Positions 1 through 64,000 of a DNA stretch of 64,000 nucleotides are shown here, piece after piece; the stretch's first letter is position 1; each line of letters opens with the position of its first letter. The notes under the pieces are model-generated. The model did not search any database, was not told the origin of the DNA, and saw only the letters and a program-made list of their open reading frames with translations. Both the position numbers and the translations under genes were made by a program. Source of the DNA: Dillenia suffruticosa (lineage: Eukaryota > Streptophyta > Magnoliopsida > Dilleniales > Dilleniaceae); contig JAVTVX010000013.1 in NCBI GenBank assembly GCA_033439265.1, forward strand, positions 20,192,500 to 20,256,499. Direction: 5' to 3'.

Positions 1-1655
1 TAGTCCCTCTCGCGTCCACAAAAGATGTTCTGTTTTTAATTGTTCTGATCCGTAAGGTAATGACATATTTAATTAAAGAAAATCTAAATATAATAAATAA
101 TGACAGAGAAGTTTGAGACAGTTGATTGATTTTGCATGCTTAACAAGGAATTACTGCATGCAAAACAAAAACTTATATATTATTACTAATTTTAAAAGTA
201 ATAAAAAATTCAAAAACATTTGCGAGTTTTCAGAGCAGAAGGGGATTAAGAATGTGGTTGGCTTTAAAATTCTTCTTGCCAAGTTCAATTAAGACCCTAA
301 TAAGAGAAAACAATAACTGGATTTGTAGAGAGAGAGAGAGAGAGAGATGAGTTGGAGAGATTGTTGAGATCCCTAGCTAAGCTGCTAGTCGGAGGCTTTG
401 AGTTCTTGTTTTGCATCTGCCATTTCTAATTTTCAGCCCAGCCCAATCAGATGATGGATTGTTTAAGTTGGGCTCATGGAGCCCTTTCTCTTACCCTGGG
501 CTTGTGGAGCCTTTGATCTTAGGATAACATAAGTGGACAACCTGGGTTTCTTTTCCGGGCCAGTTACGGCTCCAGTACAAATTAGCCATCGGACCCAAAA
601 TATTTTTCCACCAAGAAAAAGTTAAAGAAGGGTGTTAGGTCAATGTCACTTCGCAAATAGATCGGGGCACTTGCCTTTTTAACAGATTTAATGACATGTT
701 CAAATCTTATGAGCTCGTTGGACCCGATATTTCAGTCTCAACAATTATTAAACTTATTTTAGAATTATTCATTATATCATAATTATTGGATCTACCCCTT
801 TTTTATACATGTAGACCTTTTTTTTTGGTGTAAATAGATATTTATCACCAACTGGTATTCGAATTTTATCCAATTAATTCGGTTTGAGTACTATAAAATC
901 CATTAAGCGATTGACTCTCTAACATGCTTTTTCTTCATTTTTAGGAGTTGAATTCGAGATTTCTGAATAAGAAAATAGATCTATCATAAAGAGAAAAGTA
1001 ACATTAGATGAATTAAATGAATTATATATTAAATATGTTAAAATTTATATTACATTTCATATTAATATAATTTAATTACATATTAATTATTTAATTTAAA
1101 ATTAATTAAAATAAATTAAGGTAAATTGGTTCATAAAATTTAATCCGTTTGTTTTATAATGTATTTAATCTAAAAAGAATAAGTTAAGGCAAAATGCATT
1201 ACCTCGTGTTTGAGGACACACCAGGCTTGTCGTTGATTGGAATTTCTAATGACAAAGATGTTGCCTCATGATTTATTCATTGGATCACCCCATTTGGAAC
1301 TCAGCTGGTTGATGAAATATGGGCTGACGTCAAACTCTGTGTAAAACGCAAAGGATGTTTAATGCGGTTTTCAAAAGTGACATGCTTGGGAAAAATTAAA
1401 ACATCAGTCAATCTGATTTCAAAGCTTACTTGTCAACGCAAAGTACCGGTACAAAATAGGGACATTAGTCTTTGGCTACAGAACAAAAGCATTTGGCCTA
1501 GCAACACTAATTTTAATAGCAGTTCATGGCGTCGACTTGCTAATCAACTCAAGGGCAAGATACAAATAAATGATCTCGAATAAAAGAAACAATGATCAAT
1601 GGTTGAGGATAAGAGGGTCTTCCCACTACCGTCGGACCTAACAGCTCCCACCCGT
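1..1655. other. Gene-free AT-rich DNA
   Basis: I see no supportable gene here. There is a short (GA)n run at about 327-347. Several GGGCC/GGCCC and TGGGC motifs lie between 440 and 600, of the kind often seen in plant promoters, but no convincing ORF follows on either strand. A run of T followed by a tRNA-SINE-like stretch at about 815-930 may be an old SINE remnant on the minus strand. A short open frame at 1362-1583 has no family resemblance and is not called. Confidence 0.5.
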
Positions 1656-1659
1656 TGCC

Positions 1660-2010
1660 GTGTTTTTTAAAATGAATCGATTAATAATTTGATCAATCTA
1701 TTGAATCATTGGTTTATTAATCAAATCAGTCGAATCATTTTATAAATTCGATAACATCGTCACAATATCATAAATATAATTTATATATTATATATTTTAA
1801 AATAAAATAAAAATTATAATTTAAAAAAAATATATGAATTTTTTAATCAATGATACGTAAAAAATTTTGCATATAATGAAAAACTGGTCGGATCGATTCG
1901 ATTTTATTAATTTTAATAGATTTTAAACAATTTTGATCGAATTTAACTTTATTTGATTTAATAGTAAAAATTAAACAGAATTATAAAATGATTCTCGATC
2001 AAATCGTTCG
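1660..2010. repeat. Degenerate AT-rich foldback (MITE-like) element
   Basis: The two ends carry imperfect inverted copies of a motif built on CGAATCATTTTATAAATTCG (about 1731-1750) and GAATTATAAAATGATTCTCG (about 1979-1998), with GATCGATTCGAT-type words repeated between them. No coding potential is seen. A small non-autonomous DNA element is the simplest explanation, but no clear target-site duplication was found. Confidence 0.3.
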
Positions 2011-2977
2011 GATCGGCAGCTCACGGGTTTCTAAAACAAGTTTGCTAACACGTGGCTACACAAAATTCTCTTCCCCTATGCCATGAGGGAGTCTACTGTT
2101 CTTTCTCCTCTATCTATCCGTGACAGCCGGGCGGCATAGAAATTATTTTTTAGGACGGCGACATTTTGGTTTGTAGTTTTCTTTTTGTTGGGTTTTGTTT
2201 AGACATTGTGTGTTGTGATTTATGTTTTATTGGTGCCAAATTCGGGCCTTTAGCAGTGCAAAAGCCATTTAAGGGGGAAGTGGGGGCTACCTAACCAAAA
2301 CCAAAACGAATTGATTAACGAGGAGTGAAGGTGATGAAAAAGACAAGCACCAGAAAGCAGCTACCAAACCAAAACGTGAAAGCGCGAGGAGGCTTTTAGT
2401 GGTACTATCAAAATCTATTTTGTCTTCCTCTCCTCCGATTCAAGCTTCAGCTCTCAACATCCAATATGTCAAAAATTGTACCACGACACTAACCACTGTC
2501 CTCTCACTCACTCACTCTCTCTCTAATATATAATCACACTTTCAACCACACTTTCTTTGCTCGGGTAATCCATCGTGTAATAATATTTAATTTATCACAA
2601 GTTAAATGAACTTTTTCAATATCTATTCATTCTTATTTTGAAAAAAAATATGTATATATATTTCTAAACTTATTTATTTATTTTTAAAAGAAATTGAACT
2701 GCGATTTCAATAAAATAAACAAAGCTAGCACAAGTCATGAAAAAAATCGATGAAATTAGTTTGAACGAATAATTGTTTAAAGAATATAAATATTTACTAA
2801 ATACTGTTGCCTACAAAATATATTAAAATATTAATAATATATTACAATTGCCGCACTGTTAAAAATGAGAACAATAGAGAATGGAATTTCTAGATAGAAA
2901 GGTATGATTTTTGGACGAATCAAAATTAAGCTCATGGGGTGAGGTTAAACATTAATATTATTCTTTGCTATAATAAG
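2011..2977. other. Gene-free stretch
   Basis: No gene is supported on either strand. There is a pyrimidine-rich CTCACTCACTCTCTCTC tract near 2505-2525 and long A/T runs. It could be upstream sequence of a gene outside the recognisable set, but nothing demonstrates that. Confidence 0.5.
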
Positions 2978-2988
2978 AAAAGCATTGG

Positions 2989-3092
2989 CTCCCTCAAGGA
3001 CAGTTCAAACGGTAGAGTTTCCCCACTTTTAACATCCCTTTCCTAGTTCGATATTACTTAGTTACATCTCCTTGTACCAAAAAAAAAAAAAA
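2989..3092 (+). mobile_element. tRNA-derived SINE with poly(A) tail
   Basis: A body of about 90 bp has a tRNA-like 5' half (GGTAGAG near 3011-3017 in the A-box region and TAGTTCGATATT near 3044-3055 as a degenerate B box). It ends in CTTGTACC followed by an A-run. It is flanked by a direct repeat AAAAGCATTGG, at 2978-2988 before the element and overlapping the end of the A-run at about 3089-3099 after it. Pol III boxes, an A-tail and a target-site duplication together fit a plant SINE; the family was not identified. Confidence 0.6.
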
Positions 3093-3099
3093 GCATTGG

Positions 3100-3670
3100 G
3101 AATCATTGTAATACTTATTCTATAAAATTCCTAATTAGTTCATTTAAAAATTAAAAAAAAAAATTAGAATTTCATTTTGTAAAAGGCCAAAACTAATCCC
3201 ATAAATGTAATGCTTTCTTTTCAATAACCCCATAAAATTTAGTTGCACTTAATTATTTTCAAAATTTCTAAAACAAAAGTTAATCAGCCTCACTAGTAAA
3301 CGAAGTTGATTGTATTTACTTAAAAAACGGGATAGAAATTTTAAGGTTATCCACTTAGGTGTACACTCGAGCTTTATTGTACAAGTTGTAAGGATAATTA
3401 AGTATAAAAAAAAATAAAAATTTGTTTTAAAATAATTAAAAAAATTATTTATGATTTTGCATCTTGATAAAATTAACACAGCCTTTTTTCAACCAGAAAG
3501 TTTGAGGGTCTTTTTGGGCAATTTGATGGAAATAATATATCGATGTATTTTTTATTATATTTATTATATATTTCCACTCATTACATCTTTTTCATTCCGT
3601 TGAAAATCAAAGAAGATATTTTATTAGAATATATCTCAGTTTAGATCGTTTCCACACGGGAAGCAACGGA
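3100..3670. other. Gene-free AT-rich stretch
   Basis: No coding region is supported. Homopolymer A/T runs dominate. The 3' end leads into the promoter region of the DREB-like gene; a TACGTGG word at 3671-3677 is one more ACGTG core. Confidence 0.45.
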
Positions 3671-3770
3671 CTACGTGGAACAATTTTGCTTGACTTTAAT
3701 GATGTAAGGCACACTTCTTTTGAACTTTTTCTCATTTTTTCAAATTTTCAAAAACACGTTTTTTTCTCTA

Positions 3771-3884
3771 AATCAAAATGTTTTCCACGTGGGCAAAATG
3801 AATGTCCAAACTCTTACAAAAATCAAAATGTTTTCCACGTGCGCAAAATGAATCTCCTAACTCTTACAATACCATCACGTGGTG
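3771..3884 (+). promoter_or_regulatory. 50-bp tandem duplication carrying ABRE/G-box cores
   Basis: Two adjacent 50-bp units (3771-3820 and 3821-3870) are almost identical. Each contains CCACGTG (CCACGTGGG in the first, CCACGTGCG in the second). A third core, TCACGTGGTG, follows at 3875-3884. ACGTG cores are the binding sites of bZIP (ABF/AREB) and bHLH factors. The block lies about 100-210 bp upstream of the DREB-like start codon, where it would be expected to confer ABA, stress or light-type control. The regulatory role is inferred from motif and position only. Confidence 0.6.
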
Positions 3885-3980
3885 TTTTCTTTTTCCAAGT
3901 ATTTCTACCCTCACAGCAATTTTCATTTCATCAATTTCCCCGCTGTGAGCAAACTCTCTCACTCTCTCTCATACATATAG

Positions 3981-4547
3981 ATGAGTTTCCAAAATGATTT
4001 ATCAACTACTACATCAGCTATGTTCACAAACAAGCTAAAACGCAATGCGGGTACGAAAAAGTTTAAGGAAACAAGAAACCCAATATACAAGGGAGTGAGA
4101 AAGAGAAATGGCAAGTGGGTGTGTAAGCCTCGCCAGCTACGCTCCTTAGCTCGCCCCGACATGGTGGCTCGAGCCCATGACGTGGCCGCATTTGCGCTTC
4201 GAGCCGACACGGCCTCCCTCAACTTCCCCAATAAAGCATGTCTTCTCCCGCATGCAAGGTCGAGCTCCGCAGGAGACATTCAGTGTGCTGCTTTTGAGGC
4301 CGCACATGCAGATGAAATTGGCACTTGTTGTTCTAGTTCGTTTTTTGATTCTTCATGCGCCAAGGAGAATTTTCTAGAAGGTTCATCAAGAAGGGTGTTT
4401 TTGGATGAAGAGGAGTTGTTTAATATGCCAAGTTTGCTTGATAGCATGGCACAAGGGATGCTGATTACACCGCCAGCTATGAAAATGGGTTATAATTGGG
4501 ATGGTCACGTGGATGATAACATGTACTTGACTCTGTGGAGTGACTGA
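3981..4547 (+). CDS. DREB1/CBF-like AP2/ERF protein with internally shortened AP2 domain
   Basis: A single-exon 188-residue protein. Residues 19-34 (KLKRNAGTKKFKETRN) resemble the CBF signature that precedes the AP2 domain. The AP2 domain starts at Tyr36 with YKGVRKRNGKWVC (36-48) and resumes at MVARAHDVAAFALRA (61-75) and SLNF (79-82). NKACLLP (84-90) corresponds to the second CBF signature. The C-terminus is acidic and ends in LWSD, like the LWSY-type end of CBFs. DREB1/CBF proteins bind CRT/DRE elements in the nucleus and activate cold and drought genes. Here the segment between KWVC and MVARAHD is about eight residues short and lacks the EVREP and WLG motifs that form the second and third DNA-contacting strands, so binding may be lost or altered. 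The frame is open throughout, so it could be a functional variant, a competitor or a young pseudogene. The start is the first ATG in frame after the CT-rich leader. Confidence 0.75.
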   Translation: MSFQNDLSTTTSAMFTNKLKRNAGTKKFKETRNPIYKGVRKRNGKWVCKPRQLRSLARPDMVARAHDVAAFALRADTASLNFPNKACLLPHARSSSAGDIQCAAFEAAHADEIGTCCSSSFFDSSCAKENFLEGSSRRVFLDEEELFNMPSLLDSMAQGMLITPPAMKMGYNWDGHVDDNMYLTLWSD

Positions 4548-7039
4548 GTTGGAACTCTCTATTGGTAATTTTTGTCGTTTGATCATTATTTTTCTAAAAG
4601 GAAAAAAAAATTCGGAATAATAAAGGAACATCTTTAATACAAAAAAATTTTGGAACAGTTAGGAATATCGTTGATTTTTCTCATGGGCCAAAAAAAGGAT
4701 TATCCTATTTGATGCCCGAAAGGGCTGATCTGGTCTAAAAAATTCCCACAAATGAAACTCACGCGGACTACATAAACGTCCAACTTTAAAGGCACTCAAC
4801 CGCAAGGTCCACACTCAATCACAGCACCGGTCCCCGGAACAAAAGGCCCCTTATCATTGTTAGATTTTTTTCTTTTTTTGACAGAAAAGAAAGATAAGGA
4901 AAAAAAAAAAAGGTCAGAGTTTTGAAATGAAAACATGAGTGCTCTCGAGCAAAGGCATGAAACGAGAGTGCTTTTACGAAGTATGTTTGGTGCACTCGAG
5001 CATATATTTTATTTATTCCATAGCTGACCACAGTTACCTTTCAATAAGATCTCAAATTTGAATATCATAAATGGAGAAAATAGATGATAAGAGTTCAATC
5101 TAAGTTGAATCGGATTTAGTCGAATTCAACGAAATTACCATATAAAAAAAACACATATTTTGTTTATACATATATTGATAGTTAGATAAGGGGAAAAAAG
5201 GTAAAGAAAGAAAATTTTGAGAAATGAAAACATGCGAGCACTTAGTGCAAATCTTCTTCTAAAGTTCACACGTGCAAAAGAAGAATTTCATAAGAATATT
5301 TGCATGTGAAAGGAGGATGAGTCGAGATCAATTCGCATATAATATTCACAATAAATTTTGCGTTTACTTTAATATAATTGTGGGGCTCGAACCTTCACCG
5401 CCGCCCATTACAAATTTTGCATTTTTAGTATCATGTTAGCAGCATTTTCATATCGTAAAGTCCTAGGCTTTTGTCACATGACAGAAAGATTTGTATGCTA
5501 CAGCGAAGATAGACAATAAAATCTGGCCGTCACATTTGGCCTATTTTTGCAGGGCGTTCATATGGTAAAGAATATTTTGCCTTTTTAGTATCATGTTAGC
5601 AGCGCTTTCATATCGTAAAGTGTGGCTTTGATGATATTTTAATTTTGAAAAGAGATTTGGTACAAATTCAAATTTTTCTTAAAACCGACTATATATCCAC
5701 CCAAGAGAACTAGGGTTGGTGCCCCAAATTCAAATCTATAAATATCTTTTGCATTTAATCCACCATTGCCGTCTACTCCCTCACCAATAGGGGTCGCAAA
5801 ACCACCGGAAAGAACCCAAAATCAAGATTCTGCTCCCTTTTGCGTCTCTCAACCGGGCTGACGCTTGAAGTCCATTTTTGCAGGGCGCCGGGGCTATTAT
5901 ATGTCGGCCAGATCAATCAGTGATGTTCTTTAGTCCAAGTTGGCCCAATTCTGAAAATAAGATTAAAGAGCCCGGTGTTGATTCGTTATAACAGACCCTG
6001 AGTGGCCCTTGGACGGGTTCAAGTCTGCATTTTCATAGTGAATTGGGCTAGCAATATCTCCGGAATATTATGTCATGAAATCACGAATTTTAATTGCAGT
6101 AGTTTTTTTATTACAGTAAAAAGAATTTGTTATTATTTTTTGAGTATGCATCTAGACATATATAATATGATTCACAAACTATATGATTGGTAAGTAAATG
6201 CAATTGTGTACTCATATTAAAAGAAAAAATGATTTACTTTTAAAATAAGTGATATACATACGAAATGATATTTAAATATATAGAATTGCACAACGTGGCG
6301 TGTGCAGAAGGGATAGCATTTATAAATTAAATAAGTATTGAGGAGAAAAGCATCAATGTTGAGTTTTCTCCATTTGAAGATGATGCCCCTCAGCAACTTC
6401 CGAGCAGAGTAACTTCCAACCATAATGGACTTGACTTTACAAGATTAAGTTGGGGTTAACACCAAGTCCAACCTATCCTAATTAATTATTTTACTCACCA
6501 GCTCTTACAGAATTGACTTTGGAGAAGCCATTATTTTTCGTTTGGTTCAGTTAATATTAAAAAAAAAATTTATTTAATGAGTTAATTTCCATGAATAATT
6601 CAAGTGAGTTTTGAGAAAAACCTGCAGCTGGGTGAGGTGTGTTTGGAGTTATACTTTTATATGTATAATTTTCAACAAAAAAAAAACCAATAATATTTAA
6701 AATTTTAAAATATATATTTTCATTAATTTTGAGGATAATTGCCTCTTGCGCCCCCTCGTTCGCCTGTTGTTGGGATTATTCATGGATGATCAGTTACACT
6801 AATTACAAGTATTAGTGTACAACGAATGATGCAGTGATCTGTTAATGGATGGTTTCTTCTCCATTCTTGCAAGAAAAAAATAATAATAGAATAGTCATAT
6901 TATATAAAAAATATATATAAAATGATCAAATATATACTTATTAATTACAAGAGAACTAATACAAAAGATAAAATTATAATTAAATATATAAATAATTCAT
7001 TAAATATAAAAATATATAATTATAGAAAATATAAATATT
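4548..7039. other. Gene-free region after the DREB-like gene
   Basis: Probable 3' UTR sequence continues to about 4630 (AATAATAAAG near 4616). Beyond that no coding region is supported. The stretch contains a 40-bp direct repeat (listed separately), a repeated TTTTTGCAGGGCG word at about 5545 and 5874, and AT-rich filler. Confidence 0.45.
5422..5621 (+). repeat. 40-bp direct repeat, 160 bp apart
   Basis: The block TTTTTAGTATCATGTTAGCA... occurs at 5422-5461 and again at 5582-5621 with two mismatches. It includes AGC.., TTTCATATCG and TAAAGT at fixed spacing. The 160-bp spacing suggests an old local duplication. No function is evident. Confidence 0.6.
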
Positions 7040-7165
7040 TGTATATAAATATAAATTAATTTAGCATGTTGAAACGTTTTATAAATATTTTAAAAATAGT
7101 AAATATTTTTAAAAATAGGAAAACGTTAGTATTAAAAAGTTTTTGTATATCATAGGCCGTGACAA
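7040..7165. repeat. Copy of the intron segment found in the 13-14.8 kb gene
   Basis: The stretch with TTTAGCATGTTGAAACG, repeated ATTTTAAAAATAG words and a final TATCATAGG closely resembles about 13,630-13,740 and 14,420-14,530 of the intron of the two-exon gene further on. No exon remnant accompanies it here. It is either a fragment of a further gene copy or a dispersed AT-rich repeat inserted at all three sites. Confidence 0.5.
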
Positions 7166-7198
7166 ACCGAGTGTGAAGTGGTAGAATGTTTAACTTTT

Positions 7199-7200
<2 letters not shown>

Positions 7201-7239
<39 letters not shown>
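7201..7239. repeat. (TAA)n microsatellite
   Basis: About 13 uninterrupted TAA units. Confidence 0.95.
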
Positions 7240-7240
<1 letters not shown>

Positions 7241-7781
7241 GAAAATTCATGTTCCCTAGCATCCCTTTTTTGATTTGATATTTGTAAGATACGATTAAAT
7301 AAATTAAGGAATGTCCGGAGCATTTTCTTTGCACGAGAAACAGTAGTTTCCCACCTGTTGAGGACTTCCAGGGTATGTCTGAATTTTGTAGAGGCAAAAC
7401 ACTATTAACAAAATAATATGTAATATCAAAATTTTAGAGTTTATTAATGGAACGTTACATAGGTGGAAATCTAAATATATATATATATATTTTTTTAAAT
7501 TTATGCTTTATGTAAATTTTATTGTAAATAAAAGGGCCGAAACATCCCTTTATTTTTACACTTCTCCGTCTCATGGATTTTTCAAAGATTGAACAACATC
7601 GGACTCATATTTCTACGCGTTTGCATGTTTGCGGTCGAGGGAGTGAGGAAAAGTATTCTCTCTTTCCCATCGGCCTTTTGACCCAGAGATCCAAGGGGGC
7701 TGTTTTAAGTCCCGCACATGCTCTCATCTCTTGACTTAACACCTCTTCGCCATCGTATTTCTTCGTGCGTGTGGCAGAGAG

Positions 7782-7785
<4 letters not shown>

Positions 7786-7843
<58 letters not shown>
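7786..7843. repeat. (CT)n microsatellite
   Basis: About 29 uninterrupted CT units. Open frames over it encode only Arg/Glu dipeptide runs and are artefacts. The flanks 7240-7785 and 7844-8198 hold no supportable gene. Confidence 0.95.
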
Positions 7844-7846
<3 letters not shown>

Positions 7847-8198
7847 TTTTCTTTTTCCTTTTCTATTATCCGTGTTTTGGTCCACTGATACAAAAGGGCT
7901 AGTTTCTCTGGTAAAAGACAAACAAGGAAAAATAAAAAAGGAGGGAGTGAGTTTTTTTGGTGTGAACCGATCATACTTCTAACACCTCTCTGCAGAATTC
8001 ATGAATGGGCTGGCTTTGAAAGTACAAATGTGGTTGGTCTATTCGAGAAAAGGATAATCAGGTAAAAAAGGTTGTGAGAATTGATCATGTTAAACGTAGG
8101 AGAAAATATTTAGTACTTGAAAGCTATTCTATCATTCCTTTCCCCTACTATTAAAATTTTATCTTTTTTCAATGGGATTTGTTCTAAAGGTTATTTCC

Positions 8199-8535
8199 CA
8201 AAATATTAAAAAAAAATGATCAAAAGTTGTAAAAATGGTATTTTTCTTTTCTTCCAAAACTATCGAAGTGACATTCTTAAAATCCATTTTAAAGTCGATT
8301 TTCAAAAAATTGACTTCAACCAACTCGTTGATGAGTCTGTCCTTTTCCCTCTATCTCCCCAAGTCTCTCTCTCTCTCTCTCTCCCTCTCTCTCTCTCCCT
8401 CTCTCCCTCCCCGTTCAAAGTCGATTTTTTGAAAATCGATTTAAAGTCAACATTTGTTTAATTTTTAATTTTTAAATGGGCAGATTGATCGGGATTATTT
8501 GAAATTGGTTTCAATGTTCTCCAAAATATTGGGGG
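8199..8535. mobile_element. Foldback element 1 with (CT)n core
   Basis: It begins GGTTATTTCCCAAAATATT and ends in the inverse CCAAAATATTGGG. The inner arms carry inverted TCGATTTTCAAAAAATTGAC-type and GGGCAGATTGATC-type words. The core at about 8359-8412 is CT-rich. The same architecture is repeated in the next two elements, so these are terminal-inverted-repeat or foldback units whose centres became pyrimidine repeats. No coding capacity. Confidence 0.55.
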
Positions 8536-9244
8536 AAAAGGTAAAAAATTGTAAGAAAAGTATGGTTTTTTTTTCTTAAAACTACTGAAATCGATATTCT
8601 AAAAATAGATTAAAATCGATTTTGAAAACTATTTTTCAAGAAATCGATTAGTCTGTGCATTCAAAAATTAAAAAAAAAATTAAAAGCAAAAAATTCACCT
8701 TCAACAAATCGATTTGACATCCCACCTCCCTCTCTCCCCCTTTCTCCCTCTCCCTCTTTCTCCCGGTCCCACCCTCTCCCTCTTTCTCCCGGTCCCACCT
8801 CCCTCTCTCCCCCTTTCTCCTTCTCCCTCTTTCTCCCGGTCCCACCTCCCTTTTTCGCTCTTTATATTTAATGCTTGATCGTTTCAAATATTAAATGCAG
8901 CTCGCCTCTTTCTCTCTCTCTCTCCACGTCCCACCTCTCTTTCTCTCTGCATTTAATGCTTGATTTTTTCAACCGTTAAACGTAACCCACCTCTCTTTCT
9001 CTTGTCCTCCACGTCCTACCTTTGACTCTCTCTCCGCGTCCCATCTCTCTCTCTCTCCTTTATTTTTTTTCTCAATATGGATTTTATTTTTTTAAGAAAT
9101 GAACAGATTGACCTGAGTTGGTTGAAATCGATTTTTTGAAAATCAATTTCAAAACCGTTTTTTAAAATATTGAATTTGATAGTTTTAGAAAAAATATTAT
9201 TTTTATAATTTTTTACCATTTTCCCAATATCTTGGGAAATAACC
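8536..9244. mobile_element. Foldback element 2 with long CT-rich core
   Basis: The left half (about 8540-8690) has AAAAGGTAAAAAATTGTAAG and a GTCTGTGCATTC word. The right half is its inverse, ending in TTTTTTACC, CCCAATATCTTGG and GGGAAATAACC at 9234-9244. The core (about 8710-9060) is made of repeated TCTCCCGGTCCCACC and CTCTCTCT blocks. It lies head-to-tail with elements 1 and 3. Confidence 0.55.
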
Positions 9245-9696
9245 TTATTTCCCAGGTGTTATTTTCCCGAATATTAAAAAAAGGTAAAAAATTATATAAA
9301 TGGTGTTTTTTCTTTCCTTCCAAAAATTACCGAATTTGATATTCTGGTTAAGAAGTCGACTTCAGCCAATTTCGATCAGCCTGTCCATTAAAAAAAATAA
9401 AGTCAGGAAATTGACTTTAAAGTGGAGAGAGAGGTGGAGGGGGAGAGAGAGAGATGAGACGTGGAGAGAGAGTGAGAGAGAGCGGTTAAAGTGAAGGAAG
9501 AGCGAGAGAGGTGGGCTACATTTTAATACTTGAAATGATCAAGCATTCAATGGAAAGCGAGAGAGAGCTCCTCCCTCTCCCTCTCCCCCTCCCTCTCTCT
9601 CTCTCTCTCTCCACTTCCCTCCCTCCCTCTCCCCCTCTCGTCCTCCACGTCTCTCCTTGACTCTCTTCCTCTCTCTCCCCCTCTCGTCCTCCGCGT

Positions 9697-9764
<68 letters not shown>

Positions 9765-9969
9765 TCAAAGTTGATTTTCTGAGAATCAACTTTAAAGATT
9801 TCTTGAACATCAACTTTTGTTTTATTTTTGAGTGGGCAGACTAACCGAAGCTGTTTGAACTCGACTTCCAGAATATCAATTTTAATAGTTTTGAAAGGAA
9901 AAAAAAAAAAAAAAAGCAACACTATTTTTACGACTTTTGACCATTTTTCTAATATTTTGGGAAATAGCC
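9245..9969. mobile_element. Foldback element 3 with GA-to-CT palindromic core
   Basis: It starts TTATTTCCCAGG and GTTATTTTCCCGAATATTAA and ends in TAATATTTTGGGAAATAGCC. The core changes from GA-rich (about 9423-9510) to CT-rich (9575-9762, including a pure CT run at 9702-9762), so the element is a large purine/pyrimidine palindrome. Such tracts can form hairpins or triplexes. Open frames within it code only for Arg/Glu/Ser-Leu repeats and are rejected as genes. Confidence 0.55.
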
Positions 9970-12912
9970 CCTCATTCTAAATATTCATTTCATTCACCAA
10001 TATTTTTTTTCTATTTTTGTTTTAAAATCCTTCTGCAAATATTTAGTACCATTGATCAATGCTTTTATTTTTATTTTTAAAATCTTTCTATTAATATTTA
10101 ATATGCAATTTTCAAATTAAATTATAATATAACAATAACAAAAAATTAAATATACAAAAATTTTTAATTGGGTGCTCTAATTAATATCACGATAACCTCC
10201 ATAAAGTTAATTGACAATTAGATAAATATGCATAAATTTATCAATCCTATGATAACTTTTTCTTGATCACTACTCTATTGTCAGAAGATAACACAATTCC
10301 AGAAATTTGAGTAGCTGGAAATTTCAGTCCCAAATTAAATATTGTCTATCCTCAAAAATGCTCTAGCCAATTCAAATTCATCTGGTAATTGCAAAACTGT
10401 TGTAACATTTACTTTTTGCAATAAATTTTTTATTATTGTCATTCAAACCAAAAATAAAAATACCTATTTTATAAAAGATGAGTTATGGTGAGTAGTGTCG
10501 TATTTACAGGAAACAACGGATTTATTTTTTTTAAACAAAATAACAATAAAAATAATATATATATGAGGGTTTGTGAAATTATATAAAATTAACAAAACAA
10601 ATAAATGAATGAAAATAACTAGAGCAAAAATAGTAAATACTATCAATTAAATAAAGAAAATATCAATAAGAATAATATCTAGTCAAATGAATTATATCCA
10701 CCTTAATTTCATTTAATTGATTATTGATTTATTTAAAGATTTCAACAACTATAGATAAATTGGTTATAGTCGCTCAATAAATGTCGAATGATCAATCTTT
10801 CCTTATTTTGTCGATAATTAAAAGAAACTCTTTAATTATTTCCCTAACCGAAAAACAATCCTAAAAAATCTCTTAAAATTTAAAGTTTTGATAATATTAA
10901 AATCGAGAGAAATCCAATTCTAAGTGACAAACATATAACGGGATTGCTGAGATTAAATTATTCAATTCCATGATATTGTCATTCACCACTAAATTAAAAC
11001 TAACAAACAATTACGTATTTATCGTTGTAGATTATTCTAAAATTATTAAATATCGGTCACTATTTAATAAGTACTAAAAAATCATGATTCATAAAGTATT
11101 AGAATTAAATAAATACTTATAATATATTAAATTAATATGTTTAATTATTAGATCTCACAATTATTAAAAATCAAAATTTTAATAAAATTTTAACTAAAAA
11201 ATTAATTAAAAATAAAATACAGAAAGGAGAAACTCACGAAATAAATAAAAATGAATAAAAGACGCTGGGACTACATGGTTCCAAATGCTTCCTCGGCTGC
11301 AGCCTTCTTCCACAATTATGCCATTCCAAGTCAAGAAGCAAGGAAAAATCTCTCTCCCAAAGCTGCCGGCTGTAGCCCTCTCGGGTTGCACACCTCCTTA
11401 GTACAACCTCTAGTCAAGAATAAGGAAATAAATATCTACCCTAATGAGGTCGGCTGCAACCCTAAAAGCAAGGAATATTTTTCCTATTTTTATCTTAGAA
11501 AAAATTGTTTAAATTGCTTTTCAAGAAAAGATAAAATTTTTTAAGAGATAATATCATAAAAACTTTAAATAAAAAAAAATTCTAAAAATGAATAAAATAT
11601 TTTGACATTATATTTTTCCAAAATTCACATCCCTAAATATTAGAAACGGATTAAAAAAATCTTCAAAAATTTTGTATTAACCCTTGAATTCAGCGTATTC
11701 ACGTGTTAATAAAAGAGTATTACTGTCCAATTTTCTATATTTTACAAAATTACTTTAATTTAACTCGTTTTTCTTTATTTTCCTTAATAAACTTTCTCTA
11801 TTAATCTTAACATATCAAACATCATAAAATATTAATATTAGTGTAATATTTATTCAAAAATAAAATAAAATCAATCGTAAATATTATAATCATTTAAACC
11901 CTATCAATTTTATAGAAGACAATTTAGAATTAATATGTTTTTGTCGGAAAAATAAATCATTGTAGATTTTGCAGTTGAAATTGGAAAAAAATTTAATTGT
12001 AACCTTACCCTAAATGAAAATAGAAAAAAATATTAGTTAATGAAATGAATATGTGTATTAGGTTTTATTGACAAATGACCAGAATTCAATAATTCAAGAT
12101 ACAGATACAGTACCTTTTGGAAGCCGAATATTTTCTTTAAAAATAATTGTTTTGATTTAATAACTTGAATGGCTAACCGTTATAGATCCAATTCAAATAT
12201 ATAAAAATAGAAAGCAGGACTTTTGTAGAAAAAGATTCAAAAATACAAAACAAAATAGCAAGTGAAAAAAAGAGATATTTCACCTATAAAATTTAGGAAA
12301 GATATTTGTATGATGTGCAACCTTTTTTGATGACTTGATCGATCTCGAATAATTAATTTATTAATTATAATTAACCTGATTTGATCCAGCAGTCGAATTT
12401 GATATGAGACGAGCCATCCCAGCTCCTGTGTTTTCCATTCCCAATAACGTAGCATAACTTACTAAAGTTGGAAGGTTATGAAAATGAGGAGAATTAATGG
12501 TCATCGTTGATCGTAACCATGGTGGCCGAATTGATTGTACGTTTGTGACTAATTTATTTCTAGAGTACCTTTTCAACAATAATTATAACAAATACATTCA
12601 GTTTGCTGTCATCTCCAAACCCTGCCTCGTCTTCATCCTGTACGAAGCAGTGCAGGTTTATTTACTGATTCCGTATTCCTTCACAATTAAGGCCAAAATT
12701 CATATATTGAATATGCTTTAATGTCAAGAAGTCTCTTGTTAGACATGGAAAAACTTCAAAATGCTCTTGATTTCAAGACGCCAATACATATATAAACTTT
12801 ATCGATTATTACATAGACAACTGGCATATATTCTCATGGATAAAATATATCAAAATAACATAATTTTAGTAGAATAAACTAGAAAAACTTTAAAAAGATC
12901 AATATGCTAACC

Positions 12913-12916
<4 letters not shown>
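9970..12916. other. Gene-free AT-rich region
   Basis: No gene is supported. A less AT-rich island at about 11,260-11,460 contains GGCTGCAGCC, GCCGGCTGTAGCCC and GTCGGCTGCAACCC, i.e. three variants of one motif. It looks like the debris of a repeat and not an exon. Frames over it stay open for 97 codons at most and match no family I know. Confidence 0.4.

Positions 12917-12964
<48 letters not shown>
12917..12964. repeat. (AC)n microsatellite
   Basis: About 24 uninterrupted CA units just downstream (minus-strand sense) of the duplicated last exon described next. Confidence 0.95.
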
Positions 12965-12965
<1 letters not shown>

Positions 12966-13020
12966 GTCCCCCTTTCTGCCCAAAACAATAATAAAAATAA
13001 AAACAAACAAATTCAAAGCT

Positions 13021-13229
13021 CTACTTGGTGGTAGTAGTAGCACCACCATGTTGCTGATCTCCACTGCTGCTTGATGTTCCGACACTGCCACTGCCACTTC
13101 CTCCATGACCATCACGTCCTGTGATGAAGTCTAAACTGCGCATTTTGATAAGCTCTAGCCTTTGTGGGTCGTCATCATCTTCATCTAGCCCTTGAGGTTG
13201 GATTTCCCAAGCATAACCATGAAGATAAT
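13021..13229 (-). pseudogene. Duplicated last exon of the neighbouring two-exon gene
   Basis: Read on the minus strand it has an acceptor (TTCATTTCAG at 13,230-13,239) and then an open frame: about 20 residues ending in DEDDDDPQRLE, then LIKMRSLDF, then the Gly/Ser-rich tail GHGGSGSGSVGTSSSSGDQQ and a TTTTK stop at 13,021. It is clearly homologous to exon 2 of the gene at 13,359-14,830. The coding frame needs a phase-1 junction, whereas the only visible upstream donor is phase 0, so splicing exon 1 directly to it would hit a stop. It is therefore a decayed or alternative last exon. The non-coding flank (from CCCCCTTTCTGCCC) is duplicated too. Confidence 0.6.
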
Positions 13230-13358
13230 CTGAAATGAATATAAAATGATATTAAAAAATAATATATTATAAAAATTTAAAAAATGAAAATGTACACAAA
13301 AAGTCCCCCCTTTCTGCCCAAAACAATAATAAAAATAAAAACAAACAAATTCAAAGCT

Positions 13359-14830
13359 TTACTTCTTGGTAGTAGTAGCACCACCATGTTGTTGATCTCC
13401 ACTGCTGCTTGTAGTTCCGACATTGCCACTGCCACTTCCTCCATGACCATCACAGTCGAAACTGCGGATTTTGAAACGCTCGAGCCTTTGTGGGTCGTCA
13501 TCATCTAGTACGGTGTCGTGTTCAAAGCGACGAACTAAACAGCGACAGAACTGAAAAGAATATAAAATGATATTAAAAAATAATATTTTATAAAAATATA
13601 AAAATGAAAATGTGTACTAATATATAAATATAAAAATATACTTTTATATAAATATTAATTAATTTAGTATGTTAAAAGATTTTAAAATGGGAAAATATTT
13701 TAAAAATGTTGATATTGATAGTTTGTGTATCATAGGTTGCCATTATTTTTTTTTGCCATCATATTTTAGACATCGTCTGGTATTCAGGGTTTCGCTTCAT
13801 TAATTTAGATCGACCGTTGTAGTGGTTTCTTTTCGGAGGACGGATCTCTAAACGGGAAACACTTCATATATATGAGAACCCGATATTTTCAACAGGAGTT
13901 GAATTTCGATCATATTTAAGGAAACTCGTTCATTTTTAAATAAAAATGCCGATGCATTTTGTATCATTTTTTATATTCATTGGTTTGTTATATGGATGAT
14001 AATCATTGGCTTGGTATAGGTTGCCATTACTTATAGAACCCCGCGGTGGGGGGTTTCGACGCCAGGCAGTGACTCGCGGTTGGGGAGTCGACTCCAGGCG
14101 GCAGAGACTTGATATCTGAATACAAATGATACACGGGAATGAGACTTTATAAGGATATAGAAAATGAAAACATAACTAACGTATAAATATAAAAAATATA
14201 TCTTTTATGTAAATATTAATTATTTTATAAAAATAATATAATAATTATATTTTATAATAAAAATATAAAATATTCGAAGATATAATTATTAATCATATAA
14301 GATAAATAATATAAAATTTATAATTATAATTAATTAAATAAATAATTTATCAAATATGAAAAATATATAAATATAAAAAATATAAAAAAATATAAAAAAA
14401 TATAAAAAAATATAAAAAATATAAAAATTTTTATATAAATATTAATTAATTTAATATATTAAAAAGTTTTGAAATCAAAAAATATTTTAAAAATAGAAAA
14501 TGCTGAGAGTTTACGCCCATCATAGGTTATCATTACCTGGAAACTGTTAAATCCCTCTTGTCCCTCTTGTATTCCCTCTTGTCCCTCTTGTAAGTATTCT
14601 CTCTCTTTCTCTTCTCGTTTTCTTTTTCTTTCTGTTTTGCTCACCTTCGGGGAGTGGTCATCAGGCACGCCTCTTTTCTGGTAGTTCTCTATCTTGTCAG
14701 ACTCTGTATCTTCATCTTTATTATCATGTGTCGTCTCTACTTTAGCCACCCGATCTTCTTGAATTTTACAAACCAGTATAATGCCCAAGCGAGAAGCCGG
14801 TTCGTTGCCTTTATCCTCATTCTCCTCCAT
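13359..14830 (-). CDS. Unrecognised two-exon gene: charged protein with acidic hinge and Gly/Ser-rich tail
   Basis: Proposed exons are 14,537-14,830 (98 codons from ATG) and 13,359-13,550 (63 codons plus TAA), joined by a phase-0 intron of 986 bp. The donor reads TTTCCAG|GTAATG and the acceptor TTCTTTTCAG|TTCTG. The predicted 161-residue protein begins MEENEDKGNEPASRL, then has a charged region with a KRKREEKE basic/acidic stretch that could act as a nuclear localisation signal. Next come QEGQEG repeats at about 81-93, a Cys/Arg segment FCRCLVRRFEHD at about 99-110, the acidic LDDDDPQRLE, then RFKIRSFD and a Gly/Ser/Thr tail ending ATTTKK. No domain I know matches. Matching phases and two related last-exon copies nearby (13,021-13,229 and 23,763-23,960) support a real gene family. 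The intron contains a SINE and a GC-rich tandem repeat. Function unknown. Confidence 0.6.
13744..13925 (-). mobile_element. SINE-like element inside the intron
   Basis: On the minus strand it has a B-box-like CGAAATTCAACTCC region, then words matching GAGATCCGTCCTCCG, CAACGGTCGATC and GAAACCCTGAATACC, and ends in an A-run (T-run on the plus strand at about 13,747-13,756). The same sequence recurs at about 24,318-24,512 in the duplicated relative of this gene. Poly(A) end plus dispersed related copies suggest a tRNA-derived SINE present before the duplication. Confidence 0.5.
14042..14109. repeat. GC-rich 33-bp tandem repeat in an AT-rich intron
   Basis: Two units, 14,042-14,074 and 14,075-14,109, share CGCGGT, GGGG, TCGAC and CCAGGC in the same order. 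Composition contrasts sharply with the surrounding very AT-rich intron. Confidence 0.7.
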
Positions 14831-14884
14831 TCTATGCGTGTGTCTCTCTAATTTTGTTATGAGTGAGATGGGGTGGCTTTGAGG

Positions 14885-14892
14885 TTTAAATA
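14885..14892 (-). promoter_or_regulatory. TATA-like box of the two-exon gene
   Basis: On the minus strand TATTTAAA lies about 55 bp before the ATG at 14,830, which would give a leader of roughly 25-30 bases. Confidence 0.45.
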
Positions 14893-14909
14893 GAAAACTA
14901 ACAGACGGA

Positions 14910-15178
14910 GTGAAACTATACGCGTTGGCTGGTCCTTTTCTGAGGTGAGATAAGAAACTTCTCCGAACAAACCGTATACGCGTTGGCTGGACCCTTTCTG
15001 AGTTCAGATGAGATGACTTTTAAGGTTTATGTTTAAACTTCTATGAAAAAACCGAGAGAAACTATGCACGTGGCTGCTCCTTTTCTAAGTGAGATGAGGT
15101 GACTTTGAGGTCGATGTGTAAACTTCTCCGAACAAACCGTGTGAAACCGTGCAAGTTGACTCTTACTTTTCTCAAAGG
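14910..15178 (-). promoter_or_regulatory. Four-fold degenerate tandem repeat upstream of the two-exon gene
   Basis: A unit of the form GAAACTATACGCGTTGGCTG, TCCTTTTCTGA, then AAACTTCTCCGAACAAACCG recurs at about 14,911, 14,969, 15,058 and 15,144 with drift. A single cognate unit (AACTATGCGTGCTGACTGC) lies at about 24,139 beside the decayed relative. The position immediately upstream of the TATA-like box suggests repeated regulatory sites; no known factor site was identified with confidence. Confidence 0.5.
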
Positions 15179-16622
15179 CAGGGGGAAGGGAGGGGCACCC
15201 CTATAAAATTTTAAGAAAAATAATTTTACATATATGATTTTAAAAATTAAAATTATCAATATAATTTGCTCCTAAAAGTTATCAATTCGCACCCCTTGAA
15301 TTATGAGTGCTGTTATATGATGTGTATCGCGTTCATGTTATAAAATTTTGATTTCACCTGTGTTATAGGTCCAAAGCTAGGCCATGAATGATAAGTTAAT
15401 TATTGGTCTAAATTTCATTTAATGATAAAATTATCATGAGCACCGTACACGTCTCCAATTCAGAATTTTCTTGATTTTCTCAGCCAGATCAGGAGCTCTT
15501 GTGATAACTCAAAATTAAAAAAAAAAAAAAAGTTCAAATTAGGGTTTCCTGGCTGCCCGTGATGCTTTCTCATGGCCTAATAGCATTTTACTTGATACAT
15601 TAAAAAAAAAAAAAAAAAAAAATTGCTTTTTCCACTCTAATACTGTGAGGATATATCACATCCCGAGTGAGGAGGTCGAGGACTTGCTGCTTCCTTTTCC
15701 CTTTAAATTGAGCATGACAAGCCTTGATAAAGAGAAAGGATATTTTAGGAGAAAACGTTGTGATATTTTGCGTTAGTTTAAGTGGCAGATTGCTATTGGA
15801 TGATTTTTTTTTTCCAATAATTTTTTGATGATTTGAAATCACTCAAAATTGCAGATAATAATAATCAGATACCTAAATTCATAAAAACGGTGATAAAACA
15901 AATTTCCATGACAAAATAAAAAAAAATAATAAATATAGACTATATGTACATTATATATAGTATGTAACTTTTTATTATAAATTTCTTAAATGTGGCTTGT
16001 TTGTCAGGCGCGTAGGTGGGGTCTAAATGTTTGGAGCCTGATCAACTTATTTAAATGGATATTTCCAATGGCTTTGGCTTGACTAGTATGGATAAAAGGA
16101 TCAGGTTGTAGACCCCCAATAGGTCGTTTGATCTATTTTTACCCCTAGCTTGATGCCAAACAAAACACATAACTTTATATTATTAAAATTTTTATCCATA
16201 GTTAGATCGATGACTGTCCCTTGTCATTCTATCAAACTATTTCATCCTCTGGATGTATATTTTATCTCTTAAATTTATATATTTATTTTATCTCTCCTAA
16301 AATTAAATTCTTACTACCCTAGTGCTTAAACTCAACTCAAACAAATATGAGTCATAAACACACTATCCATAAGTCGGAAGCACATCATGGTTTATATTTA
16401 GTGGGATTTTATACCATCAAATGCCCACAGGATTGTCGGTCATTGCATCATAATTCCTAAAATAAACCTAATTGCAGTGGTTATCTTTTTATTTTTATTT
16501 TTTTTGCTTGATCCATCGGTATAATAATCAATTTATTGATTCTGACTAATCCAATTTGAGTTAATTGTTCGGCTTAAATTAAGTGACAAACTCTTTCTAA
16601 TCCATGCTCATCAGAAGACATA
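15179..16622. other. Gene-free stretch
   Basis: No gene is supported. It contains an A-run at 15,601-15,620 and AT-rich filler. The sequence at its right edge (ATAATGGGC) is the LINE integration site. Confidence 0.45.
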
Positions 16623-16639
16623 ATGGGCTTTTTTCTTCT
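16623..16639. repeat. LINE target-site duplication, 3' side
   Basis: The 17-bp word ATGGGCTTTTTTCTTCT is repeated exactly at 22,694-22,710, on the other side of the LINE. The T-run (the poly(A) tail on the minus strand) begins immediately after it. Confidence 0.9.
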
Positions 16640-16700
16640 TTTTTTTTTTTTTTGGTACTGGGAAAGAAGGAAGCAAACAAAACACCAGAGCGGAGAAACC

Positions 16701-19700
16701 TTAGGTGGAGAGAGAGGTTACACCCCTGGTCCTCTCCAGACCCATACAGTCTTCCCACATGAGGCGACGCAGAGACGGAGGAGGGTCTCTTAGCTCAATC
16801 AGGCCATCTGCACTTTGCTGACCCAGCTGAGCCAAATGGTCAGCACACACATTGGCTTCCCGAAGGACATGTCTGATGATGCTTATGTTCAGAGAACACA
16901 GCAGCTCTTTGCATTCTTGGAGAATGAAGGAGAGAGGATGATCAGGATCCGTTTGCTTGAGAAGAAGGCCAACCAGGACTGCAGAGTCCAGCTCCACCTC
17001 TAGAGGATTGAGGCCATGCCGTTTGGCAAGATGAAGGCCTTCTCTCAGACCCCAGAGCTCAGTGAGAAGAACTTCAGACCTGCCAATATTAAGAGTGAAA
17101 CCTGTAACCCAATCACCGTTGCTGTTTCTGATGATGCCTCCTGCACTGGCTTTTCCAGAGGATTGAGCTACTGCACCGTCTGTATTAAGCTTGAAGGAGC
17201 CTGTGTGAGGAGGATCCCACTTAATCCTTTTCATAGCTGGCCTCTCCCCTACACCGGAAGCCCTCCAAGATCGCAAAGCTTCTTTCGATAAATTGGCTGC
17301 ATAGAGAGCCAGCTCCTGCGGGGACTTGCTGCTCTTTTGGAAGACTTGTAAGCATCTTCCCTTCCAAAGAGACCAGGCTGTATGGATGAAGAGGGAATTT
17401 GAGTGATTCTGGTCCTGAACTTTCTGACAATTCGCTCCCAAATAGAGCCACTTGCACAGGCTACTGGTCCAAAAATCTGCATTCATGGTTCGGCTAGGGA
17501 GCACAATCTCCCAAGTCAATCTAGCCTTAGTGCAGTCTCTTAACACATGGAGAACTGATTCAGCCGCAAGCATACAGAGGGGGCAGGAAGCATTGTCAGA
17601 GAACTTGCGCCTACATCTTTCCAAATTTGTCATGAGCTTTTCGTGACGGGCTAACCAAAGGAAAACTTTGATTCTTTCAGAACATTTAGCCTTCCAGATC
17701 CAATTCCAGTTCTCCTCTTTTTGCCTGTACTGCTGGTCATGATGGACATCAGTCACTAACTTGTAAGCAGTAGCAACTGAAAAGGAGCCATCACTGGATT
17801 CCTTCCAGAACACAGAGTCAGCTAACCCTGGTCGTCTAGGCACCATAATGCCTTTGATTTCTTCCACTTTGTCTCTAGGAAGCAGAAGATTTAAGTCCTC
17901 TTCTTTCCAGAAGCCTTCCTCTGAGATGAAGTGATTGACTTTCTGCTGCATGTGGCTCAAGGAAGCCCCATCTTGGACACAATCCACCAGAGGCTTGGTT
18001 CCAACCCAGAGATCATTCCAAAAACTTATGGTCTTGCCGTCGCCTATCTTCCACTTCATTCCTTTCTTGATGCACTCTCTAGCCTTGAGGATCCCTCTCC
18101 AAATGCTGGAGCCGCGTGCCTTGCTCTGGACCTCCATAAACGTTTTGCCCCTAAGATATTTCTCTCTCATAACCTCACACCAAAGAGCATTGTCGCCTTT
18201 TACCAACTTCCAACCCAACTTAGCTAACATAGCCATGTTATTCTCCCTTGTCCTTCTTAAGCCCAAGCCTCCATCTTGCTTGCGCTTGCACACCTTGTTC
18301 CATCCCACCAAGTGCGTTTTCTTCTCAGCTTCAACATTGCCCCACAGAAATCTTTTGTTCAGGCTATCAAGCTTGTTGCATAGGTCTCTCGAAATCCAAG
18401 CAACTTGCATGGTATACACCGGAATCGAAGAGGTAACAGATTGGATAAGGGTTCTCCTACCGGCTGAACTCAACAAATTTGCTTTCCAAATGCTGAGCTT
18501 GCCTTTGACTTTCTCAAGGATCTGCTGATAGAACAATCGCCCCACTCTCTGATGAATTAAAGGAACACCGAGATAAGATCCTAAGCGTGCAGATAAAGGA
18601 AATTTGCACGCAGCGGACAGGGAACTCTTCAGCGTCCATGGGGCCTTTGGAGAGATCCAAAGCTTAGACTTCAACGGATTAACTTGAAGCCCACTTTCAA
18701 GAGAAAAATCCTTGAGGCAGCTCATGACAGCACTTAGGTTTAGGTGCTCAGCTTCTGCTAATAGAATCAAGTCGTCCGCAAAGAAAAGATGAGAAATCTT
18801 TGGACCACGTTTGGAGAGTTTCACTGGGTTCCACCTCCCTTTGCTCACCTTTTCTTGAATCATGTAAGCGAGTCTTTCCATGACAAGAAGGAAAAGATAC
18901 GGGGATAGGGGATCGCCTTGCCGGAGGCCTTGACCAGTCTTTATGGAGGGCAACATTTCACCATTCCACATAAGGGAGACCTCCCCACTAGTGATAGCAA
19001 ACATGATCAATCTGACAAGAGGGTGGGGCACATTAGCATCAAGGAGAACTCTTCCAAGGTAACTCCAACTCACGGTATCGAAAGCTTTGTGGAGATCTAC
19101 CTTAAGCACCATACGAAACTTGCTGCTGTTAGAGCTGTTGATAGAGTGAATGGCCTCTTGCAAAATTACAATGTTATCCACCGTGCTCCTTCCGGGGAGG
19201 AAACTACTCTGGTGAGGACCTATGATCTTTTGCAAATGGGGCCTGAGTCTATTGACAAGAACCTTAGACAAGATTTTATAAGAGGTGTTAAGGAGGCTTA
19301 TCGGCCTAAAATCGCTCATAGTAACAGGGCTATTGAGTTTGGGAATGAGCACCATGAGGGCCTTAGCATAAGCAGGATGAAAGAAGCCATCCTTGAGAGC
19401 ATCGTTGACAAAATTACAGATGGAATGTTTCACTTCTCTCCAGTGTCGTTGAAAGAAAATCGGCTGCACCCCATCAGGACCGGGAGCTTTGAGGCCCTTC
19501 ATGGAAAACACAGCAGTCTGGACTTCAGTTTCGTCAGCTTCCTTAATCAACTCGCCATGATCCTCCTCTTTAATGCGAAGAATCCAACTGGTAAATCTTG
19601 CACTGGGGGGGTCGACGTGCTTGCTGGAGTATAGAGCTGAGTAAAAGTTCCTGGCATGTTCTTTAAGCCTATCCTGGTCAAAGCACCAATCAGTACCAAT

Positions 19701-20837
19701 CTTGAGGGCAGAGATTCTGTTGGCTTGCCTCCGGATTTTGGTGGAAACATAGAAGAATTTGGTGTTTTTATCGCCATTCTTAAGCCAGTCGACTCTGGAC
19801 TTTTGCAACCAGAAGATCTCTTCCTGAGATAGGACAGTCGAGTATTCATCCTGAAGGGTCTTCTCCAAAGTTTGCAGGAAGCTAGAGGTACCATAGAATT
19901 TAGATTTCTGGATGCCTTGAAGCCTGCTCTCAATCTCGCGTTTTCTTCTGAAAATATTACCAAAAACCATCTTGTTCCAGGTTTTCAATTCTTCAACCGT
20001 ACTGTTGATCTTGTGCAAGAGAGGACCCTCATTCTCATTCCAGGCCTTGGCAAAAACCTCAGAGAAATTAGGGTGCTCTAGCCAAGCCGCCTCACACCTA
20101 AAAGCCTTATTATTGCTGCTAGGCGGGACAGTCATGCAAGTGTTTAGCATAACTGGGCAGTGGTCTCCATGCAACCTGGGCAGATTAACCACTTTAAACT
20201 CTGGGAATTTCAGTCTGGCTTGAAGATTACTAAGGACTCTATCTAGCTTTTGCTGAAGGATTACCCGATCACCATGCTTTTTGACCCAGGTAAACTTGGC
20301 TCCAACTGCATCCGAGTCCATCAAATTGCATCTCTCCCAGGCATCTTTAAACCTCTGACACCTCCTCCAAATCTTCCTCTGGGTGTTTGTAGTATCGTCA
20401 AGACCTCCAATGTCATTGAAATCTCCCATAATGAACCAGGGGCCATCTATATTATTAGCTAGATTGGTCATCTCCTCCCAAAATCTAGCTTTAGAAGTCG
20501 GGTAGGGCTGGACATAAGCAAACGTAATGAGCCAATTAGAGAACCCGTCTTCCACCTTAGCATGCACCCATTGATCAGCGTGATGTAAAATGGTAAGCTT
20601 CACCAAGTTGGAGTTCCAGTTAAGCCAAATGCCTCCTCTGAAACCTGACGAAGGGATCATAAAGTCCTTATCAAAACCACATTTAGATAAGAAATTTGGG
20701 GTGGGCTTGCGACCGCAACGAGTTTCCACTAAACAAATAATGTCTGGCTTCTGAGTTTTAACCAGCTCCCTACAAGTTCTGCGGAACTTACCATTACCAA
20801 TGCCTCTGCAATTCCAGACTATAGATTTGTAAGACAT
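16701..20837 (-). CDS. LINE ORF2: endonuclease, reverse transcriptase, zinc-binding RT domain, RNase H
   Basis: 1,378 residues from the ATG at 20,837 (an upstream in-frame TTG is not needed). Order of domains: an APE-type endonuclease (about 5-235) with WNCRG, VETR, GDFND and HGDHCPV; the reverse transcriptase (about 450-760) with FRPISLLN, KVDLHKAFD, GLRQGDPLSP and the catalytic FADD at about 686-689; a zf-RVT region (about 1045-1110) with CPLC and LHVLRDC; and a C-terminal RNase H of the RVT_3 type (about 1215-1345) with NTDGA, TELWGL, ELDS and EANVCADHLAQ, supplying the acidic active-site residues. The enzyme nicks target DNA and primes reverse transcription of the element RNA at the nick. 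Length and order are as expected for plant L1 elements. No lesion was seen. Confidence 0.95.
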   Translation of the reverse strand: MSYKSIVWNCRGIGNGKFRRTCRELVKTQKPDIICLVETRCGRKPTPNFLSKCGFDKDFMIPSSGFRGGIWLNWNSNLVKLTILHHADQWVHAKVEDGFSNWLITFAYVQPYPTSKARFWEEMTNLANNIDGPWFIMGDFNDIGGLDDTTNTQRKIWRRCQRFKDAWERCNLMDSDAVGAKFTWVKKHGDRVILQQKLDRVLSNLQARLKFPEFKVVNLPRLHGDHCPVMLNTCMTVPPSSNNKAFRCEAAWLEHPNFSEVFAKAWNENEGPLLHKINSTVEELKTWNKMVFGNIFRRKREIESRLQGIQKSKFYGTSSFLQTLEKTLQDEYSTVLSQEEIFWLQKSRVDWLKNGDKNTKFFYVSTKIRRQANRISALKIGTDWCFDQDRLKEHARNFYSALYSSKHVDPPSARFTSWILRIKEEDHGELIKEADETEVQTAVFSMKGLKAPGPDGVQPIFFQRHWREVKHSICNFVNDALKDGFFHPAYAKALMVLIPKLNSPVTMSDFRPISLLNTSYKILSKVLVNRLRPHLQKIIGPHQSSFLPGRSTVDNIVILQEAIHSINSSNSSKFRMVLKVDLHKAFDTVSWSYLGRVLLDANVPHPLVRLIMFAITSGEVSLMWNGEMLPSIKTGQGLRQGDPLSPYLFLLVMERLAYMIQEKVSKGRWNPVKLSKRGPKISHLFFADDLILLAEAEHLNLSAVMSCLKDFSLESGLQVNPLKSKLWISPKAPWTLKSSLSAACKFPLSARLGSYLGVPLIHQRVGRLFYQQILEKVKGKLSIWKANLLSSAGRRTLIQSVTSSIPVYTMQVAWISRDLCNKLDSLNKRFLWGNVEAEKKTHLVGWNKVCKRKQDGGLGLRRTRENNMAMLAKLGWKLVKGDNALWCEVMREKYLRGKTFMEVQSKARGSSIWRGILKARECIKKGMKWKIGDGKTISFWNDLWVGTKPLVDCVQDGASLSHMQQKVNHFISEEGFWKEEDLNLLLPRDKVEEIKGIMVPRRPGLADSVFWKESSDGSFSVATAYKLVTDVHHDQQYRQKEENWNWIWKAKCSERIKVFLWLARHEKLMTNLERCRRKFSDNASCPLCMLAAESVLHVLRDCTKARLTWEIVLPSRTMNADFWTSSLCKWLYLGANCQKVQDQNHSNSLFIHTAWSLWKGRCLQVFQKSSKSPQELALYAANLSKEALRSWRASGVGERPAMKRIKWDPPHTGSFKLNTDGAVAQSSGKASAGGIIRNSNGDWVTGFTLNIGRSEVLLTELWGLREGLHLAKRHGLNPLEVELDSAVLVGLLLKQTDPDHPLSFILQECKELLCSLNISIIRHVLREANVCADHLAQLGQQSADGLIELRDPPPSLRRLMWEDCMGLERTRGVTSLST

Positions 20838-20868
20838 CAAAAAAGTAAAGGGAGTAGAGGAGGGAAGA

Positions 20869-22617
20869 TCAACATATCTCGACTTCCATTCCTTCTACGT
20901 TTCGGCTCGCTTCGCTATTGGACACTGCATTCGCTTCCTCGCACTCCATTGAAGTCGTGCTTGTGTGGGTGGTATCGTCACAAGAACGTTGCTTCAATAA
21001 AGCCGTTTCATTTAAAATCTGGGTTTTGTGAGGGGTTGCTGTGACTGGGTCGGAAGAGGCGCCTGGGTCGTAATATTGGCGAAGCTGCTGCCGTTGGACT
21101 TCAGATTGGCCCACATCGGAAGCACCGGGCCCATTCATTTGCTCAACAATGGGCTTTGGTCTGTACCCATGGGTGGAATCCTTGTGATTGGTGGGCCTTT
21201 CCTCAACCCATTCCACACAGCTTGGGCCGACAGCATGGGTAGCCTGACTTGGCTTCTGCACTCCTTCGAGACATAATAAAGGCCTGTATCCGGCTTCCTT
21301 GGATAAATCCCCGTTCGCACGCTCCTTTTCTAGGAACTCAACACTACCGATATTGGGATGCGTGATGATTGCAGCTTTAGGAGGTCTTCTCTGGTTCTCT
21401 TTCCTCTTCCTCTCATCCATCTTGAACTTAGCTTTCGCACTCCTCTGCGCTGCTTCCTTCTTTTCCTCATTGCTCTGTCTCAGAAGCTCATAGCTGTCAA
21501 CCTCTCGGATCAGAGCTGCAGACGCAACTTCCAAAGTGTCGTTGACTTTGGATAGGCTCGAAAATTTGTTCTGCTGATGGTCCCCTGTCATCTCCCTGTT
21601 TCTAAGATTTCCCGATTTGGGAATTTTTTGTCTTCTTTGAACAATCATCCAAGGCCCTAAACCTTCGTCCTTCGCTGAAGTTTCCGGTGACCGGTGGTGC
21701 ACGTTCTGATTGGAATGGCTGTCCTCTGGAGTTGGGATGGAAGAGGGTTGCGAATGAGTCTTGCACTGAGCAGTGCTGTGTCCTACTTTCCCACATCCAA
21801 AGCAAACTGTATGAAGACCTTCATACTCGACCTTCTGGATTCTTTTTCGGATTTTCACTCGCGGGATCAGAGGCTTTTCAAGATCTATTTCTATGCATAT
21901 CCGGGCATATTTGCCTCTCAGGGCGTGAGCGGTGTTCAGGTCAACCTTAATAGGTTTGCCGATGACTTTCCCAATTTCAAACAAAAGTTCTTCATTGAAG
22001 AATTCGATAGGGAGATGAGGAAGCCTTACCCAGACGGCTGTAGATTTTATTGTATCTGACTCCGGTGAGAACCAGGGTTTCCACTTGCGCACTGTTAGAT
22101 AATGATCGTGGATTAACCACGGTCCCTCCGTCAGTACGTGAGTATAGTCTTGTTTGGAGGAAAATTTTGCTAAATAATATCCCTCTCCCAGATCCAATAG
22201 CTCTAAGATGCCCTCGACTCTCCACAGACTAATGACTTTTGTGAGCATTAATTGATACCCAATTTGTTTGCCTAGCAATTTGATGATCAGAGAGTGTTTC
22301 CACGGCCTCCATAGGGATTTGAGGTCTTCGTCTGTCACATTGATCGTTGGGATTCTTTGTGCTTGTTCTGAGTTTTCCACTTCCATTTCTTCCTCCTCGA
22401 TGTCCTCCGGTTCCGAGTCCAAGTCGTTGTCGGGAAAGGCATCTCCACCTCTCAGCCGGTCGACCCCCAACAGCATTTCCTTAAATGACAATTTCGGGCT
22501 ATGATCCAAATGAACTTCAGTGGCATGTGCTTTTATCTTTTTGTTACTTCTGTGGAGATGATCTTCCTCTTCCTGGGTTAAGCAAGTGTTTGTGTCATGT
22601 TCTATAGATGTATCCAT
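20869..22617 (-). CDS. LINE ORF1: DUF4283 / zinc-knuckle RNA-binding protein
   Basis: 582 residues from ATG at 22,617 (the frame extends 6 codons upstream only to a TTG). The N-terminus is acidic. A DUF4283 domain follows (about 100-260; key words LIIKLLGKQIGY, FSSKQDYTHVLTEGPWLIHD, VWVRLPHLPIEFF). Next is a zf-CCHC_4 knuckle CFGCGKVGHSTAQC at about 277-290. The C-terminal half is long, charged and low in complexity. In plant L1 elements this protein binds the element RNA to form the retrotransposition particle. It precedes ORF2 by 31 bp, as is usual for a bicistronic LINE transcript. Confidence 0.92.
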   Translation of the reverse strand: MDTSIEHDTNTCLTQEEEDHLHRSNKKIKAHATEVHLDHSPKLSFKEMLLGVDRLRGGDAFPDNDLDSEPEDIEEEEMEVENSEQAQRIPTINVTDEDLKSLWRPWKHSLIIKLLGKQIGYQLMLTKVISLWRVEGILELLDLGEGYYLAKFSSKQDYTHVLTEGPWLIHDHYLTVRKWKPWFSPESDTIKSTAVWVRLPHLPIEFFNEELLFEIGKVIGKPIKVDLNTAHALRGKYARICIEIDLEKPLIPRVKIRKRIQKVEYEGLHTVCFGCGKVGHSTAQCKTHSQPSSIPTPEDSHSNQNVHHRSPETSAKDEGLGPWMIVQRRQKIPKSGNLRNREMTGDHQQNKFSSLSKVNDTLEVASAALIREVDSYELLRQSNEEKKEAAQRSAKAKFKMDERKRKENQRRPPKAAIITHPNIGSVEFLEKERANGDLSKEAGYRPLLCLEGVQKPSQATHAVGPSCVEWVEERPTNHKDSTHGYRPKPIVEQMNGPGASDVGQSEVQRQQLRQYYDPGASSDPVTATPHKTQILNETALLKQRSCDDTTHTSTTSMECEEANAVSNSEASRNVEGMEVEIC

Positions 22618-22648
22618 GGTTGAACTCGTTGTCAAGGGTGATTTTCAT
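22595..22648 (-). other. 17-codon upstream ORF overlapping the LINE ORF1 start
   Basis: In the LINE leader an ATG at 22,648 opens a 17-codon frame that ends in TGA at 22,595, past the ORF1 ATG (22,617) and in another frame. If translated it would reduce ORF1 initiation or demand leaky scanning. It could equally be chance in a short leader. Confidence 0.4.
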
Positions 22649-22693
22649 GCAATGATAAAGGATCACTCACTCTTCCAACTCTTGGAGAGGGAC

Positions 22694-22710
22694 ATGGGCT
22701 TTTTTCTTCT
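22694..22710. repeat. LINE target-site duplication, 5' side
   Basis: Exact 17-bp partner of 16,623-16,639, placed directly outside the first base of the LINE leader. Confidence 0.9.
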
Positions 22711-23762
22711 GAAAATATATCGAAGCTAGTCCTTAATTGTTTGAGCTAAAAATGATTAACACTGTTTTCGGGAAACAGAATGGTCCGAGGGCATTCAAAG
22801 GGCTAAAAAACCAAGAGAAGTAGCATACAAGTGGGCGGCATGCGGGCAAGACTAGGCTGATATGCTTATTGGATTATAAGAATTAACTAGGGCTAAGCAG
22901 GCCCAACTCAAAGTTAAAGCCCATGTTTTGATCGGAGGACTTTTTGGCGATCGGCCCCTTTTCACTTTTCCTTGGTATCATTATTCGAACCTTGGCCGAA
23001 TGTTGCGTGGGGCAACAACCACCGGGCCAAGAGTTTGATGATTTCTTTCCACTTTTATTGACCGGACTAAAGTTGTTGAATGATGTGATTTGACTAATTT
23101 TTTTTAATAAACAATTTATAGTATTAGATAGTTATATTAAATTTATTTAAATCAAATTTAAATTAAATTACACTTTAAAAGTAAAACTTTTTTAACACGT
23201 GTTTTCTTTTATCTGACCATTGTTGAAAACTTTGAAACTATGCTTTGGATTTGATACCGACAGTGTGCAACTAAAAGAAATAATATATAATTTTATAATT
23301 TATTTAAAATAATTCATTAATATAGAAATTTTATAAATTTCAAAATTTAGCCTTTTATATAAAACTTTATTATTTTAATTAACAAATATAATAAATAAAA
23401 TAAAAGTGAAATATCAGACACTAAGGGGCTCGGAAACACCCCCTTCGTTAATTTGAATATGCAAATTGATCTCCTCGTTGAAGCTATACTCTATCCACTA
23501 GCTTCCCAGTGGCCACCATGGTAGGCTTCTTTGTCTCATTGTCTTGCATTCTCTCTGACCACATAATTATTCGCGCGCGCGCGTTTGTGTCTCCGTGCGA
23601 GAGTGGGAGATATATTTTTTTTTTCCTTTTTTCCTTTCTACCACCGGAGTTTTTCTCAGATCAATTATAATCGGGTTTATAGCAGTCAATATAAATTAAA
23701 ACTAAAACCTATTGATTTAAAAACACCCCCAATATCTCACCCAGAAAAAAAAAATCAGAGCT
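22711..23762. other. Gene-free stretch with one half of a local duplication
   Basis: No gene is supported. About 22,890-23,060 (AAGCCCATGTTTTGATCG, GGCGAT, TTTTCACTTTT words) is repeated at about 24,720-24,880. The two copies bracket the decayed gene relative at 23.8-24.0 kb. A (GC)n patch TTCGCGCGCGCGCG lies near 23,570-23,583. Confidence 0.5.
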
Positions 23763-24019
23763 CTATTTCGTAATAGTAGTAGCAACACCATCCAGCTGCT
23801 CCCCACTGCTGCTGGCGGTTCCGTTGCCACTTCCTCCATGACCACCACCTTCCTTGATGAAGTCTAAATTGTGGATTTTGAAAAGCTCTAGTTTGAGCGA
23901 GTCGTCATCATCATCTCTATCATCACCAATGGTGTATCTTATACAATGCAGATTTAAGTCTATGGTCTAATGCCCAGAAAATCTAATAAACCCCTTAACA
24001 TTGCATTTAGCCACTCCAT
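23763..24019 (-). pseudogene. Decayed relative of the 13-14.8 kb two-exon gene
   Basis: On the minus strand, 23,763-23,960 encodes DLNLHCIRYTIG, an acidic DDRDDDDDSLKLE, ELFKIHNLDF, a GGGHGGSGNGTASSSGEQL tail and a final TITK stop, clearly homologous to exon 2 of the gene at 13,359. A promoter-like flank and an ATG context like exon 1 of that gene (CCATTCTATRTGTGTGT on the plus strand) lie at 24,010-24,030. Almost all of exon 1 and the intron are missing and a TAG interrupts the frame between ATG and tail. It is a truncated copy unless an unseen exon is used. Confidence 0.65.
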
Positions 24020-24317
24020 TCTATATGTGTGTGTCGCTTTTCTCTTCTTATTTTAGTATAAATGAAATGAGGTGACTTTGAGGTTCATAAATATAAACTG
24101 TTTTTTTTTGGGTGATGGCGTAAATACAAACTTAGTTAAACTATGCGTGCTGACTGCTTCTGGGGTTATTGGTAGCGACAGAAGGACTAGGGAGAAAGGA
24201 AGGGGTAAGGCAGGGAGGAGATCCTCTATATACATCTTAAAAAATTATTTGTGTCCTGTTCCCATTAAAATTATGAATTTATATACATATTATTTTTCAA
24301 CTTTAATATAAACTTTT

Positions 24318-24512
24318 GATTTTGACTTTTTTTTTTTTTTTTTTACCATGTTTTGGATATCGGCCGATATCCAAGGTTTCGCCTCGACTAATTCAAACCG
24401 ACCGTTGCAGTAGCTCCTTTCGGAGGGCGGGTCTCCTAATAGAGAACGCTTCATACACATGAAAATCCAATACTTTCAACGAGAATCGAATCTCGGTCAT
24501 GATTTTGACTCT
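24318..24512 (-). mobile_element. SINE-like element, second copy
   Basis: On the minus strand: CGAGATTCGATTCTCG (B-box-like, about 24,490-24,505), then GGAGACCCGCCCTCCG, GCTACTGCAACGGTCGG, GTCGAGGCGAAACC, a palindromic GGATATCGGCCGATATCC, and an A-tail (plus-strand T-run about 24,328-24,345). It matches the element in the intron at 13,744-13,925. The tRNA-like 5' A-box part is not evident, so it may be 5' truncated. Confidence 0.55.
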
Positions 24513-24719
24513 CTTTTCAAATACAATATTATGATCCGTTTAGTTTCAACTAATGATAGAATTATCATGAGCACAATGTGACGAGAATGCAAAATTGGCC
24601 GAATCCTCTGGGCACGGTTCTTAGATGAAAAAAAAATGTTTAATTTGGGATTGGCCGCTGGATGCTTGGCAATTTAATTCAGAACTCATAAAATGCTCAT
24701 ACGTGAGTAGATACAGACA

Positions 24720-24900
24720 GAACTAGGGCTAGGGAGTTGTATAATTAAGTGGGCTTGAGCAGGCCGATCCCATGGTTAAAGCCCATGTTTTGATCGTTAT
24801 GCAAGTTGTCCTGTTATTTGCCTCCTGAGGGACCTTTCGGCGATATTGGTTCTTTTTCACTTTTATTGGACCGAACAAATATGGTTGGATAGATATCATT
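24720..24900. repeat. Second copy of the 22.9-kb flank
   Basis: Shares GGGCTWR.., GTTAAAGCCCATGTTTTGAT, GGCGAT and TTTTTCACTTTT with about 22,890-23,060 in the same order. It marks the other edge of a duplicated or excised segment around 23.0-24.7 kb. An inserted stretch of about 40 bp distinguishes this copy. Confidence 0.5.
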
Positions 24901-26038
24901 TGGGACTTAGGGCCAAGCATGGTTACTCTCGGTCTGATTAGCCTGACTTGTTACATTACTGGGTTGGAAATGGGTTGCGCCTTTTTTAAACTCTCCAACT
25001 TCGCTCAATTTAGCCTTTTTATTTTTATTTTTTAAAAACCAATGGGCATGAAAACATATTTTAACTACGGGTCTAATTTAGAAAGAACTTATCTAACGTA
25101 ATCTTTTTCATTCCCAAATTCAAACTTAAGATTTGGATGAGAGACCTAATACACTTACCACCAACATATAGTCGACATAATGGAATGTAGCGTTAAATTC
25201 TTTAATTAAGTTTTTGGATTTGAGTTTTGGGAATGAAAAATATTACGTTGGGAGGGTAGCCCCGAAATAGATCATTACTAGTTCCAAACCAGATTAATTG
25301 GAATATGATTCCGAATATCAATAATGTATACAAAAAAATCGCTTATCTACTAAACTAATTATTAGTTGGTTCAATTTAGCCTATTTAACCACAAATTATA
25401 TATTTTAGAGATTTTATCTATTAAAATGTAATTGGATAATACATTGGATTTTATTTTATGTTAAACCTATATCTTTATATTTAATAATGCAGCTGAAGTC
25501 CAATTTGGTTCAAATACGTAAGGCTTGAGACAATAAGATTAACTTGTCCTTTTGGTTATTTTTTGGAGAAATTGAGATTAAGTTTAGTTCTGATTAGGTA
25601 AACTCTTTAAGACAAGAAATATTAATATAATAATTTAAATATTTTTATAAAAATTTTGATTTGTACTCAAAAAATTTTTTTGTTTTGTTAAAATTATTTT
25701 ATTTTAGTTAAAACAAATGGAAGAAAATTGCGATTTACAGAATGACACCCGGCCTCAGGGTAGAAAACCTTTTTCCTTGGATCTAGAGTCCTGGTCCGAA
25801 GACAAACCGGCCGTACAATGCCCAAGTTAATTTGTGAGTTGAGGAGCCTCACCGTTTACAAGTCCACGTTGATGTGCCTAACAACGCAAATTCAGAAGCC
25901 ATAATGGCGATAATTGACGGGTGGCCAATTAATAGGCCAATGACTGCCCGCCAGCGAAAGCTGCATTCGTTGACTTATCCACTCATCCAAACCTAGAATC
26001 AATGATCACCCAAACGAAACGAGTCCCTACTCCCCCCC
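24901..26038. other. Gene-free stretch upstream of the DUF247 gene
   Basis: No coding region is supported. About 25,080-25,140 and 25,195-25,255 carry an inverted pair (AACGTAATCTTTTTCATTCCCAAA and its approximate complement), a small hairpin-like feature. The 3' end presumably contains the DUF247 promoter, but no clear TATA box was found. Confidence 0.4.
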
Positions 26039-26060
26039 AAAAAAAAAAAAAAAAAAAAAA

Positions 26061-26095
<35 letters not shown>
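26039..26095 (+). repeat. A-run plus (CT)n tract in the DUF247 leader
   Basis: An A-run (26,039-26,061) is followed by about 16 CT units (26,064-26,095), ending 57 bp before the ATG. CT-rich tracts at this distance are common in plant 5' UTRs and core promoters. Confidence 0.7.
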
Positions 26096-26096
<1 letters not shown>

Positions 26097-26152
26097 ACCT
26101 CTGTCTTTCCTCTCAAAAATTTAAGCCCAAGCCCCAAAAAAATTTTGAAGAG

Positions 26153-27505
26153 ATGGGTTCAGGAGACCAAAACCAAAACAATCATCAAGATCATCACACG
26201 ATCAAAATATGGGAAGTAAATGAGGAGCGACTCACATGTATGAAGCAGAAAATCAATACACCTCCAAAACTCCTAGCCCCCTCCTCGGGCCAGAGCTCCT
26301 GCTGCATCTTCCGGGTCCCCCAAAGCCTCGTCGAGATTAACGGCAGAGCCTACCAGCCCCGGATCGTCTCTATAGGACCCTATCACTACTCCGACCCGAA
26401 TCTCCAAATGATCCAAGAACACAAGTGGGGTTATTTGGGCTCTCTCCTGACCCGAACCCGATCCAAAGGCCTCGAACTCGAACACTTCTTGAAATCCATC
26501 GCCCTACTCGAAGAAGAAGCGCGGAAATGTTATTCAGAAACCATTCATCTCACAACAGATGAATTCATCGAAATCCTCGTACTCGACGGCTGTTTCATCA
26601 TTGAAATTTTCCGAAAGATGAGAAGGTTGATTCCTTTTGAACCCGGCGACCCGTTAATTTCCATGTCCTGGATTTTGCCTTTTTTTTACAGGGACTTTCT
26701 GAGGCTCGAAAATCAGATTCCGTATTTCGTGCTGCAAACACTTTTCGATTTGACGAAAATGCCCGGTGAAGAAAATGGCCCGACTCTGTCCAGTTTGGCC
26801 TTGGAGTTTTTCAACTACGGAATGCTTAGACCGGACGAGCTCATTGACCGGTTCAGTAATCTCGAGGGGAAACATTTGCTCGACTTGTGCCGAAATAGTT
26901 TTATACCGGTTGACTTGACGGAGCCGCGGAAACGGACCAACTTACAGACTCCGTCAATTCAAAACGTGTCCAAGTTGCGCCGCGCAGGGATTCGGCTAAA
27001 GCCTGGCAAAGGGGAGAGCTTCTTGGTGGTCAAATTTAGGAGAGGCGTCTTAGAAATGCCAACAATTACGATCGATGATTTTTATACTTCGTTTCTACTA
27101 AACTGTGTAGCATTCGAGCAGTGCCACAAAAATAGCACGAAGCATATGACAACGTACACTACGTTATTGGACTGCCTGGTCAATTCGGCCAGGGACGTGG
27201 AGTATTTGACCGAGAGGAATATAATCGAGAATTATTATGGCACGGAGGGGGAAGTGGCCCGGTTTATTAACAACATGGGGAAAGACGTGGCGTTTGATAT
27301 AGATAAATGTTACCTGACCAAATTGTTTAATGATGTGAATGAATATTACAAGAATGGTTGGCACGTGCAGTGGGCAAGCTTCAAGTATACCTATTTTGAT
27401 ACGCCTTGGTCTTTCATATCAGCTTTGGCTGCCGTCGTCTTGTTACTTCTCACCATGGCTCAGACCTTTTTCACTGTGTTCCCCTATTATAGGCCTCCTG
27501 GATAA
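26153..27505 (+). CDS. DUF247 family protein
   Basis: A single-exon 450-residue protein. The DUF247 domain runs from about residue 52 (CIFRVPQSLVEI, YQPRIVSIGPYHY) almost to the end. Hallmarks are ILVLDGCFIIEIF (about 141-153), RLENQIPYFVLQTLF (184-198) and a late LLDCLVNSARDVEYL segment. The C-terminus has one hydrophobic helix (about 420-443, SALAAVVLLLLTMAQTFF), typical of these plant membrane-anchored proteins. Length and architecture are normal. DUF247 genes are large plant families; some members are self-incompatibility determinants in grasses, but for most the role is unknown and none can be assigned here. The ATG follows an A/CT-rich leader. No lesion is seen, so it is probably functional. 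Confidence 0.93.
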   Translation: MGSGDQNQNNHQDHHTIKIWEVNEERLTCMKQKINTPPKLLAPSSGQSSCCIFRVPQSLVEINGRAYQPRIVSIGPYHYSDPNLQMIQEHKWGYLGSLLTRTRSKGLELEHFLKSIALLEEEARKCYSETIHLTTDEFIEILVLDGCFIIEIFRKMRRLIPFEPGDPLISMSWILPFFYRDFLRLENQIPYFVLQTLFDLTKMPGEENGPTLSSLALEFFNYGMLRPDELIDRFSNLEGKHLLDLCRNSFIPVDLTEPRKRTNLQTPSIQNVSKLRRAGIRLKPGKGESFLVVKFRRGVLEMPTITIDDFYTSFLLNCVAFEQCHKNSTKHMTTYTTLLDCLVNSARDVEYLTERNIIENYYGTEGEVARFINNMGKDVAFDIDKCYLTKLFNDVNEYYKNGWHVQWASFKYTYFDTPWSFISALAAVVLLLLTMAQTFFTVFPYYRPPG

Positions 27506-27840
27506 CTGGAGGTGAGAAGTTAAAAGAAAAATCACAGTATTTTCTTTTCATTATTCGTTTGGATATGCTATGTGTAGATCTTGATATAAATTAGATTATG
27601 ACAAGTCAATGTTTTTCGTATTTTGTTTTATTTTTTCTGGTAGCGATGATATTGATATAAATATGTATATTTTAGTGTCAATTATTTTGCTTATGAGTGG
27701 AAACGAAATAGGCCACGCCACTTGTCCATGCCATCTGGTACTATTTAATTAAATCTTTGAGAACTTTGCTTGGTTTAATATTCCAAAAAAAAAAAAAAAA
27801 ATCTGTCCCTATCTTTGACATTTTCAATGCTCTATTGGAG

Positions 27841-27883
<43 letters not shown>

Positions 27884-29840
27884 GTTTGATTCTTTTTTCC
27901 TATCCAAAAGATCATCTCTGTCTTCTGGTATCCTAAGCACAACGACCGGACAACCTCAGGACAATGACCCAAAACAACTTGTCAAACTCGTGTAAGTTAG
28001 CACTTCATACCTACTAAATAATAGGGAAAATTTTATGAAGCCAATCCACGTGAATATGAAATATAAAATATAATTCGAATTGTTACGAATCTGATTTAAG
28101 TTATACAAAACAAATATCAAAATTGTATAGAAAATGATTTAAATTATATAAGATATGATTCATATTGTAAATATAAATTCAAATTATACGGGAGATAGTT
28201 CAAATTATATCATAATAATATTCCAAGAACAATTGCATGGTCCAACCATCACCCGTAAATATCTTTTGCTACCAACAATCTTAGTCCCTTTATCATTGAA
28301 GATAATAATTTAATGTATGGGTTTACACACTCCACATGCAAAAGAATTTGATTTTATTTGATTAAATTAAATTATAATCCTATAAATTCACTTAATAACA
28401 ATAATTATAATATAAATCGAATATGTGATAGACATCTACATTTTTAGTGGAGTTTATTTCAAAAATTAAATTTTATTACTTAAAACTAAAAAAGTGAAAT
28501 TCATTTTCAACTTCACAAAATTTTTGAATTCTAGATTCACAAAAAAGTTGAAATTTCCAAATAAGATCTACAAGAGGTGGTGAGGTTCACCTAATTCTTA
28601 TTAATTAACATTTTATGCTAATAAGCCATAACGTGTGAAAATTTTAAGGGTAATTAAATAAATAAAAACTATTCATAAATAAAGCCTATATTTTATTTTT
28701 GTTGTTCTAAGTATAGGAATTCAATTGAATTTTACATTTTTAATTTTTAGTTCCAACTATAAAAATTCATTTATTTATAAATGAACTCTATAATTCAGTT
28801 CATTTGAAATGAATTTAATTTAATTTATTTTATTTTATATTAAGATTAAAAATATCTAATCCCCTCGTATTGCAAAACATGCCCGGCCATAAGATCACAA
28901 AGTTTTGAAGGGTGAAAAAAAAAAAAAAAAAAAAAAAAAAATCCTCAGATGCGAGCAGTTTGACCAATCAACCTTAGATTCAAATCTCTCCGTATTGTCC
29001 CAAACGCTAAACAAATGTCTTCCCACGAAACGTTCCTTCCGATGGATGCGTATTGAAATTTACTTTTTCCTGTTAATTTTCCAACGACGATTCTTTCAGA
29101 TGCCGTGTGCTCATGCTTTGTCTGACCAATTAAAGTGTCGTGCCTTTGCGCAACATCCCAACTGGGACAATATAATTTTGAGGATATTAGGAAATGGCTA
29201 CAATCAATTTCTATTATATACTTTTCTAATTTTTTTTTAAATTTCCAAAATAATCATTTACTTCAAAATTTTAATTTTATGGAAAGAGAGGTTGGTCTTA
29301 TCAAGATCACCAAAAAAGGATAACCATAGAATGACCAAAAGAATTTTCTATTCAATTCTATTCTATTCTAAAATATTCAAGGTTAGCTGCCGCTTTAGGC
29401 AACAGATAGTCGTCTCCCTTTTTATTCTTTTCCTTCTTGTTCGTGGAAGTATCAACAAAAACCCATCTAATCTACCGCCAAGGTCAGTTTTTTGGTAATA
29501 ACATTCCCATCCCTCGGATTTTTGAAATCATAGACCGTATTAGTTCATAAAATTAATACATCACGTATGAATGTTGAAGGACTATAGTGATGGGGAATGA
29601 CCTTAAACACTAAATTGCATCAGACATTTGACATTGGTAAAAAAAAACTTGGTAATGCCCTCGTGGGTATCTATTGTGTTTAAAATTTGAAGGGCATAGT
29701 CCATGTTCATGCGTATAAGATTAATTTCGTAGTCAACTTCCGGGACCTGGCCCTTGATCTGACCACTCCTAACTGGATTAATAAACAAGAAATGAAGGAT
29801 CGTTAGGCAAATTCGAAGTAACGGCTAGGAAAGTGCGAGG
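27506..29840. other. Gene-free AT-rich stretch with (TA)n and poly(A)
   Basis: The DUF247 3' UTR presumably lies in the first 200 bp. A (TA)n tract occupies 27,844-27,880 and an A-run 28,915-28,940. Frames at 28,905-29,240 and 29,292-29,498 are short and unrelated to known families, so they are not called. Confidence 0.5.
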
Positions 29841-29857
29841 AAAACAAAAAACATTAG

Positions 29858-30002
29858 AATTTAAGACTTGGTCTCCAGAGGTTTCTAAAGCTTGCATACT
29901 TGTCAAACCCGGTTACTTGTTCTACAAGAACTTTTAGCAAGTCAACCGAGCACTCTTTACATCTCACTGGCCACCGCCAATCTTTGTTCCTATAAATAAA
30001 CC
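29858..30002 (+). promoter_or_regulatory. Conserved promoter block and TATA box of array gene 1
   Basis: TATAAATA at 29,991-29,998 lies 106 bp before the ATG. Upstream, the words GAATTTAAGACTTGGTC, TTTCTAAAG, CTTGTCAAACCCGGTTA and GCAAGTCAACC also occur in the same order before array gene 2 (31,980-32,118) and partly before the pseudogene (36,465-36,545). GTCAA is the complement of the WRKY W-box core TTGAC and occurs twice in conserved positions. WRKY control is inferred. Confidence 0.6.
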
Positions 30003-30103
30003 AAGCCAACCTCGTTTAAGGCCTCATCAGACATACACCCCAAACATATATTTTCCTTATTTCCTTCATAAGTCTTGAGTAAGAAAAAGCTCTCTCAATA
30101 GCA

Positions 30104-30700
30104 ATGAATGATCAAGTTCGAGCATCAGCTCTATTCCAAGCCTATCAGCCAACAAGACCAAGAAACAGTTTTGATTTCGATGCTGCACCTCCATCATGTG
30201 AAGCTGAGTGGAGACCATGTGAATACAATGTTCGAGAACCTGAGGAAGCTCTATCTATAGAAGAATTTAATGTTCCCATGTATAATAATCCACCAAGCAC
30301 ATCGGATATGCAAGAAGAAGAAGAAGATGCTAACGATCAAATTCAACATCTACTAGAGTTTTTGGAAGGATTTAATGATGAAAATCATGAATTGTTCGAA
30401 AAGGCATTCTTGAAATTAATAGAGGAGATTCCATCGGAAACTCTCATTAGTCAAGGACTTTATGATGCACTAATTCAGGTCCTTACCAAACGGTGCAACT
30501 TTCTCTTGGTTGGTGAATTGGGAAATATTGAAGCAAATATAGGCATGAAAGGTGAAGCTTCTTTGACGAAGGATAGAGGATCCTTGAAGGTGAATTTGTC
30601 ACGCGGCTTATCAGCAGAGTTGTCGTTGAAGCTTCAACGCTTCAAGGTGAAGACTCCAGATATATCTGAAGTTGAAGTCGCAGAGGGACACAAAAATTGA
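30104..30700 (+). CDS. Small acidic helical protein, tandem-array gene 1 (family not recognised)
   Basis: 198 residues, single exon. The N-terminal 70 residues are low in complexity (Pro, Ser, Asn) and end in an acidic EEEEDAND stretch. Residues about 76-137 form the conserved core, predicted mainly helical: HLLEFLEGFNDENHELFEK, LIEEIPSETLISQGLYD, RCNFLLVGE. A Ser-rich linker follows, then a C-terminal LSLKLQRFKVKTPDI (about 173-187). No signal peptide or membrane span. The array partner at 32,248 shares core and tail at high identity. No known domain is recognised and no function is offered. Conservation between paralogues concentrated in the core and tail argues for a coding, selected gene. 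Confidence 0.72.
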   Translation: MNDQVRASALFQAYQPTRPRNSFDFDAAPPSCEAEWRPCEYNVREPEEALSIEEFNVPMYNNPPSTSDMQEEEEDANDQIQHLLEFLEGFNDENHELFEKAFLKLIEEIPSETLISQGLYDALIQVLTKRCNFLLVGELGNIEANIGMKGEASLTKDRGSLKVNLSRGLSAELSLKLQRFKVKTPDISEVEVAEGHKN

Positions 30701-31979
30701 AAGCCAAACTGTTCAGATCGTATATTCAATAATGGATTACATTCTTTTATTTGTTATTAAAATATTAGACCTGAATTATCTCTGAAGTTATGAATTAGTA
30801 CATATATATACAAAATTGGAACCGCTTCCACCATAACTCCAACAATAAACTATGTATTGATCATTGATTAGGATAACATATGAGTGAAGATATGACATAG
30901 TTAAGAAGAGGAAACAAGAAAATTTAATACTTGATGCTAGAGAAATGTGAACTGAGGTGAACTAGGTGTTAATTCAGGATCCAAAACCAAAGAAAATGAG
31001 TCGAAGACAGCAAAAACTCCAGTCTCACCACATAGTGCCTAAACGGTACAAATGAATGCGCTCAAAAGAGGGAAGAGAGCAGAGAAAAGGAAGGAAAGCT
31101 TCTGATGATCATTATCAACTAGTACAAAATGACTGCTTTTTTCCAGAAATGAAGATGAATCATTAAAACCTATTTAGGAAGCATTGCAGTTAACAATAAA
31201 ACACGTGTCAGAGATTTAATAGACTTTGTTTTTCAATTACTATTATTGATTCTACTTAATTCACTTCATAATTAATTAAAAGACTGTATTGCTATGCATT
31301 TGCCAATGAAAATAAAGATAGGATGGGAAAAGGAAAGAGAGAAAAATGAGGCCCTTTTTTTATATATAGAAATGACTAAAGACAAATGAGTACCAAGATC
31401 CCGCCAAGCTTGGATTTGAATCATTAATCCTAAACCTCATAAAAATATCAGCATCACATGACAAAAATGCCTGAGAACAAGCAAGAAGAAGAAGAGCATA
31501 CAATTAAGAGTGCAATCAGATTTCAAATCCTTAAGAATATTGGCAGAGGAAACTCCGGACACTTTTGATGACCGTCTTCGTTATGCAATATAGGCTTCGT
31601 AGATTCCAAATGATCAATATTCATATTTGCCACTTAATTAGAATTGACTGCAAGAATGTCTGCATACGAAAAGCACCCTAGACCTATAAAAGAAAAAATG
31701 CTTCAAAGAAAAACAAATTGGATCTTCCCTTTATTTAAGATGAAGTAATCCCTTGTTATGTTGGGAGCTAACATTTTGTAAACAGATAGGAAAGTGCACG
31801 AGCTTAACTAACACACAACCTACCAGTCTCCAGAATCAATGCAATATGTTGCAGCAGGACAAAGGCATATCATTTAAATGAGTTTTAGAAATTTCGCAGA
31901 AAATAAGAAAACTTTTCAAGTGCTATGTTGAAGTTTATGTTCCTCTCTTCAGATCGACCTAAAAAAGTCAAACTAAAAC
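30701..31979. other. Spacer between array genes 1 and 2, itself part of the duplicated unit
   Basis: No gene is seen. The 3' half (CACTTTTGATGACCGTC..., TATAGGCTTC, then CTACCAGTCTCC) recurs near 33,720-34,130 and 37,510-37,900, so whole gene-plus-spacer units were duplicated. Confidence 0.55.
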
Positions 31980-32118
31980 CTTAGAATTTAAGGTTAATTA
32001 CGTCTTTTGATGTTTCTAAAGTTGTGTGCTTGTCAAACCGGGTTATCCAAAAAAATAAAAATGTTGGCAAGTCAACAAGCAATCTTTAAAGCAATAGCCA
32101 TTTTTATCCCTATAAATG
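31980..32118 (+). promoter_or_regulatory. Conserved promoter block and TATA box of array gene 2
   Basis: TATAAATG at 32,111-32,118, about 130 bp before the ATG. The block shares GAATTTAAGG, TTTCTAAAG, GCTTGTCAAACCGGGTTA and GCAAGTCAAC with the region before gene 1, including both GTCAA (W-box core) positions. Confidence 0.6.
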
Positions 32119-32247
32119 CAAAGCCACCCTCATTAAGGCCTCACGAAAGATAACCTGCATTGACATTTTTCATATTTCCTTCATTGAACTCGCAAATCTC
32201 TCCTGCAGGCAATCATATTTCAATCTCAACATTATTTGGAAAAAAAA

Positions 32248-32823
32248 ATGAAGAAAATGGTAATGAATGATCATAGTGGAAACTCGGCACTCAATTTCTA
32301 TGATTATGCTGCATCATATGAAGCTGAAAGGAGACCATCATATGCGTACAATGTTCAAGAACCTCAAAAAGCTCAATATATAGGAGAATTTTATGCTCCT
32401 ATAAACCCAGCAAGCACATCGGATATACCAGTGGAAGTAGAAGAAGATGCCAATGATCAAGTTCAAAATCTACTAGAGTTTTTGGATGAATTCAATGATG
32501 AGAATCATAAATTGTTCGAAAAGGCACTCTTGATGCTAATAGAGGAGATCCCATCGGAAACTCTCATTAGTCAAGGACTGTATGATTCTCTAATTCAAGC
32601 CCTCAGAAGAAGGTGCCAGTTTCTTCTGGTTGGTGAATCAGGAGATGAGGCAAATGCGCACCTGAGAAATCATGGTCCAATGAAGGATGGAGGGTTGAAC
32701 ATTAATTTGACACGCAGTATCAGCAAATCAGCAGAGTTGTCATTGAAGCTTCAACGCTTCAAAGTAAAGACCCTAGATATTGGAGATGAAGTCGCAGAAG
32801 TAAAGACCTTACGTAAAAGCTAA
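32248..32823 (+). CDS. Small acidic helical protein, tandem-array gene 2
   Basis: 191 residues from the ATG at 32,248. Two further in-frame ATGs (32,257 and 32,263) are possible; the one at 32,257 matches the AAAATGG context of the pseudogene at 36,673, and 32,263 matches gene 1 (MND). The core repeats that of gene 1 (NLLEFLDEFNDENHKLFEK, LIEEIPSETLISQGLYD, RCQFLLVGE), as does the tail ELSLKLQRFKVKTLDI. The N-terminal third is diverged, with an EVEEDAND acidic end. Intact frame, own TATA box and conserved upstream block. Function unknown. Confidence 0.72.
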   Translation: MKKMVMNDHSGNSALNFYDYAASYEAERRPSYAYNVQEPQKAQYIGEFYAPINPASTSDIPVEVEEDANDQVQNLLEFLDEFNDENHKLFEKALLMLIEEIPSETLISQGLYDSLIQALRRRCQFLLVGESGDEANAHLRNHGPMKDGGLNINLTRSISKSAELSLKLQRFKVKTLDIGDEVAEVKTLRKS

Positions 32824-34690
32824 TGAGATATAATTTGTTGTTGATTAAAATGGTCAATTAGTCCATTCAATACATTCTTCATTCTTTAATGTTTGTTGTT
32901 CATTCAAAATGTTTCTTCTTATCTCCAAATACTTACATCATGAATTGGATTGGACAAGAGTTTAATTCTACCTAATCCTATGCAAATAAGAGGTTACACT
33001 TAAAACAGATAAAGAGAAAGCAGAGAAAAAGAAAAGAGAACTTCTAGACTCAAAAAACATAACATAAGCTATTTATCCGTAATGGTACCAAAAATATTAG
33101 CCTCAGAAAATGGCAGAAGAAAATGATAGCTTCTTCTCAAGGAAAAACCGATTGGTGAAACCTAGTTAAGAAACCATACAATGACTATGGCTCAATTCCA
33201 GGGAACCAAGGAACTAGAAATGTAAATCAACAGATGAGTTTCAAAGCATTCTGGTCATAACCAGTTAAGTCTGTTCCTACCAATGGCCAATGCCTCTTCT
33301 TTTACTTTAACTGCCAAGGTAAAGAACTTGACACAGATTTTAACAAACTTCTTTTATATCTATGATGAAATTTCTCTAGCCGCAATAAGAAGTTAAGCAG
33401 TGCAAGATTTGCAGCTTATATTGATGAAATGTCTGTTCAAGGAGTTCATAATATCTATCTTTTACAAGAAGGGGGAAGTGAAACATTAGAGGTCTGACTG
33501 GAAAAAAAAAACAAAAAAAACCAAAGAAAAATGAGTTAATACGAGGTCCAACTTAATTAGAATTGAAATCATTAGACATAAGTCTCATTGGATTATCTGT
33601 TTTGGACATAGAATATGCATGGGAACAAACAAGAAAAGCATATATTGATATTTTACCCAACGCATTAAAGACTCTAGTTAGGTTGCGAATACTTGAGAAT
33701 ATTAGTCATGAAATCAACAGACACTTTTGATGACCATCTTTATTATGCAACATAGGCTTCATACCACGAGAAGCGCAGCCGCTAGAATCCAAATTTGCAT
33801 ATTTCAGCGTAGGTTGCCGCTTAATTAGAATGGAATGCAATTTCTGCATATGAAAAGTTGTATAAACGCTGTCAAAGATAGGTGCTTAATAGAAAAAAAA
33901 AAAAAAAAAAAGAAGATAATCTGTTTAATTAAGATGGAAGCAATCACCGTGTAGGAATATACATCAGCATTGTGGCGTATTAGTTCATAATCCAGAAGTG
34001 CTTTTCTCAAATTGTTGTTGGACTTGGCCAATGCCGCGTTGCTCTTATTTGGTGCTGCCAGCTTGTTAACAACAATGCAAATGCGTGAGCTCAACTAACA
34101 TATGCAGCTACCAGTCTCTGACAGGATGCAAATATGGCAGCACCTTAACCACCAGACCTGGACAGCACCATCTCTCTGGCTGCGCCTGCAAGGCTTCATT
34201 ACTCTGGTCAATCAAGTCTTGGTCGCGATTCATGTACATTTTTGGCCAAGAATAGTGTATGACCTAAAGCTAAATATATTTACTTAATTTGGTTTAAATC
34301 ATGAAATTCTGGTATACATTTTTGTAGAATAATGATAATAGTCACATATTACCCGAAAATTACAATTTATTATACAATGTCCCTCTTTCTTCAAAATTGA
34401 CCTGTACAGCCGTTTTGACATCTTTGGTTAACCAAATGAACAAATATACATATATATTTTTGAAGATTGACCTGCTAAATCTCCTTCCACATAAAACTTC
34501 ACATTTTGGATGATTCACAAAATGATCATACCAAGTCCTCCCAAATTTCACAAATTAGGTACCCTGTACTGCCAAAAAGTGAGATTTTAGTTTGATTTGT
34601 AATTTTTTTTCATGTCTAATTGTTTTTGACCTTTAATAGGTTTACTACTTTCCCTCCTTTTCCAAATGCTGGAATGTCAGGATGGAAATT
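32824..34690. other. Spacer with duplicated-unit remnants
   Basis: No intact gene. About 33,710-34,130 matches the end of the first spacer and the 37.5-37.9 kb block. About 34,495-34,680 matches 38,030-38,260 (upstream region of the shorter array member). An A-run sits at 33,894-33,911. Confidence 0.5.
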
Positions 34691-34691
34691 C

Positions 34692-34699
34692 TATAAATA
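34692..34699 (+). promoter_or_regulatory. TATA box of the shorter array gene
   Basis: TATAAATA, 93 bp before the ATG at 34,785, a normal plant spacing with a leader of about 60 bases. Confidence 0.6.
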
Positions 34700-34784
34700 T
34701 ATAGTGCTAAGGCAAGCCCTTTTCGTATCGTAAATTCATCTTTCATCAACAAGAATTTAAACAACAGCAGAAACAGAGAAAACA

Positions 34785-35153
34785 ATGGACAGTGTTGTAA
34801 ACAGCAACTTAAGCTTTTCTGATATGGACATGCAGAACATGCATGAGGAAGAGAGCGACATTCCCGTGGCACTACCATTTCTATCAGCAGCAGAAGAAGA
34901 AGAAGTTCTATTTTTGAAAAATGGTTTCGATGACCAGATTATTACTTCCAAAAGCCAAGAATTGTTCAAAAACCTATTCTGCCAAGCCGAAACGATTCCA
35001 AGTCCAGAGGAGAATAAGATCGAAGGACATGAAAAACAGAATTCGAGAGTCAAAGGGATCATCGAATGGTATAAGAAAATCCAAGAGAGGAGTAGGATGA
35101 ATTCTAGCACCATGCAAAGAGGCTCTTGGGAGGTTCAAGATCAAAAGTCTTGA
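34785..35153 (+). CDS. Shorter array member (possible diverged paralogue, shifted C-terminus)
   Basis: 122 residues, single exon, with a TATA box at the right distance. It has a Met-rich acidic N-terminus, EEEEVLFLKNGFDD (about 38-51), SQELFKNLF and ETIPSPEEN (about 56-76), which recall the ELFEK...EEIPSE core of the two larger array genes, then a basic helix. Just before its stop, the +1 frame (35,131-35,187) encodes RFKIKSLDFEEIVKQETK and a stop, closely resembling the RFKVKTLDI tail of the paralogues. This suggests one indel between about 35,098 and 35,130 moved the tail out of frame. It may be a young pseudogene, a gene with an altered tail, or a sequencing error. Confidence 0.5.
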   Translation: MDSVVNSNLSFSDMDMQNMHEEESDIPVALPFLSAAEEEEVLFLKNGFDDQIITSKSQELFKNLFCQAETIPSPEENKIEGHEKQNSRVKGIIEWYKKIQERSRMNSSTMQRGSWEVQDQKS

Positions 35154-35960
35154 TTTTGAAGAGATTGTCAAACAAGAAACTAAATGACATATGCAAAGAA
35201 CCTTATAAGAGAAGCATATATTATTATGAATTTGAATTTTGTATACAGAAACTTCTTTTATTTTTTAAATCCTATTTTCTTGATTTCTGTTTTTCATTAA
35301 TATGTACTGTTGAATAAAATTATTTCATTTATTTTAATCCTATTTTCTTGATTTATATTTTTCATTAAAACGATAGTGTTGAAGAAACCGGTTGATATAC
35401 ATATGAATGGTTTCCGCAATGGAAAACGCTGAAGAAGGCAAATTTCGAGATTAGAATTCAAAGGTTTTCCTTTTTTACCTAGGCAAAACCTTATATTCAC
35501 CGAAGAAGGCTGTACTTCTACCAGCGGAAATCAACAGATCCTAGGATCTTGTTCATAACCATGAAAACATGAATTTTATGTAATCATCTTCTGTGCTTGA
35601 ACATATTAACAGTATTATATTAAGCTTTGTTTGACTTCCATGGTCTGTTCCACCATGAAGATACAGAAATATATTAAATAACCGGAATATGGAGAAATTT
35701 ACCATTGTCTGGCCTTAAATCAGTATGAAATAATTTGATGCAAATCAACTGGAAAAAAAAAAAGAAAGGATCATTTTATTCAATTAATATTTCTTAAATT
35801 TTAACTTGTGACACTATAGTATGGATCAGGGAAAAGTTTTAAGTATCTGGCTCCACAGTTTGGTAGAAAGACTCGTCAAAGCCACAAACATTGATCTTAT
35901 TGAAGTAGATTTTCAACTGTACATGACTTGGTGGTAGAGTAGACAGCAACATTTGTCTGG
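35154..35960. other. Gene-free spacer
   Basis: Apart from the out-of-frame tail up to 35,187 no coding region is supported. A 28-bp word with CCTATTTTCTTGATTT and TTTTTCATTAA occurs twice (about 35,270-35,297 and 35,338-35,365), a small direct repeat. Confidence 0.45.
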
Positions 35961-35963
35961 TTG

Positions 35964-36020
35964 TCGGAGGAAGAATGGAATGTTTCTATGTATTTCTCCA
36001 CGGACAATAATCCAACTGGA
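35964..36020 (+). pseudogene. Fragment of the N-terminal part of an array gene
   Basis: The frame reads EEEWNVSMYFSTDNNPTG, resembling IEEFNVPMYNNPPST of array gene 1 at protein and DNA level (GAAGAAT..AATGTT.C.ATGTAT). No core follows. The downstream block at 36,225-36,290 matches spacer sequence of the other units, consistent with a deleted copy. Confidence 0.35.
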
Positions 36021-36464
36021 TTGTGGATGGACCCGCTTTCAGAAGATAAGCTTCATATTCAACATGTTGGGTCCCGAATTGGACACAAAAGTTGTCTAAA
36101 AAGATGTGGTTTTACCCCAACAAAAAAGCTCTGGTTCTTCATACTATATTTACTAGAGGAATGTTAAACATGGAAAGGTGATGTTCTTTTTGCGGTTGCT
36201 TTATTAACTGCCTAGGCAGGTACATGAGCTAACTAATAGATGCAGCTACCATTCTTTCAATGGATGCAATATATTGCAGCACCTTCGCAATGCAGATGGC
36301 TACACGATGAATTAATTCCTTTTCTCTTTTGGATGAATTCTGCTGTAATAATTTCAATAATTTTGTAATGAAACCTAAGACTAGTTTTAGCGAGAGTTAT
36401 AGACAATTTAGCAGAAATCTGAGAAATTTCTAAAGGTACCAGAATTTTCAATCAAGAAGTTTAG

Positions 36465-37089
36465 AATTTAAGACTAGGTCCTTTCCAGGAAATCTTAAGT
36501 TGCACACCTGTCAAGCTCTGGTTACTCGAATGACATGTTTTGGCAAGCTGTAAATATATATAATGAAGGCCTTCCAAAGTTTATATCCTGTAACAACAAA
36601 TCTCACATTCCCTTCATCGGGCTCACAAAACTCTTTACATTTCAATCTCCATATCGCTCAAAAACAAAGAAAATGGCAAGGAACAATCTTGTTCTGGCTT
36701 CAGTGTGTGCTATCCCAAGTCTATCAACCAACAAGACCTTCATATGCACGCAATATGTTCATGAATCTCGAAACCAGTAATACAGCCAAGAATATATCGT
36801 CCCTCCGAATCCACCAAGCACATGGGGCACTGAGATAGAAGATGATGCTAATGATCAAGCTCAACATCTACTAGAATTTTTTGATGATTTTGCTGATGAG
36901 AATCATGACTTTTTCAAAGAGGCGTTCTTGGCACTAATAGAGGAGATTCCATTCCAAATCTCTGATCAGTCAAGACTTTGCTTCTCTAATTCATGCCCTG
37001 ATGGTATAAATTTCTTTTCATTGATGAATTTGGGGCATAAAGAAAGCTATGATGCCATAATGAAAGGAAAGAGGGACATGGAGCTTTAG
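36465..37089 (+). pseudogene. Tandem-array pseudogene (copy 4) with promoter remnant
   Basis: The upstream block 36,465-36,560 retains TAGAATTTAAGACTAGGTC, CTGTCAAGCTCTGGTTA and GCAAGC from the array promoter, and the ATG would be at 36,673. Reading runs into a TAA at 36,778 after 35 codons. Beyond it the core is recognisable in shifted frames: DDANDQAQHLLEFFDDFADE (about 36,843-36,902), FFKEAF and LIEEIP. Several indels and stops break it, and the tail is lost. It shows that the family expanded as gene-plus-promoter units. Confidence 0.75.
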
Positions 37090-38879
37090 AAAATCAAAGG
37101 AAGAGATAGCCACAATTTTCAAATCACATAAAATGATTGCTTTTCTCAAGGAAACATCGATCCTCAGAACATAGGAGCCAAGGAATTAGGAATGAATAGC
37201 AAAAGATGAGTTTCAGAGCATTGTGGTTTTTTATACTGTTCCTAAGAAGCTAAAATCCATCTTTCTCCTTCCTGATTAACTGCATATTATGGACCAAGCA
37301 TAATATAGGCTTATATTTAAGGATATTCAGCCTCCTGGAAAGCAAATAAACAACTACTATTCTCCCACAATTGGAACTTAGCTGTGTGCAAAATTTACAG
37401 ATCATAACGAGTTTAAGGTCCTAATTTATTAGAATTCAAATTATTAAACTTAAGCTTCATCAGATTATCCACATTGAACTTGTTATCTTACCTAATCCCT
37501 CGAGACTAAAGCAATGGACACTTTTGATGACAATATTCATTCACAAGACAGACTTCATACCACAAGGAGATGCAGCTGCCTCTAGATTTCAAAATTTCAT
37601 TATTAACAGTAGCCTGCTTAATTAAAGTGGACTACAAGTAGAAAAGTACTTAAAAAAGGAAGCAAGATGAAGTAATCATGGCATTGCCACATAAATCAGC
37701 ATTATGGTCCATTAGTTAATAATCCAAAACTGCTTTTCCTAATTCTTTTATTAAGGACTCAGCCAATGCCTGCGTTGTTCTATTTCTTGTTGCCGTGTTA
37801 GGTGCAACTTGAGTGCATGAGCTTAACTAACATATGCAACTACCAGCCTCTCTGACTGGATGAAAATATATTGCAGCGCCTTAACTTTATATAATATAGA
37901 TGTAGACCATCTCTGTGGCTGTGTGACCAAGGGCTAATCGCTCTGGCCCATCAAGTCATAGTCATTGATTGAATGGCATTTTTGGCGCATATATTTCATC
38001 TTTCATCATGCGTGACTCCACATTTTTTGGATTAAAATTAAGGAAACCGATGAAATTTAGAGATGAGTCCTGCTCTGCTGTCAAATGGATGATGATGAAT
38101 TAAATCACATGAATTAGTTGTTTTAATGGGTGAGTTTTGGTGCACATTTTATGTCTAAAAACTTATTTTCATGTCTGAAAACTTGTGACTTTTTAGCGAG
38201 TATCAATCACATGCCGAGTATCAATCACATGCCCACCTTTTCCAAACGCCGTCTGTTAGATGGACCATTAATAATACCTTAAGCTCACAAAATCAGAACT
38301 AGTCCTAAATCTTTTTAATTTTTGAACTATATCATCAAGTTTCGTGTCTCAGAATTGTGCATGTGAGATCATATAAAGAGGCCTCACTTTTGAAGGACCC
38401 ATATGGGCATTAGAATTGTTTTAGGGTAAAGAGGTCAAGAAGTTAACCGAAAGCTTTCCTCACATGGTTCTAAGGGAACGATAGATTATGAATCATGCAA
38501 CAGCGTAGTTAGCCGAATTCGGAAACAAAAGTACTGCTGCAAATTTCGAAAATGATTCCTAAAATACTCGAAAATAAGAATTTGGTGTTCAAATATAATG
38601 TTTTATCAAAATGTTTTCCTAAACCATAACTAAAATGCGAAATTGTGAAGCCAATTCCTCTCTCTTCTTTCTCGCTTTCTATCTCCCAAAACCCTACTCT
38701 GCGTTCTATGTCCGTTTTGGGGCGACTCGTGTCCTTAACGACTGCGCCACAATCGAAACCATAGCTGCTCCGTCGACCACGTCAAGTTGCCTCCATCTAC
38801 AACCAAGTGATGAGAGGCGAAGCCAACAACCAATGAGCCACAAGTGAACCTAGTGAGCTGAACTTGCACCAACTAAGAC
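37090..38879. other. Array downstream remnants, then gene-free DNA
   Basis: 37,505-37,930 repeats spacer sequence of the other units (CACTTTTGATGACAATATTC, CTACCAGCCTCTCTGACTGG). 38,030-38,260 repeats the region upstream of the shorter array gene, without its coding part. 38,300-38,880 shows no supportable gene. Confidence 0.5.
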
Positions 38880-39410
38880 TCGAATATCTCTCGACAAAGC
38901 TTGATACACCTGCTTAGGGGGAGACAACAAATCATGAAATCCATGAGTAACCGAGTGACCAAGGCGACTTAAAATGTCTACTCAAGCGTTGCCCTCTCTT
39001 AGGACAAATTGAACAGATTGGACCCTTGCGAGTCGCATTAATTGAATGCATTCTCGGAGGATGTTAAAAGCAGGATAAAAATGATTGAGATTCTCCTTAA
39101 GTGCCGACACAAGTTCCACCAAATCCAACTCAAGGATCATAGGGAAGAGATTTGCACGAAGAATAAGCAGGAGACCCCACTCCCCATACTTCTGCCATAA
39201 AGGGATCAGTTACCCACAGTTTTTTTTTTTTTTTTTTTTTTGATAATATGACTAGATTACCGACCCATTATTCGGAGATTCACTCGATTATTTTAGGTCG
39301 ACCGCTTACGACACCCAATCGAGGAGCACGTATCCTTGTACTGATTTTTCCATTACCCACAGTTTATTAGTAAATCCTCTCGCACGTGATCCATTCTCAT
39401 CCCCCGGTTT
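38880..39410 (-). mobile_element. 5'-truncated LINE fragment (RNase H end of ORF2)
   Basis: Conceptual minus-strand translation gives pieces of a LINE RNase H in order: GFTNKL.VTDPFMAEVWG (about 39,360-39,385 joined past the SINE to 39,180), LILELDLVELVS, ECIQLMRLARVQSVQFVLRE and a terminal ADxLSRLGHSVTHGF-like segment, with stops and frameshifts. The family differs from the intact LINE at 16.6-22.7 kb. The same fragment is present at 56,560-56,910. Confidence 0.65.
39220..39352 (-). mobile_element. SINE insertion with target-site duplication and empty sister site
   Basis: The word TTACCCACAG occurs on both sides (39,210-39,219 and 39,353-39,362). Between them are 133 bp with a poly(T) start on the plus strand (A-tail on the minus) and CGATTGGGTGTCGTAAGCGG, TCGACC and TCGAGTGAATC words resembling the SINE at 24.3 kb. 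The sister copy at about 56,868-56,885 runs straight through (CAGTTACCCCCAATTTATTAG), so this is an insertion and not a deletion. Confidence 0.75.
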
Positions 39411-39835
39411 GGATAGTGGTTTTGAATCCACTCCAAGTGGCATGCTTTTAAAACTTTTGTTTTGGACAAAGTTTTTAATTCAAAACATGTGTACTGATAT
39501 AATTACTAAAACAAACATCTGGCTCGTAATTTTAAAACCAGTTTACATATGTTTCATATTTGAAAAGTGTCAAACTTTTGACTAAATCTCCAACATGAAG
39601 CTAAAGATAACATAGATTTTAAAATCATCTTGCATGTTTTAAAAAACGATAAAATTTATATCAAGTTTTTCACATAACCATAATTTTTATTAGGGAATCA
39701 TAAACTAACAAATCAAGATATCAAAAATAATTTAATCTAAGAACCATCACAAATTATAAAAATCACTTATAAAATTACTAAGATATCACATTAATTGAAA
39801 AATCATTAATATGTAGATGACAATTTACATTTTAA
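39411..39835. repeat. Block shared with 56,910-57,330
   Basis: Words such as GATAGTGGTTTTGAA, GGCATGCTTTTAAAAC, CAAACTTTTGACTAAATCTC and CATAAACTAACAAATCAAGA occur in the same order in both places. The last part also matches AGO-pseudogene intron sequence at about 46,640-46,760 and 50,510-50,620. It is a duplicated composite of LINE fragment and AGO-intron DNA. Confidence 0.65.
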
Positions 39836-42714
39836 CAAAAAATATTGAGGGATCCGTCTCAAAATAGACCCTACAACAATCGATCTAAATTAATTAAAAT
39901 AAAACTTTGAATATTGGATGAGGGGCAAACTAAGTAACCAAAAAAAATACAAACATGATCGAGAGTGTCACTTTTCCATAGACATTTTCATTTTCCTTTT
40001 TTTTGTGAAAAAAGGGAAAAAGGTTTTATTACCGCTATTAATTATATTAAATTTATTCATTTCTTTTGAAATATATAAATCAAATTTTTATAAAATTTAT
40101 AAATAGTACAAAAAATTCAGCATGGTTTTACTTTACTAAAAAAGTATCAATCGATTAAAAAAAATTGTTATAAAAAATTGTCTGATAATTTTAACATTTT
40201 TTTAGTTAAACTAATATTACTCTTTAATCCTATTTTCTCTAAGATTCAATAAAAAAAAGAATTTTTTTTTAATTTCCAACACCTATAAATTCCTTCAAAA
40301 AATTTAAAAGAATCACAACTTAATAGTTTTAAATAAAAATAAGTTTATGATGATCTTAAAAGTATGAGATTTTTTTTTTTTTTAAGAATCTGATTTGAGA
40401 AAAATTGAGTCAGACTGGTCCTAAAATTTATTAAAAACTAGAAACCACGGGAAAGTTAGTCATGGTCATTAGATTCGAATAAGGGCTCGAACATAGGATT
40501 GGACATGGCCCGAGCTTTAGTAACCTACAAAAAATTTAGTTAATTAACCAATTATTTTGACCATATAAGATGACTCTTTCTTTCTCCAACCCATTTTGCC
40601 GTCATCAAGAAAACCAAGTCATGAAGGTGAGAGAAGAGAGCTCTAAAATTGTCAAACCATTTTATGATGGCAATGAAGATCCTCCTTCAACCAACTAATA
40701 TATCCCTCTTAGTGTCTTTGATTAGGTCACGAACCCTGAATCTCAAGATTGAGGGAAGGGAATTATGACAACCATGCTATTCCCATGAGAACTCTTTGAT
40801 TAGGTCACTTTCAACACCCAACTACTTTCAATGCCCAACTACTATGCAAGAGTACCGTCGAAAGAAAAAACCAACTACTATTTTTTTTTTGTTACACAAG
40901 AATTTGAATTCTAGATCTAAGGGTTAGAGGAAGAGGATTGTGACCATCAGGTTGTCCTCTTGGAGACGACCAACTATAATGCCATTAAGGTTTTCAGTTT
41001 TTTTCTTTAAACGCCCAATGATTTCTTGTGGGTGTGTTTTGATTAACTTTTTCACCTTTTAAACAAAAATCACGTTTTTTTTTTTTTAAATAATGCGAAA
41101 AAGGAGTACTAAATGGCAAAATTGTAGAATAATTTCTACCAACGTTATTTATTTACTCATTGCCTAACCTCTGAAAAGGAAAAACAAAAATTTAGTGGCT
41201 TTAACTTAAGAAACAAATAGAGGCCATGAGGTTAACCTGGCTTCATAGGACCGTAGTGACCTGGGGAGTGGGGACAACTAAGATTTTAGATTAAATTCTT
41301 TTCTGGGTTTAAATTATTAGTGGGCTAGTTCCCTTTTTGATGACAAAAATCCAAAGACATGCCTTCAAATTTCCCACCAAAGCAAAAGCCGATGAGCTCA
41401 AGTAAGCCACTTCGAAGGAGTTGTGTCCTGGATCCTAACTCCAACCTTGAACCTTTTTCATTATGTAGTGAATTTAAAAAAAGTAAAATGGTACTTGTAC
41501 TTTAGAATCATGACAAAGTACACCTACTCGTTTTATATTATTTCTTTATTTTATAAACAACCGTTATCTAAAATCATATTTAAATTAATCTGATCCGAGT
41601 ATTGTTTAACCTAAGAAAACACTCTTAATGTAATTTTTTCTATTTTTATTTTTCAAATCCTAGATTTCATTAAGAAATCTAATGTCTTTCTCCACTAAAT
41701 CAACTATATTTTTATGGTTTTATAAAATTTCATTTTCATGGAGCTTGCAGATGAAGACTAATGTGTTGACCTTCTCATCGAAATTGCTTTAACCTAAGCA
41801 TTTTTTTCCATGATAAAATTGGAATGATTTGATATCACAGAAGGGGATAAAGTAATTTGAGTTATAAAGTTCAGTGTTCCTTTCGGTTTGGCTATGATTT
41901 AATCCTTCTTTGCTTCTCCCTGATCTTCTTTCTCATCTTTCATTCAAAAAAACAATAGGATTAAAGTAATTGTGAGACCAAAAGTAAATTGCAGAAACTC
42001 TTCTCAAAATTAATCAAAAGTTGGTATTACTGTGCTTCATCAATAATTTTAAGAATCTCTTCTATTATTTTCTAAACTCTCGTAAATATTTGACTTGATC
42101 TGAACATATTCCTATGAAGTAAAATTGGAATTTTTGGAGCGGGGGAGAGGGCATGATAATTTTTTGGCATCTGAAATGAAAAATGAGTTTGATTCTAAAT
42201 TTCCAATCCCATCTCATCCCATTCTCACATTCCCAATCCAAACATGAGCTCAGAGAATTCCCCTTGTGGGCTAGCCTAATAGAACCAGTCCAATATGGCC
42301 TAATGGTTTGTGGGCCTAGATTCCTTGTCGTTCATTACCATTGTGCTGGCCCAGCCCGGTCCGGTGCTTTATTAATCGGCGGGCGATGGAAAGATTTTGT
42401 GACTAAAATAATGAACTAAACAATTAAAGGGCTCATTTGAGGTTTAAAAAAGTCAAGCTTAAAGTTAACAGAGCTTAAATAAAAATTTTAATAAGAATAT
42501 ATGCTTTACAGGGAAAATTAATTTTTTACTTATAAAATTTTATAAATATAATAATACAAAAAAGAGGTAAACTGAACTGGATTGAAGTTTTTTAGTAAAT
42601 CCAAAATCTTATCACAAAGTAAATTTTATAAATCAATTTTTTAACCTCAACTGACTTTCTTTTGAACCAATCTCTTTACCACAATGTTCAAAACTAGTGC
42701 ATGATTTTTTTTTT
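39836..42714. other. Gene-free stretch
   Basis: No gene supported. Two related stretches (about 40,730-40,790 and 40,895-40,965: GAATCTCAAGATTGAGGGAAGGG and GATCTAAGGGTTAGAGGAAGAGG, each followed by a GTGACCATCA-like word) may be old SINE copies. The rest is AT-rich filler. Confidence 0.4.
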
Positions 42715-45700
42715 TTTTTTAAATAGAAGTCTTGTATAATGTTTCTTTTGCACCACCACATAGGTAACAGGAGACTAATATTTCACGTCTAATGATTTGC
42801 AAGCTTGAAATGGATATATTAAAACACATAATTAGAAGAACAGATAATAAGTAACTTTCATGTCTCTGCACTTATTAGACCATCATTCATGCAACTTCAA
42901 ATCAAGCACAAATACAATCAAATGTTAATTTAAAAAGCATGGTTTTTCACACCAGGGATGTGTAACACAAATAGAACTTCAAAAAATTCCAGGGAAGAAG
43001 AAAAGAGCTTACCCATCGAATTGCATAAATCTCATGCAGTAAAAAATGATTGAATTAATAAGTAACTTTCATCTCAAAAGAAACATTACCCCATCTCTGT
43101 GCATCATTTATGCAACTGGTTAGAGAAGCAGATTGCAGTTTTACGACTACTGATATTCTGCATTGAGCGAAACAACTATCAGTAGAATACACCATGGCTT
43201 TTGACTTGTAGTCCTACAAGTAATTAGAAGCTCCCTGCCAAGAAACAGAGAATTTCAAAGACATCGTAAAAAAATTGAAACAAACCATAAAACCTCCTTA
43301 AAAGGGAAAGAGAAAAAATGTGACCCCACCTTATCAGTCCCTTACCCAACTTGGCCCCCCTGAGGATCCTCTTCCTCTTTGTACAGGTCATGAACAATTT
43401 CATCCCTATGGGCCTGTGAAGAGACACCAAATCTCTGTGTGTGTTCACAAATGGCCAATCCGTCGAAGCCACAACCTGAATCAATTCATTTCAACATGTT
43501 AAATTTCATAGATGAGAATTCACTAGGAAAGTTTATTTCTCCTTGTTTAAGGTCTGATGCATGACAATACAAATGACTTACAGCTGCAACTGATGGACTA
43601 GAGCCTTTCCTGATTGTGGGTGACTCACATCAGCTCTCACCATGATTGTTTCTTCCACCAGTCTGTTTAGACCAAATTATCACATATATGAATCGGAATT
43701 CAAGTAAAGGCACTCTGAGAGAATCCAACCTTAACATTATCTTCAGGGCCACATTCTCATGGTACTGTTTGCTATTCTTCTGTGCTTGCTTAGATTGAAT
43801 GCATTAAGAAACACTTCCCAGCTCGTCTCCCAGATTTTCTTAATTTTACCTAAAAATAAATAAATAATTGATATGAAAATCTATTCTACAGCTTCCAGAA
43901 ATTATGCAATCTAACAGTTCAACTAACTCACAATATGATCCCATAACATCAGGTAATATAATTATAAGAAGGTGCAAATACTTACCAGTAGCAGTACACT
44001 CCTTATGAATGTCAATGAGGGACGCCTCAATTTGACTGGAAGGAGCTCTCCTCAAAGGAATTATTGGGTTTGGATTAAATTGCTGAATAACAAACAAAAA
44101 ATCGATGAGTCACAGTTTAAGTTAAGACAACAATCCGTGGTAACTGGCACATCTACATGAAGTCATACTGTTCCCTTGCTGCAACACATGGAGATCAAGT
44201 CACCAAGGAACTGGTGGTATCTGTCTGGGTTCAATCATACAGAGAAATTATGCATGTCCAAGACCCAACCACAGCATCCTTGAGCATTTTCTGTGACATC
44301 AACAAAATGCAAATCATCCAAATTTATTTAAGAACTTGTTGAATTGAATATAACCAAATAAATACAAAATTTCACATCCAAATACTCCCACAACCAAGAG
44401 AAAAAATGAAATTGCGACTTACTTTGTAAATCTTATTCCATTGCCTCAGGGACTGACACACGGTTCTTTCCCAGACAGATTCATTATATTTAAGTTTGAA
44501 CAAATTAGAGTTGAGAAGGAATGTAAGGCTTAAAAAAAAAAAAAAAAAGTTATTATTGCTCACCACATGGCACATGCACACACCACACTTGTTATGCACT
44601 TGACACCTAACATGTTGAGCCCACACTCTACTATGGTATGTGTTATAGTTTGGACACAAGAGACACTTTGATACATAGTTTGTGAATATTAAAGTTTATA
44701 TATGGTGTTTTATACTGGGTGGCCAGGTGGGCCATTGATGCCAGCTTGTCTAATGATAGAAGTGCTAGTTTGATTCAGCCAGATTCTTGTATTTACCCTA
44801 GGTGGCCAACAATCACTAAATAGGGGAGACTCTGTCAGATTTTTATTTGAAAGATCAAAGAAATGGTTTCCTTTTTATTAAATCTCCTTCCATGTTATCA
44901 CACACGGGGAGTGCGACTGTCGCGAGTCCGGACGCTGCATTTTAAATGTTGCCTCCGCTATATGCAGATCTGTTCCGTTCTGTTAGGGTATGCGATGTCT
45001 GGCTAGCGGGTTGTCACAAGGAAAGTCAAATTAAGTTTAATCTAACCTTGTAATCAAAAAGTGAGTGCAGAAAGCTCAAAGCTTACTTGAATCCCAAACA
45101 CATCATTGACAAGCTCATTGATGTTGAAATGTTCACCCTAACCGATTAAAAGAGCAGAAATTGTACACATTGATTACTGGGACAAGGTAGATGAGGCAAG
45201 CGAGTCAAGTACGAAAATAGTTATTTTTTAAAAAAAAATTTAAAACAAAATAGATAAGGAAAAATTTTCAAAATTAGCACAGATATGTTCAGTTTTCAAG
45301 ACTCGACATATTTTACAAAACGGGTCAACAGTCCATATCGAGTCTTGAAGACTCGACATGTATTGTACATGTCCTCTTGTCTACTAATTGAAGCCCAACC
45401 CAATGGATCTAGTCCAATCTAATTTGAACTCGTTTTGTGTCTACTGTACATCTCGGACAAAATCTACATGTCCCCTCTCTCTCTTTCCCTCTCTCTTCCC
45501 GCCTTGCACCCTTTGGATCTGCATGAAAACCAAAGGCAAGAAAAGGAGGGCTTTGGTTCTTGGTCCCAAAAAGCAGGCAAGGAGATGAAAAAAAGGGGGG
45601 AAGCACATTTCAATGGACCATCTTATCACACACACATCCCCTTAATCCCTTCCCCCATTCCCTCAAATACAAGTCACAAAACACGCCAAAAATAGGAGAA

Positions 45701-47675
45701 ATATATCCAAAAAAATAATAATAATCAACTATTCACTTTTTGTCATGTCATTACCTCCAACAGCCTAAGCTTGCTTTTGTTCCTTCTCTCGTCTTGTATT
45801 TACATCCAATCTAAACAGTAGCAACATAGAAAAGCTAAAAACCCACCAAAATGACGATATGGCCATGTAGTGGTGTCCCGACATATACAATACATGTTGA
45901 GTCTTGAACACTCGAGATGTACTCTTGACCCATTTTTTAAAACATGTCTTTGTTTTCAAGACTGGATATGTGTGTATTCAGTTTAGAATTTTTATCCATC
46001 CATGTTATTTTAAAATTTTTCTTTGAAAATAAGGCTATTTCCGTACATGATTCTAAGGCAAGCAACTCACCATACAAAGGCAGAGACCAAACTTGAAACA
46101 TGTAAACTTCGATTAAAAAGTTAAGAAATTATTTACCCTCTTGATGCAGTTTTCCCATTCCAGAGGTTGACATGTTGCTTTTCAAAGTGCAGTCACCTGC
46201 CTTTCATTAAACTTCTTTGTTTATCTTTGTCCAGAAGGTCACAGCTGCTTGTTTTCCAAGTAAGAAAATCAAATTACATCAATTTACAGAGTCCACAGAG
46301 AAGCAAAGAGCAACTAAACCCACCTCGATAGGCAAATAGACAGGTTTTAGAATCTGTTCCAGCTTCAAGAGCTGGCAAAAATGAATAATAGATTTCAACA
46401 ATATTTGTCACGACAATACTCTACTACCCAGACTACCCAAACTGTTGTACCCTTGTCGTTCTTAAAGCTATTTGAAAAATGAAAGACAATTAACATTGTT
46501 AAACATGACACTGCTTCAAAAAACGTATAAAAGGCACAGGTACATAACTATAATTATATGGAAAAGGAAAAACAATTAACATTGTTAAACATGACATTGC
46601 TTCAAACAAAGCATAAAAGGCTCAGGTACATAAATATAATTTTTACGGGGAAGCATAAACTAACAAATCAAGATACTAAAAATACTTTACTCTAGGGACC
46701 ATCACAAATTGGTAAAATCACGAAGACATCACTTTAAGTGAAAAATCACCGATATGTAGATGCTAAAACTCTATTCATGGAAGAATTAAAATAATCACAA
46801 ATTAAAGACCGAAAGCTTACGTCAATTGGCTTATTGGCTGAGGAGTTGTTGTTTTGCGTGATCCCTATAAGTAAGCCCCACTCGAACTCCTTCCGGGCTT
46901 TCTTCACCTGGAGAAACAAATTGAGAAAACACAATATGTCAATATTATTAACACATGAAAACCCAAATGACCAGAATGACCTCTAAGACAGAGCACCCTC
47001 CAATTCACTAAACCCTCATCACATTCACCATCAAGAGAGTGTATTTGATAAATTACAAACGGCCCGTGTTTCCAAAACTAGAAAATAGTTGAAGCAAATC
47101 AAAAAGTAAATTTTCTCCAATAGCCATTTTAAATGCTGACATGTTCACATAAGCAAATGGGGCAAAATTGACTACACAAACTATTACTAAAATCTACTTC
47201 AAATCTCTCAACATTCTTTTACCGTTCAAACTAGTATAGTATCGACATGGAAAGATGAAATCTTTATGAACAACAACTAACGAGAAACAAAATACCTCAA
47301 TACGATCCTGGTCGTATAAAGGCCTTGCTAAATCTCTGAGGTTGAAATACTTTGAAACAAACTCCAAAGCCAAGACTGGCTCATAGAAGGCTCTGGCTGA
47401 CACATCTGCAAGGATTCAATGGGAAGAAGACAATCACAATAAGACTTACAAGAAGTGTCTGAGCAACATTAAACAACAATACAAAATACAACAGAAATCA
47501 AAAGTTCCGTGAAAGGATGGGTACCAATATTTAGAGAAAGTCCCATTTGAACTGAGTACAAACTATGATAATATCCACGCCAATATTCCATCCTGTCCCC
47601 AAGCTCACCAGTAGGACCCAAATCCATAGAAAGGAACGATCTTCCAACTATGGTATCCAACAACAACAACAAAAA
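42715..47675 (-). pseudogene. AGO5-like ARGONAUTE pseudogene, copy 1 (intron-bearing)
   Basis: Exons in minus-strand order retain GT-AG borders. N/L1 region at about 47,660-47,525 has [19 protein letters not shown] and VQMGLSLNI. 47,405-47,296 continues in frame with VSARAFYEPVLALEFVSKYF and ARPLYDQDRIE. 46,907-46,821 has VKKARKE and then, after a frameshift, VGLTYRDHAK. PAZ sequence at about 46,470-46,325 gives LPALEAGTDSK. Mid sequence follows at about 45,120-43,985 (VVGSWTC, SQIEASLIDIHKECTA, LLIIILPDV). PIWI pieces are ADVSHPQSG (about 43,640), VVASTDWPFV (about 43,480), QAHRDEIVHDLYKEEEDPQ in a shifted frame, and YVVVQKKHYTRL near 42,770. ARGONAUTEs bind small RNAs and slice or repress targets. 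Frameshifts, stops, a MITE in an intron and no true 5' or 3' end make this a pseudogene. The best family match by eye is the AGO1/5/10 clade, closest to AGO5. Confidence 0.85.
45202..46055. mobile_element. MITE/MULE-like element with terminal inverted repeats of about 170 bp
   Basis: The left end GAGTCAAGTACGAAAATAG (from 45,202) and the inverse of the right end, GAATCATGTACGGAAATAG, match. The similarity continues inward for about 170 bp, including CAAGACTCGACAT, GGGTCAA and CATGTATTGTACATGTC counterparts. AGGCAAGC flanks both sides (45,194-45,201 and 46,056-46,063). The sister AGO copy has the undivided site GGTAGGCAAGCAACTT at about 49,985-50,000. A duplication of 8-9 bp with long inverted repeats suggests a Mutator-like or hAT-like non-autonomous element. 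The interior is CT-rich and non-coding. Confidence 0.8.
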
Positions 47676-48114
47676 ACTAATCCCTAATCCTAACTACGGT
47701 ATATTTGTTATAAAAATTTTTAGACCATTAAAAAAATGTAATCCTTATCTGAAAATCTTTCGCATAATGTGCAATCTAAATTTGGATTAAATTTAGAATA
47801 TGAATTTGTTCTCATTGAACAATGCATAATAGTGGGTGGGTCGACTTGTTCCCTATATGGATTAAATTTCAAGTCATACAATCACAACAACAAATTCAAT
47901 TTTGCTTAGTCAGTTAGACATGAATGCTTGAATGTTTATGCCCAAGAATACAAGATTGTGGTATCGATGATGGTACCTGAGGCAGGTATATGGAAAAGGT
48001 CAGATTGCCTATATATGTATGTGTGTGTGTGTATCAATCACAAACTCTGCGGCCAGACTAGAACCCCGGTAAAATGTTTCCACTCCTATCTATGAATTCA
48101 CAATCTCTCTGACT
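47676..48114. other. Spacer between AGO pseudogene copies 1 and 2
   Basis: No exon recognised. It contains a (GT)n run near 48,017-48,032. The start of AGO exon 1 sequence is not found here, so copy 1 is 5' truncated. Confidence 0.45.
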
Positions 48115-50410
48115 TGCAGGAACAAGTCTTGTATGATGTCTCTTTTGCACCACCACAAAGGTAACGGGAGACTTTTATTTCTCTTCTAATGACATACAAG
48201 CCAGAAATAGATATATTAAAACAAAACAAATAATTAGAAGGAGAACAAATAATAAGTAGCTTTAATGTCCTTGCACATATTAGACCATCATTCAAGCAGT
48301 TTCAAATCAAGCACAACTACAACCAGGTGTTAATTTAAAAAGCATGCTTTTTTCACACAAGGGATGGGTAACACAAACAAAACTTAAAAAAATTCTTCGG
48401 AAGAAGAAAAGAAGCTTACCCATCGAATTGCATCCATCTCATGCAGCAAAACGTCATTGAATTGGCCTTCACTTACCCCATCTCTGTGCATTATTTATGC
48501 CGATGGTTAGAGAAGCAGATTGCAGTTTTACGACTAATGATGTTCTGCATTGAGCAAAACAACTATCTGTAGAATATTGATTAGTAGTCCTTCTAAAAGC
48601 AATTAGAAGCTCCCTGCCAAAAAACAGAAAATTTCAAAGACTGACATAAAAAAAATTGCAACAACATTAAAAGGGAAAGGGAATAACTTGGCCCTGCTGA
48701 GGATCCTCTTCCTCTTTATACAGGGTCATGAAATTTCATCCCTATGGGTCTGCAAAGAGACCAGACCTTTGTATGTTATGTGGTCACAAATGGCCAATCC
48801 CTCCTGGTTGTGGGTGAGTCACATCCTCTCCCAAGATGATTGTAGGTTTATCAGAAACATGAGGAATTCTTCTATCAATAGCATCACACAGCGCCATCTT
48901 TCTTCCACCTGTCTGTTTAAACAAAATTATCACATATCTGAATTGGAATTCAAGTGAAAGACACTCTAAGAGAATCCAACCCTAACATTTATCTTCAGGG
49001 CCACATTCTCATGGTATTGCTTCCTATTCTTCTACGCTTGGCTTGGGCTGAATGCATTGAGAAACAATTCCCAGCTCTGTCTCACAGATTTTCTTAACTT
49101 TACCTATAAATAAATAAATAAATAATTGATATGAAATCTATTCTACAGCTTCCAGAAATTATGCAATCTAAAAGTTCAACAAACTCACAATATGATCCAG
49201 TAACATCAGGTAATATAATTATAAGAAGCTGCAGATACTTCCCATTAGCAGTACACTCCTTATGAATGTCCATGACGGCCGTCACCATTTGATCAGGAGG
49301 AGTTATCCTCGGAGGAACTATTGGGTTTGGATTAAATTACTGAATGACAAACAAAAAATCGATGAGTCACCGTTTAAGTTCAGACAACAATCCATGGTAA
49401 CTAGAACATCTACACTGTCATACCATTCCCTTGCAGCAACACATGGAGATCAAGTCACCAAGGAACTGGTGGAATCGGTCTGGGCTCAATCATGTGGAGA
49501 AATTTATGCATGTCCAAGACCCAACCACAGCACCCTTGAGCATTTTCTGTGAAATCAATAAAATGCAAATCATCCAAATTTACTTAAGAACTTGTTGAAT
49601 TGAATATAACCACATAAATACTAAAATTTTCATCCAAATACTTCCACAACCAAGCAAAAAAAAAATGAAATTGCAACTTACTTTGTCAATCATCTTCCAC
49701 AGCCCAACTGGAGGACTGACACACAATTCCTTCCCAGATTCATTATATTTAAGCTGGAACAAATCAGAGTTGAGAAGGAAAGTCAAATTATGCTTAATCT
49801 TAAGTCAGAGTAACCAAAAAGTGAGTACAGATACCATTGAGGGTGGCAAAACATGAGCATTGAGTGCAGAAAGCTGAAAGCTAAATTGAATCCCAAACTC
49901 ATCATTGACAAGCTCATTGCTGTAAATGTTCTCCCTAACCATCTAAAAGAGCAGAAATTGTACACAATAATTATTGGGACTAGGTAGGCAAGCAACTTAT
50001 TATACAAAGGCAGAGGCCAATCTTGAAACATGAAAACTCAGGTAAAGAAGCTAAGAAACCTGTTTTCCCTTTCCAGAGGTCATTGAAATGTTGCTTTTAA
50101 AGTACAGGCACCTGCTTTTCATTAAACTTCTTTGTATATCTTCGTTCCCAAACAATGCTGCAATACAGTTAAACAAACTCATTATCAAGTGCTAAAGGCC
50201 ACAGCTGCTTGTTTCCAAGTAAGAGAATCAAATTAAATCAATTTACAAAGTCCACAGAGAAGCAAAGAGCAACTAAACCCACCTCCTTAGGCAAATAGAA
50301 GGGTTTGGAATCTGTTCCAGCTTGAAGAGCTGGCAAAACGTATAATAGATTCCAACGCCATATTTGTCAAGAAAATACTCTACTTCCCAGACTGTTGCAC
50401 CCGTGTCATC
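48115..50410 (-). pseudogene. AGO5-like ARGONAUTE pseudogene, copy 2
   Basis: In minus-strand order: PAZ exon 50,410-50,283 (DDTGATVWEVEYFLDKYGVG, then LPALQAGTDSK and YLPKE only after a frameshift); exon about 49,950-49,833 (MVRENIYSNELVNDEFGIQ, SALNAHVLPPSM) ending in a GTATCT donor; LKYNESGKE and GLWKMIDK (about 49,765-49,680); KMLKGAVVGSWTCINFS (about 49,545-49,490); MDIHKECTANGKYLQLLIII and LPDVTGSY (about 49,280-49,195); DAIDRRIP and EDVTHPQPG (about 48,890-48,810); LYKEEEDPQ (about 48,725-48,695); VLLHEMDAIR (about 48,460-48,425); [14 protein letters not shown] (48,180-48,120). A deletion joins HPQPGG almost directly to DWPFV. Stops and frameshifts occur throughout. It is colinear with copy 1 but starts at PAZ, so the two are tandem duplicates, and it lacks the 854-bp MITE. 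Confidence 0.85.
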
Positions 50411-50672
50411 CTTAAAACTTTATGAAAAATGAAAGACAACATTGTTAAACATGACACTGCTTCAAAAAGAGCATAAAAGACTCAGGTAAATAACCATAAT
50501 TTTAATAGGGGGAATCATAAACTAACAAATCAAGATGCTAAAACCTACGGACCATCACAAATTGTAAAAAACACTAAGACATCACTTTAAGTGAAAAATC
50601 ACAAATATCTACAATGTATGAAAATTACCAATCACAATATCAAGCAAATAAAAATTAAAAAAAAAAAGTTAC

Positions 50673-53600
50673 CAATCACATCGGCTTCACAAAGATGAAT
50701 CTGAAGCCCAATTGCTCGTACAGTAGGATCATGACTCTCAATGCAAGCCTACATAATTATAAGACAAAGAATTAGAACAATTTGCAAAGGTTAAAGCAAT
50801 TACAAATTGGAAATGGAAGAAAAACCATACCACAACAGAGAGGATTTGATTGACACCCCTATCAGGGTTTTTTTCTGCAAACATTTCGAATGGAGGCAGC
50901 CATACTTATAAATATGCTTCCTTCAGATTTAAAATCAGTAAAGCCTTTAGGAAGCAGTAATCCCTAAATGTCCAGAAGAAGCAAACTGATAAGTAAAGAA
51001 AAATAATATGACGACTTTAAAATGGGGAACTCATAGATGGATGTTAGCTGTGGAATAGTCAAATTCAGCACACGGCATCCTGGCTGGGTAACTTTCAAAC
51101 AAACCACATAGCAGAAAATATATGCTACTATACAGTAAAATGATAAAAGCTTTATGATGACAGTTCTCAGAATCCAACATTTTTGCAGAGTAAGATGGAT
51201 GCAGCCAAAAGAGGACGTGTTGCAAACTGTTTTATAGGGTGCAATTTGACCCAATTTAAACATGAACGAGTTTGGTTCTGGCTCACCCTGGTTCAGGTTC
51301 AGAGGATCACAAGTTAGACCAGACCACAGTGACTGGCTTCTATTCAAATTCATTGCAATCCCAAAACCTGGTAAAATCCAAGGGTACAAAGTCAAATTCA
51401 AGAGTCCTTTTCCATTGTCAATCAAGAGACGGTCTGACAGAATTCCACAAGTGTGTAGCTTAAAGAACTAAAGAACCCAACTGAAGAGGTCTTCCTCAAT
51501 GCCAAGCGTCTGATCACATATAGTGCCTGGCCATGCATAAGCTTTAAGTTATCCTAATAAGTGCAAAAGAGAGAAAATTATTTCCCATGTGAATTTAGTA
51601 GTAAATTTCTTTTGCATAACAAACACCATGTAATCAATACCTTAGAGGTAGTCATGAGCTAAAATCCTTTCCCAAGTTGCCTCCCACCCCCCCCCCCAAG
51701 AAAAAAAGTGGTAACTTTTTGAGGAAAAATTCTATATAAACTTCCAAGGAAAAGGAGCCCTTCCCTTGTCCCTACCATCCAATGCACTACATGGGCAAGG
51801 AATAGTGTCTCTTTCCCCACAAGTCAATATTTTCTCAAAGTTCTTTAAAAAATTCCACCATTTGTTATAGTATCTATCACATTCTCGATAAACTATACAA
51901 TAGAACTGGAGGCAATTTAAACAAAGCATCCATGTTTTGGACCTTGTCCTACCTCCCTATCTATAATACTTCAATCACTGCAAACAAGGTTGTTACTGGT
52001 TACAGCCATTTTCTTAATATTTTTGCCTGGGCCCTTCTGTCAAATCAGCATTTACAACCCACAACATTACATCCATAAACCACAACCCAACAAGCAACCG
52101 TGCTACTGCAATGTCAGGCCTAATAACAAATATCTACTTAGCTTGACAAGACGGACGATCCATGTTGTACCAGACATTTCCTTCAGTTTTAAGTTTGTCT
52201 TTCATCAACTTAATTCCATAATATCCACTTCTTCACACACCTGCAAACTACCAAAGACAAGATCATTGATCTCCCAAGTCTTGCAAAGTAAACGAGTGGC
52301 TATAGCGTATAAAACTCTGCAGATGCGAGTAAACAAAATTAAATCTCCTACAAAATTCCTCTAGAAGAACGGTAAAAAAATTTCTTGCAAGATCTAGAGT
52401 GACAATGACAAGTAGCAAAATTGTTTTAAAACTTAAGAAAAAGATGCAACAAGAGTTAAACACCTACCACCAACTTATTGCTCCAGCAATGATACCCTCT
52501 ACACCACTCTGGCAGATTGTTCAGAAAAATGTTGAGCAAGTTCTCAGAACCAATCTGAAGATATTTCCACCAACGGGAACATCACTGTAGAGCATCTAAA
52601 TGTCTTCACAACCACAAGATAAAAATTCAACCAGTACCCAGCTAGTGTGATTGGATGCCTAATTGAACTGATTTGGACAAAGTGCTAGGAACACATAATA
52701 TTCAGACAGGTTGTAGGTGAAGGCCTTGAACCCCAATCCTGAAGGTCAACATGGGAGTCCCAAATGCACAACTTAATGGTGAAAGAAAGGACCAAGAAGA
52801 AATTTACCAAAAAATTGTACCTAAATCAATGCACTGCACCTCACTGTAGTAATTCTTACAACATAATCAGAGCTGTCAACGTTACGGTGTCCAATTAGTT
52901 TATTATTTTTTCATAAGTACTTGATCCAAACCAATGCATCCGTCCAAGGATCCATGCGGCCAATAGCAGCCAAAGAATCTAAAGCATAGCTCCCCGAGGA
53001 ACCATGCATGACTGTAACAGCAGGGATTGAAGAAAAACAAAGGCATTTCTACAGTAGGAAAAGCGGCATTTCAACTAAGAAACAACAGCATGACATAATA
53101 TGAAAATAATAATAATAAGAGAAAGCACAAAAAAGTGGTGCTCCAGGGATTTTACCAGACAAAAAGATTTCTTGAGATTCAAAGATAGGAGGCAAGGACC
53201 ATTTTCTTTCAGATATTTCAATTGAATACTCCTTTAGTTGAGAAAGACAATCTTGCACCATTATTCAGTTCTTGTATACCAGATTTACCAGCAGAGTGAA
53301 AATCCAGAAAGAAAGGACTAAAAGATAGAGATTCGTGAAGACAGAATTGAGTAATGAGACAATTGGCACTTTACTTGATAGGGTGAGAAACAACATTCAT
53401 ATCACCAATAACATACTGTTAAGAACATCTTCAAATGCCTGAAAATAATTTGCAAGCAATTGTCATTATAAAAAGAGTAATTGAAAATCTCAAATGGAAA
53501 AATCAACTCTAGGTCCATGAACAAGAAAATAATATCACTTGGATTGACTAGAAAAAGAAATATACATATCAGGTAAAAAATGGCCAAGGCCATGAACGTA

Positions 53601-53973
53601 TTTGCTTCCGCCCCGATCCATTTATATAATACCTTGTCGTGTGGAATATTGAAATCAGAAAACAAACTAACCAATTAAATTCTTTCAAAACAACTAAAAG
53701 ACATGCAAAAACCACAATATACCTAAAAGGACACATGCTGCCAGAGCTTCAGAATAATAGTACTATGTTTGCTTATAGACAGAGAACCCCTTGGGATTGC
53801 CACCACTTCACTAGGAAAACTCAACAAATTCAGAGACAGCCCTTCCACAATGTAAAGCAGATCAGTGCCTACTGCTGTCACAGATTTAGAAGGAGATGAC
53901 ATCAAATTGATGCCGGGAATTAGAAGCAAAAGCTCTTCAAATATTTCACATCCAGCGTTACCATGTACCTTAA
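50673..53973 (-). pseudogene. RST1 (RESURRECTION1)-like pseudogene, left-arm copy
   Basis: Minus-strand exons with GT-AG borders: 53,973-53,723 (CEIFEE, INLMSSPSKSV, TDLLYIVEG; ends TTTTAG, a stop where the right arm has GAG); about 53,261-53,156 (SQLKEYSIEISERKWSLP, SQEIFLSG); 53,048 to about 52,925 (VMHGSSGSYALDSLAAIGRM, DPW); 52,316-52,241 (ATRLLCKTWEINDLVFGSLQ); 50,963-50,831 (LPKGFTDFKSEGSIFISMAA, SIRNVCRK, then a frameshift in an A-run before DRGVNQILS); 50,748-50,673 (CIESHDPTV, HLCEADVIG, missing two residues). These words match the ARM-like N-terminal half (DUF3730/focadhesin region) of plant RST1, known as a cofactor of the cytoplasmic RNA exosome and for wax phenotypes. The protein's start and C-terminal two thirds are absent. 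Confidence 0.82.
51687..51697. repeat. Poly(C) run in an RST1 intron
   Basis: Eleven C in a row in the left arm. The right-arm counterpart (about 62,110-62,125) reads GGGGCGGTGGG, i.e. interrupted, so the tract expanded or was cleaned up after the duplication. Confidence 0.7.
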
Positions 53974-54479
53974 CTGCAGAACAAAGTGAAGGGATTTTTA
54001 AGCAAAGAAGAAATGAAGAGCATAAAATATATAACACAGGTAAACAGCTAAAGAATCTGGAAATCATACAACATTGATCCAATAATTACCAAATTTCACT
54101 TGCAACAACCAAGTTCAGACAAGTGCAACCATTTTCATAATGCAGCTAAATCAATATGACTCCATTTTGCAGGGAACCAAGCCTACTCCTGCTAAATCAA
54201 TATGACCCCACGGAAATCACCTTACCTCCAAAATTTTCCATTTCTTTTAAGAATGACCAATAGCTAAAAAAATGATATCTAACTTGGAATAAACGATACA
54301 TAGACCCAGAAAAGTCTTTCAAGGTCATTTTCAGTTGTAGCATCTTATTGATATTAATCCAGTTAAGTATCAGACACCAAATAAACAATAAACAATTACA
54401 CAGCAAAGAGAGAGCATACCAAAGGGAGAAATCAAACACAACACCACCGAGTGAAATATAAGCAGTGATGAGAGAGAGC

Positions 54480-54765
54480 AAGAAATTGTAACAATGTCGG
54501 TGGGGGGAGCCGGAGAGAGAGAGAGAGTTTGTAAACCAAAACAAATTCAGAGAGAAGAAAGAGAAAACCATACCGAAGAGAGAAATCAAACACAACATCA
54601 GAGAGAGAGAGAGAGAGAGAAATTGTCGGTGGAGAGATATCAAGAACTTGCAATGTTGGTGGAGAGAGAAGGGGGACAACAAATGATCAGAATTTGAGAT
54701 TCGATAAGCAACGATCATCGCTGAGAAGAAATTATTCCAATGACGGTGAAGGGTCACTGAAATAC

Positions 54766-54796
<31 letters not shown>

Positions 54797-55490
54797 TAAA
54801 TTTAAGCCGATTCCATCAAGAACGTGTAATTAAGAGAAATTCAAAGCAGAGAGAGAGCGAGAACCTGAGAAGGAAATAGATGAGGCGATTAGAGAGAAAA
54901 AAAAACTTGTAGAAACCCAGAAATCAGATACCGGAGAGAGAAATCAAACACAACACCTGCGAGAGAGAGAGAGAGAGAGAGAGATCAAGAAATTGTCGCT
55001 GGAGAGATATCAAGAAATTGCAACGATGTCGGTGGAGAGAGAGGGGGGACAGCAAAAGATCAGAATTTGAGATTCGATCACCGCAACGATCACCGGTGAG
55101 AAGAAATTGTTCCAATGACGGTGAAAGGTCACTGAAATACAAGAGGGAGAGAAAGAGAGAGAGAAATTAAACCCTAACCACACCACAATTCAAAGGATTA
55201 AGAGAATGAAAATAAGCATCTCGACTGCAATGACAGATTTGTGAGAGAGAGAGAGAGGCTAAATTTAAGCCGATGCCATCAAGAACGTGTAATTAAGAGA
55301 AATTCATAGCAGTGAGAGAGAGAACCTGAGAAGGAAATCGATAAGGCGATTAGAGAGAAAAAGAACTTGCAGAAACCCAGAAATCAGAACCCGGAGGGAA
55401 GAGAGAGGGAGAGAGAATAATGGGAATGGAAATCAGAAACCAAAGAAGTTACCGTGAAGGAGGAGAGGGGAAGAGAGAGAGAGAGAATAA
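54480..55490. repeat. GA-rich tandem block, left arm
   Basis: Repeated GAGAGAGA tracts separated by recurring units (GGTCACTGAAATACAAGA, CAGAATTTGAGATTCGAT, GAGATATCAAGAA). It is the complement of 58,440-59,260 in the right arm. It sits where the 5' end of the RST1 fragment would be and codes for nothing recognisable. Confidence 0.7.
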
Positions 55491-56292
55491 TGGGAATGAA
55501 CAATGGTGAGTTTGCAGGGTTTAATTAGACTCGAAAGGGCGAGAATGCAACGCTGGTTCAGACGTAACGGCTATTTTGAGTACAGCTGTATTTTTTATTT
55601 CCATTTTTTTTAACTTCTGACATGTACAGCTGTATTTTTTATTTTTTAAAAGCTATACTTTTTTATTTCTATTTTTTAAAAATGCTGAATTTCAGATTTG
55701 GAGAGACGATTGAAGCTCCAAATTGTCCAGTTTTACGATTTTACCCCCCACGCTTATGTTTTTTAGAAACCAACAAACAATTAAGTTGAATATGAGTTCT
55801 TTGATGATTACCACTTTTCCCTTCAAAATGGAGTTTAAGTAATCAAGAGATTGTGCAATAAAAATAATTAAAATTTTTAGCATAAACTAATTTATTAGAT
55901 TAGTTCACATATGCAATTTTTAACTTTAATTAATCCAAATTTTTGTACTTTCCTTAATGAAACTAAACTCTACACAAGTTTAGTACTCCTGTGATTTAAG
56001 TTTTAATTTTTTATGATTATATAAATAATATTTGAAATGATTTGATAAAACTAATAATATTAATTATTCATTATTATATATATAATAAAGAAGAATTCTT
56101 TAAAATTTTGATACGTCACTCACATTCACTCAATCTTTTTATTTTTATTTTATTTATTATTCATCACTAAATGACATTCTAAACAAATTTCATATTTTTA
56201 CGCGTAAAATATCACAAATCCCATCATTATAATTTGTTTAACCATCTCTCTCTCTCTCTCGATACTATTTTCTTGTAAGCTACAATAGTATT

Positions 56293-57620
56293 TGCAAGTC
56301 TATCATTTCTGGTAAAGGGTTGCATATGTTTGGTCATTTCTTTCTTTCTATAATTTTCTAACGATCTAATTTATTTTGTTGACAACAATTTTTCTTTTTT
56401 TTTTTTAAAGGAACAACAAAACAAAGGTTTTAGGGAAAGGTTGATAAAGATTTTCTTTAGATAGTATTTTTATTTTATTGGTATAAATAGAACGAGATCA
56501 CTAGATTCTAAAAGAATATTACTGAAATATCACTGATTTCTTTAAGTCTTGAATATCACCTCAACAAAGCCGGATACACCTTCTTAGGGGGAGACAACAA
56601 ATCATGAAATCCATGAGTAACCGAGTAACCAAGACGACTTAAAGTGTCTGCACAAGTGTTGCCCTCTCTTAAAACAAATTGAACAGGTTGAACCCTTGCG
56701 AGCCGCATTAATTGAATGCATTCTTGGAGGATGTTAAAAACAGATCCTCCTTTTGTGTCGATACAAGTTCTACCGAATCCAACTCAAGGATCAGGGGAAA
56801 CATTTGCACAAAGAATAAGTAGAAGACCTTCTTTGACTCTCCATACTTCTGCCATGGAGGGATCAGTTACCCCCAATTTATTAGTAAATCCATTCACACA
56901 TGATCCATACTCATCACCCGGTTTAGATAGTGGTTTTGAAACCACTCTAAGTAGCATGCTTTTAAAACCTTTGTTTTGAACAAAGTTTTTAATTCAATGT
57001 GATGATCTAATTATTAAAACAAGTATCTGACTCGTAGATTTTAAAACCAACTTACATCTATGTCATATTTGAAAAATGTCAAACTTTTGACTAAATCTCC
57101 AACATGAAGGTAAAGATCACATAGATTTTAAAATCATCTTGCATATTTTGAAAAATGATAGAATTTATATCCAGTTTCTTACATAACCATAATTTTTATG
57201 GGAGGAATCATAAACTAACAAATCAAGATGTCAAAAATAATTTAATCCAGAAGCCATTACAAATTGTAAAAATCACTTGTAAAAATTAGTAAGATATCAC
57301 ATTAATCGAAAAATCACTGATACGTAGATGATAAAATTCTAACACATGAAATCCTAAATGACCATAATGACTCCCAGGATAAAAGACCACCGTCCAATTC
57401 ATTAAACTTGCACCGCATTCACCACCAAGAGAGTGTATTTGATAAATTACAAACAACCCGTGTTTCAAAAACCCAAAAATAATCTAAGCAAATCAGAAAG
57501 CAAATTTTCGCCGAATAACCATTTTTAATGTTAATATGTTCCTGTAAACAAATAGGACAAAATTGACTCTACAAATTATCACTTAATTCTACTTCAAATC
57601 TCTTAACATGCTTTTACCCT
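56293..57620. other. Loop of the inverted repeat
   Basis: About 1.3 kb between the arms. 56,560-56,910 is the truncated LINE fragment also found at 38,880-39,410 (here without the SINE). About 57,186-57,600 is AGO-pseudogene intron sequence matching 46,640-47,230, but lacking the exon that lies at 46,821-46,907 in that copy. Words such as CATAAACTAACAAATCAAGA and GAGAGTGTATTTGATAAATTACAAA confirm the match. No intact gene. Confidence 0.7.
56560..56910 (-). mobile_element. Truncated LINE fragment, second copy
   Basis: Minus-strand pieces include ELDSVELVS, LREGNTCADTLSRLGYSVTH and GFHDLLSPP, i.e. the RNase H end of a plant LINE ORF2. It is nearly identical to the copy at 38,880-39,410, and the uninterrupted site at about 56,868-56,885 proves the SINE at 39,220 is a later insertion. 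Confidence 0.65.
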
Positions 57621-58439
57621 AATACTATTGTAGCATTCAAGTAAATAGTATCCATAGAGAGAGAGAGAGAGAGAGAGATGGTTAAACAAATTATAATGAT
57701 CGGATTTGTGATATTTTACATGTAAAAATATGATATTTGTTTAGAATGACATTTATTGAAGAATAGTAAAAAAAATAAAAATGAAAAGATTGAGTGAATG
57801 CGAGTGAGTGATGTATCAAAATTCTAAAGAATTCTTCTTTATTATATATAATAATGAATAATTGATAATATTATTAGTTTTATCAAAATCATTTCAAGAT
57901 ATTATTTGTATAATCATAAAAAAATAAAAAAAAATAAAACTTAATCACAGGACTATTAAACTTGTGTAGAGTTTAGTTTCATCAAGGAAAATGCAAAAAA
58001 TTAGATTAACTAAAGTTAAAAATGGCATATGTGAACTAATTTAATAAATTAGTTTATGCTAAAAATTTTAATTTTTTTATTGCACGATCTCTTGTCTTGA
58101 TTACTTAAATTCCATTTTGAAGGGAAAAGTGGTAATCACCAAAGAACCAATATTCAACTTAATTGTTTGTTGGTTTCTAAAAACCATAAGCGTGGGGGGT
58201 AAAATCGCAAAACTGAACAATTTGGAACTTAATCGTCTCTCCAAATCTGAAATACAGCTTTTTTTAAAATAGAAATAAAAAAGCATAGCTTTTTTAAAAA
58301 ATAAAAAATAAAAATACAGCTGTACATGTAAGAAGTTTAAAAAAATAGAAATAAAAAAATACAGCTGTACTCAAAATAGCCGTTAGGTCTGAACCAGCGT
58401 TGCATTCTCTCTCTCGAGTCTAATTAAACCCTGCAAACT

Positions 58440-59260
58440 CACCATTATTCATACCCATTACTCTCTCTCTCTCTCTCTCTCCCCCTCTCCTTCTTCGCGG
58501 CAACTTCTTCGGTTTCAGTCCATTCCCATTATTATCTCTCTCTATCTCTCCCCTCCGGTTTCTTTGCAAATTCTTTTTCTCTCCAATCGCCTCATCGATT
58601 TCGTTCTCAGGTTCTCTCTCTCTGCTATGAATTTCTCTTAATTACACGTTCTTGATGGCATCGGCTTAAATTTAGTCTCTCTCTCTCTCTCTCTCTCTCA
58701 CAAATTTGTAATCGCAGTCGAGGTGCTTATTTTCATTCTCTTAATCCTTTGAATTGTGGTGTGGTTAGGGTTTAATCTCTCTCTCTCTCTCTCTCTCTCT
58801 CTTGTATTTCAGTGACCTTTCACAGTCATTGGAACAATTTCTTCTCACCGGCGATCGTTGCGGTGATCGAATCTCAAATTCTGATCATTTGCTGTCCCCC
58901 TTTTCTCTCCACCGACATCGTTGCAATTTCTTGATATCTCTCCCCCGACAATTTCTTGATCTCTCTCTCTCTCTCTCTCTAGCACAGATCTGTCATTGCA
59001 GTCGAGGTGCTTATTTTCATTCTCTTAATCCTTTGAATTGTGGTGTGGTTAGGGTTTAATCTCTCTCTCTCTCTTGTATTTTAGTGACCTTTCACCGTCA
59101 TCGGAATAATTTCTTCTCAGCGGTGATCGTTGCGGTGATCGAATCTCAAATTCTGATCATTTGTTGTTCCCTTTCTCTCTCCACCAACATTGCAATTTCT
59201 TGATATCTCTCCACCGACAATCTCTCTCTCTCTCTCTCTCTCTCTCGCAGATGTTGTGTT
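58440..59260. repeat. CT-rich tandem block, right arm (unit of about 280 bp)
   Basis: A unit starting GCAGTCGAGGTGCTTATTTT occurs at about 58,716 and again at 58,997. Each is followed by GGTGTGGTTAGGGTTTAATC, a CT run and CTTGTATTT.AGTGACC. The complement is present in the left arm. Frames across it give Ser/Leu-rich nonsense. Confidence 0.65.
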
Positions 59261-59868
59261 TGATTTCTCTCTTCGGTATGGTTTTCTCTTTCTTCTCTCT
59301 GAATTTGTTTAGGTTTACAAACTCTCTCCCCCCCACCGACATTGTTACAATTTCTTGCTCTCTCTCATCACTGCTTATATTTCACTCGGAGGTGTTGTGT
59401 TTGATTTCTCCCTTTGGTATGTTTTCTGTCTCTTTGCTGTGTATTTGTTTATTGTTTATTTGGTGTCTGATACTTAACTGGATTAATATCAATAAGATGC
59501 TACAACTGAAAATGACCTTGAAAGGCTTTTCTGGGTCTATGTATCATTTATTCCAAGTTAGATATTATTTTTTTTTTTGCTATTGGTTATTCTTAAAAGA
59601 AATGGAAAATTTTGGAGGTAAGGTGATTTCCTTGGGGTCATATTGATTTAGCAGGAGTAGGCTTGGTTCCCTGTAAAATGGAGTCATATTGATTTAGCTG
59701 CATTATTAAAATGGTTGCACTTGTCTAAACTTGGTTGTTGCAAGTGAAATTAGTTAATTATTGGTTCAATTTGTATGATATCCAGATTCTTTAGCTGTTT
59801 ACCTGTGTTATATATTTTATGTTCTCCGTTTCTTCTTTGCTTAAAAATCCCTTCACTTTGTTCTGCAG

Positions 59869-62800
59869 TTAAGGTACATGGTAAAGCTGGATGTGAAATA
59901 TTTGAAGAGTCTTTTCTTATACTTCCTGCCATCAATTTGATGTCATCTCCTTCTAAATCCTTGAAAGCAGTAACCACTGCTCTGCTTTACATTGTGGAAG
60001 GACTGTTTCTGAATTTGTTGAGTTTTCCTAGTGAAGTGGTAGCAATCCCAAGGGGCTCTCTGTCTATAAGCAAACATAGTACTATTATTCTGAAGCTTTT
60101 GCAGCATGTGTCCTTTGAGGTATATTGTGGTTTTTCCATGTCTTTTAGTTGTTTTGAAAGAATTTAATTGGTTAGTTTGTTTTCTGATTTCAATATTCCA
60201 CACAACAAGGTATTATATAAACGGATCGAGGCTGAAGCAAATACGTTCATGGCCTTGGCCATTTTTTACCTGATATGTATATTTGTTTTTCTAGTCAATC
60301 CAAGTGATATTATTTTCTTGTTCATGGACCTAGAGTTGATTTTGTCATTTGAGATTTTCAATTACTCTTTTTATAATAACAACTGCTTGCAAATTATTTT
60401 CAGGCATTTGAAGATATTCTTAACAGTATGTTATTGGTGATATGAATGTTGTTTCTCACCCTATCAAATAAAGTGCTAATTGTTTCATTACTCAATTCTG
60501 TCTTCACGAATCTCTATCTTTGAGTCCTTTCTTTCTGAATTTTCACTCTGCCGGTAAATCTGGTATACAAGAACTGAATAATGGTGCAAGATTGTGTCTT
60601 TCTCAACTCAAGGAGTATTCAATTGAAATATCTTGAAGAAAATGGTCCTTGCCTCCTATCTTTGAATCTCTAGAAATCTTTTTGGCTGGTAAAATCCCTG
60701 GAACACCACATTTTTGTGCTTTCTCTTATTATTATTATTATTATTATTATTTTCATATTTATCATGCTGTTGTTTCTTAGTTGAAATGCTGCTTTTTCTA
60801 CTGTAGAAATGCCTTTGTTGTTCGTCAATCCCTGCTGTTCCAGTCACGCATAGTTCCTCGCGGAGCTATGCATGGATCCTTTGGAAGGATGCATTGGTTT
60901 GGATCCAGTACTTATGAAAAAATAATAAACTAATTGGACACTGTAACATTGGCGGCTCTGATTATGTTGGAATTACTACAGTGAAGATAGGTGCAGTGCA
61001 TGGTTTTAGGTACAATTTTTTGGTAAATTTCTTCTTGGTCCTTTATTTCACCACTAAGTTGTGCATTTGGGACTCCCATGTTGACCTTCGGGTTCAAGGC
61101 CCCCACATACAACCTTTCTGAATATTGTGTGTTCCTAGCATTTTGTCCAAATCAGTTCAATAAGGCATCCGATCACACTAGCTGGGTCCTGGTTGAAATT
61201 TTATCTTGCGGTTGTGAAGACATTTAGATGCTTTACAATGATGTTCCCATTGGTGGAAATATCTTCAGGTCGGTTCTAAGAACTTGCTCAACATTTTTCT
61301 GAACAATCTGCCACAGGGGTGGTAAAGGGTATCATTGCTGGAGCAATAAGTTGGTGGTAGGTGTTTAACTCTTGTTGCGTTCTTTTTCTAAAGTTTTTAA
61401 ACAATTTTGCTACCTGTCATTGTCACTCTAGTTCTAGCAAGGAAATTTTTTTACCGTTCTTCTAGAGGAATTTTGTAGGAGATTTAATTTTGTTTACTTG
61501 CATCTGCAGACAGCCACTCGTTTACTTTGCAAGACTTGGGAGATCAATGATCTTGTCTTTGGTAGTTTGCAGGTATGTGAAGAAGTGGATATAATGGAAC
61601 TAAGTTAATGAAAGACAAACTTAAAACAGAGGGAAATGTCTGGTACAACATGGATCCGTCTTGTCAAGCTAAGTAGATATCTGTTATTAGGCCTGACATT
61701 GCAGTAGTGTGGTTGCTTTTTGGGTCATGGTTTATGGATGTAATGTTGTGGGTTGTAAATGCTGATTTGACAGAATGGCCCAGGCAAAAATATTAAGAAA
61801 ATGGCTGTAACCAGTAACAACCTTGTTTGCAGTGATTGAAGTATTATAGATAGTGAGGTAGGACAAAGTCCAAAACATGGATGCTTTGTTTAAATTGCCT
61901 CCAGTTCTATTGTATAGTTTATAGAGAATGTGATAGATACTATAACAAATGGTAGAATTTTTAAAAGAACTTTGAGAAAATATTGACTTGTGAGGAAAGA
62001 GACATTATTCCTTGCTCATGTAGTGCATTGAATGGTAGGGACAAGGGAAGGGCTCCTTTTCCTTGGAAGTTTATATGGAATTTTTCCTCAAAAAGTTGCC
62101 ACTTTTTTTGGGGCGGTGGGAGGGAACTTGGGTGGTAGGGATTTTAGCTCTTGACTACCTCTAAGGCATTGGTTACATGGTTTTTGTTATGCAAAAGAAA
62201 TTTACTACTAAATTCACAGGGGGAAAATTTTTCTCTCTTTTGCACATATTAGGATAACTTAAAGCTTATGCATGGCCCGGCACTATATGTGATCAGACAC
62301 TTGGCATTGGGGAAGACCTGCTCAGTTGGGTTCTTTAGTTCTTTAAGCTACATGCTTGTGGAATTCTGTCAGACCTGTTCAGTTGAATTTGACTTTGTAC
62401 CCTTGGATTTTACCAGGTTTTGGGATTGCAATGAATTTGAATAGAAGCCGGTCACTGTGGTCTGGTCTAACTTGTGATCCTCTGAACCTGAACCAGGGTG
62501 AGCCAGAACCAACCTCGTTCATGTTTCAATTGGGTCAATTGGCACCCTATTAAAACAGTTTGCAACACGTCCTCTTTTGGCTGCGTCCATCTTACTCTGC
62601 AAAAATGTTGGATTCTGAGAACTGTCATCATAAAGCTTTTTATCATTTTACTGTATTGTAGCATATATTTTCTGCTATGAGGATTGTTTGAAAGTTACCC
62701 AGCCAGGATGCCTTGCACTGAATTTGACTATTCCACAGCTGGCGTCCATCTATGATTTCCCCATTTTAAAGTCCTCATATTATTTTTCTTTACTTATCAG

Positions 62801-63122
62801 TTTGCTGCTTCTGGACATTTAGGGATTACTGCTTCCTAAAGGCTTTACTGATTTTCAATCTGAAGGAAGCATATTTATAAGTATGGCTGCCTCCATTCGA
62901 GATGTTTGCACAAAAAAAACCCTGATAGGGGTGTCGATCAAATCCTCTCTGCTGTGGTATGGTTTTTCTTCCTTTTCCATTTTGTAATTGCTTTAACCTT
63001 CGCAAATTGCTCTAATTCTTTCTGGCTTATAATTTTGTAGGCTTGCATTGAGAGTCATGATCCTACTGTTTGAGCAATTGGGCTCCAGATTCTTGCCCAT
63101 CTTTGTGAAGCCGATGTGATTG
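59869..63122 (+). pseudogene. RST1-like pseudogene, right-arm copy
   Basis: Plus-strand exons: 59,869-60,119 (open frame: CEIFEESFLILPAINLMSSP, LLYIVEGLF, ending in GAG|GTATAT); about 60,595-60,690 (SQLKEYSIEIS, then a stop, then RKWSLPPIFES); about 60,805-60,905 (the SGSYALDSLAAIG region is partly deleted); 61,510-61,572 (ATRLLCKTWEINDLVFGSLQ, 5' end shortened by 13 bp relative to the left arm); 62,823-62,956 (LLLPKGFTDFQSEGSIFIS, MAASIRDVC, then a frameshift in an A8 run); 63,041-63,122 (CIESHDPTV, a TGA, then AIGLQILAHLCEADVIG). Lesions differ from those in the left arm, so each arm preserves parts the other lost. Same RST1 region as the left copy; start and C-terminus are absent. Confidence 0.82.
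60725..60751. repeat. (TTA)n microsatellite in the right arm
   Basis: About nine units. The left-arm counterpart near 53,107-53,118 has only three to four AAT units, an indel difference since the duplication. Confidence 0.85.
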
Positions 63123-63149
63123 GTAACTTTTATATTTTTATTTGCTCCT

Positions 63150-63290
63150 TTGGTGATCTCGAGATTACGGGTTTGAGGCGTGAAAACAGTCTCTTTGCAA
63201 AAAATGCAAAGGAAAGGCAGCGTATATATATGCCTACCCTCCCCTACTCCCGCACTAAGCCGGGGAGCACTTTGTGCAAGGGGTGAGCCA
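63150..63290 (+). mobile_element. Au-type SINE in the right arm
   Basis: The order GATTACGGGTTTGAGGCG (B-box region), GAAAACAGTCTCTTTGCA, AAATGCAAAGGAAAGGC, CCTCCCCTACTCCCGC and GCACTTTGTGCAAGGGGTGA corresponds to the Au SINE family widespread in angiosperms, as I recall it. The left arm at about 50,635-50,668 has no such sequence (TTTTTATTTGCTTGATATTG runs through on the complement). The A-box end is not clear, so it may be 5' truncated. Confidence 0.65.
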
Positions 63291-63518
63291 TTTGTGACTG
63301 GTAATTTTCATACTTTGTATATATCAGTGATTTTTCACTTACAGTGATGTCTTAGTGATTTTTACAATTTGTGATGGTCCCTAGGTTTTAGCATCTTGAT
63401 TTGTTAGTTTATGATTCCCCCTATTAAAATTATGGTTATGTACCTGAGTCTTTTATGCTTTTTTTGAAGCAGTGTAATGTTTAACAATGTTGTCTTTCAT
63501 TTTTCATAAAGTTTTAAG

Positions 63519-64000
63519 GATGACACGGGTGCAACAGTCTGGGTAATAGAGTATTTTTGTGACAAATATGGTGTCGGAATCTGTTATATGTGTTTTGCCA
63601 GCTCTTCAAGCTGGAACAGATTCCAAACCCGTCTATTTGCCTAAGGAGGTGGGTTTAGTTGCTCTTTGCTCAATTTGATTCTCTTACTTGGAAAGCAAGC
63701 AGCTTTGGCCTTCAGCACTTGATAATGAGTTTGTTTAACAGTATTGCAGCATTGTTCTGGGACAAAGATATACAAAGAAGTTTAATGAAAGGCAGGTGCT
63801 TGTACTTTTAAAAGCAACATGTCAACGACCTCTGGAAAGGGAAAACAGCATCAAGAGGGTTTCTTAACTTCTTTACCAGATTTATTCATGTTTCAAGATT
63901 GGCCTCTGCCTTTGTATAATAAGTTGCTTGCCTACCTAGTCCCAATAATTATTGTGTACAATTTCTACTCTTTTAGATGGTTAGGGAGAACATTTTAACA
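63519..64000 (+). pseudogene. AGO5-like pseudogene, copy 3 (right arm, cut by window end)
   Basis: The PAZ exon at 63,519-63,648 gives DDTGATVWVIEYFCDKYGVG and then, after a frameshift, LPALQAGTDSKPVYLPKE; it has an AAG acceptor and a GTGGGT donor. The next exon begins near 63,978 (ATGGTTAGGGAGAACAT) and is cut by the window end. It follows the RST1 exons in the same orientation, mirroring copy 2 in the left arm. Confidence 0.8.

Follow-up and report, generated by a model that had tools for sequence, protein, structure and literature searches.

The stretch of Dillenia suffruticosa DNA analysed here, hereafter the window, comprises the 64,000 nucleotides at C13:20,192,500-20,256,499 of an assembly of 596 Mb in 37 contigs. 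It contains a large palindrome carrying pieces of an Argonaute gene and of RST1, and as the right end of the window falls within the inverted repeat, the extent of the palindrome was mapped with approximately 50 kb of flank around the window. Positions given without a contig name follow the window numbering. BLAST with the flank places the outer limits of the arms at 40,969 and 72,917, giving approximately 15.3 kb per arm around a 1.3 kb spacer. The following features can be distinguished:

40969..56292, minus strand (the sense of the pseudogenes): left arm, matched to the right arm in 15 BLAST pieces of 87.6-95.7% identity
42520..47957, minus strand: Argonaute pseudogene copy 1, with remnants of N, PAZ, MID and PIWI exons, in tandem to copy 2
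47953..50602, minus strand: Argonaute pseudogene copy 2, PAZ to PIWI exons, adjoining RST1 at ~50,602-50,606
50606..56199, minus strand: 5' part of an RST1 pseudogene in the left arm, colinear with C29:1,842,173-1,849,738 at 80-86%
55720..56199, minus strand: RST1 upstream flank in the left arm, colinear with C29:1,839,889-1,840,318
56293..57620, no strand: spacer of 1,328 bp, a mosaic of a reverse-transcriptase-like element fragment and an Argonaute fragment
57621..64000, plus strand: in-window part of the right arm by BLAST, extending to 72,917 beyond the window
57724..63143, plus strand: right-arm copy of the RST1 block, by colinearity with C29 and a DUF3730 match (E 9.1e-16, hand-stitched exons)
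63144..63291, no strand: insertion of ~140 bp in the right arm only, from a gap in the arm alignment with the sequences side by side
63292..64000, plus strand: right-arm Argonaute PAZ exons (63,595-63,651; 63,766-63,861; PAZ E 1.7e-12, hand-stitched)

The original prediction of oppositely oriented arms, each 6.3 kb or longer, about a 1.3 kb loop is borne out by self-BLAST of the window, the full arms being larger. The inverted pairs recovered, each with an E of 0.0, are 59,060-63,143 against 54,781-50,652 (4,181 columns, 91.7%), 57,663-58,980 against 56,260-54,964 (89.4%) and 63,292-63,995 against 50,637-49,924 (89.7%). This pairing ends inward at 56,260 and 57,663, to which a genome search adds an inverted match of 56,204-56,292 with 57,621-57,719 at 86%; from the latter, the predicted loop of 56,293-57,620 proves exact to the base. 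Aligned end to end, the in-window parts of the arms are identical at 5,735 of 6,128 positions (93.6%); gaps occur in 58 runs, and no perfect stretch exceeds 82 bases. Over the full arms, 40,969-56,260 against 57,663-72,917, 13,311 of 14,350 columns are identical, an inverted repeat with the high arm complementarity (92.8%) expected of an endogenous inverted repeat (endoIR) locus; there are 1,039 substitutions and 130 gap runs (K2P 0.076), and the longest perfect run is again 82 bp. Hence the description of the duplex as 'near-perfect' was too strong, the arms having diverged by ~7%. Of the 15 BLAST pieces joining the arms, 12 are colinear and three lie off-register among CT-rich repeats. At the outer ends, identity drops from 85% to 73% and then 44% in steps of 500 columns, at ~41.2-40.3 kb on the left and 72.7-73.7 kb on the right. 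A search of the window against Rfam gave no match at gathering scores.

Large palindromes are a recognised problem for assemblers, and the structure could on this ground be suspected to be an artefact. The arms, however, differ at the 1,039 aligned positions and 130 gap runs described above, their private insertions are different (~140 bp at 63,144-63,291 on the right, and ~420 extra bases near 44.5-45.0 kb on the left), and the window contains no N. The arm divergence of ~7% exceeds that of a fold-back read, which makes an assembly error in the inverted order unlikely, and the palindrome as a whole is very unlikely to be an artefact.

The spacer includes a match to RVT_3 at 56,559-56,783 on the minus strand (E 0.0029), the 18 bits of which fall under the family cut-off of 21.6, and its segment at 57,340-57,618 resembles Argonaute DNA at 46,949-47,223 and at other sites on C10 and C13, with 76-81% identity.

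The colinearity between the RST1 block and the gene on C29 includes introns. This RST1-type gene has open frames over ~1,840.4-1,860.6 kb, the outer of which were named RST1 on our own reading. The DNA matched by the inner arm ends, C29:1,839,889-1,840,318, stops ~90 bp short of the probable start codon of RST1, the ATG at 1,840,405; in place of the first-exon stretch the arms have CT-rich repeats, with no alignment to the C29 gene. Judging from the sequence, each arm contains a copy of the 5' portion of RST1, the upstream flank of which is nearest the palindrome centre, because the inner ends match DNA upstream of the likely ATG. A genome search with the arm segment 50,650-54,450 identified C29:1.842-1.850 Mb, C29:23.83 Mb and fragments on C12, C29 and C2. 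Five stretches of the genome match DUF3730 (PF12530, described by Pfam as Focadhesin/RST1), four at C29:1.841-1.850 Mb and one on C12; three of the four at C29 (1,841,023-1,849,664) and that on C12 are above the cut-off. The right-arm exons belong to the RST1/Focadhesin family by this same domain: stitched by hand, in a query that skips one frameshift and has an X at one stop, they match 'Focadhesin/RST1, DUF3730' (E 9.1e-16). Changes in the length of an A-run affect an RST1 exon in both arms, and a stop interrupts it in the right arm. A retrocopy, or processed pseudogene, was rejected as introns are kept and colinear with C29:1.842-1.850 Mb.

Raw reading frames reveal much less. The RST1-like open frame at 59,754-60,164 found no meaningful match in the PDB, and even the N-terminal exon of the C29 gene scores only weakly against Pfam (E 0.084). 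A six-frame read-through Pfam scan of 49,900-57,000 detected neither Argonaute nor RST1, one plus-strand frame of the same interval had no match in the PDB, which is little informative with that strand antisense to the exons, and a search of ten selected pieces against Pfam yielded no more than RVT_3 (E 0.0029) and a weak match to PAZ (E 0.085). These negatives are overturned because the genome search and the hand-stitched exons matched. RST1 is described in the available part of the source as connecting the cytosolic exosome with the Ski complex and as preventing secondary siRNAs from endogenous mRNAs (PMC6711988), in agreement with the background originally given for it, an exosome cofactor whose loss in Arabidopsis goes along with ectopic siRNAs from coding transcripts.

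Each arm also carries two tandem partial Argonaute copies of AGO1/5/10 type, for which AGO5 was the putative name originally given. Copy 2 is, for most of its length, 84% identical to C10:14.81 Mb and 82% identical to C10:22.31 Mb. The presence of both gene families in the arms, as predicted, is confirmed by the stitched right-arm exons (PAZ E 1.7e-12; DUF3730 E 9.1e-16) and the colinearity of RST1 with C29. Argonaute exons had been placed within 49,920-64,000, and PAZ exons are indeed found there near 50.1-50.4 and 63.5-63.9 kb, but these are a small share of the total, with most Argonaute exon remnants lying farther out, beyond 49.9 kb on the left and 64 kb on the right. The right-arm PIWI stretches fall outside the window at 64,817-65,162, with Piwi matches above the cut-off at C13:20,257,316-20,257,477 and 20,257,497-20,257,661, one TAG in each; two further right-arm PIWI stretches beyond the window score under it. 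None of the 55 matches of the Piwi profile in the genome is in the left arm. A stitched PIWI piece scored weakly (E 0.056), and the best match of 48,787-48,981 on the minus strand to a solved structure is Argonaute 10, chain 7sva (E 8e-8).

Using exon-like pieces of an AGO10-like gene on C11 as queries, the stops in the four Argonaute copies of the arms add up to 4, 9, 8 and 7 when overlapping matches are all counted, or to 4, 7, 7 and 6 distinct stops on our own count, some of them in read-through intron ends. Six of seven exon peptides match the C11 gene, at 38-68%, and the seventh does not. Among the loci examined, a set that leaves out Argonaute genes on C1, C9, C15, C35 and at C10:4.70 Mb, the most complete relative is the Argonaute at C10:22.31 Mb, with 24 matched stretches and eight stops, none of which is read as interrupting an exon before its end. 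Identity between the pieces of this gene and the arms ranges over 78-88%, and is mostly 81-84%.

The join between RST1 and Argonaute at ~50,602-50,606 in the left arm is found again in the right arm. When the matches obtained with either side of this junction (at least 38 and at least 32) were compared, no common locus beyond these arms was found, and hence the block is not dispersed as a repeat family. We infer that the chimera is older than the mirror duplication, because the join is common to both arms and no other locus among these matches has both of its sides. The two arms are colinear DNA-level copies that include introns and intergenic sequence, as expected of an inverted segmental duplication. 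With this anatomy of intron-level colinearity, shared junction, stops and frameshifts, the locus is most probably a chimeric block of RST1 and Argonaute pseudogenes that was copied at the DNA level in an old inverted segmental duplication, rather than a dedicated hairpin gene. In the proposed sequence of events, 5' RST1 DNA, comprising upstream flank, introns and exons, would have been joined to a decaying Argonaute cluster of AGO1/5/10 type; the whole ~15.3 kb block would later have been duplicated as a mirror image around the 1.3 kb spacer, after which both arms would have decayed as pseudogenes, any default transcription of them being directed outward. The mutational mechanism and the lack of a dedicated function are likewise deductions, and the arms are assumed to be non-functional. 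Further fragments of Argonaute (C10:14.8 Mb, C13:23.75 Mb) and of RST1 (C29:23.83 Mb, C12) imply that both families have shed pseudogene copies. Alternatively, the 93% identity over 15 kb could have been kept through gene conversion or selection on pairing.

The differences between the arms carry a possible trace of methylation. Differences of the C-to-T type affect 121 of 672 CG, 90 of 1,545 CHG and 381 of 7,957 CHH sites over the full arms, which suggests past CG methylation of the arms, patchy for CHG; relative to CHH, CG is clearly in excess over the full arms and CHG only slightly. In Argonaute copy 2 the CHG level is raised (13/229, against 18/940 for CHH), as it is in the distal block (10/87 against 53/762); in the RST1 block CHG is not raised (15/511 against 76/2,320), and the inner arm ends exhibit little CG excess (8/104, against 41/619 for CHH). 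Such past methylation could also come from silencing. Two comparison repeat pairs disagree, one having a weaker CG excess (5/30, with CHH at 35/450) and the other none (7/212 against 49/735), and the trace, which does not show RNA-directed methylation, was set aside as evidence of it.

Whether the palindrome is in addition a source of small RNAs depends on how it would be transcribed. The sense of both RST1 and Argonaute is the minus strand in the left arm and the plus strand in the right, i.e. away from the centre, at which the RST1 upstream flank is found in both arms. Ordinary transcription would therefore yield two outward, non-complementary sense RNAs, and a hairpin would need antisense read-through of one arm because the sense strands point outward. 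A hairpin by default is thus structurally not favoured by the outward orientation of both genes. A putative endoIR siRNA gene, in which read-through RNA folds into a long imperfect hairpin that is processed into 21, 22 and 24 nt siRNAs acting on their own locus and, perhaps, silencing related pseudogenes as well, is an unlikely reading of the locus, although several properties of the arms would suit it. The runs without a mismatch that reach 21 nt number 213, 21-mers agree perfectly at 3,542 positions, and in a plus-strand RNA 94.8% of aligned arm positions would pair when G:U is counted; precedents are described in the available text on Arabidopsis endoIR-siRNAs (PMC4687873), the VIM4-VIM2 palindrome (PMC13213937) and soybean CHS (PMC6710647). 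Mismatches are stated to lower the self-silencing of hairpins in work on transgenes (PMC9263138, available in part). The transcript, however, would need to cross one arm in the antisense direction, at a length of ~32 kb for the full arms, and the RST1 upstream flank points outward, as does the sense of both genes. Furthermore, with 7% divergence and 130 gap runs the duplex formed would be long but imperfect, less perfect than that of the soybean arms, which are described as identical in the part of that report available (PMC6710647). The base rate for pseudogenes is also low, at least in rice, for which the accessible text gives 145 of 11,956 as strong candidate sources of antisense small RNAs in the grain (PMC2708354).

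A more far-reaching proposal is that siRNAs from the hairpin target the mRNAs of the intact Argonaute and RST1 genes in trans, forming a feedback loop on the silencing machinery. The Argonaute query used here consisted of the exon-like parts of the C10:22.31 Mb gene in 20 hand-trimmed spans (2,441 bases), the exon limits of both parents having been read by eye. Of its 2,041 21-mer sites, 861 match the arms with at most two mismatches and 159 perfectly, while one Markov-resampled control gave no sites at up to three mismatches and 10 at up to four. For RST1, 139 of the 277 sites in the DUF3730 stretch inside the duplicated block match within two mismatches. In soybean, the genes reached by the CHS siRNAs have 81% similarity to CHS4 according to the available part of that report (PMC6710647), a level comparable with the 81-84% identity of most of the Argonaute pieces in the arms to the most complete paralogue examined. 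Silencing of the parent genes by the arms would accordingly be possible on the strength of these matches, but it needs everything that the endoIR reading needs and a regulatory effect besides. The in-window arms alone match only 129 of the 2,041 Argonaute sites at up to two mismatches, 12 of them perfectly, and the other three of the four DUF3730 stretches have no site within three mismatches of the arms (0/598, 0/253 and 0/109). Such action in trans is hence regarded as very unlikely, and any regulation of AGO or RST1 by the palindrome is speculative. The version in which the hairpin would form in some tissue, its siRNAs tuning both a small-RNA loader and a decay factor that prevents siRNAs, is a slimmer prospect still. 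If true, silencing would be controlled at both ends by a single locus, through Argonaute and through an exosome adaptor; in the collection of papers searched, none mentions both AGO5 and RST1.

An old inverted segmental duplication of pseudogenes thus remains the preferred reading, and it can be set beside natural inverted repeats described elsewhere in plants. Gene-bearing palindromes are already known, of which that of RST1 and Argonaute is a further example; a few natural inverted duplications have been reported to control their own gene families, and such duplications are proposed, in the part of the source available, as a source of new miRNA-like regulators (PMC1820830). The present one is notable for its size, for its pieces of RNA-silencing and RNA-quality-control genes, and for its identifiable parents. 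As far as the accessible text of each report goes, the soybean I locus has two mirror-image arms bearing CHS genes, of 10.91 kb each around a 5.71 kb spacer (PMC6710647), the head-to-head VIM4-VIM2 palindrome of Arabidopsis Cvi-0 consists of epigenetic-pathway genes (PMC13213937), the Arabidopsis endoIR loci IR71 and IR2039 are long endogenous inverted repeats that give long dsRNA if transcribed (PMC4687873), and Tpd1 of Teosinte Pollen Drive is a long natural hairpin-type locus (PMC11390486). The Dillenia palindrome differs from all of these in being known from DNA alone. The soybean arms, described as identical and recent, produce siRNAs, whereas those of Dillenia are 7% diverged and pseudogenic; read-through RNA, siRNAs and a reduction of VIM1 are reported for VIM4-VIM2, whereas the Dillenia arms are broken pieces of two unrelated genes. 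IR71 and IR2039 are reported to be expressed and to be processed by DCL2, DCL3 and DCL4, and Tpd1 gives rise to 22 nt siRNAs against Tdr1 in pollen. Set against these systems, the question posed by the locus is whether a head-to-head palindrome of this age, with arms 7% diverged, can still supply Dicer with substrate; if it does not, it illustrates how such structures decay into ordinary pseudogenes.

At the inner ends of the two arms of the palindrome (window 54964-56260 and 57663-58980), CG decay is slight, unlike in the rest of the arms: C-to-T-type differences between the arms affect 8 of 104 CG sites in these stretches, compared with 41 of 619 CHH sites. This might be the pattern expected of an unmethylated, promoter-like stretch.

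The RST1 upstream flank is adjoined in the palindrome by CT-rich repeats (window 58676-59246 and 54570-55396), which are laid out differently in the left and right arms and have a tandem unit of 272 bp in the latter. A further repeat lies to the right of the palindrome:

85479-89377 (window coordinates; locus L011): direct-repeat pair, approximately 1.4 kb each, 92% identical.

DNA matches to the RST1 block are also found elsewhere in the D. suffruticosa assembly, at C29:23.83 Mb, C29:12.96 Mb, C2:1.86 Mb and C12:25.51 and 25.58 Mb, the match at C12:25.51 Mb scoring above the DUF3730 cut-off and containing two stops. The probable RST1 gene on contig C29 contains an insertion:

C29:1843228-1846435 (locus L030): insertion flanked by two 0.75-kb direct repeats, 89% identical.

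By eye, the open frames adjoining this insertion look like those of a retroelement.

Left of the palindrome, the window contains the following open frames:

16701-22644, minus strand: non-LTR-type retrotransposon, two long adjacent open frames.
26006-27505, plus strand: DUF247 open frame, 499 aa, matching the whole profile (E = 5e-121).

The 1,397-aa retrotransposon frame has RVT_1, RVT_3, zf-RVT and endonuclease domains, and the second, of 591 aa, is of the DUF4283/zinc-knuckle type. DUF247 is a plant family of unknown function.

More Argonaute paralogues, decaying and containing stops, are present at C10:14.81-14.83 Mb and C13:23.75 Mb (loci L014-L016 and L018). Copies of this Argonaute seem to have multiplied, and then been lost, in D. 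suffruticosa.
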